Assembly (NCBI RefSeq): GCF_900116115.1
Contig: NZ_FOZP01000004.1
Location: 7,501 to 71,500, forward strand
Direction: 5' to 3'
Source of the DNA: Lutibacter maritimus
GTDB taxonomy: Bacteria > Bacteroidota > Bacteroidia > Flavobacteriales > Flavobacteriaceae
Length of the DNA: 64,000 nt
The notes beneath the pieces were generated by a model, which saw only the letters and a list, made by a program, of their open reading frames with translations, had not been told where the DNA came from and did no database searches. Shown here piece after piece: positions 1 to 64,000 of this stretch (its first letter is position 1; every line of letters starts with the position of its first letter). The position numbers and the translations under genes were made by a program.

Positions 1-1
1 T

Positions 2-646
2 AAATATATAGGAAGTGATGAAAATTGGGAAAAAGCTGAAAACGCAATTATTAATGCAGCAAAAGAAAAAGGATTAGATTATATTGTAGAATATGGTGAA
101 GCAGCTTTTTATGGGCCAAAATTAGACTTTATGGTAAAAGACGCTTTAGGTAGAAGTTGGCAACTTGGAACCATTCAGGTTGATTATAATTTACCAGAAC
201 GTTTTGATTTAAATTATAAAGGCGCCGATAACCAGTTACACAGACCCGTTATGATTCACAGAGCTCCTTTCGGTTCTATGGAAAGGTTTATTGCCGTTTT
301 ATTAGAGCATACAGGAGGAAAATTTCCACTTTGGCTAACACCCGAACAAGTTATTATCCTACCAATCAGTGAGAAATTTCAAATATATGCTGAAAAAGTT
401 TTACATTTGCTAGAAAATTCCGAAATTCGCGCCCTTGTAGATGATAGAAATGAAAAAACGGGTAGAAAGATAAGAGATGCCGAAATGAATAAAATCCCTT
501 TTATGTTAATTGTGGGCGAACAAGAAGAAAACGAAGGTTTGGTTTCTGTTAGAAAACAAGGAGAAGGAGATTTAGGAACATTTACAATAGATGAGTTTAT
601 TTCAATAATAAATAACGAAATTAATAGTACATTAGAAAAATTTTAA
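2..646 (+). CDS. thrS: Threonine-tRNA ligase, C-terminal part (runs in from the left edge)
   Basis: Charges tRNA-Thr with threonine in the cytoplasm. The frame is open from base 2, so the start lies outside the window and 214 residues remain. Class II synthetase motif 3 is visible as GSMERF, followed by [18 protein letters not shown], which leads into the C-terminal anticodon-binding domain (roughly the last 110 residues). The upstream [15 protein letters not shown] segment belongs to the catalytic core. It lies directly before infC, the common bacterial thrS-infC-rpmI-rplT order. The internal ATG at 131 is not the start, because conserved catalytic sequence continues upstream of it. Identification is secure. 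Confidence 0.97.
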
Positions 647-668
647 GTTTAATTTAAAAACTAGAGCC

Positions 669-1229
669 ATAGCATTAAGTAGAAATAAAGGTCAAAGAAA
701 ACCTTGGAGAGTAGTAAAAGAAGATCAACATAGAATTAATGAAAATATAATTCATGTTGCTGAAGTACGTTTAGTAGGTGAAAACGTAGAAGTTGGTGTA
801 TACCCATTAGCCAAAGCAAAAGCTTTAGCTAAAGAAATGGAATTAGATTTAGTCGAAATTTCACCAAAAGCTGATCCACCTGTTTGTAAAATTATTGACT
901 ATAAGAAATTTTTATACGAACAAAAGAAACGTGAAAAAGTTCAAAAAGCTAAAGCTTCAAAAGTTGTGGTTAAAGAAATTAGATTTGGACCTAATACGGA
1001 TGAACATGATTTTGAATTTAAAAAGAAACACGCTTTAAAATTCTTACAAGAAGGAGCTAAACTAAAAGCCTTTGTATTTTTTAAAGGTAGATCAATAATA
1101 TACAAAGATCAAGGTCACATATTACTGTTACGTTTAGCAACAGAACTTGAGGAATTTGGAAAAGTTGAGCAAATGCCTAAATTGGAAGGAAAACGTATGA
1201 TTATGTATATCGCTCCAAAAAAGAAATAA
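669..1229 (+). CDS. infC: Translation initiation factor IF-3, likely non-AUG (ATA) start
   Basis: IF-3 binds the 30S subunit, prevents premature 50S joining and proofreads start codons. The conserved N-terminal domain, including HRINENI and [15 protein letters not shown], lies upstream of the first in-frame ATG (837), so that ATG would remove about 56 needed residues. The frame is closed by a TAG at 633, and the only plausible initiator between is ATA at 669. That gives 186 residues, normal for the family. In E. coli infC uses AUU, and IF-3 represses its own rare start codon, so the same feedback is inferred here. The C-terminal domain ([19 protein letters not shown]) is complete. The exact initiator is inferred. 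Confidence 0.93.
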
Positions 1230-1259
1230 ATTACCGAACGCAGAATAAGAATTAATGTT

Positions 1260-1267
1260 TACTTTTG
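1260..1267 (+). promoter_or_regulatory. Possible -7 promoter element before rpmI
   Basis: TACTTTTG matches the Bacteroidota -7 consensus TAnnTTTG exactly and sits 44 nt before the rpmI start. I see no clear -33 TTG at the usual distance, so this is a weak candidate for an internal promoter that would uncouple rpmI-rplT from infC. Confidence 0.35.
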
Positions 1268-1311
1268 CGCTCGTAATAAAATATTAAGCAAGATAAAAAA
1301 GTATAAGAGAG

Positions 1312-1509
1312 ATGCCTAAAATGAAAACAAAATCTAGTGCTAAGAAGCGTTTTAAGCTAACTGGCTCTGGTAAAATTAAAAGAAAACACGCTTACAAAAG
1401 TCACATTTTGACTAAAAAAAGCAAAAAACGTAAATTAAAACTAACTCATACAGGTTTAGTACATAAAGCTGATGAGAATAGTGTTTTACAACAGTTAACT
1501 TTAAAATAA
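1312..1509 (+). CDS. rpmI: 50S ribosomal protein L35
   Basis: Small basic protein of the large ribosomal subunit, 65 residues, the normal length. It opens [20 protein letters not shown] and contains the family's [11 protein letters not shown] stretch. It lies 82 nt after infC and 97 nt before rplT, the conserved IF3-L35-L20 order. In other bacteria this operon is controlled by L20 binding to the mRNA. Identification is secure. Confidence 0.98.
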
Positions 1510-1543
1510 TAAAGTTACAGGGAAATTAATAATTAACCTTGGA

Positions 1544-1586
1544 GTAGTGCACAAACAAGTGTAAATTAAATTTTACCGCCTACTAC
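1544..1586 (+). promoter_or_regulatory. Candidate structured leader between rpmI and rplT
   Basis: GTAGT at 1544-1548 can pair with ACTAC at 1582-1586. Inside it TGCAC (1548-1552) can pair with GTGTA (1559-1563), and an alternative GTAAA/TTTAC hairpin (1561-1576) competes. It lies just before rplT, where an L20 autoregulatory site would be useful. No known leader family is recognised, and the pairing is short. Confidence 0.3.
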
Positions 1587-1606
1587 AAAAAAAACAAATT
1601 GAAATT

Positions 1607-1951
1607 ATGCCAAGATCAGTAAATTCAGTTGCTTCAAGAGCTCGAAGAAAAAAGATATTGAAGCAAGCAAAAGGTTACTTTGGACGTAGAAAAAACGTTT
1701 ATACAGTAGCAAAAAATGCGATTGAAAAAGGAATGGTTTATTCCTATAGAGATCGTAAAAACAAAAAGAGAACTTTCCGTGCTTTATGGATTCAACGTAT
1801 TAACGCTGGAGTTCGCCAGTATGGAATGTCTTACTCACAGTTTATGGGACAAATTAAAGCTAATAATATTGAATTGAATCGTAAGGTTCTTGCCGATTTA
1901 GCTATGAATAACCCAGAAGCTTTTAAGGCAATTGTAGATACAGTAAAATAG
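1607..1951 (+). CDS. rplT: 50S ribosomal protein L20
   Basis: Early-assembling 23S rRNA-binding protein of the large subunit, 114 residues, full length. It begins [20 protein letters not shown] and has the conserved [20 protein letters not shown] helix region and the [20 protein letters not shown] core. It is the last gene of the infC-rpmI-rplT unit and is followed by a strong intrinsic terminator. In other bacteria L20 represses this operon. Identification is secure. Confidence 0.98.
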
Positions 1952-1974
1952 ATTTTTAATTTCTTGCTTATATA

Positions 1975-2004
1975 AAAAACCCAATCTTTTTAGATTGGGT
2001 TTTT
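1975..2004 (+). terminator. Intrinsic terminator of the infC-rpmI-rplT unit
   Basis: AAAAACCCAATCT (1975-1987) pairs with AGATTGGGTTTTT (1992-2004) around a four-base loop, and the right arm ends in a T run. It lies 24 nt after the rplT stop. Confidence 0.9.
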
Positions 2005-2084
2005 CTATTTAAATACAAATTCCGCAATATGCTAGAGTTCTATTTTTTTATATATATTTACATCTTATTTTAACTAATTATATT

Positions 2085-3029
2085 ATGCTTGTTTGGGGAA
2101 TTTTTATTGCTGTAATTCTAATCTTTTTAGCGTTAGACTTGGGGGTTTTTAATAGAACACCTCATATAATTAGTACTAAAGAAGCGACAAAATGGACCGC
2201 AATTTGGGTAACTATATCTTTGCTGTTCTCAGGCGTAATTTATTGGCTATATTCAACCAGTATTATTGATAATGTAGACAACCTTACACCAACTAATGCC
2301 ACTTTAAAATATATTACTGGATATTTAATTGAACTATCTTTAAGTATTGATAATATTTTTGTAATTGCAGTTATCTTTACTTCATTTAAAATTCCATTAA
2401 AATATCAACATAGAGTTTTATTCTGGGGAATTTTAGGTGCAATAGTATTTAGGGCTTTAATGATTTTCTTTGGAGTTATACTTATTAAAAAATTTAGTTT
2501 TACAACGTATGTATTTGGCGCATTTTTAATTTTTACTGCATATCGAATGCTAGTGTCAAAAGACGAAGAATTTCATCCTAAAAAATCATTTATTTATAGA
2601 CAAATAAGAAAATTTGTTCCCATTACAAGTCATATGAATGGAGAGCACTTTTTTGTAAAAATGAGACATATAAAAGCTGCCACTCCTCTTTTTATTGCTT
2701 TAATTATAATTGAATTTACAGATATTTTATTTGCGTTAGATAGCATTCCGGCAATTTTGGCAATTACATCAGATCCTTTTTTAGTATTCACTTCTAATAT
2801 TTTTGCAATATTAGGTTTACGATCTATGTATTTCTTCCTTTCTAATATGCTGGCTAAATTCCATTATTTAAAATACAGTTTAATTGTAATTTTAACTTTT
2901 GTGGGAATTAAACTACTATTGGCACACCATTATAAATTTCCTGAATGGTTTTCATTAACTGTAATTGCAATTTCTCTGTCAGCCGGAGTTATTGTATCAT
3001 TAAGGTTGATGAACAAAAATGAAGCTTAA
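2085..3029 (+). CDS. TerC/Alx-family integral membrane protein
   Basis: Multi-pass inner membrane protein of 314 residues, close to the length of E. coli Alx. TerC proteins are linked to metal (manganese) homeostasis and metallation of exported proteins. The family signature is clear: ELSLSIDNIFVIAVIF near residue 88 and EFTDILFALDSIPAILAIT near residue 211, both placing acidic residues inside membrane helices. About eight hydrophobic segments are visible. In proteobacteria alx has a yybP-ykoY manganese riboswitch; I see no such structure in the short leader here. It stands alone between two terminators. Family assignment is firm, substrate inferred. Confidence 0.9.
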   Translation: MLVWGIFIAVILIFLALDLGVFNRTPHIISTKEATKWTAIWVTISLLFSGVIYWLYSTSIIDNVDNLTPTNATLKYITGYLIELSLSIDNIFVIAVIFTSFKIPLKYQHRVLFWGILGAIVFRALMIFFGVILIKKFSFTTYVFGAFLIFTAYRMLVSKDEEFHPKKSFIYRQIRKFVPITSHMNGEHFFVKMRHIKAATPLFIALIIIEFTDILFALDSIPAILAITSDPFLVFTSNIFAILGLRSMYFFLSNMLAKFHYLKYSLIVILTFVGIKLLLAHHYKFPEWFSLTVIAISLSAGVIVSLRLMNKNEA

Positions 3030-3030
3030 A

Positions 3031-3058
3031 AAAAGAAGAATTAATTAGTTCTTCTTTT
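3031..3058. terminator. Bidirectional terminator between convergent terC and ABC-F genes
   Basis: AAAAGAAGAA (3031-3040) pairs with TTCTTCTTTT (3049-3058). The loop contains the ABC-F stop codon (3045-3047), so the last ABC-F codons form one arm. A- and T-rich flanks let it work in both directions. Confidence 0.85.
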
Positions 3059-4682
3059 CAATTTCTCTAAGGTTTTCTATTTTTTTATGCGCTAAGAATC
3101 CGGCAACATCTTCAAAATGTTCTTTAACACGTTTATGCCCAAATTCAAAAACTTTAGCTGCTAAACCGTCTAAGAAATCACGGTCGTGTGAAACTAAAAT
3201 TAACGTACCATCAAAATCTTTTAAAGCATCTTTAATGATATCTTTCGTTTTCATATCTAAATGATTTGTTGGCTCATCTAATATTAAAACATTTACAGGT
3301 TCTAATAACAATTTAATCATTGCTAAACGTGTTTTTTCTCCTCCTGAAAGGACTTTTACTTTTTTTGTAATATCATCACCACTAAACATAAAAGCACCTA
3401 ACATGTCTTTAATTTTGGTTCTAATATCACCAACAGCAATTTGATCAATTGTCTCAAAAACACTTAAATTTTCATCTAATAATGATGCTTGGTTTTGCGC
3501 AAAATATCCAATTTTTACATTATGGCCAATTTCCATTTTACCTTGAAAATCAATCTCACCCATAATAGCTTTTATCATTGTTGATTTTCCTTCACCGTTT
3601 TTACCAACAAAAGCAACTTTCTCACCTCGTTCAATCACTAAATTAGCATTATTAAAAACAATATGCTCACCATAACTTTTAGATAATTCTGATACCACAA
3701 CTGGATATTGTCCACTGCGTGGAGCAGGAGGAAATTTCAAACGTAAAGCTGATGTATCAACCTCATCAACCTCAACTAATACCAATTTTTCTAACATTTT
3801 AACACGAGATTGTACTTGATTTGTTTTGGAATATGTTCCTTTAAAACGCTCAATAAACTCGGTATTTTCAGCAATCATTTTTTGCTGTTCATCATAAGCT
3901 TTTTGTTGATGTGCTCTTCTATCTTTTCTTAACTCTAAATAATGCGAATAATTTGCTTTATAATCGTAAATTCTTCCCATTGTAACCTCAATGGTTCTGT
4001 TTGTAATATTATCAACAAAAGCTCTGTCATGCGAAATTACAATCACTGCTTTAGCTGAATTAATTAGAAAATCTTCTAACCACATAACACTTTCAATATC
4101 AATATGGTTGGTTGGCTCATCTAATAAAATTAAATCTGGTTTTTGTAGTAAAATTTTAGCCAACTCAATTCTCATACGCCATCCACCAGAAAATTCAGAA
4201 GTTGGACGATTAAAATCTGAACGTTCAAAACCCAATCCTTTTAAAACTTTTTCAACTTCTGCTTCATAATTTACCTCTTCAATTGAATAAAATTTTTCAC
4301 TTAGTTCGGAAACTCTCTCAATTAATGCCATATAAGCATCACTTTCATAATCTGTTCTAATTGTTAATTCTTCATTTATTTTTTCAATTTCAGCCTTCAT
4401 TGTAAAGATTTCTGCAAATGCTTTTGATGTTTCTTCAAAAACTGTTGCATTATCTTTTGCTAATAAATGTTGTGGTAAATAGGCAATTACAGCATCTTTG
4501 GGTGCAGAAATATTTCCGGTTGAGGGTTTGCTTGCACCAGCTATAATTTTTAATAAAGTAGATTTTCCAGCTCCATTTTTTCCCATTAAAGCTATTTTAT
4601 CATTTTCATTTATAGCGAAGGAAACATTGCTAAAAAGTGTGGTTCCTCCAAACTGGACTGAAATATCATTTACTGTAATCAT
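3045..4682 (-). CDS. ABC-F family ATPase (ribosome-associated)
   Basis: Soluble protein with two ATP-binding cassettes and no membrane domain, 545 residues. ABC-F proteins act on the ribosomal E site to rescue stalled ribosomes or give antibiotic protection. Walker A motifs are GKNGAGKST (residues 34-42) and GKNGEGKST (second half). Signature motifs are SGGWRMR and SGGEKTR, and Walker B is LILLDEPTNHID and LILDEPTNHLD. A charged helical linker with many Lys/Glu/Gln joins the cassettes. It is transcribed alone, with a perfect TAnnTTTG element upstream. The subfamily (EttA, Uup, YbiT or resistance type) cannot be decided here; a housekeeping role is most likely. Confidence 0.92.
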   Translation of the reverse strand: MITVNDISVQFGGTTLFSNVSFAINENDKIALMGKNGAGKSTLLKIIAGASKPSTGNISAPKDAVIAYLPQHLLAKDNATVFEETSKAFAEIFTMKAEIEKINEELTIRTDYESDAYMALIERVSELSEKFYSIEEVNYEAEVEKVLKGLGFERSDFNRPTSEFSGGWRMRIELAKILLQKPDLILLDEPTNHIDIESVMWLEDFLINSAKAVIVISHDRAFVDNITNRTIEVTMGRIYDYKANYSHYLELRKDRRAHQQKAYDEQQKMIAENTEFIERFKGTYSKTNQVQSRVKMLEKLVLVEVDEVDTSALRLKFPPAPRSGQYPVVVSELSKSYGEHIVFNNANLVIERGEKVAFVGKNGEGKSTMIKAIMGEIDFQGKMEIGHNVKIGYFAQNQASLLDENLSVFETIDQIAVGDIRTKIKDMLGAFMFSGDDITKKVKVLSGGEKTRLAMIKLLLEPVNVLILDEPTNHLDMKTKDIIKDALKDFDGTLILVSHDRDFLDGLAAKVFEFGHKRVKEHFEDVAGFLAHKKIENLREIEKKN

Positions 4683-4710
4683 TTATTAAATTTTTAATTT
4701 TTTGAAGTGG

Positions 4711-4718
4711 CAAATATA
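4711..4718 (-). promoter_or_regulatory. -7 promoter element of the ABC-F gene
   Basis: Read on the minus strand this is TATATTTG, a perfect TAnnTTTG element, 28 nt upstream of the ATG at 4682. No convincing -33 TTG is seen. Confidence 0.5.
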
Positions 4719-4768
4719 CATGAATGTTTTAATACGAAACCATTTAAAATTTTAGGCTTTTTTCAAAA

Positions 4769-4796
4769 AAAAAGCAAGAATTTCTTCTTGCTTTTT
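4769..4796 (-). terminator. Intrinsic terminator of prfA
   Basis: AAAAAGCAAGAA (4769-4780) pairs perfectly with TTCTTGCTTTTT (4785-4796) around TTTC. It lies 22 nt beyond the prfA stop in transcription direction. Confidence 0.85.
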
Positions 4797-4818
4797 AAAT
4801 AGTACTTTAATTTTAAGT

Positions 4819-5895
4819 TTAAAAAACTTCTCCTAACTCTTTTAGTTTTTCAGTATTTTCAGCTAGTTTCAATTCTTCAACAATTTTATGAATATCTCCA
4901 TTAATAATATTGCTTAAATCGTACATTGTTAAACCAATTCTATGTTCAGTAACACGACCTTGCGGATAGTTATAAGTTCTAATTTTAGCTGATCTATCAC
5001 CCGAACTTACCATACTTTTACGTTTTTTAGCATCTTCTTCCTGCTTTTTAGCAAGTTCAACTTCATATAAACGTGAACGCAAAACCGTTAACGCTTTGTC
5101 AAAGTTTTTGTGTTGCGATTTTTGATCTTGACATTGTGCTACTAAACCTGTTGGTATGTGTGTTAAACGAACTGCAGAATATGTAGTGTTTACTGATTGA
5201 CCCCCTGGACCAGACGAACAATATAAATCTTTACGAACATCTTTCATGTCAATTTGCACATCAAATTCTTCTGCTTCTGGCAACACCATTACTGTTGCGG
5301 CAGATGTATGAACACGACCTTGTGTTTCAGTTTGAGGAACGCGTTGTACACGGTGCACACCAGCTTCGAACTTTAAATCACCATAAACATCTTCACCTTC
5401 AACACTAAATATAATTTCTTTAAAACCACCAGAAGTTCCTTCGCTTACATCAACAATTTCTGTTTTCCAACCTTTTTCAGCACAAAATTTGGTATACATT
5501 CTGTACAAATCTCCTGCAAAAATGCTAGCTTCATCACCACCTGTTCCTGCTCTAATCTCAACCATTACATTTTTAGCATCTTCAGGATCTTTAGGGATTA
5601 ACATAAATTTTATTTCCTCTTCCAATTGTTGAATTCTGGCATTTGCTCCTTCTAATTCCATTTTTGCCATTTCAGTCATTTCTGCATCTGATCCATCGGC
5701 AATAATTTCTTTAGCTTCCTCAACATTATTTAATAAGGTTTTGTACTCATCACCCAGTTTCATTACTGCACTCAAGTCTTTATATTCTTTATTTATTTGA
5801 ATATAACGTTTTTGATCTGAAATAATATCTGGTTGAATTATTAAATCAGAAACCTCGTCAAAACGTTGTTTTATTATTCTTAATTTATCTAACAT
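4819..5895 (-). CDS. prfA: Peptide chain release factor 1
   Basis: Terminates translation at UAA and UAG codons by triggering peptidyl-tRNA hydrolysis. Full length at 358 residues. The catalytic GGQ motif is at residues 231-233 ([17 protein letters not shown]). The codon-reading P-x-T tripeptide is PQT at 187-189, which marks it as RF1 and not RF2 (SPF). The N-terminal coiled helical domain precedes the [12 protein letters not shown] core at about residue 112. The gene is flanked by its own terminator and a PurM-like gene read in the same direction. Confidence 0.97.
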
Positions 5896-5943
5896 GTAGT
5901 TTTTTAATTGGATTGCAAATTTACAACAAATTCTTGATATTTT

Positions 5944-7122
5944 TTAATATTCAAAAATACCGAATTCACTAGTAATTGTTAATTTTTTACTTTCTGAAGC
6001 TTCCACTTTACCAATAACTTGCGCATTAACATTAAAACTTTTTGAAATAGTGATAATATCATTAGCAATTTCTGAAGGTACATATATTTCCATTCTATGT
6101 CCGCAATTAAAAACCTGATACATCTCTTTCCAATCAGTGTTACTTTGCTCTTGTATCAATTTGAATAAAGGTGGAACTGGAAATAAATTGTTTTTTATAA
6201 TATGTAAATTATCAATAAAGTGTAAAATTTTTGTCTGGGCTCCTCCACTACAATGCACCATTCCATGAATTTCTTTTGAAGTATATTTTTCTAATATTTT
6301 TTTAATTATTGGCGCATAGGTTCTTGTTGGAGAAAGTACTAGTTTACCAGCATCAATAGGTGAATTTTCAACTGAATCGGTTAATTGTACGTTCCCAGAA
6401 TATACCAATTCACTAGGAACTGCTGCATCAAAACTTTCTGGATATTTTTTTGCTAAATACTTATGAAACACATCATGACGTGCAGATGTTAATCCATTTG
6501 AACCCATTCCACCATTGTATTCCTTTTCATAAGTTGCTTGTCCAAAAGATTCTAAACCTACAATTACATCACCTGGTTTTATATTTGCATTGTCAATTAT
6601 ATCGGTTCTTTTCATTCGTGCAGTTACTGTAGAATCTACAATAATAGTTCTTACCAAATCTCCAACATCAGCTGTTTCGCCTCCTGTTGAGTGAATTTCA
6701 ACTCCAAACTTTTTTAAATCTTGTAATAATTCTTCTGTACCATTTATTATTGCAGAAATTACGTCACCAGAAATCAAATTTTTATTTCTACCAATTGTTG
6801 ATGACAGTATAATATTATTTGTAGCTCCTATACATAATAAATCATCAACATTCATAATTAATGCGTCTTGTGCAATACCTTTCCACACGGAAATATCTCC
6901 AGTTTCTTTCCAATACATGTATGCTAATGATGATTTTGTTCCTGCTCCATCAGCGTGCATTACCAAACAATAATCTTCATCATTGGTTAAATAATCTGGT
7001 ACAACTTTACAGAAAGCTTTCGGAAACAATCCTTTATCAACATTTTTTATTGCGTTGTGAACATCTTCTTTTGAAGCTGAAACACCTCTTTGACTGTATC
7101 TTTTACTTATATCTGAACTCAT
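5944..7122 (-). CDS. purM: PurM-like AIR synthase (phosphoribosylformylglycinamidine cyclo-ligase)
   Basis: Predicted to close the imidazole ring of FGAM to give AIR in purine synthesis, using ATP. The 392 residues match the longer Bacteroidota form of the PurM/PurL fold. Visible features are an N-terminal YSQRGVSASKEDVHNAIKNV, the substrate and Mg binding MHADGAGTKSSLAYMYW, QDALIMNVDDLLCIGA, and the glycine-rich STGGETADVGDLVRTIIVDS. It follows a perfect TAnnTTTG element and ends about 50 nt before prfA. Because this form is distant from E. coli PurM, annotation as AIR synthase-related is the cautious option. No other pur gene is adjacent. Confidence 0.8.
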   Translation of the reverse strand: MSSDISKRYSQRGVSASKEDVHNAIKNVDKGLFPKAFCKVVPDYLTNDEDYCLVMHADGAGTKSSLAYMYWKETGDISVWKGIAQDALIMNVDDLLCIGATNNIILSSTIGRNKNLISGDVISAIINGTEELLQDLKKFGVEIHSTGGETADVGDLVRTIIVDSTVTARMKRTDIIDNANIKPGDVIVGLESFGQATYEKEYNGGMGSNGLTSARHDVFHKYLAKKYPESFDAAVPSELVYSGNVQLTDSVENSPIDAGKLVLSPTRTYAPIIKKILEKYTSKEIHGMVHCSGGAQTKILHFIDNLHIIKNNLFPVPPLFKLIQEQSNTDWKEMYQVFNCGHRMEIYVPSEIANDIITISKSFNVNAQVIGKVEASESKKLTITSEFGIFEY

Positions 7123-7145
7123 TTGTACTTAATTATTTTGTTTTG

Positions 7146-7153
7146 CAAAAGTA
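7146..7153 (-). promoter_or_regulatory. -7 promoter element of the PurM-like gene
   Basis: On the minus strand this reads TACTTTTG, a perfect TAnnTTTG match, 23 nt upstream of the ATG at 7122. Confidence 0.5.
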
Positions 7154-7180
7154 ATTTTTCTTTTTTACATAATAAAACAT

Positions 7181-7213
7181 AAAAAAACCGAATGAGATTC
7201 ATTCGGTTTTTTT
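7181..7213 (-). terminator. Intrinsic terminator at the end of the curli operon
   Basis: A 15-base arm of seven A then CCGAATGA (7181-7195) pairs with TCATTCGG plus a T run (7199-7213) around GAT. It lies 15 nt after the stop of the 501-residue lipoprotein gene. This places the lipoprotein inside the csg transcription unit. Confidence 0.9.
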
Positions 7214-7227
7214 TAATTAATTATTTT

Positions 7228-8733
7228 TTATTCCCAGTCTGGCATTATTGCATTTAAAAACATTTCAATCCTGTCATTATTATTATCAATATCCATTTTA
7301 TAAATTGTTTTTAACGAAATACCGTCGTTTGATGTATTTACAAAAATAACTTCCGATTCATTTGGCGAAAATCTAGGATCCAAATCTAAAGTTCCTGCAG
7401 GTTTATTTGAAGAAACATCTACGACACTATTATCACTAAATTTATAAATAAAAATATGAGTATCTAACTGTCTGTTATTTGGGCTTTCAAATTCGGAAAT
7501 ATCATAACTATATAACAACAGCTTATTATCCACTGAAATATTTAATCCTCCAGCAGCTCCATTAACATCAAAAAGTACATTATTTATAACATTTCCGGTT
7601 AAATCGATAGTAAAAATTGAAATATTATAACCTGTGATATCATTCGTTTTCAAAGCAATTAAACTCTCATCACTACTCCAATCACATTCAGTTATAAAAC
7701 TTCCATCGGTTGTTTTATAAATTTGTTTTAAACCACTACCATCTTTATTAATTACATATAACTTATCATAATGCGGATAAATAAATCTATCTCCATTTGA
7801 TGACCAAGAATAGTCAATTTCATTGTAATTATTTCCAGTTACAGAAATTGCATCCGTTACCTTTTTTACATCTGTGCCATTAGGACTCATTGTAAATAAA
7901 TGAGTTTCATTATTATATGTTCTAAGAAATGCTATTAAATTTGAAGCTTGATTTTTTCTTGGTCTCCAACTATTAAATTCTTCTGATGTTAACTGAATTT
8001 TATTCTCAGGAATGGTATCATTTTCATTAAAACTTGAGGAATAGATAACATTATTGTTATTGGAAAATTTTTCTACGTATAAATATCTATTTTCAGGAAA
8101 TGGTTTTATTTTAAATGTACTAACTGTACTTAAAACTTCGTTGTTAATATTATCTGTTGCTCCTACTTGCCAAAAATATTTAACACCGTAGTTTAAATTA
8201 GAAATTACATATGATGTTTCACTTATACTATCAATTTTAATAATATTGTTATTATTGTCATTTTTAATTTCAAGACTATATAGTATCTCATCTTCTTCAG
8301 GGTCAGTTGATTCCCAAGTTAATTCAACTGAAAGTTCTAAATTTTCACTACCATCAGTTGGGGAAATTAAAATTGGAGTTGATGGTGGTCTATTTAAAGC
8401 ATTGTCATCTTCCATTTCAAAAATAACATTTATTATTAAATCTACTGACACAGTAGCTGGTTCAAAAGATGTTAAATAATTTTCTTTTGTTGCGCTAACA
8501 GAATAATCACCTTCTTCTACTTCTTCAATAATAAAATACCCATCAACATCAGTAAAAACTGTATTATTTGTTGGGCTTAAAGTAATTTTAGCATTCTCAA
8601 TTGGGTTGAAACTGATTGCCTCAACAACTCTTCCGGTAATTGTTCCTTTACCAATAAAACCTGTAGTTTCCTCACTACAATTGGTTAAAAATGCGAGTAG
8701 AAAGATTAATAAAATATTTAAAACTTTTTTCAT
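7228..8733 (-). CDS. Multidomain surface lipoprotein, last gene of the curli operon
   Basis: 501 residues, function not known. A lipoprotein signal is clear: hydrophobic helix then LTNC with the acceptor Cys at 19. Order of domains: a carboxypeptidase-regulatory-like beta-sandwich at about 30-110 (GTITGRVVEAISFNPIENAK), a fibronectin III-like unit at about 115-210 (PSTPILISPTDGSENL, then LTWESTDPEEDEILYSLEI), and a C-terminal TolB/WD40-type propeller of repeats with WSSNGDRF, WSSDESLI and RFSPNESEVIF. It starts 11 nt after csgG and shares its terminator. A role at the cell surface in anchoring or sensing the amyloid is inference from position only. Confidence 0.75.
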   Translation of the reverse strand: MKKVLNILLIFLLAFLTNCSEETTGFIGKGTITGRVVEAISFNPIENAKITLSPTNNTVFTDVDGYFIIEEVEEGDYSVSATKENYLTSFEPATVSVDLIINVIFEMEDDNALNRPPSTPILISPTDGSENLELSVELTWESTDPEEDEILYSLEIKNDNNNNIIKIDSISETSYVISNLNYGVKYFWQVGATDNINNEVLSTVSTFKIKPFPENRYLYVEKFSNNNNVIYSSSFNENDTIPENKIQLTSEEFNSWRPRKNQASNLIAFLRTYNNETHLFTMSPNGTDVKKVTDAISVTGNNYNEIDYSWSSNGDRFIYPHYDKLYVINKDGSGLKQIYKTTDGSFITECDWSSDESLIALKTNDITGYNISIFTIDLTGNVINNVLFDVNGAAGGLNISVDNKLLLYSYDISEFESPNNRQLDTHIFIYKFSDNSVVDVSSNKPAGTLDLDPRFSPNESEVIFVNTSNDGISLKTIYKMDIDNNNDRIEMFLNAIMPDWE

Positions 8734-8744
8734 AATTTCATTTT

Positions 8745-10139
8745 TTATTCGAACATTACCGGTTTAACACTATTAAATGGATTCCCTAAATAAAAATTAA
8801 GTCCTAAACCAACTTTATAATAAAAATCATTCCATTTCCCTTGATTTAAACCTTCTAATTCATCTGTAAAGAGCATATTTTGTTCTACAAATAGTTTTAT
8901 TCCTAAATTTTTTACTGGTAAAAACTCTACGCCTCCTCCATATTGAAATTTAAAATAGATGTTATCAATTTTTTTGTCGGAAATAGCTCCAAAACCTGCA
9001 TAAACAAATGGAGTTAAATTGTCATATGGCAAAATATCATATCCTAAATTTGTATCAAATGAAATAAAATCATTTTTAAAAGTATTTTCATTTTCTAATT
9101 GAAAATAGCTAGTCACAAAATTTAAATTTAATCCTGGTTTTTTAAAATATAATTTTAAAGATAAATTAGCGCCTAATCTTTTAGTAGCATCACCATAATC
9201 ATTATTTGGAATTGACATTAATCCATCAAAGTTTATAGCTGAAGTACCTCTTTTATCTTCTAATTTTCGGTCGTATAATGCTGTAGATTCAGCTTCTTCT
9301 TTTTCTTTTAAATATTTTTCTTTTACTAAATTTACTACCGGCTCTCCTCCTTTTGGCAACCATAATCCATCTATAATTCCTTCAACAATTAAAAGCTCTA
9401 CAGCTTTATCAATTGCTTCTTTAATTGCTAATTGGGCTGGTTCATTTTTGGTGATTCCGGTTTCAACTTCTAACAATCTTTTAATATTTACATACCTAAA
9501 TAAATTTGCTGAAATTCCTTGTGATAAAATTGTTTTTGAGACGTATACATTTTTTAAAATTCTACCACTTGATGTAGAAACGGCTCTTAAATAAACTGTT
9601 ATTCTATCTTGTCTGTATTCTGCAGCCCCTCCTAACCCAAAATATCTTGCTCCAGATCCTCCTGTAATTATATTAGAATCATAGGAAACTACGCCTCCTT
9701 CTAAAATGATACCTGCAAAAAGTAGTGGTGGAATTGATGTTGTTTGATCTTCATTAGCATCTCTGGCATATTCTTGACGAGTAGATCTAATTATCTGTCT
9801 CTCGTTAAGCAAGTTACCTATATTTTCTCTTTCAATAGGTTTAAACCATTTTGATTCTTCTAAAGATTTTAACAAAATTGAAGTTCCTCCTTGTGAAACT
9901 GCAGTACTAAAAGTTGATCCGTTTTCAACTAATTTATACTGCCCAGTTTGGTCTCTAAATTTATAAACACCAACTACATTTTCTGTAGCTGGCAAAATGG
10001 TATCTAATATACTTTTTCCTGAAGTATTTTCTCCAATTCTTGCTTTGCTAGTTTTAAAAGGTTGATTAAAATAAGTGCCACAACTTGTAACTAATAGTAT
10101 AATAATAAAGCAATTGATAACTTTTAAATACTTATGCAT
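8745..10139 (-). CDS. csgG: CsgG curli secretion channel with C-terminal beta-barrel-like domain
   Basis: CsgG forms the nonameric outer-membrane pore that exports curlin subunits. The protein has a lipobox (LVTSC, Cys 20). The CsgG domain spans roughly residues 25-265 and shows VVGVYKFRDQTGQYK, TSILLKSLEESKWFKPIERE, LNERQIIRSTR, GGVVSYDSN and ITVYLRAVSTSSGRILKNVYVSKTI in family order. E. coli CsgG is 277 residues; this one has 464. The extra C-terminal 180 residues are a series of alternating aromatic/hydrophobic strands ending NFYLGNPFNSVKPVMFE, typical of a small outer-membrane beta-barrel. It starts 20 nt after csgF. Function of the extension is unknown. Confidence 0.9.
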   Translation of the reverse strand: MHKYLKVINCFIIILLVTSCGTYFNQPFKTSKARIGENTSGKSILDTILPATENVVGVYKFRDQTGQYKLVENGSTFSTAVSQGGTSILLKSLEESKWFKPIERENIGNLLNERQIIRSTRQEYARDANEDQTTSIPPLLFAGIILEGGVVSYDSNIITGGSGARYFGLGGAAEYRQDRITVYLRAVSTSSGRILKNVYVSKTILSQGISANLFRYVNIKRLLEVETGITKNEPAQLAIKEAIDKAVELLIVEGIIDGLWLPKGGEPVVNLVKEKYLKEKEEAESTALYDRKLEDKRGTSAINFDGLMSIPNNDYGDATKRLGANLSLKLYFKKPGLNLNFVTSYFQLENENTFKNDFISFDTNLGYDILPYDNLTPFVYAGFGAISDKKIDNIYFKFQYGGGVEFLPVKNLGIKLFVEQNMLFTDELEGLNQGKWNDFYYKVGLGLNFYLGNPFNSVKPVMFE

Positions 10140-10159
10140 AATTTTAAGGGTTGTAGTAT

Positions 10160-10570
10160 TTAGTTTGGAATTGTAATTTGAGTTTGTTCTCCTGTAGCAG
10201 TATCTAAAATATTAACAGACAAGCCATTACTGGTTGGACTAACTTCAACAACTAAGGATCCAAAAACAAAAGTTCCAACCGATAATGATTGATCTCCAAA
10301 TTGTTGAGTAAATAAATCTTGAGACAATGAATTTAATAATTGCCTATTTAAGCTTTCAGTAAAATTTTCTAAATCTGTAGCTTGATCAAAACTAAAACCT
10401 GAATCTTCTTCAAAATTGTTTTGTGCATTTGCAGAAGCCAATAATTGTTGGTAATTAAATGTATCACCACCAAAAAAAGGATTAATTGGTTTATAAACTA
10501 AGTTTTGTGAAAACATGAAAATCGGCATACAAATGAGTATAACGACTTGTATAAATTTTAACTTTTTCAT
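10160..10570 (-). CDS. csgF: CsgF curli assembly factor
   Basis: CsgF binds the CsgG pore from outside and links secretion to nucleation at the cell surface. 136 residues with a cleavable signal peptide (to about MFSQ, residue 21). The N-terminal signature LVYKPINPFFGGDTFNYQQLLASANAQN is the CsgG-contacting region and matches the family closely. The C-terminal half forms the strand-rich FVFGSLVVEVSPTSNGLSVNI segment. It lies between csgE (21 nt upstream) and csgG. Confidence 0.93.
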   Translation of the reverse strand: MKKLKFIQVVILICMPIFMFSQNLVYKPINPFFGGDTFNYQQLLASANAQNNFEEDSGFSFDQATDLENFTESLNRQLLNSLSQDLFTQQFGDQSLSVGTFVFGSLVVEVSPTSNGLSVNILDTATGEQTQITIPN

Positions 10571-10591
10571 AATTAAAGATAGTGAATATTT

Positions 10592-11320
10592 TTAAATTCT
10601 GCTATTTCTAAATAACATTTTTCGTTGTTTAGAATATTGACTTAAATTTTGTAAGGATGCTTTAACTCCTGATTTTAAATACTCTTCATCAGGTTTGGAC
10701 ATAAATTCAAATAATACCTGATCATCAACTTCAACTGTAATTATACTACTTGTTCCAAAATACGGTTTTTCTTTAATGGTAATTATAAATGGATATTGGG
10801 TGCCAGAATTTAAATAATCTTGGTAAAAATAATCATGAAAGTCTTTACCTATTTTAGTAATCACTTCATCAACTACAATACCTTTTAACTCAAAATCAGT
10901 TTCTCTTACTACTTTTTTTTGTGCTTGTTGTTGTTTTTGCGGAAGTATATATAATGAATCTTTTGAAATTAATACATTTTCCTGTTTCACAAATAAATAA
11001 ATTCGTAAATCTTCGTCTGCATTTAAATTTAAACGAATTTCAGAAACTGTTTTGCTTTCTTCTGGATTTAATGAAAATTCACCTTCTTGCCTATTGCTTG
11101 AAAAATTACCTGATGCATTTTTCTTTAAGGCCAATAAATTATAGTACAAATTACTTTTAAAAACCGACTCATCATTTTCTACTTGTGCGCGTATCAAAAT
11201 TAAATTATCGGATTCTTGAATATTAATTTTTGCTTTAACAACCTCGTTTAATTGACCATAAAATTGATTAAAACTTAACATTAAACAACATAAAATAATA
11301 TGTATTTTAATCTGTTTCAT
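10592..11320 (-). CDS. csgE: CsgH-like domain fused to CsgE curli chaperone
   Basis: CsgE caps the CsgG pore on the periplasmic side and delivers curlins. The CsgE domain is the C-terminal part (about 141-242: TDFELKGIVVDEVITKIGKDF, then PFIITIKEKPYFGTSSIITVEV). Before it lies a beta-rich domain of about 100 residues after the signal peptide, with NLLALKKNASGNFSSNRQEGEF and a series of strands. The spacing and SG..S..QxG pattern resemble CsgH, a periplasmic inhibitor of curlin fibrillation in alphaproteobacteria. A Lys/Gln-rich linker at about 128-138 joins the two. E. coli CsgE has only about 129 residues. The CsgE call is firm; the CsgH call rests on pattern resemblance. Confidence 0.88.
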   Translation of the reverse strand: MKQIKIHIILCCLMLSFNQFYGQLNEVVKAKINIQESDNLILIRAQVENDESVFKSNLYYNLLALKKNASGNFSSNRQEGEFSLNPEESKTVSEIRLNLNADEDLRIYLFVKQENVLISKDSLYILPQKQQQAQKKVVRETDFELKGIVVDEVITKIGKDFHDYFYQDYLNSGTQYPFIITIKEKPYFGTSSIITVEVDDQVLFEFMSKPDEEYLKSGVKASLQNLSQYSKQRKMLFRNSRI

Positions 11321-11323
11321 TTG

Positions 11324-11788
11324 TTAATAATTTTTAATAATCAATGTACTAAAGTCAGATTTTTGAATAATTCCAATATTTTTAATGATTGAGTTTTCAC
11401 CATAAATTTGTAGGTTATTAGAATTACCCTGTTGAATTATATTAAAATTTGATGGAGTATTATTATAGTAGTTTATAAAATTATAGTAATTATTATTTCC
11501 TATTTGGTTAATTTTTTGAGAATCAGCACCTTTTTGTTTAATATCAATTTCATTATTATTTCCAATTTGATTTAAACTAACAATATTACTTTGCACTTGA
11601 AAACTATTAGTTGAAAGTGTTTGTGTATCAGTTAATTTTGATGAAAATTCTTTATTCGATTGAAAATATTGATTGATAACATAGGTGTTTTCATCAGATA
11701 ATTGCTGAGCAACTAAAAAGTTACAATTGGCAAAAAATAGTGTTAAAGCTATAATTAATATGTAGTTATATTTTTTCATCTTACTCAA
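11324..11788 (-). CDS. csgB: CsgB-like minor curlin 1
   Basis: 154-residue secreted protein with a signal peptide (to about VAQQ, residue 29) and imperfect curlin repeats: NQIGNNNEIDIKQKGADSQ, NQIGNNNYYNFINYY, IQQGNSNNLQIYG. The short, degenerate Q-x-G-x-x-N repeats and the position beside a long CsgA-like gene fit the nucleator CsgB. Its stop is only 3 nt before the csgE start and its start lies just after a hairpin that follows csgA1, so it depends on read-through from csgA1. A close paralogue is at 13267-13710. Confidence 0.82.
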   Translation of the reverse strand: MSKMKKYNYILIIALTLFFANCNFLVAQQLSDENTYVINQYFQSNKEFSSKLTDTQTLSTNSFQVQSNIVSLNQIGNNNEIDIKQKGADSQKINQIGNNNYYNFINYYNNTPSNFNIIQQGNSNNLQIYGENSIIKNIGIIQKSDFSTLIIKNY

Positions 11789-11798
11789 ATTTAAGAAA

Positions 11799-11822
11799 AA
11801 AAGAGGGTTTTCACCCTCTTTT
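11799..11822 (-). terminator. Attenuator-like terminator between csgA1 and csgB1
   Basis: AAAAGAGGGT (11799-11808) pairs with ACCCTCTTTT (11813-11822) around TTTC. It lies 30 nt after the csgA1 stop and 11 nt before csgB1. No separate promoter for csgB1 fits in this gap, so it probably gives partial termination. The major subunit would then be made in excess over the assembly proteins. Confidence 0.8.
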
Positions 11823-11851
11823 AATTGATTATTTTTAGTAGTAGATTTCTA

Positions 11852-12841
11852 TTAGTTTGGATTTGCATTAAAACCATTAACTTGTTGTACACATGCATTA
11901 TTATTATTACCCATTTGGTCAACAAAGCTATAATTACCTGTTGTATCAGCAAATTGATTAACTGTTACTTTATTGTAATTTCCACTTTGAGAAACCCAAT
12001 TGTAATTCCAACCTGTTCCTCCTTCAGTTTGCGTTAAACAATTACTATTACCAACACCATTTTGAGACACATAAGAAGTATTAGTAATATAACCTAAACC
12101 AAGCGCATAAGACCCTGCATTTTGAGTTTCTGAAGATGTATTACCTCTACCATCTTGTTCTGTAATTGCAACATTATAACTACCTGTTTGAGTTTGATTA
12201 GCATTGTTTCTAAATCCATTTTGGTCTATACTTGCAAAACTTCCTTCTGCTCCATCAGCACCAGAATTTTGAGCTTGAATTGCATTGTTAACTCTACCCG
12301 TTTGAGAAACTCTAGCATCATTATTATCATAATACTGTTCTTGATGTGAAGCATTTCTTCTACCGCTTTGATAAACATAAGCATCATTATTTTCAGCCCA
12401 ACCTGTACCTACAATTTGGTCTGCATAATTTCCAGCTCCCATTTGAATCACCCATCCATCATTGTAGTCTCCTAATTGTCTCACATATGATGTATTTGAT
12501 GTTCCTGATTGATAAATATCTGCATTATTGTTTGAACCTCCTAATCCCATAAATCCATTTGCACCATCTTGCTCAACTTGAGAATAATTACCAGTACCTA
12601 ATTGCCATACATTAGCATCATTCATATTACCTGTTTGATGAATGTCAGAAACATTATAAGCACCGTTCCACGATACTAAACGTGTAACTTGATCCACACT
12701 ACAATCATCACAAGGCGCACTATCTGGTGCTGCATTTTGATTTACAACATCTGGCATTGGATTGTGTTGATAATAATGATTTTGAGCAAACATAATACTT
12801 GTTGCGCATAGCAAAGCCATGCTTAAAATTAATTTTTTCAT
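11852..12841 (-). CDS. csgA: CsgA-like major curlin 1
   Basis: Secreted amyloid subunit, 329 residues, about twice E. coli CsgA (151). After a signal peptide (cleavage near FAQN) and a short N-terminal segment with CDDCSVDQ, the rest is built of roughly 20 eleven-residue half-repeats of Q-x-G-x-x-N type, for example YQSGTSNTSYV, RQLGDYNDGWV, SQTGRVNNAIQ and DQNGFRNNANQ. Such repeats stack into a beta-solenoid amyloid. Unlike E. coli curlin it has four cysteines, two near the N-terminus and two in late repeats (NSNCL, NNACV). First gene of the csgA1-csgB1-csgE-csgF-csgG-lipoprotein unit. Confidence 0.9.
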   Translation of the reverse strand: MKKLILSMALLCATSIMFAQNHYYQHNPMPDVVNQNAAPDSAPCDDCSVDQVTRLVSWNGAYNVSDIHQTGNMNDANVWQLGTGNYSQVEQDGANGFMGLGGSNNNADIYQSGTSNTSYVRQLGDYNDGWVIQMGAGNYADQIVGTGWAENNDAYVYQSGRRNASHQEQYYDNNDARVSQTGRVNNAIQAQNSGADGAEGSFASIDQNGFRNNANQTQTGSYNVAITEQDGRGNTSSETQNAGSYALGLGYITNTSYVSQNGVGNSNCLTQTEGGTGWNYNWVSQSGNYNKVTVNQFADTTGNYSFVDQMGNNNNACVQQVNGFNANPN

Positions 12842-12959
12842 AATAAATGATTTTAAGTTAGTAATAATTAGTAATAAATTTTGTAAAATTTATATGGGGA
12901 TACAATATCAAATCAGCAACTACAAAGCACTAAAATGAATAATATAAATTTTCTAATAC

Positions 12960-12996
12960 GGGGAAAACAATTTTTTTTGGGATTTAAACAGTGGGG
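12960..12996 (-). promoter_or_regulatory. Conserved C-tract element upstream of csgA1
   Basis: On the minus strand this reads CCCCACTGTTTAAAT then CCC at offset 16 and CCCC at offset 34. The same arrangement occurs upstream of csgA2 (14841-14875). The inner edge is 142 nt from the csgA1 ATG, against 143 nt for csgA2. This is likely a shared activator site for curlin transcription. Confidence 0.6.
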
Positions 12997-13125
12997 TAAT
13001 AAAATAATAAGTACTTTATTAACATTTAAGCAGGACTAAATTACACATACTTAATTAAATAACAAAAAAATTTTAGCAAAAATATACAAAATACACCCTT
13101 TTGGTAATAAAATGTAATATCTGTA

Positions 13126-13140
13126 ACATGTATTACATGT
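13126..13140. promoter_or_regulatory. 15-bp palindrome between csgB2 and csgA1
   Basis: ACATGTA-T-TACATGT is a perfect inverted repeat with seven-base arms. It lies in the 425-bp gap (12842-13266) between the two curlin pairs, far upstream of csgA1. No matching palindrome is seen before csgA2. Apart from this and the C-tract element the gap holds nothing recognisable. Confidence 0.35.
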
Positions 13141-13266
13141 CAACTCTTAGAGTGCAGAAATTCATCTTTTTTAAATATATAAAAAAGATTAAACAGTATT
13201 AATTATCAATAAGTTAAGTAATGGAAAGAGATAAATTACAAGCTTTAAGCTAAGAGATAAGTTCAA

Positions 13267-13710
13267 TTACCTGTAATTTGTGATGGTGATAGTTTTATTG
13301 TTTGAAAACTGTAATATCTTTATATTATTAATAATTGAATTTTCACCAAATATTTGTAAATTATTATTTAATCCAAATTGCTGAACTTCAAAATTTAAAT
13401 AATTATTACTATAATAGGTTATAAAATCAAAATTATTTTGGTTTCCTAATTGCGTAACGTTTTTTTCTCCTCCTTTAGTTTTAATGTTTGTAGTATTATA
13501 ATCTCCTATTTGAACTATAGAAACTTCAGAGTAAAAAGGATTGCTATTATTATAATTTGTTGATTGCGAAAAAAGAGTATTATCTTGAACCGATAAATTC
13601 TGAAAATATTGGTTTATTAAAAAAGTATTTTGGTTTGTTTCTTGTGAAAAACAAGTAATTGAAGAAATTAATATAAAAAACAAACTAATTATATTTAATA
13701 GGTATTTCAT
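13267..13710 (-). CDS. csgB: CsgB-like minor curlin 2
   Basis: 147-residue secreted protein and paralogue of the one at 11324-11788. Signal peptide to about CFSQ (residue 22). Degenerate curlin repeats: VQIGDYNTTNIKTKGGEKN, TQLGNQNNFDFITYYSN, QQFGLNNNLQIFGENS. Both paralogues end with an ENSIIxNIxIxQ segment followed by short strands. It follows csgA2 across an imperfect terminator hairpin, the same arrangement as the csgA1-csgB1 pair, so the two pairs arose by duplication. Confidence 0.8.
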   Translation of the reverse strand: MKYLLNIISLFFILISSITCFSQETNQNTFLINQYFQNLSVQDNTLFSQSTNYNNSNPFYSEVSIVQIGDYNTTNIKTKGGEKNVTQLGNQNNFDFITYYSNNYLNFEVQQFGLNNNLQIFGENSIINNIKILQFSNNKTITITNYR

Positions 13711-13725
13711 ATGATTACTATTTAT

Positions 13726-13758
13726 AAAAAAAGGAAGGGAAAATCCCCCCCTTTTTTT
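13726..13758 (-). terminator. Imperfect terminator hairpin between csgA2 and csgB2
   Basis: An A-run followed by GGAAGGGA (13726-13740) pairs with TCCCCCCC plus a T run (13744-13758), with a two-base mismatch. It occupies the same place as the hairpin after csgA1. Confidence 0.6.
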
Positions 13759-13780
13759 TTAATTAATGTATTTATAAAGT

Positions 13781-14719
13781 TTAGAAAGGATTTCTTATCA
13801 TAGCTTCTGTTCCTACTTGAGTTACACAAGCTTTGTTAGAATTACCTTGTTGATTTACATCACTCCAGTTACTTCCAAATAATGCATCTTGATCAACATT
13901 TGTAAAGTTAGTTTTACCATGTTGAGTTACGTAACTTATGTTAAAGTCAAAATTCATACCCATAAATGAATCAGTATTATTTTGATCTACACAAGCCATA
14001 TTACTATTTCCATGTTGATCAATTATAGAATAATTCCAACCACTAAAACTAGCAGCTTGGTTACTAACCGCAGTGTTTCCGAAACCATGTTGATCTGAAT
14101 ATGCTTCATTAAAGCTTCCATATTGTGATTGTTTAGCTGCATTTTCATGACCATTTTGATCAATATCAGCAATGTTATGAGTATAATATGATCTACCAGA
14201 ATTTTGATTTTGCTCTGCGTAGTTATCATTTCCTTCTTGGTCTACAAAAGCATCGTTGTATTTTCCATCTTGGAATTGGAAAGATGTATTCCATTCTCCT
14301 TTTTGATTAACACTTGCTTCATTTTTATATGCATAACCGTTTGCACCAACTAATTGTTTCGCAAAATTTAATTTACCTTCTTGAACAACTGTTCCTTCAT
14401 TTTCGCGACCATATTGATTAACTATTGAATGATTATATCGACCTGTTTGTGTAACATGAGCAACGTTTTCATCTCCCAATTGTTTCACATACGAATAATT
14501 TCCCCATCCAAATTGATCAACAACTGCTAAGTTTCTTAGTTCATCTTGATCAACATAACTTGTGTTAATATCTGCTCCTCTCCATCCTGTAGGTAATTGA
14601 TCAATTGAACAACCATCACATTCTACTTGCATTGGAGGTTCTATACAATTTTCAACCGCTTGTGCAAATAACATACTTGTAGCAAAGAATAACGCTACCA
14701 CTAATAATAGTTTTTTCAT
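13781..14719 (-). CDS. csgA: CsgA-like major curlin 2
   Basis: 312-residue secreted curlin. Signal peptide ends near FAQA (residue 20). The N-terminal segment has a Cys followed by CDGCSIDQ, matching the CDDCSVDQ of csgA1. The remainder is about 19 Q-x-G-x-x-N half-repeats, for example KQLGDENVAHV, TQTGRYNHSIV, NQYGRENEGTV and DQNGHENAAKQ. Late cysteines occur in NMACVDQ and NKACVTQ. It is the first gene of the upstream pair, followed by csgB2. It differs from csgA1 in many repeat positions, so the two may form mixed fibres or be used under different conditions. Confidence 0.9.
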   Translation of the reverse strand: MKKLLLVVALFFATSMLFAQAVENCIEPPMQVECDGCSIDQLPTGWRGADINTSYVDQDELRNLAVVDQFGWGNYSYVKQLGDENVAHVTQTGRYNHSIVNQYGRENEGTVVQEGKLNFAKQLVGANGYAYKNEASVNQKGEWNTSFQFQDGKYNDAFVDQEGNDNYAEQNQNSGRSYYTHNIADIDQNGHENAAKQSQYGSFNEAYSDQHGFGNTAVSNQAASFSGWNYSIIDQHGNSNMACVDQNNTDSFMGMNFDFNISYVTQHGKTNFTNVDQDALFGSNWSDVNQQGNSNKACVTQVGTEAMIRNPF

Positions 14720-14840
14720 AATATAAATTTTTAAATTAATAAATTAATAATGTGATATAATTATATAAGGGAATTGAAGTAATTTTTAAAAATCATTTAA
14801 TACAAATCATTTTAAAATAATTCTATATAGTTATAAAATA

Positions 14841-14875
14841 GGGCGAAACTATTGTGTAGGGTTTATACAGTGGGG
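14841..14875 (-). promoter_or_regulatory. Conserved C-tract element upstream of csgA2
   Basis: On the minus strand this reads CCCCACTGTATAAA then CCC at offset 15 and again at offset 33, matching the element before csgA1. The inner edge is 143 nt from the csgA2 ATG. The rest of the 14720-15033 gap is AT-rich with nothing else recognisable. Confidence 0.6.
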
Positions 14876-15033
14876 ATAAACAATTTTTTTTGCGCAATAG
14901 AAATTAATTGTACGTAATACTATTTAATTTCTGGTACTAATTTACAATATTATTTTAAATATTACAATTTTAACTACTTTATTTTCAATGTTTTAGATGT
15001 GAATTTTTTAGAAACTTAGGTTACATAAAAATA

Positions 15034-15069
15034 AAAAAGTCAAACAATCTGTAATTTGTTTGACTTTTT
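15034..15069 (-). terminator. Intrinsic terminator of the GSIII gene
   Basis: AAAAAGTCAAACAA (15034-15047) pairs perfectly with TTGTTTGACTTTTT (15056-15069), a 14-bp stem with an eight-base loop, 72 nt after the gene's stop. Confidence 0.85.
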
Positions 15070-15140
15070 ATTAAAAAAACTTCGATATAATTAAAATACT
15101 ATAATTTACAGGATTTTTATTATGTATTTAATAATGAAAA

Positions 15141-17327
15141 TTATCGTGTAAATAACAATTCTCTGTATTTTGTTAGTGGCCAAATTTCATCATCAATCAT
15201 TAATTCTAACTTATCACAATGATATCTTATATCTTCAAAAAATGGTTTTACTTCATTACAATACATTTCAGCTTTTTTAACTGCATCTTTTAAGTTATTA
15301 GCTTTTTTTCTTGTATTAATCATCTGTTCAACTTTTGCGTGAATTGCTTCTATATGTCCAGAAATTCCTTTTATAAGTTGAATTTGTTGACTTGCATGTT
15401 CTTCAAAATCTTTACCGAAAATTTCTTTTAACCCTTTTACATTTTCAATTAACATATTTTGATATTTAACCGCAGTTGGCACAATATGATTTCCTGCAAT
15501 ATCACCTAAAACTCTTGATTCTATTTGAATGCGGAGTGTGTATTCTTCAATTTCAATTTCATACCTCGCTTCTGTTTCTATTTTACTCATTACATTCATT
15601 TGTTCAAATAACTCAATAGATTTTTTAGATATTCTTGCTTTTAAAGCTTCTGGTGTTGTTTTATTATTACTTAAACCTCTTCTTTTTGCTTCTTTTTCCC
15701 AAGCTTCTCCGTAACCATTTCCTTCAAACAAAATATTTCTTGAGGATTTAATATATTCTCTTAAAACATTAAATACAGCTTCATCTTTCTTTAAATCTTT
15801 TTTATCTATTAAAGTATCAACTTCAACTTTAAAATCTTTTAATTGTTTGGCTACAATGGTATTCAAAACTGTCATTGGATTAGCACAGTTAGCCATTGAA
15901 CCTACAGCTCTAAATTCAAATTTATTACCAGTAAATGCAAATGCTGATGTTCTATTTCTGTCTGTATTATCTAATAATACATCTGGAATTTTACCTACTA
16001 CATTTAACTTTAAATCTGTTTTTTCTTCTGGAGATAATTTTCCTTTTGTAACTCCTTCTAGTTCTTCTAAAACTTGAGTTAATTGAGCGCCAATAAATAC
16101 GGATATAATTGCTGGAGGAGCTTCATTGGCTCCTAACCTATGGTCATTACTCGCCGAAGCAATTGCTGCTCTTAATAAAGCTTCATGATTGTTAACAGCT
16201 TTAATAGTATTGATAAAAAAGGTTAAAAATTGAAGATTACTCATGGGTGTTTTACCTGGTGATAATAAATTAACACCAGAATCAGTTGAAAGCGACCAAT
16301 TATTATGTTTCCCAGAACCATTAACTCCCGAAAATGGTTTTTCATGAAATAACACTTTAAAATCATGACGAGAAGCAACTCTTCCCATAACATCCATTAG
16401 TAAAGAGTTATGATCTACCGCTAAGTTTGCCTCTTCATAAATTGGAGCTAATTCAAATTGATTTGGAGCGACTTCATTATGCCTTGTTTTTACTGGAATA
16501 CCTAATAACATACATTCCATTTCTAAATCGCGCATAAAATTTAATGCTCTTGAAGGAATAGAACCAAAATAATGATCATCTAATTGCTGCCCTTTTGCTG
16601 GTGAATGCCCTAATAAAGTTCGTCCTGTCATAGCAATATCTGGTCTGCTATTGGCCAACGCTTTGTCTATTAAAAAATATTCTTGCTCCCAACCAAGTGA
16701 TGATGTTACTTTTTTAACATTTTTATCAAAATATTTACATACATCTGTAGCTGCAGCATCAATAGCGTGCAATGCTCTCAATAATGGTGTTTTATAATCT
16801 AAAGCTTCTCCAGTATAAGACACAAAAATTGTTGGAATACACAAAGTTGTACCATAAATAAATGCTGGCGAAGTTGGATCCCAAGCTGTATAACCTCGTG
16901 CTTCAAACGTATTTCTAATACCTCCATTTGGAAAACTTGATGCATCTGGTTCTTGTTGCACTAATTGACTTCCTCCAAATTTTTCAATAGCCATACCATT
17001 TTCAATGGTTTCAAAAAACGCATCATGTTTTTCAGCTGTGGCTCCTGTTAAAGGTTGAAACCAATGCGTATAATGTGTAACTCCTTTTGATAAAGCCCAT
17101 TCTTTCATTGATGAAGAAACTTGATCTGCAATTTTTCTATCAATTTTTTTACCATGTTCAATAGCACTCATAACACCTTTATAAGCTTCTTTTGTTAAAT
17201 ATTGACGCATTGTATTTTCATTAAATACATTTTTACCAAATAACTCAGATCTTTTAAGCTGTTCTTTTATCTCTATCGGTTTTCTACTTTGAGCAAGTTC
17301 AATTGCTTTAAAACGTAATTTTGCCAT
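15141..17327 (-). CDS. glnN: Glutamine synthetase type III
   Basis: Makes glutamine from glutamate, ammonia and ATP; GSIII is the large dodecameric form common in Bacteroidota and cyanobacteria. From the ATG at 17327 (MAKLRFKAIELAQSRKP) the protein has 728 residues, the family's normal size. An in-frame upstream ATG at 17423 would add 32 hydrophobic residues out of character and is rejected. Motifs include GWEQEYFLID, RHNEVAPNQFELAPIYEEAN, HEKPFSGVNGSGKHNNWSLST and LGANEAPPAIISVF, all typical of GSIII. It is divergent from a GSII gene, sharing a 217-bp intergenic region. Confidence 0.95.
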   Translation of the reverse strand: MAKLRFKAIELAQSRKPIEIKEQLKRSELFGKNVFNENTMRQYLTKEAYKGVMSAIEHGKKIDRKIADQVSSSMKEWALSKGVTHYTHWFQPLTGATAEKHDAFFETIENGMAIEKFGGSQLVQQEPDASSFPNGGIRNTFEARGYTAWDPTSPAFIYGTTLCIPTIFVSYTGEALDYKTPLLRALHAIDAAATDVCKYFDKNVKKVTSSLGWEQEYFLIDKALANSRPDIAMTGRTLLGHSPAKGQQLDDHYFGSIPSRALNFMRDLEMECMLLGIPVKTRHNEVAPNQFELAPIYEEANLAVDHNSLLMDVMGRVASRHDFKVLFHEKPFSGVNGSGKHNNWSLSTDSGVNLLSPGKTPMSNLQFLTFFINTIKAVNNHEALLRAAIASASNDHRLGANEAPPAIISVFIGAQLTQVLEELEGVTKGKLSPEEKTDLKLNVVGKIPDVLLDNTDRNRTSAFAFTGNKFEFRAVGSMANCANPMTVLNTIVAKQLKDFKVEVDTLIDKKDLKKDEAVFNVLREYIKSSRNILFEGNGYGEAWEKEAKRRGLSNNKTTPEALKARISKKSIELFEQMNVMSKIETEARYEIEIEEYTLRIQIESRVLGDIAGNHIVPTAVKYQNMLIENVKGLKEIFGKDFEEHASQQIQLIKGISGHIEAIHAKVEQMINTRKKANNLKDAVKKAEMYCNEVKPFFEDIRYHCDKLELMIDDEIWPLTKYRELLFTR

Positions 17328-17481
17328 AATATTTAGTTTAGTAAATACGAAGATACAAGAAATTAAAAATATTTTTATCAAAAAAATAAGGATTTTTTTT
17401 AAGTATTTTCCAAATACCCCCATCTAAAATAAGGCATTTACAAAAATTTGCACACTTTTAGCATTTAACCCCCTTAAATTT

Positions 17482-17510
17482 TTGTTATCTTGTTTAAATA
17501 ATTATTTTTG
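17482..17510 (+). promoter_or_regulatory. Promoter of the GSII gene
   Basis: TATTTTTG at 17503-17510 fits TAnnTTTG, with TTG at 17482-17484 as the -33 element and an 18-nt spacer. It lies 35 nt before the ATG at 17545. The rest of the 217-bp divergent region has no clear nitrogen-control site. Confidence 0.5.
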
Positions 17511-17544
17511 CTCCATATTTGAATTTATATAATTAATTAACATT

Positions 17545-18564
17545 ATGGCGAAAATAAAATTAGAGTATATTTGGTTGGACGGGTATTTACCAACTCAAAA
17601 TATGAGAAGTAAAACTAAAGTAGAAGAACACGAAAACTTCAAAGGAACTTTAGAAGAAATTGGAAACTGGTCTTTTGATGGTTCTTCAACAAGACAAGCT
17701 GAAGGTGGTTCTTCTGATTGTGTTTTAAAACCTGTAGCTATTTACCCTGATCCAGATCGTATTAATGGTTATTTAGTAATGACAGAAGTTATGAATCCAG
17801 ATGGAACTCCACATGTTTCAAATGGTAGATCAACTATTGATGATGATAATGACGATTTCTGGTTTGGCTTTGAACAAGAATACTTTATTATGGATGTTAA
17901 AACTGAATTACCTTTAGGTTTTCCAAGAGGTGGTTATCCAAAACCTCAGGGAATGTATTATTGCTCAGTTGGTGGTTTAAATACTCATGGACGTGATTTA
18001 GTTGAAGAACATGCTGATGCTTGTATTAAAGCTGGTTTAAATTTTGAAGGTATTAATCAAGAAGTTGCTTGTGGACAATGGGAGTTTCAATTATTTGCAA
18101 AAGGAGCTAAAAAAGCTGGTGATGAAATTTGGATTGCAAGATACTTATTAGATAGATTAACTGAAAAACATGGGTACTATATTGAATATCACCCAAAACC
18201 ACTTGGTGATACTGACTGGAATGGTTCTGGTATGCACGCTAACTTCTCAAATACTACTTTAAGAACTTGTGGATCTGAAGAAACTTACAAAGCTATTTGC
18301 GAAGCGTTTAGACCTGTAGTTAAAGAACACATTGAAGTTTATGGAGCTCATAACGAACAACGTTTAACGGGTAAACACGAAACAGCTTCTATCCACGATT
18401 TTTCTTATGGAATTTCTGATAGAGGAGCTTCAATTAGAATTCCTATTTATACAGTATCTAAAGGATGGAAAGGTTATTTAGAAGATCGTAGACCTGCTTC
18501 AAATGCTGATCCATATAAAGTTGCAGCTAGAATTATTTCAACTGTAAAATCAGCTAAAGTATAA
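17545..18564 (+). CDS. glnII: Glutamine synthetase type II (eukaryote-like)
   Basis: ATP-dependent glutamine synthesis by the short, eukaryote-type enzyme of 339 residues. It begins MAKIKLEYIWLDGYLPTQNM. Diagnostic segments are NWSFDGSSTRQAEGGSSDC (beta-grasp domain), FWFGFEQEYFIMD (metal-binding Glu), INQEVACGQWEFQLF, NGSGMHANFSNTTLR (ammonia/ATP region) and YGISDRGASIRIP (Arg flap). It faces away from glnN and ends at a terminator. Carrying both GSII and GSIII side by side is a recurring flavobacterial arrangement. The division of labour between them is not visible from sequence. Confidence 0.95.
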   Translation: MAKIKLEYIWLDGYLPTQNMRSKTKVEEHENFKGTLEEIGNWSFDGSSTRQAEGGSSDCVLKPVAIYPDPDRINGYLVMTEVMNPDGTPHVSNGRSTIDDDNDDFWFGFEQEYFIMDVKTELPLGFPRGGYPKPQGMYYCSVGGLNTHGRDLVEEHADACIKAGLNFEGINQEVACGQWEFQLFAKGAKKAGDEIWIARYLLDRLTEKHGYYIEYHPKPLGDTDWNGSGMHANFSNTTLRTCGSEETYKAICEAFRPVVKEHIEVYGAHNEQRLTGKHETASIHDFSYGISDRGASIRIPIYTVSKGWKGYLEDRRPASNADPYKVAARIISTVKSAKV

Positions 18565-18592
18565 TTTTAGAACTTTTATAATACAAAAAAAG

Positions 18593-18609
18593 ACACTGCA
18601 ATGCAGTGT
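18593..18609 (+). terminator. Intrinsic terminator of the GSII gene
   Basis: ACACTGC (18593-18599) pairs with GCAGTGT (18603-18609) around AAT. An A run precedes it and eight T follow, so it may also serve the convergent antiporter gene. Confidence 0.75.
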
Positions 18610-18628
18610 TTTTTTTGTGAATTGCTTT

Positions 18629-19564
18629 TTATAAAAAAGTTTTAATCATAAAGGCAATATAAATTCCTATCAAAATTAAACCCTCTTTCCAAGTAAACTT
18701 CATTTTTACAGGAATAAAATTTAGCGGTAAAATAATTAATGAAATTACTAACATCCAAATTAAATCATTAGAAATTAATCCAAAATCGAACACTTTAATT
18801 GGTGTTATAATGGAAGTTAAACCAAGAACAGCCAAAATATTAAATACATTTGACCCAATTAAATTACCCATTGAAATTGCTTTTTCCTTTTTTAAAATAG
18901 CAATTAACGAGGCTGCTAATTCTGGAACACTAGTTCCAATAGATACCACAGTAACTCCAATAATTCTTTCACTTACATTAAAATTAGTTGCTAAACCCAC
19001 GGCTCCTTTTACTAAAAGTTCAGAACCACCCCACAAAGCCAAGCCTCCAAAAGCTAAAAAAAGAATATTTTTATATAAAGGTAGTTGAACATCATCTTCA
19101 GGTAATTCATCAACAATTGCTGGTTTTTGAAATTTTAATAAATATACCAGAAATGTAATTAGCATTGCAAACAAAATAACTCCTTCATAACGCTGTAGTT
19201 CTCCATCAAAAGCTATAAAAAAGTATAATAATAATGAAGAAATCATCATTACTGGCCAATCAATTTTATAAAAACCTTCTTTAACTATTATTGGTGAAAT
19301 TAAAATAATAATGGCTAATACCAATCCTAAATTTGCTATGTTAGAACCTATCACGTTCCCTAATGCAATATCTGCATGGCCATCTAAGGCAGCATTTAAA
19401 CTTACAATTAATTCAGGTGCAGATGTTGCAAAAGAAACAATTGTCATTCCAATTACAATTTTAGGAATGTTTAATAGTAATGAAAATCCAACAGCACTTT
19501 TTAACAAATAATTTCCACCAACAACCAATAAAACAAATCCAACCAATAATAATAGTATGTTCAT
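18629..19564 (-). CDS. Calcium/sodium antiporter, YrbG/CaCA family
   Basis: Inner-membrane cation exchanger of 311 residues with ten predicted helices in two homologous halves. The alpha-repeat motifs are visible: GMTIVSFATSAPELIVSLNAALDG with GNVIGSNIANLGLVLAI in the first half, and GVTVVSIGTSVPELAASLIAILKK with GNLIGSNVFNILAVLGL in the second. The acidic residue of each APEL/VPEL motif coordinates the cation. A short acidic loop (DELPEDDVQ) separates the halves. It is monocistronic and convergent with glnII. Confidence 0.93.
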   Translation of the reverse strand: MNILLLLVGFVLLVVGGNYLLKSAVGFSLLLNIPKIVIGMTIVSFATSAPELIVSLNAALDGHADIALGNVIGSNIANLGLVLAIIILISPIIVKEGFYKIDWPVMMISSLLLYFFIAFDGELQRYEGVILFAMLITFLVYLLKFQKPAIVDELPEDDVQLPLYKNILFLAFGGLALWGGSELLVKGAVGLATNFNVSERIIGVTVVSIGTSVPELAASLIAILKKEKAISMGNLIGSNVFNILAVLGLTSIITPIKVFDFGLISNDLIWMLVISLIILPLNFIPVKMKFTWKEGLILIGIYIAFMIKTFL

Positions 19565-19642
19565 ACAATATAAATTTTTGCAAATATAATAGAATATAAA
19601 TAGTCGATAAATTGTTTAAAAAGATATAAATTTATGTTAAAT

Positions 19643-19678
19643 AACTATATAAATAGTTGCGCAACTATTTATATAGTT
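19643..19678. promoter_or_regulatory. 36-bp perfect palindrome, likely BlaI-family operator
   Basis: Each half is AACTATATAAATAGTTGC read inward, giving an uninterrupted 36-bp palindrome that ends 27 nt before the blaI-like start. Within each half there is a second smaller symmetry (ACTAT...ATAGT), as expected for two adjacent dimer sites. BlaI/MecI repressors bind such sites to silence themselves and the linked peptidase gene. Confidence 0.8.
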
Positions 19679-19705
19679 TATATTTGATTTTTAAAATTTA
19701 TTATA

Positions 19706-20071
19706 ATGAACAAACTTACTACGAAAGAAGAAGAAATAATGCAAGTTTTATGGAAATTAAAAAAAGCATTTGTAAAAGAAGTAGTTGCCGAACTACCAAA
19801 ACCCAAGCCGCATTACAACACAGTTTCAACAGTTATAAGAAAAATGGAAGATAAGGGTTTTGTTAACCATGAATCATTTGGGAATACACACAGATATTTT
19901 CCAACAATTTCAATGGAAGAATATCGAAAAAAATATTTTTCAAGCGCTATTCATAATTATTTTGAGAATTCTTATAAAAACGTGGTTTCATTCTTTGCTA
20001 AAGAAGAAAAAATTAGTGCTGATGAACTACGAGAAATAATTAAAATTATTGAGAACAAACAAAATCAATAA
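19706..20071 (+). CDS. BlaI/MecI/CopY-family winged-helix repressor
   Basis: 121-residue cytoplasmic repressor. The N-terminal winged helix (LTTKEEEIMQVLWKLKKAFVKEVV, then HYNTVSTVIRKMEDKGFVNHE) matches BlaI, and the C-terminal helices dimerise. In classical systems the partner membrane peptidase triggers cleavage of the repressor within the dimer helices. The stop is 2 nt before the M56 peptidase start, so the two are translated together. A perfect palindromic operator lies upstream. No beta-lactamase gene is linked, so the response is probably envelope-related instead of resistance; this is inference. Confidence 0.92.
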   Translation: MNKLTTKEEEIMQVLWKLKKAFVKEVVAELPKPKPHYNTVSTVIRKMEDKGFVNHESFGNTHRYFPTISMEEYRKKYFSSAIHNYFENSYKNVVSFFAKEEKISADELREIIKIIENKQNQ

Positions 20072-20073
20072 CA

Positions 20074-21699
20074 ATGGAATACCTTTTAAAATCTAGCGGT
20101 TTAGTTATAATACTTGTGGTATTTTATAATTTATTTTTAAAAAATGAAACCTTCTTTACATCAATTAGAAGTTATTTTTTAATAGGTTCACTAATTATAA
20201 TTACAGTTCCATTAATTGAAATACCAATATACATTCAAGAAGTGGCTTCACAAAGTAATGCTTTAAACTTAGCAACTATTGATGTAAAAAATTCAAACAT
20301 CGAAAATTCAATAAATTGGACACAACTTATTACGCAAATATATGTTTTAGGCGTACTATTTTTTGGCAGTAAGTTTATTGCTCAGCTACTATCATTACTA
20401 GCACTCATTATAAAACATAAAACTATAAAACAAGGTAATTTATATTATATAGAAACCTCAAAAAACATTGCTCCTTTTTCATTTTTTAATATTATAATTT
20501 ACAACAAACAACAATTTACAATTGAAGAATTGGAACAAATTATGAATCATGAAAAAATTCATGTAAATCAATGGCATTCTTTCGATACAATATTATCACA
20601 TTTACTTGTAATCCTTTTATGGTTTAATCCGTTTGCTTGGTATTTTAAAAAATTAACATTACAAAATTTAGAGTTTTTAGCAGATTCTTGTGCGCTAAAT
20701 AAATCAAAAAACCAGCAATTGTACAAATTCACTTTATTAAAAGCTAGTACAAGAAATTTCAATATTTCAATAACCAACAATTTTTATAATTCATTAATTA
20801 AAAAAAGAATCATTATGTTACACACCAACAAATCAAAAAATAATAAGCAGTGGAAATATGCATTGTTAATTCCAGTATTAATAGCATTTATTTCAACTTT
20901 TAACACCAAAACAATTGCTCAAAATGTAAAGCATAGCAATATTAATAATAATTTAAAATTTGAAGTTATTATTGATAAAAATGCTAATGAAACGGAATTA
21001 AATGAAATGGAATCTTATTTTAATAATGAATTTAAAATAGACTTGTCATTTAAAGGAATTAAAAGAAACACGAATAATGAAATTTTAGCAATAAAAATTG
21101 ATGCTAAAGGCAAAAATACACAAGCAAAGTTTGAAAACTCAGGTACACTACCAATATTACCAATTAAAATTTCTTACGATTCTGAATTTGAAAATATAAC
21201 TATCGGAAATGTAGCATTAAAAAAAGGAAAAAAACATAGCTATACTTATAATATTGAAGGTGACAAAGTTGATGAAAACGGTGAAGTAATTTTTGTAACC
21301 AAAGATTCTACAAAAATAAAATGGGTATCAAAATCAGAAACAGATACTTTGCATTTAAAAGGGAAAAACTCTGTCCGCATATATAGTGATAATGCAAGTG
21401 AAGATGTTAAAATTATAACTATTGAAGATAATGATAAAAATGTGTTTATAATTAAATCTGATGGCAATAGCATTAATAAACAAAAAATTAACAAAAATTC
21501 AAATGTAATTTTAATAGATTCTGAAAAAGACGAACCTATTTATTTTGTTAATGGTAAAGAAATAAAATCTGAAGAATCGAAAAACATTGACCCAAATACC
21601 ATTGAAAGCATTAATGTTTTAAAAGGTGAAAATGCAATTGAAAAATATGGTGAAAAAGCAAAAAATGGCGTTATTGAAATACTAACTAAAAAAGAATAA
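20074..21699 (+). CDS. BlaR1/MecR1-like M56 family membrane metallopeptidase
   Basis: 541 residues. Four or more membrane helices occupy about residues 1-290. The zinc site is HEKIH (159-163) with the third ligand in LEFLADS (Glu 200), the M56 arrangement. The periplasmic C-terminal half lacks the penicillin-binding domain of BlaR1. Instead it holds a repetitive beta-rich region and ends TIESINVLKGENAIEKYGE then KNGVIEILTKKE, which imitates the plug-domain tail of TonB-dependent receptors. It is translationally linked to the BlaI-like repressor. The inducing signal is unknown. Confidence 0.87.
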   Translation: MEYLLKSSGLVIILVVFYNLFLKNETFFTSIRSYFLIGSLIIITVPLIEIPIYIQEVASQSNALNLATIDVKNSNIENSINWTQLITQIYVLGVLFFGSKFIAQLLSLLALIIKHKTIKQGNLYYIETSKNIAPFSFFNIIIYNKQQFTIEELEQIMNHEKIHVNQWHSFDTILSHLLVILLWFNPFAWYFKKLTLQNLEFLADSCALNKSKNQQLYKFTLLKASTRNFNISITNNFYNSLIKKRIIMLHTNKSKNNKQWKYALLIPVLIAFISTFNTKTIAQNVKHSNINNNLKFEVIIDKNANETELNEMESYFNNEFKIDLSFKGIKRNTNNEILAIKIDAKGKNTQAKFENSGTLPILPIKISYDSEFENITIGNVALKKGKKHSYTYNIEGDKVDENGEVIFVTKDSTKIKWVSKSETDTLHLKGKNSVRIYSDNASEDVKIITIEDNDKNVFIIKSDGNSINKQKINKNSNVILIDSEKDEPIYFVNGKEIKSEESKNIDPNTIESINVLKGENAIEKYGEKAKNGVIEILTKKE

Positions 21700-21723
21700 A
21701 ACAGACTAAAAAATAGTTTTTAC

Positions 21724-21758
21724 AAAACCTACTTTAAAATATTTTTTTAGTAGGTTTT
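21724..21758 (+). terminator. Intrinsic terminator of the blaI-M56 pair
   Basis: AAAACCTACT (21724-21733) pairs with AGTAGGTTTT (21749-21758), followed by more T. It is 24 nt after the M56 stop. The following 300 bp (to about 22058) is AT-rich without any recognisable gene. Confidence 0.8.
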
Positions 21759-22058
21759 TTTTATAAAAAAAATGAAACGCCTTATACCAGGAGTTTATAA
21801 TAATGAAAAAGCCTTTACTTTATATTTTTTGATATAAAACCTCCATTAAAATATTACATTTTAAAACTTTATATGAATTTTAAATTATAATTTATAACAT
21901 TAGTGTAGTATTTTATTTACATCAATAAACAGATATCCTTTTTTTATTTATAAAAGAAAGTCAAATTGATAAATTATGTTTTTAGTAGTTGGATACTATT
22001 TGAAAATAGAATTACCTTAATAAAACAAATAATTTATTAACCAAAAACTCACAGAATT

Positions 22059-22121
22059 ATGACCACTATTTTTATACTAGTAACCAAGCTAGTTTTAACT
22101 ATTATTCATTATTTATTTTAA
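22059..22121 (+). CDS. Possible 20-residue leader or hydrophobic peptide
   Basis: ATG-started frame encoding MTTIFILVTKLVLTIIHYLF, rich in Thr, Ile, Leu and Val. A hairpin followed by T residues lies 26 nt downstream. This layout is that of an attenuator leader for branched-chain or threonine synthesis, but no biosynthetic operon follows; the next genes are a 49-residue protein and a tRNA. It may be an orphaned leader, a membrane peptide or chance. Low confidence. Confidence 0.25.
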   Translation: MTTIFILVTKLVLTIIHYLF

Positions 22122-22147
22122 TAAAAGTAACTTTAAATTGCAAGAAA

Positions 22148-22170
22148 AAATCCTACTTGTTGTAGGATTT
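22148..22170 (+). terminator. Terminator-like hairpin after the short peptide
   Basis: AAATCCTAC (22148-22156) pairs with GTAGGATTT (22162-22170) around TTGTT, followed by CTTTTATTG. It precedes the 49-residue gene. Confidence 0.65.
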
Positions 22171-22193
22171 CTTTTATTGTTTAATTTTGTACT

Positions 22194-22343
22194 ATGAAAA
22201 ATCAACTATTTAAATTATTAGCTAAAATAAATAAGCATTTATTACCAAGCTTTTCAAAAAAAAGACTTGATATGTCAAAAGCTAAAAAATGGCAACTTGC
22301 AATAATTGGTTGGAGATATTTTGTTACAAAAAATAGTTTGTAA
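22194..22343 (+). CDS. Small conserved flavobacterial protein, 49 residues
   Basis: Reads MKNQLFKLLAKINKHLLPS, then a basic middle (SKKRLDMSKAKKWQLA) and an IIGWRYFVTKNSL end. Basic, probably cytoplasmic or membrane-surface. Proteins of this size and pattern recur in flavobacteria, sometimes labelled as SsrA-binding by transfer; nothing here supports an SmpB function. It lies between a terminator hairpin and tRNA-Arg. Confidence 0.65.
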   Translation: MKNQLFKLLAKINKHLLPSFSKKRLDMSKAKKWQLAIIGWRYFVTKNSL

Positions 22344-22378
22344 ATAATATATTTATATTATATTTGCACCCTCAAAAC

Positions 22379-22452
22379 GGCCTCGTGGCGCAACTGAATA
22401 GCGCATCTGATTACGGCTCAGAAGGTTACAGGTTTGAATCCTGTCGAGGTCA
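22379..22452 (+). tRNA. tRNA-Arg (anticodon ACG)
   Basis: A complete cloverleaf. The acceptor stem GGCCTCG pairs with CGAGGTC, with one G-U. The D stem is GCGC/GCGC. The anticodon stem TCTGA/TCAGA encloses TTACGGC, which places ACG at 22413-22415. The T stem is ACAGG/CCTGT. CCA is not encoded. ACG is normally edited to ICG and reads CGU, CGC and CGA. The D loop has G18-A19 instead of G18-G19 and the T loop has U56 instead of C56, so the usual 19-56 tertiary pair is kept as A-U. It is followed by a terminator and an integrase remnant. Confidence 0.96.
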
Positions 22453-22476
22453 CTAAAGCTACATACAAATAGCAAC

Positions 22477-22510
22477 AAAACCATCTAAATCCTATGATTT
22501 AGGTGGTTTT
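22477..22510 (+). terminator. Terminator of tRNA-Arg
   Basis: A 15-base arm ending in CCATCTAAATC (22477-22491) pairs with GATTTAGGTGGTTTT (22496-22510) with one G-U, around CTAT. Confidence 0.8.
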
Positions 22511-22563
22511 TAGATTTTTAGGACATCAAAGAATTTGATGTTATTTGATTTAATATGGTAGCT

Positions 22564-22586
22564 AAGTGTCAGCTTAACTGACACTT
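22564..22586. repeat. Inverted repeat beside the integrase remnant
   Basis: AAGTGTCAG and CTGACACTT are perfect nine-base arms around CTTAA. It lies between tRNA-Arg and the integrase remnant, where recombinase arm or attachment sites are usual. No second copy was noticed in the window. Confidence 0.5.
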
Positions 22587-22664
22587 TCAAAAAAATGTAA
22601 ATGTAAGTTTATAGTTGATTTGACTTTCGTTTTGAACAATGTTTAACATTTTAAAACGACAACT

Positions 22665-22874
22665 ATGAAAACACATTTTCGACAAACTTTTGCCTTCAAA
22701 GTTCAAGGGCAATTAATGATGAAGCTTTACTTTATGTAAGAATTACTGTAAATAAAGAAAAACTTAATATCAGTCTAAAGAAAAAAACACCCATTGCTTT
22801 ATGGGATGCGCAAAAGAAAAAAGCTAAAGGAAATTCAGCAATCGCAAGACAAATAAATGATTTTTCCAGACTAA
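22665..22874 (+). pseudogene. Tyrosine recombinase (integrase) N-terminal remnant
   Basis: A start (MKTHFRQTFAFKVQ) is followed by a frameshift near 22705. The next frame reads NDEALLYVRITVNKEKLNI, then SLKKKTPIALWDAQKKKAKGNS and AIARQIND. This is the N-terminal arm-type DNA-binding domain of Bacteroidota phage/transposon integrases. The core-binding and catalytic domains (R-H-R-Y) are absent: after about 22874 the frame stays open to 23017 but no longer looks like an integrase and runs into the S41 gene end. Its place just after a tRNA gene marks an old integration event. Confidence 0.75.
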
Positions 22875-23002
22875 AAAACAAAAACCCCTATAAAGGAGCT
22901 TTTGAGTTGTATTTATACTTTTTTAATGCTTTGCGTAACGATTACCATTGTTATGGGTACCTGTTCAATTTACCATCTAAAGGCAACAATTTTATTATTT
23001 AC

Positions 23003-24259
23003 CTATTTAACTTTTAAATCTTTGATAACCCATTGTAATATATTATCTATCCCTAATTTATAGTCACTCCAATTATCAATTAATAGCACGTCTGGTTTAA
23101 TTCCGTTTGTTACTGTTTCTGATAGATTGAACTTTCTTTTAGAATATGTTATAATTAGTTTTGAGTTTGGTAATTCAAACTGATCCATATCTTGATAGCC
23201 GTTAGGATTAGAGCCAGTCGGTTGACCAACAGTTTTAGCATTTAACAAGTGTTTAAATAGTGCTGTATTACTAGTAGCCGCAGAAAATGTTTTATTACTC
23301 GTTAATACAAATACACCATTTTTCCAATCTATACTATCGGCAAGATTTAGTGCATATGCTAAAACTGTACCTACGTATAAATCTCCACCTCCATTATTAC
23401 GCATATCTATAACCACTTGATTTATTTGATTTTTTAAAATATAATTTACCAATGTTTCTCCAAAAATTTGCATATCTTCAAAAGTTGGATAGCTTTCAAA
23501 ATTTATATATATCGCTTGAGTGTTTTTAATTGGCGAAAACCATAGATAAGGGAAACTAGGGTTATTTGGCTTTGTGATTTCTGGTACACCAATAGTTAAA
23601 TAAACAAAATCTGAGGTTTTATTTAATGAATTTACATCTAATGCTTTTAGTGTTGTTTTTATTTTTTTATTATTTGCATCTAGAAATGTAAAGACCGCTT
23701 CATTCTTCTTTTTAGTAACATTAAGCGCAAATAGTAATTCACTTATAGTAAGGTAATTTCCTGTTCTAATAATTTGTGAAAATTGGTTTTCTACAAACTG
23801 TGCTACTTCTGAAACTTTAGCTGACACCTCTTTTATTGGAACATTATCAATGGCTACTAATGATAATTTTAATAAGTTATTATTCTTGTTATTTACTTTT
23901 ACCACACGCCACTGATTGTCAATATATTCTACTTCAAGAGGAAATTGATGTGTGGTCATATTTCTTAAGGAAACAGCTGTGTGTCCATCATTTATTTGTC
24001 TTGTTAAGCGCATTAATTTTAAAATAATATCAAAATCGTTTAATGATTCAACATTATTATAAATCTTGCTCCATTCAGTTAAAAACGTTTCTTTGGATAC
24101 CGAATGGTACAGGTCTATATGTTTTTGCTCTAAAGATTCCTTATAGATTTTTAGGTCTTCTTTCCAGTCAATTCTGTTAGCTGTCTGCGCAAGTAATATT
24201 TGAAACGTAGAAACGAAAAAAACTGATATAGGAATAATTATTTTTTGAAAGAAATTCAT
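23003..24259 (-). CDS. S41 family peptidase (C-terminal processing protease type), exported
   Basis: 418 residues with a signal peptide ending near LLAQ (residue 25). The N-terminal part (DWKEDLKIYKESLEQKHIDLYH, later RLTRQINDGHTAV) is the helical S41 cap. The catalytic domain has VVIDMRNNGGGDLYVG, then NKTFSAATSNTALF, where the Ser of TFSAA is the expected nucleophile, and GQPTGSNPNGYQDM. Metazoan-type tricorn/CPP peptidases cut C-terminal tails or peptides in the periplasm. It is the second gene of a two-gene unit with the 202-residue outer-membrane protein, 97 nt downstream. Its substrate is unknown. Confidence 0.85.
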   Translation of the reverse strand: MNFFQKIIIPISVFFVSTFQILLAQTANRIDWKEDLKIYKESLEQKHIDLYHSVSKETFLTEWSKIYNNVESLNDFDIILKLMRLTRQINDGHTAVSLRNMTTHQFPLEVEYIDNQWRVVKVNNKNNNLLKLSLVAIDNVPIKEVSAKVSEVAQFVENQFSQIIRTGNYLTISELLFALNVTKKKNEAVFTFLDANNKKIKTTLKALDVNSLNKTSDFVYLTIGVPEITKPNNPSFPYLWFSPIKNTQAIYINFESYPTFEDMQIFGETLVNYILKNQINQVVIDMRNNGGGDLYVGTVLAYALNLADSIDWKNGVFVLTSNKTFSAATSNTALFKHLLNAKTVGQPTGSNPNGYQDMDQFELPNSKLIITYSKRKFNLSETVTNGIKPDVLLIDNWSDYKLGIDNILQWVIKDLKVK

Positions 24260-24356
24260 AGTACTATTTATTTTCTATTATATTATGTATATCGTATGCC
24301 GTAAAACCATATGGTTAACACTGATGAAATAAACTTAAATCTAAATTTTTAATATT

Positions 24357-24965
24357 TTAGAATGAGTAGCCGATGGAAAATTCCCCATAAAATGGATCTA
24401 TAAAGTCATAATCACTCCTAAAATCCCTAATCATTTCATTAACATCTTGGGTATTCAGATTACTATTCCAATCTTCATTTGAAAACCCGTAACCAAGTGC
24501 AAAGGTTAAGGTAAAACCACTATTCCAAACCCATTTTTTTCCTGCATTTATACCAAAGCTCACATCGGGCATAGTAAAGTCAAAATTCGTTTCATTGATT
24601 TTACCTTCCCCGTTAAATTGTCTGTATCTACCATAAGCTCCAGCAAAATACGAATTCATTTGCTTATTGAAATGGTAACGATAGTTCAGTATAAAAGAAT
24701 ACCCACTGGATTCTATTCGTGCCTCGGTGTAGGTTTTGGGAATTGCTTCATAATCAAAGCGCACCACAAAGCCGTGCTTTTTTTGATGCAGGAATTCATA
24801 ATTCACAGAATAAATTCCAAATGCCACTGCTACAGGGCAAGCACTTATTGAGTGTTTAAATTCTGATGGTGACTTTAGCTTTAAGTCTTCTTTCTCTTGG
24901 GCAAAGGTAAAAGTTGAAACTACTATTGCAAATAGATAAAGGATAACGTTACGTTGTGATTTCAT
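24357..24965 (-). CDS. Outer-membrane beta-barrel protein, 202 residues
   Basis: Signal peptide ends near TFAQ (residue 22). The mature part alternates hydrophobic/aromatic strands, for example GFVVRFDYEAIPKTYTEARI, YSFILNYRYHFNKQMNSYFA and WVWNSGFTLTFALGYGFS, and ends with Phe (GEFSIGYSF), a normal C-terminus for an outer-membrane barrel of about eight strands. It resembles DUF3575-type flavobacterial barrels, without firm assignment. First gene of a unit driven by site D (25034-25059). Confidence 0.75.
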   Translation of the reverse strand: MKSQRNVILYLFAIVVSTFTFAQEKEDLKLKSPSEFKHSISACPVAVAFGIYSVNYEFLHQKKHGFVVRFDYEAIPKTYTEARIESSGYSFILNYRYHFNKQMNSYFAGAYGRYRQFNGEGKINETNFDFTMPDVSFGINAGKKWVWNSGFTLTFALGYGFSNEDWNSNLNTQDVNEMIRDFRSDYDFIDPFYGEFSIGYSF

Positions 24966-25006
24966 AATTAATTGTTTAAAATGGAAGTTTTGAGAATTTT
25001 ATAGTG

Positions 25007-25059
25007 CAAATATCTTATTCAATATAAAGTCAATCGTCTTGAATTATAATAAAGGACCT
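25007..25059 (-). promoter_or_regulatory. Regulon site D with promoter (202-residue barrel and S41 unit)
   Basis: The plus strand at 25034-25059 reads TCGTCTTGAATTA then TAATAAAGGACCT. On the minus strand the site is followed at once by TTGAC (-33) and by TTTGC (25006-25010), whose TTTG begins 24 nt after the site edge. The start codon is 69 nt from the site. One of four such sites in this cluster. Confidence 0.7.
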
Positions 25060-25076
25060 CACAATATCTATCCCTT

Positions 25077-26036
25077 TTAGTCTTGTGATTTCAATAAAAT
25101 ATGGCATATTATATTCTGCATTTCTTGAGATTTATACATTGGTATTTGGTGTCCTACGTCTTTCAACCAAAACAATTGCTTTTTAGGTGCTTTAAGCTTT
25201 TTAAAAAACTTTTCGGTAAGTTCAAAACTTGTTGTTAAATCTTGTTTTCCTATTAAAACATAAATAGGAATTTTAAAAACTGTTTTATATTTTAATAAAT
25301 TAATAGCATATAGTTGTTTATAAAGAGGCATCCATTGTTGTTCCCATTCTTTAAAGAAATTCATGTATTGTTCAAATTCATTTTCCGGAATGTAAGCTCC
25401 TTTATAATCGCTAATCCATCTAAATTGAATTGTCAAATCTTCAACATTTTCATAAGGTATATGTATGGAATTAAGTTGTTTAACAATTTCAATCTTATTT
25501 TGCTCTTTATAATGGTTTATAAGTTTTTTATTGGTTAAGTTTTGACTTTTTTGATTATTTATTAATGGGCTTATTGCCACAAGTGATTCAATGTTGTTTG
25601 GGTATTTTAATGCTAGATGAAACCCTAAAACAGTTCCCCAAGAATTGGCAACCAATACAATTTTGTCTTTATTATATTTTTCTAATAGAAACAACAAGAT
25701 TTCTTCGGCATCTTGTTTCATTTCTGATAAGGTTGGTGATTTTAAATTGAGACTCATTGATTTTCCTGCTCCCCTTTGATCCCAGTGCACAACTAAAAAA
25801 TATTCTTCTAATATGTTAGTTATCTGTTGTCTATGAGATGAAGTTGCTGCTCCGGGGCCACCATGAAGATATAACATGAGCGGTTTATTTTTATTTCCTT
25901 TAATACTTATAAATTGCTTTACACTTCCAACATTCACAAATTGGGTTGTATCAATACTATTTGAATTAACCATTGATTCTTGCCCAAACAAATTACAGGA
26001 TAGAACAATAAAAATAGTTATGAATAAATTTTTCAT
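25077..26036 (-). CDS. Exported alpha/beta hydrolase, proline-iminopeptidase-like
   Basis: 319 residues with a signal peptide (NLFGQE, residue 20). The oxyanion motif HGGPGAATSSHRQQ and WDQRGAGKS are typical of the proline iminopeptidase (S33) group. The nucleophile is Ser 132 in VANSWGTVLG, the acid probably Asp in IGKQDLTTSF, and the His in VGHQIP. An N-terminal peptidase activity outside the cytoplasm would fit the nearby S41 peptidase, but ester hydrolysis is equally possible. It follows the 214-residue protein gene at 66 nt, with no own regulon site. Confidence 0.83.
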   Translation of the reverse strand: MKNLFITIFIVLSCNLFGQESMVNSNSIDTTQFVNVGSVKQFISIKGNKNKPLMLYLHGGPGAATSSHRQQITNILEEYFLVVHWDQRGAGKSMSLNLKSPTLSEMKQDAEEILLFLLEKYNKDKIVLVANSWGTVLGFHLALKYPNNIESLVAISPLINNQKSQNLTNKKLINHYKEQNKIEIVKQLNSIHIPYENVEDLTIQFRWISDYKGAYIPENEFEQYMNFFKEWEQQWMPLYKQLYAINLLKYKTVFKIPIYVLIGKQDLTTSFELTEKFFKKLKAPKKQLFWLKDVGHQIPMYKSQEMQNIICHILLKSQD

Positions 26037-26102
26037 GGTTTTATATCTAAAAAAATGTTATTAATAATGTAAAAGTCTAATATCTTCTGTAAAGAATTGT
26101 AT

Positions 26103-26747
26103 TTAGAATCTTATTCCTACATAAAGGTTAGGTTCAAAAAGGAAATAGGATTTCCACTTATTATCTAATTGTTTAAATGCTTCTGGTGTATTGGTGTCAA
26201 ACATCCAATTTTGACAATGAATTTGGGGTTCTATAAAAATTCGTTTCTTTTTGCCAAAAGCAATGTGATAGCCAACGTGATAAGAATTGTAGAGCTTAAA
26301 GCCGTTTGCTATTTTTTTATTATTCTCATCTAGGTATGTTTTGTATTGTGGTAACACTTCAACTGAAGCAAATAATCCTTTCCAAAGCATACGTTGATAT
26401 GATACTCCAATTCCTGTTTCTTTCAAGTAACCAGGATAAAATTCGGTTTCAGAATCTATTTTATCTTTAAGTCCGTCCCACCATTGAATACCCATAGGTT
26501 GAAATAATCTCCAAGTAGCGATTTTAATCCCAATGATGTTTTTAGAATCTAATTCCTGCTTTACATGAATTTCAATGTGTTGCGTGTTGGTTTTTTCCCC
26601 TCCATTACCAATATTGCTTAAAATAATTGCAGGAAAGCTTACCCTATATTTAAAATTCGTATCATTATTTTTTAATGATTCTGATTTACGCTGAGCAAAG
26701 ATATTCAGCGTACAAAGTGTTAATCCGATGATGAATAGTTTTTTCAT
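26103..26747 (-). CDS. Secreted or outer-membrane protein, 214 residues
   Basis: Signal peptide ends near IFAQ (residue 18). The mature protein has beta-strand alternation (TQHIEIHVKQELDSKNIIGI, LFASVEVLPQYKTYL, YHVGYHIAFGKKKRIFIEP) and ends FEPNLYVGIRF with C-terminal Phe, as outer-membrane barrels do. No family is recognised. First gene of the unit with the 319-residue hydrolase, under site C. Confidence 0.65.
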   Translation of the reverse strand: MKKLFIIGLTLCTLNIFAQRKSESLKNNDTNFKYRVSFPAIILSNIGNGGEKTNTQHIEIHVKQELDSKNIIGIKIATWRLFQPMGIQWWDGLKDKIDSETEFYPGYLKETGIGVSYQRMLWKGLFASVEVLPQYKTYLDENNKKIANGFKLYNSYHVGYHIAFGKKKRIFIEPQIHCQNWMFDTNTPEAFKQLDNKWKSYFLFEPNLYVGIRF

Positions 26748-26797
26748 TTTAATTTGTTTTTAATAATTCTTTTTTGATTACTATTTAATTTATGATG

Positions 26798-26850
26798 CAA
26801 AGAAACACTAGAAGTTAATGTGCGTCGTCCTGAATTATGATTTCAAACCT
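26798..26850 (-). promoter_or_regulatory. Regulon site C with promoter (214-residue protein unit)
   Basis: The plus strand at 26825-26850 reads TCGTCCTGAATTA then TGATTTCAAACCT. On the minus strand TTTG (26798-26801) of the -7 element TTTCTTTG begins 24 nt past the site. The start codon is 78 nt away. Confidence 0.7.
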
Positions 26851-26888
26851 TCTTAATTTTTAATACTAAAATCCATTTTAGGATGTAG

Positions 26889-28322
26889 CTATTTTTCAAC
26901 TATTAAGTTTTCTAAATACCTCAGAGCAGAAGCAATTAAGTTATTACGTTTTTTTGCCTTTTCTTGGTAAAAACCCAAAGTTTGTTTATTTAATTTTCGA
27001 CCCTCTACAAAAACATAGATTGGTTTTTGCATGGTTGATAATGTTATTAACGGATTTTCATCAACTAACAACAAATTGGCCATTTTACCAACTTCAATAG
27101 TTCCAAGAGAATTCATAATAGCGTGTGTTTTGGAAGCATTTACGGTAGCTGTCTTCAAAACTTCATAATTTGAAAGGCCAGCTTCTTTGTAAAAATTTAA
27201 TTCTGTATGCAATGAAAATCCAGGAAGCGTAACACCAATTCCAGCATCTGTTCCGCAAATTATATTTACACCTGATTCATTCAGTTTTTTTACGATGGTA
27301 AGATGAAAATCATGTTGTTTTTTAATTCTGCTGACTGTTGTTGAATCCTTTTGCTTGGCAGATAACCAACGGTTGAATTGATTTTTACTATCTACTCTTT
27401 TCACGAGAGGATTCATATAATCTAGCTGTTCTGAATCTAACATAGAATCATTGTTCATCATTTGATAGATATTATTGAATACCGTTAAAGTAGGACAATA
27501 GCTTGTTTGCTTTGATTGGGAAATTAAGTTGATGATTGTTTGCAGTTTAAGCGTATCCAAATCATATTGTAATGGTTGCTGTACAATTTCTTCGGCATGT
27601 TCAATAGACTTAATTTGAGGATTCAAATGGTCTGAAAACAGTACTTTTTTAGAAGTGTGGGCAACAATATCCATTTCAGAAATTTTAGCTTGTTCAATAA
27701 CTGCATCAAAGATTGGTTTATCCAATCCATCATAAATTTTGATGAAGTCATAACCTCTGTCTTTATATGAAATCACCTTTTCCTTAGCTTCTTCGGGGCT
27801 AAATAAATTCAAATTATCGTCACCAATAAATTCTGGTCCTGTTAGTTTTGGTCCTGTAGTAAATAAGGTGGGTGAAATTATCCTATCATTTAATATATCT
27901 TCCTTAATTCTTAAATGCATTGGCATACCCCATACATTTCTCATAGCGGTAACACCGTTTGCAAGGTATAGGCCCAGTTCATATCTATCCCACAGATGCA
28001 CGTGCATGTCTATTAAACCCGGGGTTAAATATTTGTTTTTGGCATCTATAATTTCGATGCCGTTAACATTAATAGTATCTGCAATCTGCTGTATAATTCC
28101 TTCTTTTATGAATACCATTTTATTGACTAAAACAGTGTCTTGATTCATTGGAATGATATTGACATTGGTAATTAGGTAAGATTTATTGGATAGTGAGTCC
28201 TTTTTATTAATCTTTAAATAATTAGTCTCCAACGAATCAATCCAGAGGGTAATGATTCCCATTAGAACAATAATCCCAAAGAGTAGAAATCCAATTTTTA
28301 AAATTCGTTTTAGTATTTTCAT
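26889..28322 (-). CDS. Membrane-anchored amidohydrolase
   Basis: 477 residues. One N-terminal helix (about 10-28) anchors the enzyme, with the body outside the cytoplasm. The metal-dependent amidohydrolase barrel follows: GLIDMHVHLWDRYELG supplies His 107 and His 109, then DFIKIYDGL (possible metal-bridging Lys region), HTSKKVLFSDHL, SIEHAEEIVQQP and ICGTDAGIGVTLPGFSLHTE (catalytic Asp). It ends with the family beta-sandwich (IEVGKMANLLLVDENPLITL). Related enzymes act on imidazolonepropionate, prolyl dipeptides or organic amides. It is 130 nt after the SDR gene and is probably the last gene of the site B unit. Confidence 0.85.
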   Translation of the reverse strand: MKILKRILKIGFLLFGIIVLMGIITLWIDSLETNYLKINKKDSLSNKSYLITNVNIIPMNQDTVLVNKMVFIKEGIIQQIADTINVNGIEIIDAKNKYLTPGLIDMHVHLWDRYELGLYLANGVTAMRNVWGMPMHLRIKEDILNDRIISPTLFTTGPKLTGPEFIGDDNLNLFSPEEAKEKVISYKDRGYDFIKIYDGLDKPIFDAVIEQAKISEMDIVAHTSKKVLFSDHLNPQIKSIEHAEEIVQQPLQYDLDTLKLQTIINLISQSKQTSYCPTLTVFNNIYQMMNNDSMLDSEQLDYMNPLVKRVDSKNQFNRWLSAKQKDSTTVSRIKKQHDFHLTIVKKLNESGVNIICGTDAGIGVTLPGFSLHTELNFYKEAGLSNYEVLKTATVNASKTHAIMNSLGTIEVGKMANLLLVDENPLITLSTMQKPIYVFVEGRKLNKQTLGFYQEKAKKRNNLIASALRYLENLIVEK

Positions 28323-28452
28323 TTATTTATTTTTAAGTTATGCTAACCTATTGCGGCTATCCCAAGCCTATAGTTTTATTGCTATTTTATTTGACTTTAA
28401 TTAGCATTTATTTACGATTTGATTTTTCCTAAGATTTTCATAATAAATCTAT

Positions 28453-29313
28453 CTAAAATTTTTTAGCTTCTTCAATATAAAAATCTTCTAAACGATGTGT
28501 ACCATAAGTGGGTGCGATAGTATCTTCTGCCATTAAGGTTAGAAAAAACTCAAGTGGCCCATAGGTTTTTACACTAGTAAAGGTTCTCAAACTCCAAATA
28601 GTTAGTTTTCGCATCCAATCTGGTAAATGAATGATTTTTATAGGTTTGTTCAATGCATTTAAAGCTAATTCACTAATTTCATTAAGACTTAACACATCGG
28701 GTCCTCCTATGGTTAATTCCTTGTTGGTTTCCTCTAAATTGTCCACAATATATGTTGCCAAATCTTTACCGTGAATTAGGTTAAATTTTTGATAGCCCGA
28801 TCCAAACAAATAAACACGACCCGATTTTGCCATCTGCAAAAAATCTTTCATATCTGAAAAAAAACCGTTGGGTCTTACTATGGTATAGTTTAATCCTGAG
28901 GATTTTAAAGCATCAACAAACTTTTCCTTGGCTTCAAAAATTTTTAAATTCCTATATTTATTGCCATTAATTGCCGAAACGTAAACGAAATGTTTTACAC
29001 CTGCTTTTTTTGCTTCTTCCAACAAATTTATATTGGCTTGATAATCGACATCCATATAGGTGAGCCCATCTTTTTGTCTGGTAATACCCACAGTAGAAAT
29101 TACAGCATCAATACCTTTACAAATATCCCGTAGGGTGTCAGGTTTAGTAACTTCAGCTTGTTTTATTTCTAAATAGTTTTCATTTGTATTTATTAACTTA
29201 TCAGGGTTACGGACAATGGCTACTACCTGATTTTGTTGTTCAATCAATACTTTTAACAAATAACCTCCTAAATATCCTGTAGCTCCTGCTAATAATATGT
29301 TAGTATGTTTCAT
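28453..29313 (-). CDS. NmrA-like/atypical SDR NAD(P)-binding protein
   Basis: 286 residues, cytoplasmic. The N-terminal Rossmann motif is LLAGATGYLGGYLLKVL (GxxGxxG) followed by VVAIVRNPDKL. The later segments CKGIDAVISTVGIT, VKHFVYVSAINGNKY and YTIVRPNGFFSDM match NmrA/atypical-5 SDRs such as NADH-ubiquinone oxidoreductase-like or UDP-sugar-type epimerases. The catalytic YxxxK is not preserved as in classical SDRs. It lies 21 nt after the serine hydrolase gene. Substrate not known. Confidence 0.82.
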   Translation of the reverse strand: MKHTNILLAGATGYLGGYLLKVLIEQQNQVVAIVRNPDKLINTNENYLEIKQAEVTKPDTLRDICKGIDAVISTVGITRQKDGLTYMDVDYQANINLLEEAKKAGVKHFVYVSAINGNKYRNLKIFEAKEKFVDALKSSGLNYTIVRPNGFFSDMKDFLQMAKSGRVYLFGSGYQKFNLIHGKDLATYIVDNLEETNKELTIGGPDVLSLNEISELALNALNKPIKIIHLPDWMRKLTIWSLRTFTSVKTYGPLEFFLTLMAEDTIAPTYGTHRLEDFYIEEAKKF

Positions 29314-29334
29314 TACAAAAAGGTTAATGTGATT

Positions 29335-30414
29335 TTAATTAAACTCATTTGTTAATAATTGCTCTATAATGGTATTGCGTTGCGTACCTGTATCGTCTTG
29401 TTGATTACTTAATAGTACAATGGTAGCATCAAATTCTGGAATAAAACCAATCATACTCCAATAGCCATTAATATCACCACCGTGCCAATACATTGTTGTA
29501 TTACCTTCTTGAGTGGTAAACCAGCCTAAGCCAAAATCGGTATATCCACTTGATACGTTCTGGGTAAATATTTCGGTTTTTTCAGCATTCGTAAACCAAT
29601 TGGTTTTTACAGCATTTACCCAAGTTTCCATATCTTTTGGGGTACTACTAAAGTCGCCAGCACCAAAAGCGATTGTCATTGGATAGCTGCTATTTGGAGT
29701 TCCGTTTAAATAGCCCTGAGCGTTTGTATTTATATCTATTACATCTGCACCTTTATACGTGTTTGACATCTCTAATGGATTAAATATTTTTTGTTGAATA
29801 TAGTCGTGGTAAGGCATTTGAGATACTTCTTGAATTAATAAAGCAGCAATAAGAAAGTTTGAGTTGCTATACTGTTTATTAGTACCTGGCGAGAAATTGA
29901 GACCATTTTCAGAAATCATATCTTTTATTACTTGGTATATATCTTCTTCATCCAAAATTTCTCCTTGTTCATAAGCATCCTCTACTACAAGTTGATAATC
30001 TGGAATACCCGATTGATGTGATAATAACTGAGCAATAGTAATTTGATTACCATTTGGAAATTCAGAATCAAATTCATCTAACGTTTGATTAAAACTGCTG
30101 ATTAAACCGTCACGTTTTAATTGTACAATTCCTGCGGCGGTTAATGTTTTGGTTACCGAACCAATGCGATAATTAAGATTATAATCTTGGGGTAATGCTG
30201 TGTTTTCGTTTGCTAACCCGAAGCCTTGACGTATTAAATTATTTCCATTCTTTGTTATAATGGCATAACCTTGAAAATCAATATCATTCAATAAATTTTC
30301 AATGGTTGTGTAGTTGGTTATTGGGTTAGGATCGTCGTTCTTTGAGCAAGATGTTATAAATCCTAAAATTAATATTATTATTACTAGGAAGTGTTTGTGT
30401 AAAGTTGTCATCAC
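29335..30414 (-). CDS. Class C beta-lactamase-like serine hydrolase, lipoprotein
   Basis: 359 residues. The lipobox ITSC puts the lipidated Cys at 23. The serine hydrolase fold shows S-x-x-K as SVTK (86-89), Y-x-N as YSN in NKQYSNSNF, and HGG in MYWHGGDINGYW, the three catalytic boxes of penicillin-binding protein/class C enzymes. Homologues include D-aminopeptidases, esterases and carboxypeptidases, so it need not act on beta-lactams. First gene of a likely three-gene unit (serine hydrolase, SDR, amidohydrolase) under site B. Confidence 0.87.
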   Translation of the reverse strand: MMTTLHKHFLVIIILILGFITSCSKNDDPNPITNYTTIENLLNDIDFQGYAIITKNGNNLIRQGFGLANENTALPQDYNLNYRIGSVTKTLTAAGIVQLKRDGLISSFNQTLDEFDSEFPNGNQITIAQLLSHQSGIPDYQLVVEDAYEQGEILDEEDIYQVIKDMISENGLNFSPGTNKQYSNSNFLIAALLIQEVSQMPYHDYIQQKIFNPLEMSNTYKGADVIDINTNAQGYLNGTPNSSYPMTIAFGAGDFSSTPKDMETWVNAVKTNWFTNAEKTEIFTQNVSSGYTDFGLGWFTTQEGNTTMYWHGGDINGYWSMIGFIPEFDATIVLLSNQQDDTGTQRNTIIEQLLTNEFN

Positions 30415-30451
30415 TATTTTTTTTAAATTGATTTGAAATTATTTGATTGTG

Positions 30452-30504
30452 CAAATTTGATATAATAGGAGGCTCTAATCGTCCGAGATTATAATTTCGA
30501 ACGA
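30452..30504 (-). promoter_or_regulatory. Regulon site B with promoter (serine hydrolase unit)
   Basis: The most symmetric copy. The plus strand at 30479-30504 reads TCGTCCGAGATTA then TAATTTCGAACGA, a near-perfect palindrome. On the minus strand TTTG (30452-30455) starts 24 nt past the site. The start codon is 65 nt away. Confidence 0.75.
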
Positions 30505-30604
30505 ATTAAAGTGTTTAATAAAACAAATTGATTTTAAGCAAAGTTCAGCTCGTTCTTTTATAAAAGGACGTATTTCATACTAGCAAAATTTTTTTTAGAA
30601 AAAT

Positions 30605-31273
30605 TTATTTTAAAGTTTCAGTTTGAAAATCTTCAATTGTCTTTAGATAACGCAAAGCATCATCAATTTGACTTCCGTTACCACATAGTAACCAGTTGAG
30701 CCATTTTTCATTAAAGCGTTTTTGTTGTAAACCCCTTAATAGAACTAAGGAAACAACTTCTAATATGATAGTTGTTATACCAAAAGATATAATTATGTTG
30801 AAGTTTAGCAAGGCCATTAAATCTATATTAAAGATGGCTTTGAAAAAAAAGATGCCAACAAATGGGCCAAATGGTAATAACCAAGCTACTATTCTCAAAT
30901 TTTGAACTATTGCAGTTTTAAGCATAGCTAACTTTTCTTGAATCTTAACTACAGCTTCAGTATAGTCAATAGACAGAATGAGTTTCAATTGTTTTATTGA
31001 AGACCACACCAACCAAAAAGAAAAAAATGTCACTACTGCTCCAGAAAAGGCAAAATACCAAAATTGAGCATATTCTAAAGCAAAATACATGGCATAAAAA
31101 CCTGTTATTGTATAAAAAATTAATGTGGTAATTGGTAAAAATAATAAACCAAAAAGCGATGATTTCGCCTTATCTAATTTCATTTCTTTTAAAAGCGTTA
31201 AATTTAATTTTCTATTTGCTTCTAAAAGTATTTCGTTTTGTTTCCAAAGATTTTGTATATCTAAATTTTCCAT
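30605..31273 (-). CDS. Four-helix membrane protein paired with the ECF sigma factor
   Basis: 222 residues. About 50 cytoplasmic N-terminal residues (IQNLWKQNEILLEANRKLNL) precede four membrane helices (about 38-60, 65-90, 120-140, 150-175) and a short basic C-terminal tail. It starts 4 nt after the sigma factor stop, a spacing typical of sigma/anti-sigma pairs. There is no zinc anti-sigma His-x3-Cys-x2-Cys motif, so if it restrains the sigma factor it does so by another fold, perhaps the N-terminal helix. Anti-sigma function is inference from position. Confidence 0.6.
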   Translation of the reverse strand: MENLDIQNLWKQNEILLEANRKLNLTLLKEMKLDKAKSSLFGLLFLPITTLIFYTITGFYAMYFALEYAQFWYFAFSGAVVTFFSFWLVWSSIKQLKLILSIDYTEAVVKIQEKLAMLKTAIVQNLRIVAWLLPFGPFVGIFFFKAIFNIDLMALLNFNIIISFGITTIILEVVSLVLLRGLQQKRFNEKWLNWLLCGNGSQIDDALRYLKTIEDFQTETLK

Positions 31274-31277
31274 GATT

Positions 31278-31772
31278 TTATTGTTTAAATTTTTTCTTTA
31301 ATTGTGTTTTAATTCTGCTAATTTTTGTACCTACATTACTTAAAGAAATACCCATAGCTTCAGAGATTTCTTTATGACTATTGCCATCTAAATACATAAT
31401 AACAATAGCTTTGTTTAATGGGTCAAACTCCTGAATAAATGCTCTTAATTGTTTGATTTTTTCATCATATTCATTTGTTACATCTTCATTAATTGCAACA
31501 ATCTTAGAAGGCATTGCAACTTCATGCTTTTTTCTAGTTTTCTGTTTTCTATAATGTGATATCGTAATATTAAAAGCAACTCTATACAACCACGTAGTGA
31601 CTTTAACTTTATAATCAAAATTGTCATAGCTTTTGATGACTTGAAAAATAATTTCTTGTATTACATCTTCTTGCTCATTACTATCCGTGCAATAACTATT
31701 TACAATTTTGTAAATGAGGTTTTTGTTGTCCTCTATGATATCTACAATATCAGGTTTGTTCACTTTCATCAT
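31278..31772 (-). CDS. ECF-type RNA polymerase sigma factor
   Basis: 164 residues. Region 2 is visible as QEDVIQEIIFQVIKSYDNF and TTWLYRVAFNITISHYRK (core and -10 recognition). Region 4 is KAIVIMYLDGNSHKEISEAMGISLSNVGTKISRIKTQLKKK (-35 recognition helix-turn-helix). Its start overlaps the stop of the upstream hydrolase by 4 nt (ATGA), so translation is coupled; the membrane protein follows at 4 nt. The three form one unit under site A. The usual Bacteroidota partner, a FecR-like anti-sigma with TonB receptor, is missing. Confidence 0.9.
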   Translation of the reverse strand: MMKVNKPDIVDIIEDNKNLIYKIVNSYCTDSNEQEDVIQEIIFQVIKSYDNFDYKVKVTTWLYRVAFNITISHYRKQKTRKKHEVAMPSKIVAINEDVTNEYDEKIKQLRAFIQEFDPLNKAIVIMYLDGNSHKEISEAMGISLSNVGTKISRIKTQLKKKFKQ

Positions 31773-32797
31773 AGTCCGTTTTTAATTGACCATTCTCGAA
31801 TTTTATTCATTGCTTCTTCATTATGCCTAATACCATTGTGTGTTTCATTTTTAATTAAATAACAATCTCCATTTGAATATGATTTAATTAGTATCGGATA
31901 TTCTTCTGCAATAAATACTTCATCTTCCTTACCTACCAAGGTTATAAATGGTGCAACAATTCTTTTTAAAGTAGATCTCAAATTTTCAGGATAAATAGCA
32001 TTCATACTTCGGTACGAATAAGATGTAATAGGCATTTGTTTTGGTAAATTATAAAACACAACCTTTAACGAATCATATTGATGAATACCAAACTCATTAA
32101 GCATTTTTAATCCTAATCCTCTAGATAAATGCGACTTTATAAAGCTATTTTTTAAATCTATCTGTTGATTTGTCGTTGCTGATGATGTGCCAAAATTAGG
32201 AGCAAATAACACGTAACCATCTATTTTAGTTTCAGGAAAAGTTTCCGAATGTCTTAGTATAATTCCTCCTCCCATAGAATGTCCAACAAGTATTATTTTT
32301 TGATGTGGTTTATCACTTCTTATAGTTGTAATAATTTCGTTTAAATCTTCAGCATATTGGTTTGGTTTTGAAATATCACCCGGAATACCACCTGACGCAC
32401 CATGACCTCTTAAATCTATAGAAATTACTTCTACTTGTAACGCTTCTCTAATAAGACCAGACATTTTATTATAGGTATAACTTGATGCTAATACTCCATG
32501 TAATAGAATTACGGTTTTATTACTTAAAAACGGATATTTTTGAGCCGTAATTTTAACATGATCTTTCATATTAAAGACAACAGTTTCTGAAGTATTTGGT
32601 TGTTCAAAACCTAAATCTGCTAAATCTTTTGGACTTGGATTTGGCATAAAAGGACTATCAAATTGAGGTTCGGGAAGCGCAATTAATTTGAGGGCTTCCT
32701 CTACTATTCGAATACTATCTGTTTTAATCTGCCCAAAAATCACTTGGCTAGATGTAATTACTAATAGTAATAATGCTTTGTAAATAATTTGCTTCAT
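31769..32797 (-). CDS. Exported alpha/beta hydrolase, monoacylglycerol-lipase-like
   Basis: 342 residues with a signal peptide ending near IFGQ (residue 22). The catalytic parts are HGVLASSYTYNKM (oxyanion), DLRGHGASGG, Ser in VGHSMGGGIIL, Asp in LVGKEDEVF and the His in ETHNGIR. This order fits lysophospholipase/monoacylglycerol lipase-type hydrolases (Hydrolase_4). Translationally coupled to the sigma factor by a 4-nt overlap. An enzyme at the head of a sigma factor operon is unusual. Substrate unknown. Confidence 0.83.
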   Translation of the reverse strand: MKQIIYKALLLLVITSSQVIFGQIKTDSIRIVEEALKLIALPEPQFDSPFMPNPSPKDLADLGFEQPNTSETVVFNMKDHVKITAQKYPFLSNKTVILLHGVLASSYTYNKMSGLIREALQVEVISIDLRGHGASGGIPGDISKPNQYAEDLNEIITTIRSDKPHQKIILVGHSMGGGIILRHSETFPETKIDGYVLFAPNFGTSSATTNQQIDLKNSFIKSHLSRGLGLKMLNEFGIHQYDSLKVVFYNLPKQMPITSYSYRSMNAIYPENLRSTLKRIVAPFITLVGKEDEVFIAEEYPILIKSYSNGDCYLIKNETHNGIRHNEEAMNKIREWSIKNGL

Positions 32798-32874
32798 ATC
32801 TATAAGTTTTGATGGCGTTTTTTACATTAATCGTTTTATGTGAAAAAAAATCACACACTTTTGTAAATACTTTT

Positions 32875-32928
32875 CAAACTTAAAGATAAATTAAGGTGTC
32901 AATCGTTCTGAAATATAATTCCGAACCA
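32875..32928 (-). promoter_or_regulatory. Regulon site A with promoter (hydrolase-sigma unit)
   Basis: The plus strand at 32903-32928 reads TCGTTCTGAAATA then TAATTCCGAACCA. On the minus strand the site is followed by TTGAC (-33), a 17-nt spacer and TAAGTTTG (32875-32882), a perfect TAnnTTTG. The TTTG starts 25 nt past the site. The start codon is 106 nt away. Confidence 0.75.
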
Positions 32929-32949
32929 AATTAAAGTACTTGTAAAAAA

Positions 32950-34722
32950 TTAGTTTTTATTGTATTTTACCCATTGACTCGGCGTGTTGCCTTCTACTTT
33001 TTTAAAATAGGTATTAAATACACTTTTAGAATTAAAGCCACTATCATAGGCTAACCCAAGAATGGTTAAGTGCGAATTTTTAGGATCTAAGGCTATAGTT
33101 TTAAAGTGATTTAAACGGTATGAATTCACATAATTATTAAAATTCATACCTATCACTTCATTTATTAAAAAGGAAACTTTATTAGTTGAAATTTCTAGCT
33201 TTTCTGAAATTGTACTTAATGATAAAGAAGCATCAAGATAAGGTTTCTCTTCATTAAAGTAAGCAGCTAATTTGTTTTGTAATTCCTTTTGCTCTTCCTC
33301 TAATAAAAGCGGTTTGGTTGTTTCTATAGTTTTTTGATTATCAACTATTTCATCAATTGAAAAATTACTTACATGTAAATTATAAAAATCATTAAACGCT
33401 CTCAAAGGTTTTAACAAAGGTTCTTGTTTATAATTGAGAATTTGCCCGCGTTTTTGTGATACAAATTGTTTCAATAATTCAAAAGCTTCATTTGTGTAAT
33501 CTGTATTGGCAAGAATGAAGAGTTCAAACAAGGTCAGTTGATCTCTTTTTAAATGATTAGAAAGAAAGTTTGATAAAACTTCTTTAGGTAAGGAATTTCT
33601 ATTTTCATTTACAGCTTCATTTAATAATTGTATTTTTTCCCACAAAGGGTTAAATTGAAATTCATTTTCTAATTGTTCTCTTTTATTAAGAGCAATTAAA
33701 CAAACCGCTTTTTTATGATAAGCCAAATCAAAATCAGGACGTAGATGAATTGCCTTTGTGATATGGTGTAAGGTAATATCAAAATCACCTTTATAGTAAT
33801 AAATATTTGCGAAAATGTATTGATTATTTGCTGAAAGTGGATCGATTTCTAATAGTTTTTTACCATAAAATATAGCTTCATTAAAATGGCCATGTGCCAT
33901 AAATAACTTGACCATAACATCTAACGCATCTATGTGATTAGGATTTATAGCAAGAACATCTTTTATGTAATGATATGTAGATTTAAAGTCCCATTCTCTC
34001 CAAAAACATTTATTTACATAACACATGGGGTATTCGGGTAAATGAGTGTCAATTTCTTTGGCTTTCATTAAGTTGATAAAAACTTTTTCAGTTCCTTCCT
34101 CTTTACTCATATACCCCCAAGTGGTTAACAATTCAAAGCATTGAACATTACCATAATATGCTTTTGCATAATTAACATCTAATGAAATTGCTTCATTATA
34201 AAATTGGATAGCTTTCTTTAAAGCATCTGGTGTCCATTGTAATTGATTAAAGCGTCCTTTTAAAAATAATTGGTATGCATCAATACTGCTTGTTGGTTGC
34301 TTAATTAAATGGTCTTGCACTTCAAAATGCCCAAAATTGTTTCGAATTTCATCAGCAATAGCTATGCTAATCTCATCCTCTAAATCAAATATATTTATTA
34401 GTTCTCTATCAAATTTTTTAGACCAATAATGGGATCCGTCGTTAGCGTCTATTAATTGTGCTGTTATCCTAACTATCTCTTGGGATTTTTTTATACTTCC
34501 TTCAAGAATTGTATTAACACCTAATTGCTCGCCAATTTTTCTAATATCAATTTTTTTACCTTTGAAGGCAAATGAAGAGGTTCTTGCTATAACCTTAAGT
34601 TGCTTAATTTTTGTTAAAGCATTTATAATTTCTTCTGTAATCCCGTCACAAAAATATTCGTTTTCAATATCATTGCTCCTATTTATAAAGGGTAGGACTG
34701 CTATAGAATTCCTTTCTTTCAT
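32950..34722 (-). CDS. AraC-family regulator with TolB/FlgO-like and TPR domains
   Basis: 590 residues. The N-terminus (SIAVLPFINRSNDIENEYFCDGI, then KQLKVIARTSSFAFKGKKID) is the TolB/FlgO-like domain often found in TPR-type adenylate cyclases and signal regulators. TPR units occupy about 145-340 (AKAYYGNVQCFELL, AHGHFNEAIFYGKKLLEIDP, NIYYYKGDFDITLHHI). The C-terminal about 100 residues are an AraC helix-turn-helix pair (EKLEISTNKVSFLINEVIGM, LGLAYDSGFNSKSVFNTYFKK). It heads the cluster and is the best candidate to bind the four 26-bp sites downstream. Its own upstream region has no such site. No membrane segment is seen. Confidence 0.88.
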   Translation of the reverse strand: MKERNSIAVLPFINRSNDIENEYFCDGITEEIINALTKIKQLKVIARTSSFAFKGKKIDIRKIGEQLGVNTILEGSIKKSQEIVRITAQLIDANDGSHYWSKKFDRELINIFDLEDEISIAIADEIRNNFGHFEVQDHLIKQPTSSIDAYQLFLKGRFNQLQWTPDALKKAIQFYNEAISLDVNYAKAYYGNVQCFELLTTWGYMSKEEGTEKVFINLMKAKEIDTHLPEYPMCYVNKCFWREWDFKSTYHYIKDVLAINPNHIDALDVMVKLFMAHGHFNEAIFYGKKLLEIDPLSANNQYIFANIYYYKGDFDITLHHITKAIHLRPDFDLAYHKKAVCLIALNKREQLENEFQFNPLWEKIQLLNEAVNENRNSLPKEVLSNFLSNHLKRDQLTLFELFILANTDYTNEAFELLKQFVSQKRGQILNYKQEPLLKPLRAFNDFYNLHVSNFSIDEIVDNQKTIETTKPLLLEEEQKELQNKLAAYFNEEKPYLDASLSLSTISEKLEISTNKVSFLINEVIGMNFNNYVNSYRLNHFKTIALDPKNSHLTILGLAYDSGFNSKSVFNTYFKKVEGNTPSQWVKYNKN

Positions 34723-34863
34723 TTGATTTTAGGTTTGTTTAAAGCCTTTTAAAATTAATTTAATTCTAAATTTGGTACATTGTTTTTTATATCTAGAAAA
34801 AAATCTCTAGGTTACATGGTTTTTCTAATTCTTTACTTCAATTATTTAGTTTGTTTTAAATTC

Positions 34864-35085
34864 CTAATTTTTCACTACTTTAACTTGGTAACAATCTATT
34901 AACCAATTTATTGCATTTGCTTCAAATAGACCTCATCTATAGGATAATTTCTTATGTTTCGTTGAAAATTCTTTATTTTATCTAGTGCTTATTTTGGATT
35001 GCTTTGTACATCATTTTTAAAAATATAGCGACCTATTCTCTAATGAAATAATAATTTCCTCCATCTTCATCTACTCAAACAAAGT
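34864..35085 (-). pseudogene. Decayed gene, helical-protein remnant
   Basis: Read on the minus strand, adjacent frames give VDEDGGNYYFIRE, RIGRYIFKNDVQSNPK, a stop, ALDKIKNFQRNIRNYPIDE, VYLKQMQ and, after a shift, AINWLIDCYQVKVVKN. Stops and shifts are mutational: joined, they form one plausible helical sequence. No family is recognised. Nothing else in 34723-35450 reads as a gene; 35200-35394 is an open frame without protein character. Confidence 0.5.
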
Positions 35086-35559
35086 TGATATCGCATTTTT
35101 ACTTTCCATAAACTGCTACATTACTCACCAACACTTTATGTTAGCTTTGATTATTTTTCTATAGAAATTTTAGCTTTATCACAAAAAATAAAATTATAGT
35201 TGCAACTCTTTTCTATGTTGTTTTATCAAACGTTTTATTTTTTTAAAATTTCATTAACAAATTTACATATTTTGATTTTTATACAATTACTTGTTAGACT
35301 TATTATTACCACCATTTTGTTTCATCATCAAATTAGCTATACAAAAGTTTCTATTTTGTACTGCTGTTTCTTATGGAATAGGATTTTTTGGTAGTTTGAA
35401 TTATACAATCCTTCGACTGAACTTAGGTGACAACTTAATTCTCAATAGAAAAAAGTAAATACTATTTTTTTGTCGTTTATATCTTAGAGAATTGGAAGCT
35501 TTATACAGCTTAAGTTTGTAGTTCATTAAATTAATTTAATAATTAAGTAAAGAAAGAAT

Positions 35560-35631
35560 AAAAGAGAGGATTAAGGTTAGTATATACGGTGAAACCTAGA
35601 TTTCGTCAACTCTGATAACCTCCTCTCTTTT
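35560..35631 (+). ncRNA. Candidate structured RNA ending in a terminator-like stem
   Basis: AAAAGAGAGGA (35560-35570) pairs perfectly with TCCTCTCTTTT (35621-35631), followed by TCTAC. After a TTAA bulge, GGTTA (35575-35579) pairs with TAACC (35616-35620), directly stacked on the first stem. The enclosed 36 bases hold a small GGT-GAA-ACC hairpin (35588-35596). A terminator alone would not need the inner parts. It lies alone in the decayed zone; function unknown. Confidence 0.45.
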
Positions 35632-35719
35632 TCTACTTAAATTTTATTCAGTTCTTATAAATTTATAAACTAGATTTTAAGTCATTGAAATTTGAGTAGC
35701 TATTCTTTCCAAAAAAAAA

Positions 35720-36180
35720 TACCTGAAGATAAATATATTGAAATCTTGTAGTCTGGTCGGACCTTCCAATTGCTTATGCATAAATGTCTCCTGAAAAATC
35801 AATTAATGCATTTACTAAATTAGGCTGATAGGTGGTTTATCCAGAAATCCACCACATAGTAACACCAACTCTATGACTTAAAGAAGGTTCATTCCACAAG
35901 TCTGTCATTATTCTATTGGGAATTGAGGTATCTTTCATTATGTCGTGGACTTGAACTGCTATTGCCTTTTTTTGTAAAAGCATTTACAAATATCCTAGCT
36001 GTTTCTTTTACAGCATTAACCCAATTATCTGAAGTGAGTCCAGCATTTAAAAGTTCATCTCTTGTTACAGCGTTAAAATGACCTTATATACTATTTGAAG
36101 TCATTTGCGAAACATACACTAAAACCAAATCATTATCTTCACTGTATACGTTTGATGTCACTAATTCATTAAGAAATAAA
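35720..36180 (-). pseudogene. Decayed gene with in-frame stops and a frameshift
   Basis: The minus strand reads ELVTSNVYSEDNDLVLVYVS, QMTSNSI, stop, GHFNAVTRDELLNAGLTSDN, WVNAVKETARIFVNA. After a shift it continues AIAVQVHDIMKDTSIPNRIM, TDLWNEPSLSHRVGVTMWWI, SG, stop, TTYQPNLVNALIDFSGDIYA, stop, AIGRSDQTTRFQYIYLQV. Three stops and one shift interrupt about 150 residues of otherwise protein-like sequence. I do not recognise the family. Confidence 0.6.
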
Positions 36181-36227
36181 ATACTAAATCCTTGTAAAAC
36201 AGTTGTTTTACAAGGATTTAGTATTTT
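36178..36227. repeat. Long perfect inverted repeat (23-bp arms, 4-base loop)
   Basis: The arms at 36178-36200 and 36205-36227 are perfectly complementary around AGTT; the core is CTAAATCCTTGTAAAAC. A T run follows on the plus strand and an A run precedes, so it could terminate transcription in both directions. It sits at the right edge of the decayed zone. The remaining 36228-36404 is AT-rich leader of the kinase gene. Confidence 0.75.
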
Positions 36228-36404
36228 TTAAACTTGATTTCATATACTTAGTAAAGTTAAATAAATAATTAATTACACTCAACAACCCATTATTAATATA
36301 CAATTAAAAACTTCACACATTTAAAAAAATTAATCTATATGTTTTTCCAAAGTATTAACTTTACATAATACTTTTTTACATAATACTTTAAAAAATCATT
36401 TTAA

Positions 36405-37505
36405 ATGTCACCATTAGTTACAATTGAAAACAAACTAAAAGAACGAATTAAAGAATTATCGTGCTTATATTCAGTTACATCAATTATTATGAATTGTAAT
36501 TATGATAAAATTGAAGATTGTATTGAAAAAATAGCCTACAGCCTAAAAGATGCATTTCAATATAGTGAAGATACATGCATTACAATTAAAACCGATGAAT
36601 ACACAATTTCTACATTAGAATATCCTAAAAAAATGCCAACAATACAATCACAAATTAACGTATTTAACACAAAAATTGGTGAATTAACTGCTGGTTACAA
36701 TAATAACAAACTAACTGAAAACTCTTTTTTATATGAAGAAAAACAACTTTTGGAAAAAGTAAGTATTGAAATAGGAAATTTATTAGAACGAAAAAAAATT
36801 CAGGAAAATGAAGTGCTTTTAAAACGAAAAGTTGAACGTGCAGATAGAATTAGCATTCTTGGAGAAATAACTGCTGGTATTGCGCATGAATTAAACACAC
36901 CATTAGCTAATATTTTAGGTTTTGCCGAACTTTTAAAAACTAATTTTATTGAAGACAAACAAACAACTAAAGATCTAGATAAAATTATTAATAGCGCAAT
37001 TTTTTCTAGAGAAGTGGTTAAAAAACTAATGTATTTTGCATGTGAGATTCCACAACAAATTACCGTTGTAAACATGAACAATACTATAACTGAAGCTATC
37101 AATTTATTAGAACCTTCTTTTAAAAAGAAAAATATTAAATATGTTTTAAAATTTCAAAAACCAACCATTCAATTAAATGTTGATAGCATACAATTAATTC
37201 AGGTGATATTTAATATGGTATTAAATGCCATTTATTTTTCTCCTGAAAATGGTGAAATTCAAATTGAAACGCTTGATAACAAAAATAACGTTATTTTAAA
37301 CATTTCTGATCAAGGACCCGGCATAAAACACGCAATTGCTGATAAAATTTTTAATCCATTCTTTACTACAAAACCAGTTGGTGATGGTGTTGGTTTAGGA
37401 TTAAGTGTTGTGCATGGTATTATTAAAAGTCACAAAGGAACAATTACACATCTACCAAATTCACCAAAAGGAACTATATTTAGTATTAAATTTCCTAAAA
37501 TATAA
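36405..37505 (+). CDS. Cytosolic sensor histidine kinase, NtrB-type partner
   Basis: 366 residues without membrane segments. The first 130 residues look GAF-like (LSCLYSVTSIIMNC, a start typical of flavobacterial GAF kinases). The HisKA helix has ILGEITAGIAHELNTPLAN with the phosphorylated His at 161. The ATPase domain shows VIFNMVLNAIYFSP (N box), ISDQGPGIKHA (G1) and GDGVGLGLSVVHGII (G2). Its stop is 4 nt before the response regulator, so they form one unit. The cytosolic location suggests an internal metabolic or redox signal. Confidence 0.92.
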   Translation: MSPLVTIENKLKERIKELSCLYSVTSIIMNCNYDKIEDCIEKIAYSLKDAFQYSEDTCITIKTDEYTISTLEYPKKMPTIQSQINVFNTKIGELTAGYNNNKLTENSFLYEEKQLLEKVSIEIGNLLERKKIQENEVLLKRKVERADRISILGEITAGIAHELNTPLANILGFAELLKTNFIEDKQTTKDLDKIINSAIFSREVVKKLMYFACEIPQQITVVNMNNTITEAINLLEPSFKKKNIKYVLKFQKPTIQLNVDSIQLIQVIFNMVLNAIYFSPENGEIQIETLDNKNNVILNISDQGPGIKHAIADKIFNPFFTTKPVGDGVGLGLSVVHGIIKSHKGTITHLPNSPKGTIFSIKFPKI

Positions 37506-37509
37506 AACG

Positions 37510-38835
37510 ATGAGTTTACTCAATGAAAATATTTTAATTGTTGATGATGATATTAATATTTTAGAATTAATACAAAGACATCTTCAATCTTTAAATTACC
37601 ACACATTTAAAGCCATTTCAGTTAAAGAAGCTATCCAAATTTTAAAAGATACCAAAATTGATTTATTAATTACTGATTTAAAAATGCCAGATGTTGATGG
37701 ATTTCAACTTATAAATTATACCGCTGAACATTATCCAAATTTACCAAAATTGGTTGTTACTGGTTATCCATCACTAAATGATGCTGTTGATGTAATGAAA
37801 TCTGGAGCCATTGATTATTTAGTAAAACCATTTACAAAAGAAGAATTAAAAAAAGCGCTTTTTAAAGTTTTTAATAACAAACCATTTACAGCAAATCAAA
37901 AAAATAAAACAGCTCACAAAACCACCAAACAGTATGGTGAACTAATTGGAGAATCTGATGCGTTAAAAAGTGTAATTGAAATTATTGAACGAGTAAAAAA
38001 TAACAAAGCAACCGTTTTTATTGAAGGTGAAAGCGGCACAGGAAAAGAATTAATTGCCAGAGCCATTCATTATCAAGGAAAATTTGCTCGTGAACCATTT
38101 ATTGCCGTTAATTGTGCTGCAATTCCAGAAAATTTACTTGAATCGGAATTATTTGGTTATACAAAAGGAGCTTTTACAGGAGCCGACAATTCTAGAATCG
38201 GTTTTTTTCAAGCTGCCAATAAAGGCACTATTTTTTTAGATGAAATTGGAAATGCATCTTTAGCTGTTCAAGCCAGACTTTTAAGAGTATTACAAGAAAA
38301 AGAAATTACTAAAATCGGCTCTCAAAAATCCGAAAAATTAGATGTAAGAATCATCACCGCAACAAATAGTAATTTAGAAGATTTAATTCTAAAAAAAACA
38401 TTTAGAGAAGACCTATATTACAGGTTAACTGTTGTGCAAATTAAGGTTCCTCCATTAAGAAATAGAATTAGTGACATTCCTTTTTTAGTTGAAAAATTTT
38501 TATTTAAATACGGTGTTGAGTATAAAGATACTTTTGTTAAAATTACACCAGAAGCATTAAAAATTCTGCAACGGTATAATTGGCCAGGTAACATAAGAGA
38601 GCTTGAAAACATTATTCAACAAACTGTAATTATGAGTGATAATTTAATTGATGTTACCCATTTACCAGAACATTTAAAATATAAAATTAATTTTAAAAAA
38701 TCTAAATTCTTAACTTTAAAAGAAGTGGAAAAAGAATATATTTTATCCGTTTTATCTGCAACAAATAATAATAAAACTAAAGCTGCAGCAATTCTTCAAA
38801 TTGACAGAAAAACACTTCTTCAAAAAATTAAATAA
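37510..38835 (+). CDS. NtrC-family sigma54-dependent response regulator
   Basis: 441 residues from the ATG at 37510 (MSLLNENILIVDDDINI); a longer frame from 37405 would overlap the kinase gene and lacks conservation. Receiver domain with acidic pocket VDDD and phospho-Asp 56 in LLITDLKMP. AAA+ domain: Walker A GESGTGKE at 173-180, sigma54-contacting GAFTGA at 220-225, ELFGYTKG, and the Walker B region GTIFLDEIGN. A Fis-type helix-turn-helix closes the protein (NNNKTKAAAILQIDRKTLLQ). It implies a functional RpoN in this organism and likely drives the sigma54 promoter at 38965. Confidence 0.95.
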   Translation: MSLLNENILIVDDDINILELIQRHLQSLNYHTFKAISVKEAIQILKDTKIDLLITDLKMPDVDGFQLINYTAEHYPNLPKLVVTGYPSLNDAVDVMKSGAIDYLVKPFTKEELKKALFKVFNNKPFTANQKNKTAHKTTKQYGELIGESDALKSVIEIIERVKNNKATVFIEGESGTGKELIARAIHYQGKFAREPFIAVNCAAIPENLLESELFGYTKGAFTGADNSRIGFFQAANKGTIFLDEIGNASLAVQARLLRVLQEKEITKIGSQKSEKLDVRIITATNSNLEDLILKKTFREDLYYRLTVVQIKVPPLRNRISDIPFLVEKFLFKYGVEYKDTFVKITPEALKILQRYNWPGNIRELENIIQQTVIMSDNLIDVTHLPEHLKYKINFKKSKFLTLKEVEKEYILSVLSATNNNKTKAAAILQIDRKTLLQKIK

Positions 38836-38837
38836 TA

Positions 38838-38881
38838 AAATTGCGTAAATAATACTCATATGGGTAATTTTTACGCAATTT
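38838..38881 (+). terminator. Hairpin after the response regulator gene
   Basis: AAATTGCGTAAA (38838-38849) pairs perfectly with TTTACGCAATTT (38870-38881) across a 20-base loop. It directly follows the stop at 38835. The T run after it is weak. Confidence 0.55.
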
Positions 38882-38964
38882 ACTTTTATTTAAAAAAACA
38901 ATCTTGCATCATAAAGTATTGATTAACAATTTATTAAAACCATAAAACCAACAAATCATTTAAT

Positions 38965-38980
38965 TGGCATAAAGATTGAC
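38965..38980 (+). promoter_or_regulatory. Likely sigma54 (-24/-12) promoter
   Basis: TGGCATAAAGATTGAC fits the sigma54 pattern TGGCAC-N5-TTGC in spacing and in 9 of the 11 specified bases, including the GG at -24 and TTG at -12. Predicted transcription begins near 38992, 19 nt before the small Cys-rich gene. It is next to an NtrC-type activator gene. Confidence 0.6.
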
Positions 38981-39010
38981 ATCTATTAGTAAATTATAAT
39001 TTAAAAAATT

Positions 39011-39172
39011 ATGAATACAATAGATAGTAGTTTATGCTCAAATTGCAATAACAGAAAAACCTGCACACTAACAGAAAGTAAACGATTTATTTGGTCTTGT
39101 AGTGAATTTGACAATACAAACACTAAAAGTGAGTTAAAAACAAGTGCTAAAAAAGCAGTTGCTTATTTTTAA
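39011..39172 (+). CDS. Small cysteine-rich protein, 53 residues
   Basis: Begins MNTIDSSLCSNCNNRKTC and continues TLTESKRFIWSCSEFD. The four Cys in C-x2-C-x5-C-x13-C order suggest a zinc or iron-sulphur site. The second half is Lys/Thr-rich. The gene follows a likely sigma54 promoter and precedes a 126-residue gene by 29 nt. Small Cys-motif proteins beside NtrC-type regulators are seen in other Bacteroidota, but no function is assigned. Confidence 0.65.
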   Translation: MNTIDSSLCSNCNNRKTCTLTESKRFIWSCSEFDNTNTKSELKTSAKKAVAYF

Positions 39173-39201
39173 AATTATTTAATTAAATAATACTTACAAA
39201 A

Positions 39202-39582
39202 ATGACATTATTCTATAATCATTATTCAAATGATTTTACAATCATGGAAAAACAGCTAAATGAATTAAAAAATTGGATTGAAAGTTTAGAATTTATTTCT
39301 AATGAAATTAATTATTTTATAAAATTTTCACAAGAGGAAGATGACAATACTGATTTTTATACTTCATTTACTCAAATAAAGGAAGATAACATAGATTTTT
39401 TAATACTTCTTAAAAACTACTCAAATAGCATTGAAAATTCTATTGAATGTATTGATTTAGATTGTGATGCTTATTATTTAAATGAACATGAATATTATCG
39501 CGATCAATATGTCGATTTTTTAAGAGCCTACAATAATTTAAAATTAAAAACACTTAAAAAAACATTTGAACTTAAAGATTAA
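39202..39582 (+). CDS. Acidic helical protein of unknown function, 126 residues
   Basis: Almost entirely predicted helical, acidic (many Asp/Glu), no signal peptide. Start ambiguous: ATG at 39202 or at 39244 (MEKQLNELKNWIESLEF). Segments LKNYSNSIENSIECIDLDCD and YYRDQYVDFLRAYNNLKLKT look like a helical bundle. It shares the sigma54-type promoter with the Cys-rich gene upstream and ends at a terminator. No family recognised. Confidence 0.65.
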   Translation: MTLFYNHYSNDFTIMEKQLNELKNWIESLEFISNEINYFIKFSQEEDDNTDFYTSFTQIKEDNIDFLILLKNYSNSIENSIECIDLDCDAYYLNEHEYYRDQYVDFLRAYNNLKLKTLKKTFELKD

Positions 39583-39652
39583 ATTAATAATTGCTATGAA
39601 ATTAATTTTTGATTTTCCATAATTATTTATGGATGTTTAATTTACAAATAGT

Positions 39653-39680
39653 AAAAGCGTAGTTATATAACTACGCTTTT
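39653..39680. terminator. Bidirectional terminator between the small genes and the PUL
   Basis: AAAAGCGTAGTT (39653-39664) pairs perfectly with AACTACGCTTTT (39669-39680) around ATAT, with more T beyond. It separates the convergent 126-residue gene and uxuA. Confidence 0.88.
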
Positions 39681-39708
39681 TTTTAATATTAATAAACACA
39701 ATTAAATA

Positions 39709-40887
39709 TTAAAATATACTTTTTGAAATTCCTAACTCTAAGCCACGTAATTCAGCAAGTCCTCTTAAACGTCCAATACCTGAGTAACCAGGATTTGTTC
39801 TTTTTTGTAAATCATCTAACATTTGGTGACCGTGATCTGGTCGCATCGGTATTTTTGCATCAATCATTCCTTCAGAAACTCTTCTTCTTTCTTCAATAAT
39901 TATTTCTTTTACTACACTATACATATCTACATCACCTTCTAAATGATTGGCTTCATAAAAATTACCTTTCGCATCGCGTTGCGTACTTCTTAAATGTATA
40001 AAATGTACTCTATCTGAAAACCTTTTAAATATTTGTACCAAATCATTATCTGCCCTAACACCTAATGAACCTGTGCAAAATGTAATTCCATTGGCTCTAT
40101 GCGGAACTTGTTCAAATAAATAGGCATAATCTGCTTCAGTACTAACAACTCTAGGCAAACCTAAAATTGGCATTGGCGGATCGTCTGGATGGATGCACAT
40201 TGATACATTATTTTGAGCTGCTACAGGAATAATTTCTTTTAAAAATGCAACTAAATTTTCTTTTAGTTTTTCGGCATCAATTGTATTATAGGTATCTAAT
40301 ATTTGCTGAAATTGCTCTAGGGTGTACCCCTCTTCAGCACCTGGTAAACCAGCAATAATATTGTTTACTAATGTTGTTTTTGTATTTTCAGAAAGCGACT
40401 CAAAATACGCTTTTGCTTCTATTTGCTGACTTTCAGAATATATAACTTCTGCTCCAGGTCTTTTTAATAAAAATAATTCAAAAGCTGCAAAAGCGATCAC
40501 ATCAAATCGTAGTGCTTTAGAACCGTCTTCTACTTCATAATCTAAAGAAGTTCTGGTCCAATCTAAAACTGGCATAAAATTGTAACATACAATGCCAATT
40601 CCACAACTTGCTAAATTTTGAATACTTTTTTTGTAATTTTCAATATATACCTTATAATTTCCGGACCTAGTTTTAATATTTTCGTGTACAGGAATACTCT
40701 CTACAACACTCCATTGCAGACCTACACTTTCAATTATATTTTTACGTTTTATTATTTCATCAACAGTCCAAATTTCTCCATTTGGTATATGATGTAAAGC
40801 TGATACAATTCCTGTTGCTCCAGCTTGTTTTATATCTGATAAAGATACGGGATCATTTGGCCCGTACCAACGCCATGTTTGCTCCAT
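39709..40887 (-). CDS. uxuA: Mannonate dehydratase
   Basis: Dehydrates D-mannonate to 2-keto-3-deoxy-D-gluconate, the last step before KDG kinase in glucuronate breakdown. 392 residues, the normal length. Family segments: [74 protein letters not shown] (metal ligands), [19 protein letters not shown] and [10 protein letters not shown]. It is the last gene of the uronate PUL unit, 20 nt after the SDR gene. Identification is firm. Confidence 0.96.
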
Positions 40888-40907
40888 TTTAAATTTTTTA
40901 TAATTAT

Positions 40908-41720
40908 TTATACACCACTAAAAGCACTAAAGCCTCCATCAATTGGAATTACAATTCCAGTTACAAATTTTGAAGCTTCAGAGCATAAAAAATGAATAGA
41001 TCCATTCAATTCATTTGCTTCACCAAATCGTTTCATTGGAGTGTTTTCAATAATTGTATTTCCTCTGTTGGTGTAAGAACCATCTTTATTAATTAATAAA
41101 TCTCTGTTTTGATTACCAATAAAAAATCCAGGTGCAATAGCATTTACACGCATTCCGTCCCCAAATTTTGAAGCCAATTCAACTGCTAACCATTTGGTGT
41201 AATTATCAATTGCTGCTTTTGATGCAGAATACCCAACAACTCTAGTAATAGCACTTTGGGCTGTCATTGATGAAATATTTATAATAATTCCTTCTTTATT
41301 TTTGGTCATTTCTTTTCCAAAAACTAAAGAGGGTAAAATGCTTCCAAACAAATTTAAATCAACTACTTTTTTAAAATCATCAATTTTAACATCAAAAATA
41401 TTTTGATGCTCACCAATAGTAGCTCCTGGCATATTTCCTCCTGCTGCATTTATTAAAACATCAATTTTTCCTAATTGCTCAACTATTTTACTACAAACTT
41501 CATTTAAACTAGTTTCATCTAAAACGTTACATACAAAACCTACAACATTATTACTTATTACTTTTAAACGCTCAATTGCACTATAAACTATTTCAGCTTT
41601 ATAATCTAGAATAACAACCGTTGCATTATTTTCTAATAAATACTCAGCCATTTGACCACCTAAAACGCCACCACCTCCAGTAATTAGTATTACTTTATTC
41701 TCTACATTAAATAAATTCAT
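40908..41720 (-). CDS. SDR oxidoreductase, likely D-fructuronate reductase (mannonate oxidoreductase)
   Basis: Classical short-chain dehydrogenase of 270 residues. NAD(P) motif [15 protein letters not shown] (residues 14-28), NAAGGNMPG, catalytic Ser in [10 protein letters not shown], and YSASK as the catalytic Tyr-Lys. Directly upstream of uxuA, so it probably reduces fructuronate to mannonate, the UxuB step carried out by an SDR in many Bacteroidota. The true UxuB family (long-chain mannitol dehydrogenase) is absent from the window. Substrate inferred from context. Confidence 0.85.
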
Positions 41721-41808
41721 TATATTTCTATTTTATTTTTTTTGATGTAATTTAATTTCTTTACTTCTTATCTAATTGAAGCATAAAAATACTTATTAAT
41801 TTTAAGAT

Positions 41809-44250
41809 TTAATTCGTTGTGATTGTTAAATAGGTTCCTTTAAAACTTTGATTTAAAACCATTACTCTTATTAAATTATTTTTTCCGTCTGGAATTATTT
41901 CAATACTAGCTTTACCGTTTGCCATAGCTATAGTTTCACTGCCTGTTGGAGTCCCTTGATTTTTAAGCGCTTGCCCTCCTTCTAAACATTGAAAATAAAC
42001 TTTTTTCTCATAATCTAAACATTGCAACCCATTGGGATCAACTGCCGTTGCTGTAACCAAATAATTACCATTTTCCAGTTTTTTATATGATAAATTTAAT
42101 TTTGCTGCTACATCATTTTTAGTATATCTGTAATTCACAAATAATGTATCTGTAATTTTTTCACCATTTTGTTTAATTCCAACAGCAACTAGCTCATTTT
42201 TTCCGGAAGTAAAATTAACATCCCAAGTTAAACCACTTGCAGGAAATTTTGAAATATCTTTTTGTTTTTCACCTAAAAACTTACCGTTATGATAAAAACC
42301 TACTTTTTCACAATTACTGTATACACTTATTGTTTTTGGAGTCTTTTCTGGACCTTGTCTTTCTGTCCAAGTATGAGATTCTATATAAACAAAAGGTTGA
42401 TCGCTCCAATAACTTTTAAAAACGTAATAAGCGTCTTTTGGATTTCCATTTCTATCTGCAACTCCTTTTTGGTTCATATAAGGAATATCATTTTCTGGAC
42501 GTAATGGCGTTGCAAAATCTTTAAATGCCCATTGAATATTTCCTACAAATGTTGAGTCTAGCTCTGAAATTCTTAAATGCCAATCAAATAAATCAACAAT
42601 ATAATTCTCACTCCAATCACCAATTTGAGCAATATTAGCAACCTCAGTTTGAACAATTTCTTCTTCCCAACTCTCTGACTGAATTAATCCTTCTCCAGTG
42701 ATTGGATTTTCGGAATGACGCCCCACATGGCTTGAGCCTCCATACTCCGCATGTATAAAATGTTTGTATTCTTTTTTATAAGTATCTATTGCTTTTTGGT
42801 AGCTTTTATAACTACCTGAATACCATCCTGACCATATTGATGGCGAAAAAACATCTACAATATGTGCTCCTTCATAATACTTGCGTATAGCTGTTTTTCT
42901 TGATGGATCTAATTTATGTGAAAGAATATTTAACTCTGTTAAAAAGGCGTTCATTTTTTCTGGATTGTCACCATCTTCAAAATCTGGTAACCAATACATT
43001 TCATTCCCCAACGACCAAATTATAATACTAGGATGATTATAATTTTGTAAAATCATTTCTTTCAATTGATTTTTTGTGTTGGTTTTCCAAGTTTCATTTC
43101 CAACACCTCCTCTACACCAAGGTAATTCATCCCAAACTAAAATTCCAAGTTCATCACAAGCTTTATAAATCTCTGGATCCTGCGGATAATGAGCTAATCG
43201 CACAAAATTTGCACCCATTTCCTTTATTGATTCCATATCTTTTCTGTGCTGCTCATTAGACATTGCTGGTCCAACACCGGCTTGCTCTTCATGACGATGT
43301 GTTCCTCTTAAAAGCAATCTTTTTCCATTTAAATAAAAAGGACCATTATCTTTAAATTCAAACCATCTAAATCCAACTTTTTCAACTATAGCATCTATTA
43401 TTTTTTTATCAGAGATTAAATGAATTTGAACAGTATATAAATTGGGTGTTTTTGTATCCCACAATTCTGGATTCTTTATGTTTTCAAAATTTATTTCTGT
43501 TTCATTTCCAGTTAACAAAATAGATTTTGTTGCAATCTTTTTGCCTGAAGGATTATAAAGTATAGCTTGTAAGCTTAATTTTGAAACATTATTTGGGTTC
43601 TCAACAAACGTTTTTAATTTTAAAGATGCTTTTTTATGAGAGACTTTTGGTGTGGTTATTTGAACCGATGTGATGTTATTTTTAGGTGTTGTTAATAACC
43701 AAACATCTCGTGTAATTCCTCCATAAATAAAAAAATCACTTTGTTGTGATGGAATAACTTCTATATTGTAACTATTATCAACTCTAACTAAAATTTCATT
43801 AATTCCTTCAGTGATAAAATTTGTAATATCAATATTAAAACCAATATATCCACCTATATGATCTCCTGCTTCTTTACCGTTTACAAACACTTTAGTTGTA
43901 ATATTTGAGCCTTCAAAATAAAGCGTGTAATTTTGATTTTTATTGATGGTTTTAATTTCTAAATCTTTCTTATACCAACTAGCACTTCTTCTGTAACCTG
44001 GCTCCAAATCTGTTGCATCATCTGCATTCCAAGAATGTGGTAAATTTAATGGAACCCAATTATTATAATTTCTTATATCAGCTATTGAATTCACATTCGT
44101 TTCGGCATACATCCAATTTTCATTGATGTTTGTTTTAGTTCTAAACTGATTATCAATTAATATATTACCTGCAAAAGTATAATTACAACTTACCATCAGT
44201 AAACTTAAAATTAATAAAAATTGCAAATTTTTGAAGTGCATTTGTGTCAT
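41809..44250 (-). CDS. Glycoside hydrolase family 2 lipoprotein (beta-glucuronidase/galactosidase type)
   Basis: 813 residues, lipid-anchored (LMVSC, Cys 22), acting in the periplasm or at the surface. The jelly-roll sugar-binding domain is about 35-200 (LNLPHSWNADDATD, ASWYKKDLEI), the immunoglobulin-like domain about 200-300, and the TIM barrel about 300-600. The acid/base Glu is in WSLGNEMYW and the nucleophile Glu in FIHAEYGG. The RGTHRHEEQ segment precedes the barrel. The HAEYGG nucleophile region is of the kind seen in PUL GH2 enzymes of several specificities. Beside GH88 and uronate genes a glucuronidase or galactosidase role is likely. Confidence 0.9.
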   Translation of the reverse strand: MTQMHFKNLQFLLILSLLMVSCNYTFAGNILIDNQFRTKTNINENWMYAETNVNSIADIRNYNNWVPLNLPHSWNADDATDLEPGYRRSASWYKKDLEIKTINKNQNYTLYFEGSNITTKVFVNGKEAGDHIGGYIGFNIDITNFITEGINEILVRVDNSYNIEVIPSQQSDFFIYGGITRDVWLLTTPKNNITSVQITTPKVSHKKASLKLKTFVENPNNVSKLSLQAILYNPSGKKIATKSILLTGNETEINFENIKNPELWDTKTPNLYTVQIHLISDKKIIDAIVEKVGFRWFEFKDNGPFYLNGKRLLLRGTHRHEEQAGVGPAMSNEQHRKDMESIKEMGANFVRLAHYPQDPEIYKACDELGILVWDELPWCRGGVGNETWKTNTKNQLKEMILQNYNHPSIIIWSLGNEMYWLPDFEDGDNPEKMNAFLTELNILSHKLDPSRKTAIRKYYEGAHIVDVFSPSIWSGWYSGSYKSYQKAIDTYKKEYKHFIHAEYGGSSHVGRHSENPITGEGLIQSESWEEEIVQTEVANIAQIGDWSENYIVDLFDWHLRISELDSTFVGNIQWAFKDFATPLRPENDIPYMNQKGVADRNGNPKDAYYVFKSYWSDQPFVYIESHTWTERQGPEKTPKTISVYSNCEKVGFYHNGKFLGEKQKDISKFPASGLTWDVNFTSGKNELVAVGIKQNGEKITDTLFVNYRYTKNDVAAKLNLSYKKLENGNYLVTATAVDPNGLQCLDYEKKVYFQCLEGGQALKNQGTPTGSETIAMANGKASIEIIPDGKNNLIRVMVLNQSFKGTYLTITTN

Positions 44251-44253
44251 AAA

Positions 44254-45438
44254 CTAAAGTGCTTTTTTTCTTAGTACAGCTTCTAAATAATAATAGTCTG
44301 CATATACTATAGGTTCATCAATTTCTTCATTTTTTGGCCAAATTCCTGTACTATGATCAAAGATAAAAGGGCCATCAACATTTTCATTTAAAATATATTT
44401 TTCTGTATTTAAAGACTTTAAAACTTTACTAGCAAAATTTAAATACACCTCATTTTTTGTAAATCCATATAATTCAATTAAACCAGATGCAGTAACTGTT
44501 GCAGCTGATACATCTCTAGCTGCATTTGGAATATTAGGATCATTAAAATCCCAATATGGAATACCATCTTCTGGTAAATTCTTATGATTTATAAAAAAGT
44601 TTGCGGTTGCTTCTGCTTGTTTTAAATATGCAGCATCTTTTGTATATCTATACGACATAGTATACCCATAAATTGCCCAAGATTGACCTCTTGCCCAAGC
44701 AGATTCATCATTAAAACCTTGGTGTGTCACTTTATCTTTTGCAAGACCTGTAATGGTATCGTAAACAACAACATGCCAAGTACTATTATCTGGTCTAAAG
44801 TGATTTTTTAATGTTGTATTTGTATGTTTAACTGCAATATTATGATACGTGCTATCTCCTGAAATTTTAGTAGCTTCAAAAAGTAGTTCTAAGTTTAGCA
44901 TATTATCTATAATTACGGGAAATTCCCAAATATCTTTATTAAAATCCCAAGACCTTATTGCGCCAACTTTTTCATTAAATCTAGTACTTAATGTTTGTGC
45001 ACTTTTAACAATAATATTTTTATAAGTTTCATTTTCTTCAACTTCTAAACCCTTCCCAAAACTGCAAAAAATTTTAAATCCCATATCATGTGTGCGATTG
45101 TTAAATTTTTCTTTTTCAATAAAAGCCGTCCATTTTTTAGCTTTATTCTTGTATGTAACATCATCTGTAAGCTGATATAATTGCCACAGATTACCAGCAA
45201 AAAATCCACTAGTCCAATCTTTTGAAGGAACTTTTTTTATTTCACCGGTTATTACATTCATGTTACGAGGAAATGCAGTAGAATCTAACGGATAGTCTAA
45301 AAGCATTTTGTATCGTAATTCAAGTAAGTTTTCAATAGTATTTTGACTCGTTAAATTTTCAGAATTACCCTTGGATTTACAGGCTATTAAAAGCACTGTA
45401 AACCCAAGCATAATTATATAATAACTAATTTTATTCAT
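44254..45438 (-). CDS. Glycoside hydrolase family 88 (unsaturated glucuronyl hydrolase), lipoprotein
   Basis: 394 residues, lipobox LLIAC (Cys 20). GH88 enzymes remove the unsaturated uronic acid left by polysaccharide lyases, by hydration of the double bond. The (alpha/alpha)6 motifs include DWTSGFFAGNLWQLYQLTDD, HDMGFKIFCSFG, DNMLNLELLFEA, THQGFNDESAWARGQSWAIY and PYWDFNDPNIPNAARDVSAA, with conserved catalytic Asp candidates in the DNML and DFND segments. It starts 17 nt after the SusD gene stop and ends 3 nt before the GH2 gene. This ties the locus to lyase products. Confidence 0.93.
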   Translation of the reverse strand: MNKISYYIIMLGFTVLLIACKSKGNSENLTSQNTIENLLELRYKMLLDYPLDSTAFPRNMNVITGEIKKVPSKDWTSGFFAGNLWQLYQLTDDVTYKNKAKKWTAFIEKEKFNNRTHDMGFKIFCSFGKGLEVEENETYKNIIVKSAQTLSTRFNEKVGAIRSWDFNKDIWEFPVIIDNMLNLELLFEATKISGDSTYHNIAVKHTNTTLKNHFRPDNSTWHVVVYDTITGLAKDKVTHQGFNDESAWARGQSWAIYGYTMSYRYTKDAAYLKQAEATANFFINHKNLPEDGIPYWDFNDPNIPNAARDVSAATVTASGLIELYGFTKNEVYLNFASKVLKSLNTEKYILNENVDGPFIFDHSTGIWPKNEEIDEPIVYADYYYLEAVLRKKAL

Positions 45439-45455
45439 GGTTTATTTACATCAAA

Positions 45456-46985
45456 TTAATACCCTGGATTATTAGGCATTAAATTAGGATTTCTTTGTAG
45501 CTCATCTGATGGCAATGGTAATAAATAATCTCTAGTTGGATCAAAACCTGTTTGATTTTCTAAACCAGCAGCTCCAAAAACTTGAGGGCCTAAGTTTCTT
45601 CTTTTAATATCATACCATCTTTTAAATTCAAAAGCTAATTCCCATTTACGTTCTTCTAAAACCATGGTTCTAAATGCGTCTTGAGACATTGTAGGAACAT
45701 CCGCAGGAAAATTAGTTAGTACACCTGCTCTATTTCTTGCTCTTGCTCTAACTCGGTTCACATAACCATTTGCTTCTGTAGTTCCTGGAGATGTTTCGTT
45801 TAATGCTTCAGCTGCAATTAACAATACTTCAGCATAACGCATTTGTGAATAATTTTGTTCAGTTCCGCGAGCATTACCAAGTGAAACTGCACCTGGAAAT
45901 CGAGTATATTTAGCGCAATATGCACTTGCAATATTTAAAGCGCTTGCTGTTGGGAAGTAGGAGAATGGCTGAACAACACCTTTAAATACCCCTATAGTAT
46001 CTAAACTTACATGCTTTCTATAATCTCTTCCATCCCAAGTGTTATAAACCTTCACAGAAGGCACAGCAACTGACCATCCTTCTCCAATTTCGGTTCTACC
46101 ATCAGTTCTTTCATTAGCTCTAATTCCTGTTAATGCTCCTTGATAATCTCTACCCGTATCTCCATCAGAAAAGCCGTTGAAATCTATTGAGAATAAAGAT
46201 TCTTTTTGGCCTTGTTGCTTAGTAGCATCAAATAAATCTTGAAAATCTGCAACTAATTCTAAATTAAATTTTGCTTCATTTATAATAACGTATTTTGCTT
46301 CTGTATATGCATTAGGAAAATCTCCCATTGTTAAATATACTGATGCTAAATAACCTGCTGCTGCTGCTTTAGAAGGCAATGCTCTTGTGGGTTGATTGTC
46401 TGGCAACCACTCTTTAGCAAATTTTAAATCTGCAATTATATTTGTATAAACCTCTGCTTCAGATGTTTTAGAAATTTTAGTTGCCTCCTCTAAATTATCT
46501 ACAGGTGTATCTAAATATGGTATATCTCCAAATAATTGTACCAAATGAAAATATGTATATGCACGCACAAAATACGCTTGTGCTACAACTGGGTTAATCT
46601 CCTCATCAGCTAAACCAAGGCTTTCAGCTCCTGCTATAGCTTCATTTGCTCCTGCAATAATTTGATATGATTTTGGCCAAAATGCAGTTATCATTCCATT
46701 ATCAGCTGATACTGTAAACCTATCGTGATCAATTCGTCGAGCTGCTGTCCCAACATCTCCAATGGTTACCATATCACTTCTTAACATTAAGGGCAATGAT
46801 AATTTTCTACCCCAAAAAGCCTCTGTAGCCATATTACCATAAGCACCATTTATAACAGTTTGAACATCTTGTGGTGACTTAAAAAATCCTTCAGGAGCCA
46901 GTAAACCAACTGGTTCCTCCTCTAAATCTGAACACGCAAAAATTACTAATGTAAGTGCGTATATTATATATCTAAATTTTGTCAT
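45456..46985 (-). CDS. SusD/RagB-like glycan-binding lipoprotein
   Basis: Surface lipoprotein, 509 residues, lipobox VIFAC (Cys 18). SusD proteins cap the TonB-dependent channel and bind incoming oligosaccharides. Typical features: N-terminal EEEPVGLLAPEGFFKSPQD, helix-turn TPR region (AQAYFVRAYTYFHLVQLFGDIP), C-terminal NYSQMRYAEVLLIAAEALNE and LEERKWELAFEFKRWYDIKR, ending FDPTRDYLLPLPSDELQRNP. It follows SusC by 72 nt, as in all PULs. Confidence 0.96.
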   Translation of the reverse strand: MTKFRYIIYALTLVIFACSDLEEEPVGLLAPEGFFKSPQDVQTVINGAYGNMATEAFWGRKLSLPLMLRSDMVTIGDVGTAARRIDHDRFTVSADNGMITAFWPKSYQIIAGANEAIAGAESLGLADEEINPVVAQAYFVRAYTYFHLVQLFGDIPYLDTPVDNLEEATKISKTSEAEVYTNIIADLKFAKEWLPDNQPTRALPSKAAAAGYLASVYLTMGDFPNAYTEAKYVIINEAKFNLELVADFQDLFDATKQQGQKESLFSIDFNGFSDGDTGRDYQGALTGIRANERTDGRTEIGEGWSVAVPSVKVYNTWDGRDYRKHVSLDTIGVFKGVVQPFSYFPTASALNIASAYCAKYTRFPGAVSLGNARGTEQNYSQMRYAEVLLIAAEALNETSPGTTEANGYVNRVRARARNRAGVLTNFPADVPTMSQDAFRTMVLEERKWELAFEFKRWYDIKRRNLGPQVFGAAGLENQTGFDPTRDYLLPLPSDELQRNPNLMPNNPGY

Positions 46986-47057
46986 TTTTTTAATTTTTTA
47001 ATCTGAAATTATTTCTTAAAATACTGTTTTATACAGTTTTTTTATTTTTAATACTCC

Positions 47058-50000
47058 TTAAAATTTTAAGTTAATACTAAAAGTTACCGATTTTATATTC
47101 GGATAATTTCCATAATCAAAACCTTGATTTACGTTACTACCTTGGTTTCCTTGACTTTGGTAACTGGCTTCTGGATCAGTACCAGGATAATCTGTAATTG
47201 TTAATAAATTTTGTCCACTTAAAGACAAACGCACTTTATCCATTCCTAATTTTTCAGAAATATCTGAAGGTAAATTGTAGCCTAATGCTAAATTTTTAAG
47301 ACGCACATAGCTACCATCATACACAAATCTTGAAGTTATTCTTTTACCCCTAACTTTAGCCGATGGTACATTTGTATTTGTATTCGTTGGTGTCCAAGCA
47401 TTTAAAGCTTCTGTTGTAGCATTTGCACCTCCTGAAGCTAATTCTAACGCTGTGTAACTAAAAATATCTCCTCCTATTGCTGCTTGAAAAAATACTGATA
47501 AATCAAATTCTTTATATTTAAACGTATTGTTTAACCCAGCCGTCCAATCTTGATTAGGATCTCCAATTATTTTTCTATCTGCAGTTGTTATTTTACCATC
47601 ATCATTAAGGTCTGCAAATAATTCTTCTCCGGCTTCATTTGTAAAACTAGCTGTTCCTGTAGGTAATGTTCCTCCTTGATTTACACCTAAATATTCATAT
47701 CCATAAAATAAACCAACGGCTTCACCTTCTCTTAATATATGTGTTTCATCTTGTAAAAAATGTCCTGGTGCTGAATCTAAAAATATATCATCGCCATTTA
47801 TTAATTTAACAACTTTATTTCTATTTCTTGCCCAGTTAAAATCTGTAGTCCAAGAAAAGTCATCGGTTGAAACATTTCTAGTTGTTAAAGTAATTTCAAA
47901 CCCTTTGTTATTAATTTCTCCAATATTTTTTAGGGTAGTTAAATTTAAAAATCCAACATATTCCGGTACTGAAGTATCTCCCAAAATAACATCTTTAGTA
48001 TCAATATTATAATAATCTAATGATAAAGAAATTCTATTATTTAGTAACCCTAAATCAACACCAAAATTTGTTTGATAAGAAGATTCCCATTTTAAATCTG
48101 GGTTAGAAAGTTGATATGGTACAATTGCATTTACCGTTTTATCTCCAACAACTGCGTAAATATTTTCATAGCTTGCTAAAGATTGATATGGCTCTATTGA
48201 AGGATTTCCTGTCACACCATAACTAGCTCTTAATTTTAGGTTTGAAATTGTTGTATTATCTTTTAAAAAATCTTCACTTGATAATTTCCAACCTAATGCT
48301 CCAGAAGGGAAAAATGCGTATTTTTCATTTTTAGCAAAATTTGATGAACCATCACGTCTTGCAGTAAATGTAACTAAATATTTATCATCATAATCATAAT
48401 TTAATCTTCCAAACTGCGAAACGATTTCGGTTTCAGTTAAAGATGATGTTGGAATAAGCGGTGTTGATCCACCTCCTAGATTGTAAAAAGAAACACTGTT
48501 ACTAATAAAACCTTGAGCTCCTGCAGTAGATCTTTCTCCTGTTGATTTTTGATAAGAGTAACCTGCCAATAAGGTTAAATTTCCTTTACCCAACTCTTTT
48601 TTATACGTTAAATAATTTTCACTTAATATATCTGTTTCTTTAGTGTTTGCTATAGCTGCAATTCCACCTTGTCCACCAGCTGTTGTAACTAATGAAGAAG
48701 GTTTAAATGTACCTCTTGTTCTATTTAAAGTACTAAAGCCAAATGTTGTTTTAAAAGACAATCCTTCTATTAATTCATAATCTGCATAAAAATTAGCTCT
48801 GTAATTATCAGTTTTTGTTTGATCAATACTTTCAGATGCAATAGCATAAGGATTATCAACATCATCACCTACAGAATTAGAAGTATTTTCACCTTCTGCA
48901 TTTAAAATCCCTAAATCTGGTGCAAATCTATAGGCTATAGAAATAACATCACCACTTCCTCTTCCTCCAGTACTTGCTTGAGTTGATACTCCATCTTTAA
49001 TTCCACGACTACCAAAAGAATTGAAACCTAATTTTAATTTATCAGTTACTTGCGCATCAACATTACTTAAAAAAGAGAAACGTTCATAACCGGAGTTAAT
49101 TACCACACCTTTTTGATCAAAATATGTTCCAGACACATAAAAATTAACATTATCCGAACCACCTGAAAATGATAATTGGTGGTTTGCTGTATTTCCATTT
49201 GTATAAATAAGATCTTGCCAATCTGTATTTGCTGGACCTTGTATATAACCAGGATTAATTTTTGTTTGGTAAGCGGCAAATTGATCAGCATTTAGTAAAT
49301 CTAACTGCTTTGAAATTGTTTGACTTGCAAATGAGCTATTTATTTCAACAGTTAATTTTCCTTTTTTTCCTTTTTTAGTGGTTACTAAAATTACTCCGTT
49401 TGCTCCTCTTGAACCATAAATTGCAGTTGCAGATGCATCTTTCAACACTTCAATAGATTCAATGTCTGAAGCCTGTGGCAAACTTGCTCCAACAAAACCG
49501 TCAACAACAACTAAAGCTGCACTACTAGCTCCAATAGAAGTATTCCCTCTAATTTTAACTGAAATTGGTGCGCCAGGTTCAGCACCATTGTTTGATTGCA
49601 CAACAACTCCGGCAGCTCTACCTTGTAAACCTTGTTCAGCACTTAAAACAGGAAAAGCGTTTAACTCATCAGATTTTACTGAAGATACAGAACCTGTTAT
49701 ATCACTTTTTTTAGCAGAACCATAACCAACTACAACTACTTCATCTAAATTACTAACATCTGCACTTAATACAACGTTTATAGTTTGATTTGTACCCACA
49801 GTTACTTCTTTTGTGACATACCCAATATATTTAAATACTAATACAGCATTATTATCTGGTACATTAATTGTAAAAGCCCCATCCATATCGGTGGAAACTC
49901 CCATAGTTGTTCCTTTTATAATAATGTTAACACCTGGCAATCCTAGTGGATCATCATTGGATGTAACTTTTCCAGAAATGCTTTTTTGTTGAGCATTTAC

Positions 50001-50078
50001 ACTGACTCCTACAAGAAAAAAGAGTCCCAGTAAAAAATAATTTACTGACTTAATTTTTTTTAATACTTGCATACACAT
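47058..50078 (-). CDS. SusC/RagA-like TonB-dependent outer-membrane transporter
   Basis: 1006 residues, imports glycan fragments across the outer membrane using TonB energy. After a signal peptide (VSVNAQQK, about residue 30) comes a carboxypeptidase-regulatory-like domain (ISGKVTSNDDPLGLPGVNII), the TonB box region DEVVVVGYGSAKKSDITGSV, the plug (LQGRAAGVVVQSN, IRGNTSI, IESIEVLKDASATAIYGSRG) and the 22-stranded barrel ending NIKSVTFSINLKF. The start could be M1 or M3. Paired with SusD. Substrate by context is a uronic-acid oligosaccharide. Confidence 0.96.
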   Translation of the reverse strand: MCMQVLKKIKSVNYFLLGLFFLVGVSVNAQQKSISGKVTSNDDPLGLPGVNIIIKGTTMGVSTDMDGAFTINVPDNNAVLVFKYIGYVTKEVTVGTNQTINVVLSADVSNLDEVVVVGYGSAKKSDITGSVSSVKSDELNAFPVLSAEQGLQGRAAGVVVQSNNGAEPGAPISVKIRGNTSIGASSAALVVVDGFVGASLPQASDIESIEVLKDASATAIYGSRGANGVILVTTKKGKKGKLTVEINSSFASQTISKQLDLLNADQFAAYQTKINPGYIQGPANTDWQDLIYTNGNTANHQLSFSGGSDNVNFYVSGTYFDQKGVVINSGYERFSFLSNVDAQVTDKLKLGFNSFGSRGIKDGVSTQASTGGRGSGDVISIAYRFAPDLGILNAEGENTSNSVGDDVDNPYAIASESIDQTKTDNYRANFYADYELIEGLSFKTTFGFSTLNRTRGTFKPSSLVTTAGGQGGIAAIANTKETDILSENYLTYKKELGKGNLTLLAGYSYQKSTGERSTAGAQGFISNSVSFYNLGGGSTPLIPTSSLTETEIVSQFGRLNYDYDDKYLVTFTARRDGSSNFAKNEKYAFFPSGALGWKLSSEDFLKDNTTISNLKLRASYGVTGNPSIEPYQSLASYENIYAVVGDKTVNAIVPYQLSNPDLKWESSYQTNFGVDLGLLNNRISLSLDYYNIDTKDVILGDTSVPEYVGFLNLTTLKNIGEINNKGFEITLTTRNVSTDDFSWTTDFNWARNRNKVVKLINGDDIFLDSAPGHFLQDETHILREGEAVGLFYGYEYLGVNQGGTLPTGTASFTNEAGEELFADLNDDGKITTADRKIIGDPNQDWTAGLNNTFKYKEFDLSVFFQAAIGGDIFSYTALELASGGANATTEALNAWTPTNTNTNVPSAKVRGKRITSRFVYDGSYVRLKNLALGYNLPSDISEKLGMDKVRLSLSGQNLLTITDYPGTDPEASYQSQGNQGSNVNQGFDYGNYPNIKSVTFSINLKF

Positions 50079-50127
50079 AATTTAATTTGGTTAAAATTTA
50101 ACTAAAACTGATAATTAATAAACTCAG

Positions 50128-50146
50128 AGTAATAACTAGTATTACT
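50128..50146. promoter_or_regulatory. Small inverted repeat upstream of the SusC gene
   Basis: AGTAAT and ATTACT flank AACTAGT. It lies 50-68 nt before the SusC start, downstream of a perfect TAAATTTG -7 element (50198-50205). It could be an operator or a leader hairpin. The rest of the 215-bp gap has no other recognisable feature. Confidence 0.3.
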
Positions 50147-50197
50147 AGAATAAATTGAATGGTTCGAATTTTAGTTTTATTGAGTTTCATAATGGTA

Positions 50198-50205
50198 CAA
50201 ATTTA
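50198..50205 (-). promoter_or_regulatory. -7 element of the SusC-SusD operon
   Basis: On the minus strand this reads TAAATTTG, a perfect TAnnTTTG, 120 nt before the SusC ATG, leaving a 110-nt leader. The -33 element is unclear (TTG at 50230-50232, 24-nt spacing). Confidence 0.45.
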
Positions 50206-50293
50206 ACTAGCCCAAAGGATCTAAACGTTCAAAATAGGGTATACAAAAATTCAAAATTGCTATTATAAACCCTTAAAATATGGCGTTTTAGAT

Positions 50294-53200
50294 TTATTCT
50301 AAAATTTGATTGGTAAATTTATTGGTATATTGTGTTGGTGTTAATCCGTATTTTTTTTGGAAGCATTTGCTAAAATATTTTGGGTTTTTAAAACCCACTT
50401 TAAAGCATACTTGTGAAACATTAATTTTATTTTGTTCTAATAATTGAGCTGCTCTTTTTAATCTAAATTCTTGAATAAATTCATTTGGAGTAAAATTTGT
50501 CCAAGCTTTAACTTTTGTAAAGAGCAAAGTGCGACTCACTCCTAATTCTTCACAAAATAAAGGAATATCAAATAATTCATTTGATATATTGTCTTCCACT
50601 ATTTTAAAAGCCTTTTTAAGCAATTCTTCATCTAATGATGACACGGTAATTTCACTAGGTGTTAGAGTATCTTGACTAGAAAACTTGGTTTTTAACCGTT
50701 GGGTAGAATCGAGTAAATTTTTAATTCTTAATTTAAATTCTTTTAAGTTAAATGGTTTACTTATATAATCATCTGCTCCGCTTTCTAAACCTTCAACTTT
50801 ATAAATTAATGAAGTTCTTGAGGTTAATAATATTACTGGAATATGACTTGTTTTTAAATTTTCTTTTATAGTTGCACACAGTTCAGTACCAACCATTTCT
50901 GGCATTATAACATCACTTATTATTAAATCTGGTACAAATTTTAAAGCTTTTTTCATGGCAATTTTACCATTTTCAGCTTCTAAAATGTTATATTCTTTTT
51001 TTAACAAGTTTTTCATAAAAGATCTTAAAGGCTTGTTATCTTCTACTAATAAAATTGTAAATTTTTCCTGATTAATTTCAAAATCTGAAACATCTCCATC
51101 AATTACTATTTCAGGAACACTTAACTGTGATGCATACTGCGTGACATCATCACTAATTTTAAAATTGCTTAAAATTTCATTTTCAGAAAGATGCTCTTTA
51201 CCTAAAGGAAGTGTTACTTTAAAAATTACACCTTTAGTTTTTTTGTTTTTTACATTTATAGCTCCTTTATGTAGTTTTACAATGTTTTTGGCAATAGATA
51301 ACCCAATTCCAGTTCCTTTATTATAACTTTTTTGAGGATGGTTATGAATTGCTATTTCAAAAAAACGATCGAAAATTTTATCAATATATTCATCTGCAAT
51401 TCCTACACCTGTATCTTCAACTTCAATACAAATTTCATTTTTATGTTTAAAAACATTAAAATTAATGATTCCTCCTTCTGGGGTATACCTAAAAGCATTT
51501 GAAATTAAGTTATAAAAAACGCGTTCTAATTTATACCTATCATAATAAACCAATATTTCATCATCTGTAGAATTAAAAGTATAAGTGTAGCCACTGTCTT
51601 TAGCAAACTCGCTAAACGATAAAAATATTTCGTGTAAAAATTTTACAATATTACCTTCTGCAGCTTCTAATTTATATTGATTATTTTCAAGCTTGCGAAA
51701 ATCCATTAATCTATTAATTAATTGTAGTAAATGATTTGCGCTACCTTCAATTACCAATAACTTTTTATACATACTATTGCTTCCGTTGTAATTTGAAAGT
51801 ATTTGTTGCAACGGACCTAAAATTAAGGTTAATGGTGTTCTAAACTCGTGCGAAATATTTGTAAAAAATTGTAATTTTGAATTGTTAATTTCTTCACTTC
51901 TTTTTGTTTCAATATGTTCTAATTCTAATTCATGTTTTAATTTTGCCTTAGATTTCATTATCCACGCCAAACCATATAAACTTAATAGAATTAATAAAGT
52001 ATATAGCGCAAATGCCCAACCACTTTTCCAAGGGGCTGGTTTTACAACTATTTTTAAAGTTGTTGGTATGCTATTCCAAATCCCATCATTATTAGCTCCT
52101 TTAACTTCAAAAATATAAGTTCCTGCATTTTGAATTGTATAATTTGCTTCGGTATTTGTGGTTGTAACCCATTCATTTTGTAGCCCAACCAATCTATAAG
52201 CGTATTGGTTGTTATTTGAATTTACAAAATTGGGAATGGAGAAATTAATTGAAAAATTAGCTTTATCGTAACTTAATATTAGTGATTTGGTATAATTAAT
52301 TGTTTTATTTAAGATGCTTTGACTATCGCTTACATTAATTAATTCATTTTTAACAAAAAAGTTTGTTAATAGCACTTGAGGTGAATAGGTATTTACGGCA
52401 ATTTTTTTTGCATCAAAAAATGAAAATCCAGCCGGACCACCAAAGTAAAATCGATCATTTGCTGCTTTTAATGAAGCATTGTCATTAAACTCGTTACTTG
52501 CCAAACCATCTTTTTGATCGTAAATTATAGTTTTTTTAGTACTAGGATTATACTTAATAATTCCTTGGTTAGAGCTTAGCCAAAAATTATTTTCTGAATC
52601 TTCTTCAATTGCATGAATGGATATAATATTGGAATTTATATCATTAATATTTACTTTATCAAATGATTTTCCATTAAATAAAAATAATCCTTTTGCTTTT
52701 GTGCCTACCCAAATTTTCGCTTTACTATCTTCAAAAACAGAAAGAATATCATCTCCCGAAACAACTTCTTTATCAAAAAAGAAATGTGTTAAATTGTACT
52801 TGTTTTTGTTTAGTTTTGAATCTTTCAGTAAATTAAGTCCACTTTGGGTTCCTACCCAAATATTATTATTCTTATCAATTAAAATAGTTCTTACTCTTTT
52901 GTTTGACAGCGTATTATTAGCATTATTTTGAATTCCAACTTCTTCAAATAGCTTACTTTTAGTATCATATTTAATTAAACCTTTACCAAAAGTACCTAGC
53001 CACAAATAGTTATTTTCACCTTTTTTTATTGAATACACACCTGCTTGCTTCAATAATTCTTGTAATGTTTTTGAAATGCGATGGTTTTCAAATTTTTGTG
53101 TTTTAATATTATAAACTGAAATTCCACCTGTAAAAGTGCCAATCCATAACAATTCATTATTAGTAAGGCATAATGATTTTACGTTATCACTTGTTAACCC

Positions 53201-54400
53201 TGTTGCATTATCTGTGTTTATGTAACTAGCATTATTATTTTTGGTATTTATAATGGTAATTCCACCTCCTTCTGTACCAAAATATATATTTTCACCTTCT
53301 TTTTCTATTGAACTAATTACATCAAATCCCAACGCCATTTCGCCAGAATCTTCATTGATATTAGAAAAATTCACATTTGATATGTCCCAAAAATTAACAC
53401 CTTTATAATAGGTACCAATCCAAACAGATCCTTTTTTATCCGTAAATATTGATTTAACTTTTACAAGATCTAATGATTCATGATGTTTACTAGTAACTGT
53501 TTGCACAGTCCCACTATTATCAATTGTACAAACACCACTGTATGTTCCTACCCATAAAGTTCCATTTTTATCAATTGTTAAAGACCGAATATCAACATCC
53601 TTAATTTTTGTTAAATACGATGTAAACTTATTTAAAGTAGTATTATAATATAATAAACCATTTGATTTAGTGCCAACCCATAAATTACCTTTTACATCTT
53701 CAACAATATCTTGCACAAAAAAAGATTCCGTAGTATTATTTAACGCTATTTGCTGAAAATTGAATTTATCGTTTTTTCTATCTATTAATTTACAAATACC
53801 TTTTGCAGTACCTATGAAAATATTTCCATTTTTTAAGTGTAAAATACTTAAAACATAATTATCTGTTAAACTATTTTCTACTGAACTTGAACTTAATACA
53901 TTTAAAACTTTGTTTTTATCTTTATTTATAATAGACAAGCCATTAGAGGTTCCAACCCAAATTTCATTTTCAATTTCCTTTACACACCAAATTGTATTAT
54001 TATTTATGGTGTGTTTATTATTTGCGTGAAAATATTGTTTAAATGTATTACTTATCGGGTTAAAACAATTTAATCCGTTATATGTACCAACCCAAATATT
54101 TCCTTTAGCATCTTCTTCAATAGATAAAATATCATTATTACTTATTGATAAAGAATCATTTGGATTGTTTCTAAAAACTGTAAAGTTTGTTCCATCATAT
54201 TTATTTAATCCATCTCTAGTTCCAAACCACATTTGACCCAATGTATCTTGATGAATTGCTATAACAGAACTTTGTGAAAGACCATTAAATGTGGAAAAGT
54301 TTTTTAATCGAATTTTAGAAGTTTGACAAAAACCATCAATAAAAATAATTAACAATGCAACAATTAAAATATATTTTCTATTCATTAAAGGGTTATTCAA
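50294..54400 (-). CDS. Hybrid two-component system (HTCS) regulator of the PUL
   Basis: 1368 residues, one-protein sensor, kinase and transcription factor. Signal/anchor at the N-terminus (to about DGFCQ), then about 14 beta-propeller repeats of Reg_prop type (IWVGTYNGLNCF, IWCVKEIENEIWVGTSNGL and others), a Y_Y_Y domain at about 700-790 (YAYRLVGLQNEWV) and one helix at about 800-822. HisKA (FTNISHEFRTPLTLILG), HATPase (NLISNAFRYTPEGG, DTGVGI, GTGIGLSI), receiver (ILLVEDN, phospho-Asp in IISDVIMP) and AraC helix-turn-helix (LGVSRTLLFTKVK, VGFKNPKYFSKCFQ) follow. Senses oligosaccharide in the periplasm and activates the adjacent operon. Confidence 0.96.
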   Translation of the reverse strand: MNNPLMNRKYILIVALLIIFIDGFCQTSKIRLKNFSTFNGLSQSSVIAIHQDTLGQMWFGTRDGLNKYDGTNFTVFRNNPNDSLSISNNDILSIEEDAKGNIWVGTYNGLNCFNPISNTFKQYFHANNKHTINNNTIWCVKEIENEIWVGTSNGLSIINKDKNKVLNVLSSSSVENSLTDNYVLSILHLKNGNIFIGTAKGICKLIDRKNDKFNFQQIALNNTTESFFVQDIVEDVKGNLWVGTKSNGLLYYNTTLNKFTSYLTKIKDVDIRSLTIDKNGTLWVGTYSGVCTIDNSGTVQTVTSKHHESLDLVKVKSIFTDKKGSVWIGTYYKGVNFWDISNVNFSNINEDSGEMALGFDVISSIEKEGENIYFGTEGGGITIINTKNNNASYINTDNATGLTSDNVKSLCLTNNELLWIGTFTGGISVYNIKTQKFENHRISKTLQELLKQAGVYSIKKGENNYLWLGTFGKGLIKYDTKSKLFEEVGIQNNANNTLSNKRVRTILIDKNNNIWVGTQSGLNLLKDSKLNKNKYNLTHFFFDKEVVSGDDILSVFEDSKAKIWVGTKAKGLFLFNGKSFDKVNINDINSNIISIHAIEEDSENNFWLSSNQGIIKYNPSTKKTIIYDQKDGLASNEFNDNASLKAANDRFYFGGPAGFSFFDAKKIAVNTYSPQVLLTNFFVKNELINVSDSQSILNKTINYTKSLILSYDKANFSINFSIPNFVNSNNNQYAYRLVGLQNEWVTTTNTEANYTIQNAGTYIFEVKGANNDGIWNSIPTTLKIVVKPAPWKSGWAFALYTLLILLSLYGLAWIMKSKAKLKHELELEHIETKRSEEINNSKLQFFTNISHEFRTPLTLILGPLQQILSNYNGSNSMYKKLLVIEGSANHLLQLINRLMDFRKLENNQYKLEAAEGNIVKFLHEIFLSFSEFAKDSGYTYTFNSTDDEILVYYDRYKLERVFYNLISNAFRYTPEGGIINFNVFKHKNEICIEVEDTGVGIADEYIDKIFDRFFEIAIHNHPQKSYNKGTGIGLSIAKNIVKLHKGAINVKNKKTKGVIFKVTLPLGKEHLSENEILSNFKISDDVTQYASQLSVPEIVIDGDVSDFEINQEKFTILLVEDNKPLRSFMKNLLKKEYNILEAENGKIAMKKALKFVPDLIISDVIMPEMVGTELCATIKENLKTSHIPVILLTSRTSLIYKVEGLESGADDYISKPFNLKEFKLRIKNLLDSTQRLKTKFSSQDTLTPSEITVSSLDEELLKKAFKIVEDNISNELFDIPLFCEELGVSRTLLFTKVKAWTNFTPNEFIQEFRLKRAAQLLEQNKINVSQVCFKVGFKNPKYFSKCFQKKYGLTPTQYTNKFTNQILE

Positions 54401-54470
54401 TTTTTATAAAATAAATGAATTTTTGATAAACAGTTAAATTTAATGCTTTTATTGAATTCATATAAATATA

Positions 54471-56165
54471 TTACTTTTTAATTCTATTTTTTAATTGGTA
54501 ATTATACAATGAAGGCTCTAAATTTATTGGTAAATTTATAAATTCTTGATAGGAGTTTGGCTCATATCTTACAACAAAAGAGTGATTTCCATGCACTCCA
54601 ATAATTCTTGAAAAAGGGCCATCTTTCATCCCATTTAATTCTATAGGAACTTTTAAATCTAATTTACTAAAAAGTTGCACATTTAAATTCCAAAAAGTAC
54701 TATATGATCCGTGACTTGGTTTCCAATATCCTGCACCTCCTCCTGCAAACAAAGGATAGGTCTTATTTTCAAGTGGTGAAAGATGTACCGTAATATTATC
54801 AAATAAATTTTGATGATTTGCCCCAGAATGTTGATCTAAAACTGGATTTACAAACACTTCACATTGTTGATATACATTTTTAGTTGAAAATGTATTAAAA
54901 CTTAAAGGATGTATAGCTTTATTATAAACTCTTAAATTTTTTACTAACACATTATGTACGCCAGCCATTGCAACGGTATAATGTGCCAAATTTGAGCCTT
55001 GTGTAACTATATTTTGAATGGTAACATTTGCAATTTCTTCTGTTAAAATTCCACTTTCTGCATTCTCTATTACAATATCATTTACCCAACTATTAAAAAG
55101 TCGCGTTAAAAAAATACCGTTGTAGCCTTGCTCTACGTGATGTGCGACATATGGAGTACTTGGAAAAGTAATTTTAAAATGTTCTATACCAACTTCTTTT
55201 AAATGTTTCCATTCAACTAATTGTGCTTTGTAACTTGGTTTTATTGAAATTGTTAATGGCGATTTAATGGTTACTTTATTCTTGTTTATTGCAGTTATTT
55301 CTACTTGTTGACGAACTATTGGTAAGGTTGGAAAAGCCCAATGATGTGAACCAACTTTTACATTGGTGTTTTTATATAAATCTGTAATAATTGCTCCTTG
55401 TTCACCTTCTGTATTAAACAACTCGAGTTGAACAACATCACCTACATTTAATCCGTCTGTTTCAGAAACTTCTATAATATGTTCACCTCTTTTACCTTCA
55501 ACAACTTTTGCTAAAACAACTTGAGGAGTATCATATTTCCCTAAATAGGATTTTACGCGTTCACCTGGTACCTGAGTCCAAATAAACCCACCAGACCAAG
55601 CGTATTGCGAAAAAGGTAAATCAATATTATTTTCTTTTTCTATTTGGCGCTTATCAAACTCTACTAAATATTCACGAAGTTCATTTAACGATGCTGGGTT
55701 TTTAAAATACATCATTGGCCTTGGGCAAAAAATCTCTGTTCCTCCTTCTCCAGTTCCAGCTCCACGTAACACAAAATTACTTCGTTCTAAATATAAAACA
55801 GTACTTAAAATTAATTTACCTGCAGGCAACTGTAACACACCATTTCCTTGCACTTTATTTGCTGCCTCAATTGCTTTCAGCAAGCTTTTTGAATCATCTA
55901 GACCATCATTTGGGATCACTCCAAAATCGGTTGCTAAAATTATATTTTCTGATATTTTTGGAATTTGCTTTTCTCCAAATTGATATCCAGCAAAACTAAA
56001 ATCAGGTAAATAATTTTCAGTTGCAATTTTTTTATTGTTGATAATTTCAGGCAAATTTTGTGAAAATAGTTTTGTCTCATAATTAATAATAACAAAAAAA
56101 AGAATCCAATATTTAAGAATTATTTGCAAGTTAAAATTGATTGTGTTTTTAGTTTGTACCGTCAT
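54471..56165 (-). CDS. Secreted right-handed beta-helix protein, possible polysaccharide lyase
   Basis: 564 residues, N-terminal hydrophobic segment (about 10-32). The pectate-lyase-superfamily start is clear: TDFGVIPNDGLDDSKSLLKA, GNGVLQLPAGKLILSTVLY and NFVLRGAGTGEGGTEIF. Later parallel strands (ITIKSPLTISI, NDIVIENAESGILTEEIANV, TIQNIVTQGSNLAHY, VLVKNLRVYNKAIHPLSFN) form the helix. The family has DUF4955-like members and lyases; catalytic residues cannot be named. A lyase here would supply the unsaturated ends used by GH88. It lies upstream of the HTCS gene, same strand, 70 nt apart. Activity is inferred. Confidence 0.7.
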   Translation of the reverse strand: MTVQTKNTINFNLQIILKYWILFFVIINYETKLFSQNLPEIINNKKIATENYLPDFSFAGYQFGEKQIPKISENIILATDFGVIPNDGLDDSKSLLKAIEAANKVQGNGVLQLPAGKLILSTVLYLERSNFVLRGAGTGEGGTEIFCPRPMMYFKNPASLNELREYLVEFDKRQIEKENNIDLPFSQYAWSGGFIWTQVPGERVKSYLGKYDTPQVVLAKVVEGKRGEHIIEVSETDGLNVGDVVQLELFNTEGEQGAIITDLYKNTNVKVGSHHWAFPTLPIVRQQVEITAINKNKVTIKSPLTISIKPSYKAQLVEWKHLKEVGIEHFKITFPSTPYVAHHVEQGYNGIFLTRLFNSWVNDIVIENAESGILTEEIANVTIQNIVTQGSNLAHYTVAMAGVHNVLVKNLRVYNKAIHPLSFNTFSTKNVYQQCEVFVNPVLDQHSGANHQNLFDNITVHLSPLENKTYPLFAGGGAGYWKPSHGSYSTFWNLNVQLFSKLDLKVPIELNGMKDGPFSRIIGVHGNHSFVVRYEPNSYQEFINLPINLEPSLYNYQLKNRIKK

Positions 56166-56560
56166 AATTTAAACTTTAAGTACTATTTAATTTAGAATTT
56201 TAATTCATTTTAAAATTAGATACTTTATAGGTTCTAATTATCCTAAATTAGGTATAAAATTGTTCAACATAATTTTAATAGGAAAATAAAACTCTAACAC
56301 TATTAAACTAATAATGGATTCGACTTCAGTTATTATTGCAAATGAATTTAGGAGATAAAATACTATGGTTTGTGGTTTTTAATTTCCGACAACACAGAAG
56401 ACAATATTGTTCAAATGTTAAGAAAAATACAGATTTACAATAATTTTTCAATTAACTGATAAAAGTCATAGAATAACTTAAAAAATACAGATATTTTTAC
56501 ATCATAATTCAATTACTTAATCAGTTTAAGTAATGTTTTTGATTTTTTTAGTTAGTAGTA
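56166..56560. other. Gene-free 395-bp gap before the PUL
   Basis: AT-rich with no open frame of protein character. The only local symmetry seen is CCTAA-A-TTAGG at 56242-56252, about 80 nt before the beta-helix gene start, a possible operator half. Nothing else recognisable. Confidence 0.5.
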
Positions 56561-56562
56561 AA

Positions 56563-56594
56563 AAAAAAGAGAATTCGCCCGAATTCTCTTTTTT
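56563..56594 (-). terminator. Intrinsic terminator of the CBM48-like gene
   Basis: An A-run plus GAGAATTC (56563-56576) pairs with GAATTCTC plus a T run (56581-56594) around GCCC, 22 nt after the gene's stop. Confidence 0.85.
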
Positions 56595-56615
56595 TTATTT
56601 ATAACCGTTTTATTT

Positions 56616-56927
56616 TTAAACTATTACAACTGAATTTTCTTCAGATCCAACCCCACTATGAACATATTTATCAGCTTCCCAATCGTTTTCCCACTGCTTA
56701 CTATCTAATAAATATTTAAATTGATATTCTTTTTCAGTTTCTAAATCAATAGTAACTTTAAATGTTCCGTTTTTAAACTTTTTTAACTCAATTGCATCTT
56801 CAGATTTCCAATCGTTAAAATCTCCTAACAATTCTACTTTATTTGCCCCTTTTGCCTCTTCTTCTGAAATTAAAAAAGTTACCTTACAAACTGGCTTACT
56901 TTTTAAAAATTGCTTCTTTAAACTCAT
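56616..56927 (-). CDS. Small CBM48/AMPK glycogen-binding-domain protein
   Basis: 103 residues, cytoplasmic. A single early-set/CBM48 domain: CKVTFLISEEEAKGANKVEL then LLGDFNDWKSEDAIELKKF, KEYQFKYLLDSKQWENDWEA and DKYVHSGVGSEENSVVIV. The GDFNDW motif supplies the Trp that contacts alpha-glucan in AMPK-beta and isoamylase N-domains. It stands alone and is not part of the PUL. It may bind glycogen; no catalytic domain is present. Confidence 0.88.
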   Translation of the reverse strand: MSLKKQFLKSKPVCKVTFLISEEEAKGANKVELLGDFNDWKSEDAIELKKFKNGTFKVTIDLETEKEYQFKYLLDSKQWENDWEADKYVHSGVGSEENSVVIV

Positions 56928-57215
56928 AACTAAATTTTGTTAATATTATTAGCGACAAAATTGAATTAAAAAAACATAAAATTCCACAACATGTTTTTCT
57001 TATTTATATTTAATATTAACTTCGAAAACGTTTTAGACGCTTTATTAATGTTAAATTAACATATATTAAATTTTAATTACCTAAAAATCAATAACTAAGA
57101 AATTCAATACTATCTTTAATTTTATATTATTTACATATTTCACTCACAATTAACACTTTAAAAAATGAAATATTCAATTTTTTAATATGATTCTATTTAA
57201 ATATTCAATAACTTT

Positions 57216-57728
57216 ATGAAAATAAACCAAAACAAACTAATTATGGATAGTGATTTTAAAGTGTGCGTAAACGAAACTTTAGAGTATAAATTCAATAGTT
57301 CAAATCCTAATAAATTAGATGTAATTAAACTCTCTAACTCAGAATTTCACGTTTTAAAAAACAAAAAATCTTACAATATTCTCATAGAAAAAAATAACTT
57401 CTATTTGAAAGAATATACTATTTCTGTTAACTCCAATAGCTATCAAATAAAAATTTCTGACAAACTTGATATGCTTATAAAAGAAATGGGATTTCACAAT
57501 GGCTTATCAAAAAAAATAAACAACATAAAAGCACCAATGCCTGGCATTATATTAAATGTTTTAGTTAAAGAAAACCAACCAGTAAAAGAAGGTGAAACCA
57601 TTTTAATTTTAGAAGCTATGAAAATGGAAAATGCAATAACTTCACCTAAAGATGCAATTATAAAAAGCATTTCAATTTCTGCAAATCAAACTGTTGAAAA
57701 AGGACAACTTTTGTTAGAGTTTGCCTAA
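57216..57728 (+). CDS. Biotin carboxyl carrier subunit of an acyl-CoA carboxylase
   Basis: 170 residues. The C-terminal biotinyl domain has IKAPMPGIILNVLVKENQPV and the biotinylation site EAMKM (Lys 136). The first 95 residues resemble the N-terminal part of propionyl-CoA/pyruvate-type carriers. The start may also be the ATG at 57243 (MDSDFKV). It heads the carrier, biotin carboxylase, carboxyltransferase unit with short gaps (38 and 16 nt). The 288-bp gap upstream (56928-57215) is AT-rich without clear elements. Confidence 0.92.
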   Translation: MKINQNKLIMDSDFKVCVNETLEYKFNSSNPNKLDVIKLSNSEFHVLKNKKSYNILIEKNNFYLKEYTISVNSNSYQIKISDKLDMLIKEMGFHNGLSKKINNIKAPMPGIILNVLVKENQPVKEGETILILEAMKMENAITSPKDAIIKSISISANQTVEKGQLLLEFA

Positions 57729-57766
57729 ATTCATTTTTAATTATAACTTCATAAAATTCATTCATT

Positions 57767-59209
57767 ATGAAAAAAATATTAATTGCAAACAGAGGAGAAA
57801 TAGCAATTAGAGTTATGAAAACTGCAAAAAAAATGGGAATTAAAACTGTTGCCGTTTATTCTGAAGCAGATAGAAATGCTCCTCACGTTAGGTTTGCAGA
57901 CGAAGCTGTCTATATTGGAAAAGCTCCATCAAATAAATCGTATTTAGTTGGTGAGCGCATTATAAAAGAAGCCAAGAAATTACAAGTTGATGCCATTCAT
58001 CCTGGTTATGGTTTTTTAAGTGAAAATGCAAATTTTGCCGAACAAGTAGAAAAAAACAACCTCATTTTTATAGGTCCAGAATCCGAATCAATTAAAATTA
58101 TGGGAAGCAAATTAGCAGCTAAAGAAGCCGTTAAATCTTATAATATACCAATGGTTCCGGGAATAGACAAGGCTGTAACTAACCCAAAAGAAGCTATTGA
58201 AATAGCAAAAAAAATAGGCTTTCCAATTTTAATAAAAGCATCAGCAGGTGGCGGAGGTAAAGGCATGCGTATTGTAGAAAAAGAAGCCGATTTAGAAACA
58301 CAAATGAAACGAGCTATTAGCGAAGCAATTTCAGCTTTTGGAGATGGCTCCGTATTTGTTGAAAAATATATCACTTCTCCACGTCATATTGAAATCCAAA
58401 TTTTAGCTGATAACTACGGCAATACGCTTCATTTTTTCGAGAGAGAATGTAGCATACAACGTCGTCATCAAAAAGTTATTGAAGAAGCTCCTTCATCTAT
58501 TTTAACTCCTAAAATACGTCAAAAAATGGGAGATGCAGCTATAAAAGTTGCGAAGGCTTGTAATTATATTGGAGCTGGAACTGTTGAATTTTTAATGGAT
58601 GCTAATTTAAACTTTTACTTTCTTGAAATGAATACCAGATTACAAGTAGAGCATCCTGTAACCGAATTAATTACAGGCGTAGATTTGGTAGAACTTCAAA
58701 TTAAAATTGCAAGAGGAGAAAAATTAACTATAAAACAAGAAGACTTAAAAATAAATGGTCACGCACTTGAGTTGCGCGTTTATGCAGAAGATTCTATGAA
58801 CAATTTTTTACCAAGTGTAGGTACGTTAAATACTTATCAATTACCTGTTGGAGAAGGAATTAGAGTAGATAATGGTTTTGAAGCTGGAATGGAAATTCCT
58901 ATCTATTATGATCCAATGATATCAAAATTAATAACTTACGGAAAAACCAGAGAAGAAGCCATTGAACGTATGATTGGCGCTATTGACAATTATAAAATTG
59001 TTGGAGTCAAAACAACATTGCCTTTCGGAAAATTTGTTTGTCAACACGAAGCTTTTAAATCTGGAAATTTTAATACACATTTTGTTAAAAAATATTATTC
59101 AGCAGCTAAACTTCAAAAAGAAATTGAAGATGAAGCTAAAATTGCTGCTGAAATGGCCTTAAAAATATATCTTGAAGAGCAAAAAATCTTAAAAATTCCT
59201 TTAACCTAA
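57767..59209 (+). CDS. accC: Biotin carboxylase subunit of the acyl-CoA carboxylase
   Basis: Carboxylates biotin on the carrier with bicarbonate and ATP. 480 residues. It starts [23 protein letters not shown]-grasp segments are [57 protein letters not shown], and [19 protein letters not shown] (metal-binding Glu). The C-terminal domain begins [13 protein letters not shown]. Fits acetyl- or propionyl-CoA carboxylase. The last about 25 residues are a lysine-rich extension. Confidence 0.94.
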
Positions 59210-59225
59210 TTTAAAATACCATACT

Positions 59226-60767
59226 ATGGAATCTAAAATTGAAAAATTAAATAGTAGAATTGCTTTAGCATATTTAGGTGGTGGAGAAGCTAGAATAGAA
59301 AAACAACACGCCAAAAAAAAATTAACAGCTAGAGAACGCATCCATTATTTATTAGATGAAAATTCTTTTGAAGAAATGGGTGTTTTAGTAACACATAGAT
59401 GTACCGATTTTGGCATGGAAGATCATTTAATTTTTGGAGATGGAGTTGTTACAGGTTACGGAACAATTAATGGAAGATTGGTATATGTTTTTGCACAAGA
59501 TTTTACTGTTTTTGGTGGAGCTCTATCGGAATCTCATGCCGAAAAAATTTGTAAAATTATGGATCAGGCAGTTAAAGTTGGCGCTCCAATAATTGGTTTA
59601 AATGACTCTGGAGGTGCAAGAATTCAAGAAGGTGTACGCTCTTTAGGTGGTTATGCCGATATTTTTTTTAGAAACGTTCAAGCATCAGGGGTAATTCCAC
59701 AACTTTCCGCAATTATGGGACCTTGCGCTGGTGGAGCTGTTTATTCACCAGCTATGACAGATTTCACCATAATGGTAGAAGAAACAAGTTATATGTTTGT
59801 AACAGGTCCAAACGTAGTTAAAACCGTTACAAATGAAGAAGTTACATCAGAAGAATTAGGAGGTGCTAGTACACACTCAACAAAATCTGGAGTAGCTCAT
59901 TTAACATCCTCAAATGATATTGAATGTTTAAATGATATTAAAAAACTACTCAGCTACATCCCACAAAACAATAGAGAAACAACAAAAAAAATACCTTTTG
60001 AAATTAAAGATGAGTTACGCGAAGAACTAGAAAATTTAGTTCCTGAAAATACCAACAAGCCATATGATATGCACCATGTAATTCACGGAATTATTGATGA
60101 AAATTCTTTCTTTGAAATTCAAAAAGATTATGCTGAAAACATTATTGTCGGTTTTGCAAGATTAGCAGGAAGAAGTATTGGAATAGTAGCAAATCAGCCA
60201 ATGCAATTGGCAGGTTGTTTAGATGCAAATAGCTCTATAAAAGGCGCTAGATTTACACGCTTTTGCGATTGTTTTAATATTCCATTATTAGTATTAGTAG
60301 ATGTTCCCGGATTTTTACCTGGCACAGATCAAGAATGGAATGGTATTATTAAAAATGGCGCAAAATTATTATATGCTTTAAGTGAAGCAACAGTGCCAAG
60401 AATTACTGTTATAACCAGAAAAGCCTATGGCGGAGCTTACGATGTTATGAATTCTAAACATATTGGTGCTGATATGAATTTTGCTTGGCCAACTGCTGAA
60501 ATTGCCGTTATGGGGGCAAAAGGTGCTGCTGAAATTATATTTAAAAAGGAAATAAAAGAAGCTGAAAACCCTGAACAAAAATTGAAAGAAAAAGAAGCAG
60601 AATATGCTTTTAAATTTGCCGACCCATACAGAGCTGCACGACGTGGTTTTATTGATGAAGTTATTTATCCAAAAAACACAAGAAGAAAATTAATAAAAGC
60701 ATTTCAAATGCTTGAGGGAAAAGAAATTGTTAGGCCCAATAGAAAACATGGAAATATTCCATTATAA
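59226..60767 (+). CDS. Acyl-CoA (probably propionyl-CoA) carboxylase carboxyltransferase subunit
   Basis: Transfers carboxyl from biotin to the acyl-CoA. 513 residues, one fused carboxyltransferase chain as in PccB/MmdA. Segments: [80 protein letters not shown] (oxyanion Gly-Gly), then [20 protein letters not shown] and [34 protein letters not shown]. The fused form plus dedicated carrier argue for propionyl-CoA to methylmalonyl-CoA. A sodium-pumping decarboxylase is less likely because no membrane beta subunit is linked. Confidence 0.92.
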
Positions 60768-60782
60768 AATGCTTTAAAATAA

Positions 60783-60814
60783 AAAAAACCTCAAAATTAA
60801 TTTTGAGATTTTTT
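60783..60814 (+). terminator. Intrinsic terminator of the carboxylase operon
   Basis: CTCAAAA (60790-60796) pairs with TTTTGAG (60801-60807) around TTAA, extended by A-T pairs after one C-A mismatch, ending in a T run. Confidence 0.75.
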
Positions 60815-60910
60815 TGTAAGTATTCTTTAATTTTATCGTCTAATATTTAAAGGGTTACATCTTTTTCATTTTTAATTTATGATGTTCTTTTGGTTAGGTA
60901 ACTCTTTTAG

Positions 60911-60938
60911 AAAAGTCAACATTTGCATGTTGACTTTT
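60911..60938 (-). terminator. Intrinsic terminator of tpiA-prmA-clpS
   Basis: AAAAGTCAACA (60911-60921) pairs perfectly with TGTTGACTTTT (60928-60938). It abuts the clpS stop at 60940. Confidence 0.85.
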
Positions 60939-60939
60939 T

Positions 60940-61215
60940 TTATATAATTTCTGCAGATAAACCTTTTGTTAAAAGTTGAATACAACGTGGTTTTAAATCT
61001 TTATATTCACCAGTTTTAACGGTACATTTACCTTTATAATGAACCAAGATTGCGCATTGTTCTGCTTGCTCTAATGTGTGATCACAAATTTCTATTAATG
61101 AATCTATCACATGGTCAAATGTATTAACATCATCATTAAACAATACAATTTCATTTTGAATTGTTTCTTTTTCTAAAACATCAACCTCTTCCTGTATTTT
61201 TCTTTGTGTACTCAT
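60940..61215 (-). CDS. clpS: ATP-dependent Clp protease adaptor ClpS
   Basis: Delivers N-degron substrates to ClpAP/ClpCP. 91 residues. The conserved core EIVLFNDDVNTFDHVIDSLI contains the NDD of the N-degron pocket, followed by HTLEQAEQCAILVHYKGKCT and the C-terminal LKPRCIQLLTKGLSAEI. The N-terminal extension (about 20 residues) contacts the Clp ATPase. It starts 16 nt after prmA ends. Confidence 0.95.
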   Translation of the reverse strand: MSTQRKIQEEVDVLEKETIQNEIVLFNDDVNTFDHVIDSLIEICDHTLEQAEQCAILVHYKGKCTVKTGEYKDLKPRCIQLLTKGLSAEII

Positions 61216-61231
61216 TTTGCTAAGCTAAAAA

Positions 61232-62065
61232 TTATTTTTGATACTTCAAAGCGACCCAATTATTTCGCTCAATAATTTTATCTATTTTAAATTGATATTT
61301 TGATACTTCTGCATCAATAATTGTAATATCTTCTTGGTAAAAACCACTTAATAATAACGTGCCATTATCATTTATACAGTTCATATATACCTGCATATCA
61401 TTCAATAAAATATTTCTATTGATGTTAGCAATAATTACATCATATTTTTTGTTAATTAATAACGATGCATCTCCTTCATAAACATCAATATTTGAACAAT
61501 TATTACGTTCAACATTTTCAATTGAATTTTGATAACACCAATTATCAATATCAATAGCATCAATAGGGTTTGCTCCTTTCATTTCAGCAAAAATGGCTAA
61601 AATTCCAGTTCCACAACCCATATCTAACACTTTTTTATTTGTTAAATCAAGGTCTAACAAATGTTGCACCATCATATGAGTTGTTTCGTGGTGACCGGTT
61701 CCAAAACTCATTTTTGGCTCAATTACAATATCATATTTTAAATTTGGATTTTCGTGAAATGGTGCTCTAATACTTACCAAATTATCTACTTGAATTGGAT
61801 TGAAATTTTTCTCCCACTCACTATTCCAATTGGTTTGTTCAATTACTTCCATTTCAAAAGAAATAGAAAATTGATCAGAATTTAAAATAAAAACATCATT
61901 TAAAATATTTTCATTCCAATCTGTTTGTTGAATGTAAGCTATTAATCCCTCTTCGTTTTCCACAAAACTTTCGAAACCAATTTCACCCAACTCAGCAACC
62001 AAAATTTCGGTTGCTGGTTCTTTTGGGTGTATTTTAAATGTATATGATATATAAATATTATCCAT
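61232..62065 (-). CDS. prmA: Ribosomal protein L11 methyltransferase
   Basis: Trimethylates ribosomal protein L11 using S-adenosylmethionine. 277 residues. The SAM motif is VLDMGCGTGILAIFAEMKGA, preceded by EPKMSFGTGHHETTHMMVQHL. The catalytic NxxP-like loop appears as VIIANINRNIL, as in the Bacteroidota family, instead of NILA. The N-terminal substrate domain (about 1-90) is AT-rich in code but colinear. Overlaps the tpiA stop by 1 nt and continues to clpS. Confidence 0.9.
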   Translation of the reverse strand: MDNIYISYTFKIHPKEPATEILVAELGEIGFESFVENEEGLIAYIQQTDWNENILNDVFILNSDQFSISFEMEVIEQTNWNSEWEKNFNPIQVDNLVSIRAPFHENPNLKYDIVIEPKMSFGTGHHETTHMMVQHLLDLDLTNKKVLDMGCGTGILAIFAEMKGANPIDAIDIDNWCYQNSIENVERNNCSNIDVYEGDASLLINKKYDVIIANINRNILLNDMQVYMNCINDNGTLLLSGFYQEDITIIDAEVSKYQFKIDKIIERNNWVALKYQK

Positions 62066-62823
62066 TAAATTGCGTCAATTATCGCTTTAAAATCATCTTT
62101 ATTAAGTGCAGCTCCACCAATTAATCCACCATCAACATCTGGCTTTCCAAAAATTTCCTGTGCATTGTTTGGTTTTACACTTCCACCATATAAAATTGAA
62201 ACGTTTTCAGCTACATCATCATTAAATTCATCTGCAATAATTTTTCTAATAAACGCGTGCATTTCTTGTGCTTGTTCTGGCGAAGCAGTTTCACCTGTTC
62301 CAATTGCCCAAACTGGCTCATATGCTAAAATTATATTTTTCCAAGATTTTGCTTCTAAATGATATAAAGCATTTTTTAATTGACTTTCTACAACTTTAAA
62401 ATGATTACCAGATTTTCTATCTTCTAAAACTTCACCAAAACAGAAAATTATTTCCATTTTATTTTCTAAAGCTGCATCCACTTTTTTAGCTAATATTTCA
62501 TCGGTTTCTCCAAAATATTCTCTTCTTTCTGAATGCCCTAAAATTACAATTTCAACACCAACAGATTTTAACATTTCTGCAGAAACTTCACCAGTAAAAG
62601 CTCCGTTTTTTGCAAAATGCATATTTTGTGCAGCAACTTCAACTTTCGTCCCTTTTGCTTTACTAGCAACTTTTTGTAAACTAACAAACGTTGGAGCGAC
62701 AATTACTCTTGTGTTTTTAAGTTTGTTCTTTTTAACACTTTTTGCTACTTTTTTAACTAACGATTTAGATTCATCTAAATTATTATTCATTTTCCAGTTT
62801 CCTGCTACTATTTTTTGTCTCAT
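62065..62823 (-). CDS. tpiA: Triosephosphate isomerase
   Basis: Interconverts dihydroxyacetone phosphate and glyceraldehyde 3-phosphate. 252 residues, full length. Catalytic residues: Asn/Lys in VAGNWKMNN (11-13 region), His in VILGHSERREYFGE and Glu in ILAYEPVWAIGTG. The phosphate-binding loop is ILYGGSVKPNNAQEIF, then VDGGLIGGAAL. First gene of tpiA-prmA-clpS. A TAATTTTG element lies 28 nt upstream (62851-62858 on the minus strand), likely its promoter. Confidence 0.98.
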   Translation of the reverse strand: MRQKIVAGNWKMNNNLDESKSLVKKVAKSVKKNKLKNTRVIVAPTFVSLQKVASKAKGTKVEVAAQNMHFAKNGAFTGEVSAEMLKSVGVEIVILGHSERREYFGETDEILAKKVDAALENKMEIIFCFGEVLEDRKSGNHFKVVESQLKNALYHLEAKSWKNIILAYEPVWAIGTGETASPEQAQEMHAFIRKIIADEFNDDVAENVSILYGGSVKPNNAQEIFGKPDVDGGLIGGAALNKDDFKAIIDAI

Positions 62824-62850
62824 TTTTACTATTATATTAAATTATAACTA

Positions 62851-62858
62851 CAAAATTA
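62851..62858 (-). promoter_or_regulatory. -7 promoter element of tpiA-prmA-clpS
   Basis: On the minus strand this reads TAATTTTG, a perfect TAnnTTTG, 28 nt before the tpiA ATG. The -33 TTG is not clear. Confidence 0.5.
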
Positions 62859-62925
62859 ATCAATAATGCAGTCCTTAAAAAACTTCCTTTCAATATACTG
62901 CGAATTCGTTTTCGATTTCAACTAT

Positions 62926-64000
62926 TTATTTTAATCTAATCTTAGGATCTAACATTCCGTAAATAATATCTACAAAAATATTAATTAAAATAAACAATGT
63001 TGCAATGGTTAAAACACTACCCATAATTATTGGCAAATCTAAAGTATTTAAAGCATTTACAATTTCGCGACCTAAACCATTCCAATTAAAAATATATTCT
63101 ACAAAAACCGCACCTGCTAGCATAGATGCAAACCATCCAGAAACCGCAGTAACAACCGGATTTAATGCATTTTTTAATGCGTGCGTTTTAATAATTTTGT
63201 AGGTTGATAATCCTTTTGCTTTGGCAGTTCTAATATAATCTTGGGTTAAAACTTCTAACAAAGAATTTCTCATTAATTGAATTACAACTGCTAACGGTCT
63301 AATCCCTAAAACAACTGCTGGAAGCACTAAATTTTTCCATTGAATGTATATTTTCTCACCAAAATCATCTACTTCAAACAAACTACCAGTCATATTTAAA
63401 TTCGTGTATTTGTGTAAAACAAAACCAAATAACCAAGCAAATAAAATAGCACTAAAAAATGAAGGAACACTCATTCCTAAAGTACTAATTATTGATATTA
63501 TTTTATCAAAAAAACTATCTTTAAAAAGGGCTGATAAAATACCAAAAAAGATTCCAACAATTATGGCAATTGTAATGGCCGAAATGGCTAAAATGGCAGT
63601 GTTAGGCATTGTTTCTGCTATTACTTCTGATACATTTTTATCATTTTTTTGAAACGACTTTCGCAAATATGGATATTTTAAAACCACTGTTTTTTCTTTA
63701 AAAGAAAACAACTCAACAAACGAATATTTATTAGTACTTAAAAACGTATAATTATCACTATTTTTTGAATGCACAGAAATTGGCGATAAATCGTTTAAAT
63801 AATAGAAATATTGTGTGCTTAATGGCTGATCAAAACCATATTTTTTTCTAATATTTTGAAGTTGCTCTGTATCTTCTCGCTGATCTAACATCATACGCGC
63901 AGGATCACCCGGAAGCACATTAAATAAAAAGAAAATAACAGTTATCACTCCTAAAAGTGTTAAAATTCCGTATCCTATTTTATTTGAAATATAGCTAAAC
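62926..64000 (-). CDS. Oligopeptide/dipeptide-type ABC transporter permease (cut by the right edge)
   Basis: Inner-membrane permease of the DppB/OppB family. The frame stays open to the window end (SYISNKIGYGILTLLGV precedes the GTG at 63948), so the true start is outside and that GTG is internal. It shows the N-terminal FFLFNVLPGDPARMMLD, a large periplasmic region at about residues 45-110 of the visible part, then the transport domain: MPNTAILAISAITIAIIVGI, the EAA-type loop DYIRTAKAKGLSTYKIIKTH and GAVFVEYIFNWNGLGREIV. The long insertion after the first helix is common in Bacteroidota members. Ligand not known. Confidence 0.9.
   Translation of the reverse strand, partial: FSYISNKIGYGILTLLGVITVIFFLFNVLPGDPARMMLDQREDTEQLQNIRKKYGFDQPLSTQYFYYLNDLSPISVHSKNSDNYTFLSTNKYSFVELFSFKEKTVVLKYPYLRKSFQKNDKNVSEVIAETMPNTAILAISAITIAIIVGIFFGILSALFKDSFFDKIISIISTLGMSVPSFFSAILFAWLFGFVLHKYTNLNMTGSLFEVDDFGEKIYIQWKNLVLPAVVLGIRPLAVVIQLMRNSLLEVLTQDYIRTAKAKGLSTYKIIKTHALKNALNPVVTAVSGWFASMLAGAVFVEYIFNWNGLGREIVNALNTLDLPIIMGSVLTIATLFILINIFVDIIYGMLDPKIRLK

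Follow-up and report, generated by a model that had tools for sequence, protein, structure and literature searches.

Background

Integron cassette arrays consist of units that point in one direction and are exchanged around a constant element. Other described systems resemble in part the locus treated here, an island of hydrolase genes in a 64-kb window (the whole stretch of Lutibacter maritimus DNA analysed): integrative islands borne by tRNA genes, Vat streptogramin A O-acetyltransferases and D-stereospecific S12 peptidases. The constant element of our locus is an operator-promoter; no integron integrase is found among the family matches, and a general repeat search, in which no attC-like repeat was noticed, returned nothing in favour of an integron-like array. 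The likeness to tRNA-borne islands consists of a tRNA-Arg gene, an integrase relic, near-empty sites and a relic attachment junction. The island differs in possessing neither an intact integrase nor a clear direct repeat of the tRNA end, and the same cluster occurs elsewhere mostly without a tRNA (14 of the 15 loci scanned have none in the stretch; L076 has tRNA-Ser).

Clusters of relatives hold a Vat-like enzyme. The copy of genome G022 scores 290 bits against the Vat family (NF000311), just below the curated cut-off of 300, and the relatives' enzyme scores 218 bits against VatA structures; the alignment shows the NGxNH motif. This gene travels with the regulator and hydrolases in relatives, whereas the window island lacks it, together with the second serine hydrolase and the MFS gene. 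A Vat-like gene is present elsewhere in the own genome, on contig C19. The nearest solved relative of the window's serine hydrolase is alkaline D-peptidase (PDB 4y7p; PMC4570186, excerpt), at 135 bits to the serine hydrolase profile and with motifs kept; the window enzyme differs by a lipobox, judged by eye, and identity is low. According to an excerpt of PMC9541196, a Bacillus D-stereospecific peptidase activity cleaves gramicidin A.

Two other candidates were rejected: a polysaccharide utilization locus, since no SusC/SusD pair is among the 11 island genes (one lies at 45456-50078, outside the hydrolase island), and an anti-phage defence system, as PADLOC gave no match for the 8 of 11 island proteins submitted. 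The sequence-only reading that preceded this analysis had seen no named pathway in the gene set, and the titles and abstract openings of the literature searched contain neither a paper on the set nor a description of this accessory system.

Results and discussion

Insertion site and borders

The features that delimit the island are as follows.

22379-22453, + strand: tRNA-Arg(ACG), integration hotspot of the genus
22477-22510, + strand: terminator-like hairpin right behind the tRNA, at the left end of the insert
22665-22864, + strand: decayed integrase N-terminus, ~66 aa with 51-53% identity to five integrases that follow this tRNA in relatives
35509-35747, no strand assigned: IS110-type relic (upstream end of the element), 84% to G022
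36154-36234, + strand: relic attachment junction with the final 7 nt of tRNA-Arg and the hairpin of the relatives' tRNA flank
36405-38835, + strand: histidine kinase and sigma-54-type response regulator, accessory, outside the island proper

The tRNA-Arg(ACG) gene is the sole tRNA detected in the window, and varied cargo lies behind it across the 19 relatives mapped. Six of these carry a member of one family of ~420-aa integrases after the tRNA; in five of these ORFs the N-terminal ~66 aa match the frame 22667-22864. No match to the integrases behind the same tRNA extends past this part, and the matching reading frame is not that of the ATG at 22665; the tyrosine integrase is present as a relic only, truncated and out of frame. 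The hairpin at 22477-22510 recurs with identical sequence in G022 and with similar sequence in G009, G002 and G028. Near-empty sites, in which the core starts 43 nt (G018) and 136 nt (G037) past the tRNA, were found on comparison of the tRNA flanks. The sequence-only reading had described an acquired island in which tRNA-Arg(ACG) is followed by a frameshifted integrase N-terminus and an inverted repeat; hotspot, relic, near-empty sites and hairpin bear it out on all these points.

Core homology to relatives restarts only at ~56433, so that ~34 kb are inserted behind the tRNA (to ~56432), including a polysaccharide locus. A sole right border at 56.4 kb was refined by the junction at 36154-36234, which aligns with the tRNA flanks of G015, G004, G007 and G014 (scores 69, 66, 61 and 55) and, in its hairpin portion only, with that of G025 (score 60); 289 random pieces reached a maximum of 36. 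The hairpin at 36178-36227 was confirmed, and the hairpin motif of the junction occurs once in the 3.48-Mb genome. Homology between this far border and the tRNA 3' end is confined to the 7-nt tRNA end and the hairpin, and no tRNA 12-mer occurs elsewhere in the window. The junction lies inside the ~34-kb insert and suggests two stacked insertions. One would be the hydrolase island, from 22454 to ~36153; the other would hold the two-component pair and the polysaccharide locus. The right border formerly placed near 36227 coincides with the relic junction, though not with the end of inserted DNA. The two-component pair, once taken for a conserved outer flank, is excluded as such: its kinase was detected (E<=1e-50) in 4 of the 38 genomes of the genus, counting the own one.

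The ~1.7 kb beyond 34722, described earlier as broken genes, indeed contain no ORF of at least 90 aa, and a translated search of this stretch yielded nothing credible (best E 0.001). It includes the IS110-type relic, whose counterpart in G022 lies upstream of an IS110-type transposase ORF and overlaps its opening bases.

Gene content

Eleven intact minus-strand ORFs occupy positions 23003-34722, as the earlier reading had stated. They are given in order of transcription.

32950-34722, - strand: regulator with TPRs and AraC-type HTH, 90% to G290
31769-32797, - strand: alpha/beta hydrolase (342 aa, S33-type), 4-nt overlap with the sigma gene
31278-31772, - strand: ECF sigma factor, 81% to L129
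30605-31273, - strand: 222-aa membrane protein, anti-sigma candidate judged solely by its position, no Pfam match
29335-30414, - strand: class C-type serine hydrolase (S12-like), lipobox by eye
28453-29313, - strand: NmrA-like NAD(P)-binding protein, 89% to relatives
26889-28322, - strand: amidohydrolase, N-terminal membrane anchor by eye, 93% to G290, 55% to L135
26103-26747, - strand: 214-aa outer-membrane-type barrel, no Pfam family
25077-26036, - strand: S33-type alpha/beta hydrolase, signal peptide by eye, 82% to L092
24357-24965, - strand: DUF3575 barrel, 80% to L106, 91% to G290
23003-24259, - strand: S41 peptidase-like, signal peptide by eye, dN/dS 0.16-0.19

The families agree closely with those guessed beforehand, including the island's own sigma factor (ECF type) and AraC regulator; of the two barrels that had been named, one belongs to DUF3575, and the other, like the 222-aa protein, has no Pfam match. 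The N-terminus of the regulator is presumably TolB-like. Seven of the 11 products possess a signal peptide, lipobox or N-terminal anchor, judged by eye. The serine hydrolase matches PF00144 at 163.8 bits (cut-off 27) and keeps S-x-x-K, Y-x-N and H-G-G in 17 of 17 sequences; it is also related to DD-peptidases (R61, 117 bits) and AmpH. A class C beta-lactamase (NF033085) was rejected at 64.7 bits against a curated cut-off of 415. The AlphaFold2 model of the 214-aa barrel (pLDDT 81.8) found nothing at E<=1e-3 in a structure search, the best PDB match being OmpA (E 2.6e-3). The 222-aa protein occurs in 2 of 38 genus genomes and 1 of 299 family genomes, as well as in L091, L120 and L129, and the 342-aa hydrolase has no relative at E<=1e-10 in the fetched loci.

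Nine of the eleven genes are under purifying selection, with dN/dS of 0.05-0.23 against near relatives (14 of 16 pairs computable; no ratio was obtained for the amidohydrolase, and the 342-aa hydrolase lacked a relative for comparison). The island genes are thus maintained, in contrast to the decayed mobility genes that surround them.

The gene set in other bacteria

The serine hydrolase is patchily distributed: 15 of the 299 family genomes have it at E<=1e-70, and 13 of them, own included, at >=58% identity. The loci compared were 80 of the 127 barrel-bearing named loci, 42 of them close (>=40% identity) and 38 distant; an alignment of the barrel comprised the window and 54 of 79 loci with the barrel. 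Close loci possess the barrel (42, because it was the search query), regulator (40), second serine hydrolase (39), NmrA (38), serine hydrolase (36), Vat-like enzyme (31), 201-aa barrel (17), S41 (17), 122-aa membrane protein (15), S33 (11), 222-aa protein (3) and sigma gene (2), plus rarer parts. Distant loci hold the regulator 23 times, the Vat-like enzyme 9 times and NmrA 8 times. An MFS family is present in 9 of the 80 loci (one member annotated).

The fetched contexts have the gene set in common and mostly different surroundings. Among 224 flanking ORFs of 42 named loci, nearly all sharing of flanks is between pairs of loci, except for one flanking gene, presumably mnmE-like, that is common to three genera. 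Synteny across the whole family, which would have spoken against acquisition, is not seen; the genes do occur elsewhere without the integrase relic, though mostly as a set rather than one by one.

A shared operator

A 24-bp palindromic candidate operator precedes four gene groups of the window: hydrolase-sigma-membrane protein, serine hydrolase-NmrA (with the amidohydrolase behind), barrel-S33 and DUF3575-S41.

32901-32930, - strand: operator 1, ahead of hydrolase-sigma-membrane protein, score 20.9, 2 mismatches
30477-30506, - strand: operator 2, ahead of serine hydrolase-NmrA, 0 mismatches to the pattern
26823-26852, - strand: operator 3, ahead of barrel-S33, score 28.9, 2 mismatches
25032-25061, - strand: operator 4 (weak), ahead of DUF3575-S41, profile score 14.5

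Operator 4 was identified by the profile alone, and five shuffles of the window peaked at 10.8. A -7-like box accompanies the sites, twice at the standard distance (including operator 4), once with spacing 1 nt longer (operator 1, followed by TTG-N17-TAAGTTTG) and once with T for A (operator 3, where TTTG stands at the standard distance but T replaces A). At <=3 mismatches the 3.48-Mb own genome possesses three operator places, all inside the island, and one match to a reversed control pattern. A general sigma-70 promoter scan was uninformative (88 found, 80.8 expected); a strict Bacteroidota promoter pattern gave 3 matches in the island against 1.0 in shuffles.

All 37 aligned loci show the block that surrounds TTATAAT upstream of the serine hydrolase, and in L097 it forms a perfect 24-bp palindrome. 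A profile trained on such serine-hydrolase sites (22 strings, one of them mis-extracted, with a self score of 6.6) detects 104 sites in the 80 loci, 84 in close and 20 in distant loci; all 42 close loci and 11 of the 38 distant ones have at least one. The reversed profile gave one site and five permuted profiles none. Ninety-five of the 104 sites lie <=260 nt upstream of a cluster-family gene; the 39 ahead of the serine hydrolase are circular because of the training set, the 56 ahead of other cluster genes are not. The motif A..TTTG, which we take to be the Bacteroidota -7 box, stands within 40 nt of 67 of the 84 close-locus sites, at an identical distance in all 67 (13 of 84 in a control stretch 300 nt upstream).

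Across the 299 family genomes, the operator at <=2 mismatches is found in 10 of 13 carriers (genomes with the serine hydrolase at >=58% identity, own included) and in 7 of 286 others (Fisher 3.8e-12); the carriers G177, G232 and G245 have none. Since the reversed pattern matches in 11 of the 299 genomes, single matches in non-carriers are largely background. Four of the seven non-carriers were looked at. In G290 and G075 a regulator gene and a cluster gene immediately flank the site, in G053 a hydrolase gene and a distant regulator paralogue (34%) do so, and in G051 neither a regulator nor a cluster gene is beside it. The carrier G209 possesses an extra site, flanked by a second regulator gene and by the gene of the 201-aa barrel. 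This adjacency in non-carriers and G209 ties the operator to the regulator and not to one enzyme. Among clusters with distant regulator paralogues, that of G008 has a site, and those of L207, L209, L211, L212, L215 and L216 have none at a score of >=14.

A shared operator thus stands ahead of each unit, confined in the own genome to the island at <=3 mismatches, and its presence before four groups and in other loci agrees with the earlier view of one system under its own regulator. Sites of AraC-type regulators are not usually palindromic; the regulator probably binds the candidate operators all the same, and we infer activation rather than repression.

Transfer and exchange of units

Trees of the serine hydrolase, NmrA and barrel drew on the window and on those 36 of the 42 close loci in which all three genes reach >=70% identity. 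The gene trees break up Kordia (AU p 1e-34) and Winogradskyella (AU p 7e-8); support for splitting the three Lutibacter copies is weaker (AU p 0.0155 against one clade of the three operons). For these tests the groups were picked once the tree was known, and paralogues may be among the copies. This conflict with genera indicates that the cluster moves. The window and G022 have 86% identity over 337 nt of tRNA-side sequence and both carry IS110-type relic sequence, with the operon inverted between them; a single common insertion, later inverted, may explain this, but the AU test of the Lutibacter operons just given disfavours it.

In G290, of another genus, a 19.9-kb stretch holds the regulator (90% to the window), amidohydrolase (93%) and DUF3575 gene (91%), as well as an S41 gene and two operators; the serine hydrolase part is absent. 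Between its regulator and amidohydrolase genes lies a 59-bp match (85%) to the NmrA end. On the simplest reading, this arrangement would descend from a window-like one by deletions. The nearest relatives of the window genes are in L129 for sigma factor and membrane protein, in L106 for the serine hydrolase and in L092 for S33; as they differ, units change under a constant switch. Recombination between lineages would, we infer, take place at the operators.

Possible role

We are confident that the locus is one mobile, co-regulated island. Rather more cautiously, and with some preference over its rivals, we read it as a mobile, self-regulated island whose enzymes would inactivate or clear a toxic small molecule of peptide or amide type. 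The Vat-like enzyme in relatives, the MFS family, the kinship with D-peptidase and the lack of an uptake gene in the island are the grounds for inactivation. That the window island itself has neither the Vat-like gene nor the second serine hydrolase nor the MFS gene counts against this reading. Judged by protein families only, the likely role is that of an inducible, mostly exported set which inactivates a peptide- or amide-type compound.

A nutrient-scavenging island, in which exported hydrolases digest peptides, esters and amides outside the cell and the products serve as food, seems unlikely, even though digestion is a common task of the S41, S33-type, amidohydrolase and serine hydrolase families and 7 of 11 products carry export or anchoring signals by eye. 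Neither a TonB receptor nor SusC/D is found among the 11 genes, nor an uptake gene among the annotated part of the recurrent families of relatives, and the Vat-like acetyltransferase in 31 of 42 close loci does not fit digestion. Somewhat less probable again is an envelope-stress or self-modification set, whose hydrolases and barrels would remodel the cell's own surface or peptidoglycan upon sensed damage. The kinship of the serine hydrolase to DD-peptidases and AmpH, the two barrels and an ECF sigma factor with a membrane partner accord with it; the patchy distribution (15 of 299 family genomes), the exchange of enzyme units and the relatives' Vat-like gene do not. That unrelated genes merely gathered in the tRNA hotspot, as the varied cargo at the site and the differing nearest relatives might suggest, is highly improbable and largely refuted by the operator distribution, given that set and operator recur at other places in other genera and that the own-genome operator at <=3 mismatches is in the island only.

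On the preferred reading, inactivation of a toxic compound, the island was acquired horizontally and lies behind tRNA-Arg in a hotspot with a decayed integrase. The TolB-like/TPR/AraC-type regulator would bind the palindromic operator beside the -33 position of several promoters and switch the operator-led units together. Mostly exported or membrane-bound hydrolases and the NmrA-type protein would inactivate the toxic peptide- or amide-type molecule, and the gain, loss and replacement of operator-led units between lineages would give each host a specific enzyme set under the same control. The further proposition that this is a mobile chemical-defence regulon of a new class in Bacteroidota, its units exchanged by recombination at repeated operators, we regard as tentative and rather doubtful.

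Conclusions

If the proposed reading is true, Bacteroidota would possess a widespread accessory system that is defined by a short operator, through which its gene pool would be listable from sequence alone. It would be an example of one regulator that retains command while the enzymes under it change. Its Vat-like acetyltransferases, S12-type hydrolases and amidohydrolases may make it a reservoir of enzymes that inactivate compounds.

Related clusters and neighbouring loci

The inserted region behind tRNA-Arg possesses, besides the hydrolase island, a uronate-type polysaccharide locus with the following genes:

Window 39709-56165: UxuA, SDR, GH2, GH88-like, SusD, SusC, hybrid two-component regulator and pectate-lyase-like

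Behind the same tRNA, the Lutibacter genome G022 contains an operon (L036) related to window 22454-36404, in reversed orientation and with an IS110-type transposase gene at its join. The two arrangements would result either from one insertion and an inversion, or else from two insertions. Another Lutibacter carries the 214-aa barrel in truncated form (L172, G003:C6:17039-17356), which likely marks a cluster in decay.

The source genome (G000) holds a second cluster, L207, composed as follows:

G000:C19:190500-210400, regulatory and signalling genes: distant TPR-AraC regulator, sigma, LytTR two-component pair
G000:C19:190500-210400, other genes: acyltransferase, serine hydrolase, 218-aa protein, S9/S15-type hydrolases, Vat-like gene

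No copy of the island's palindromic operator was detected in L207 by profile scan (score ≥14). The same genome contains a 75-aa fragment (L087, G000:C12:201610-201834) with 69% identity to the N-terminus of the island regulator, apparently a relic of another regulator copy.

In three genera the cluster (L073 in G082, L080 in G048 and L081 in G209) is located directly behind one common gene, which we take to be mnmE-like, and the flank of this gene is perhaps a second preferred site of the cluster.
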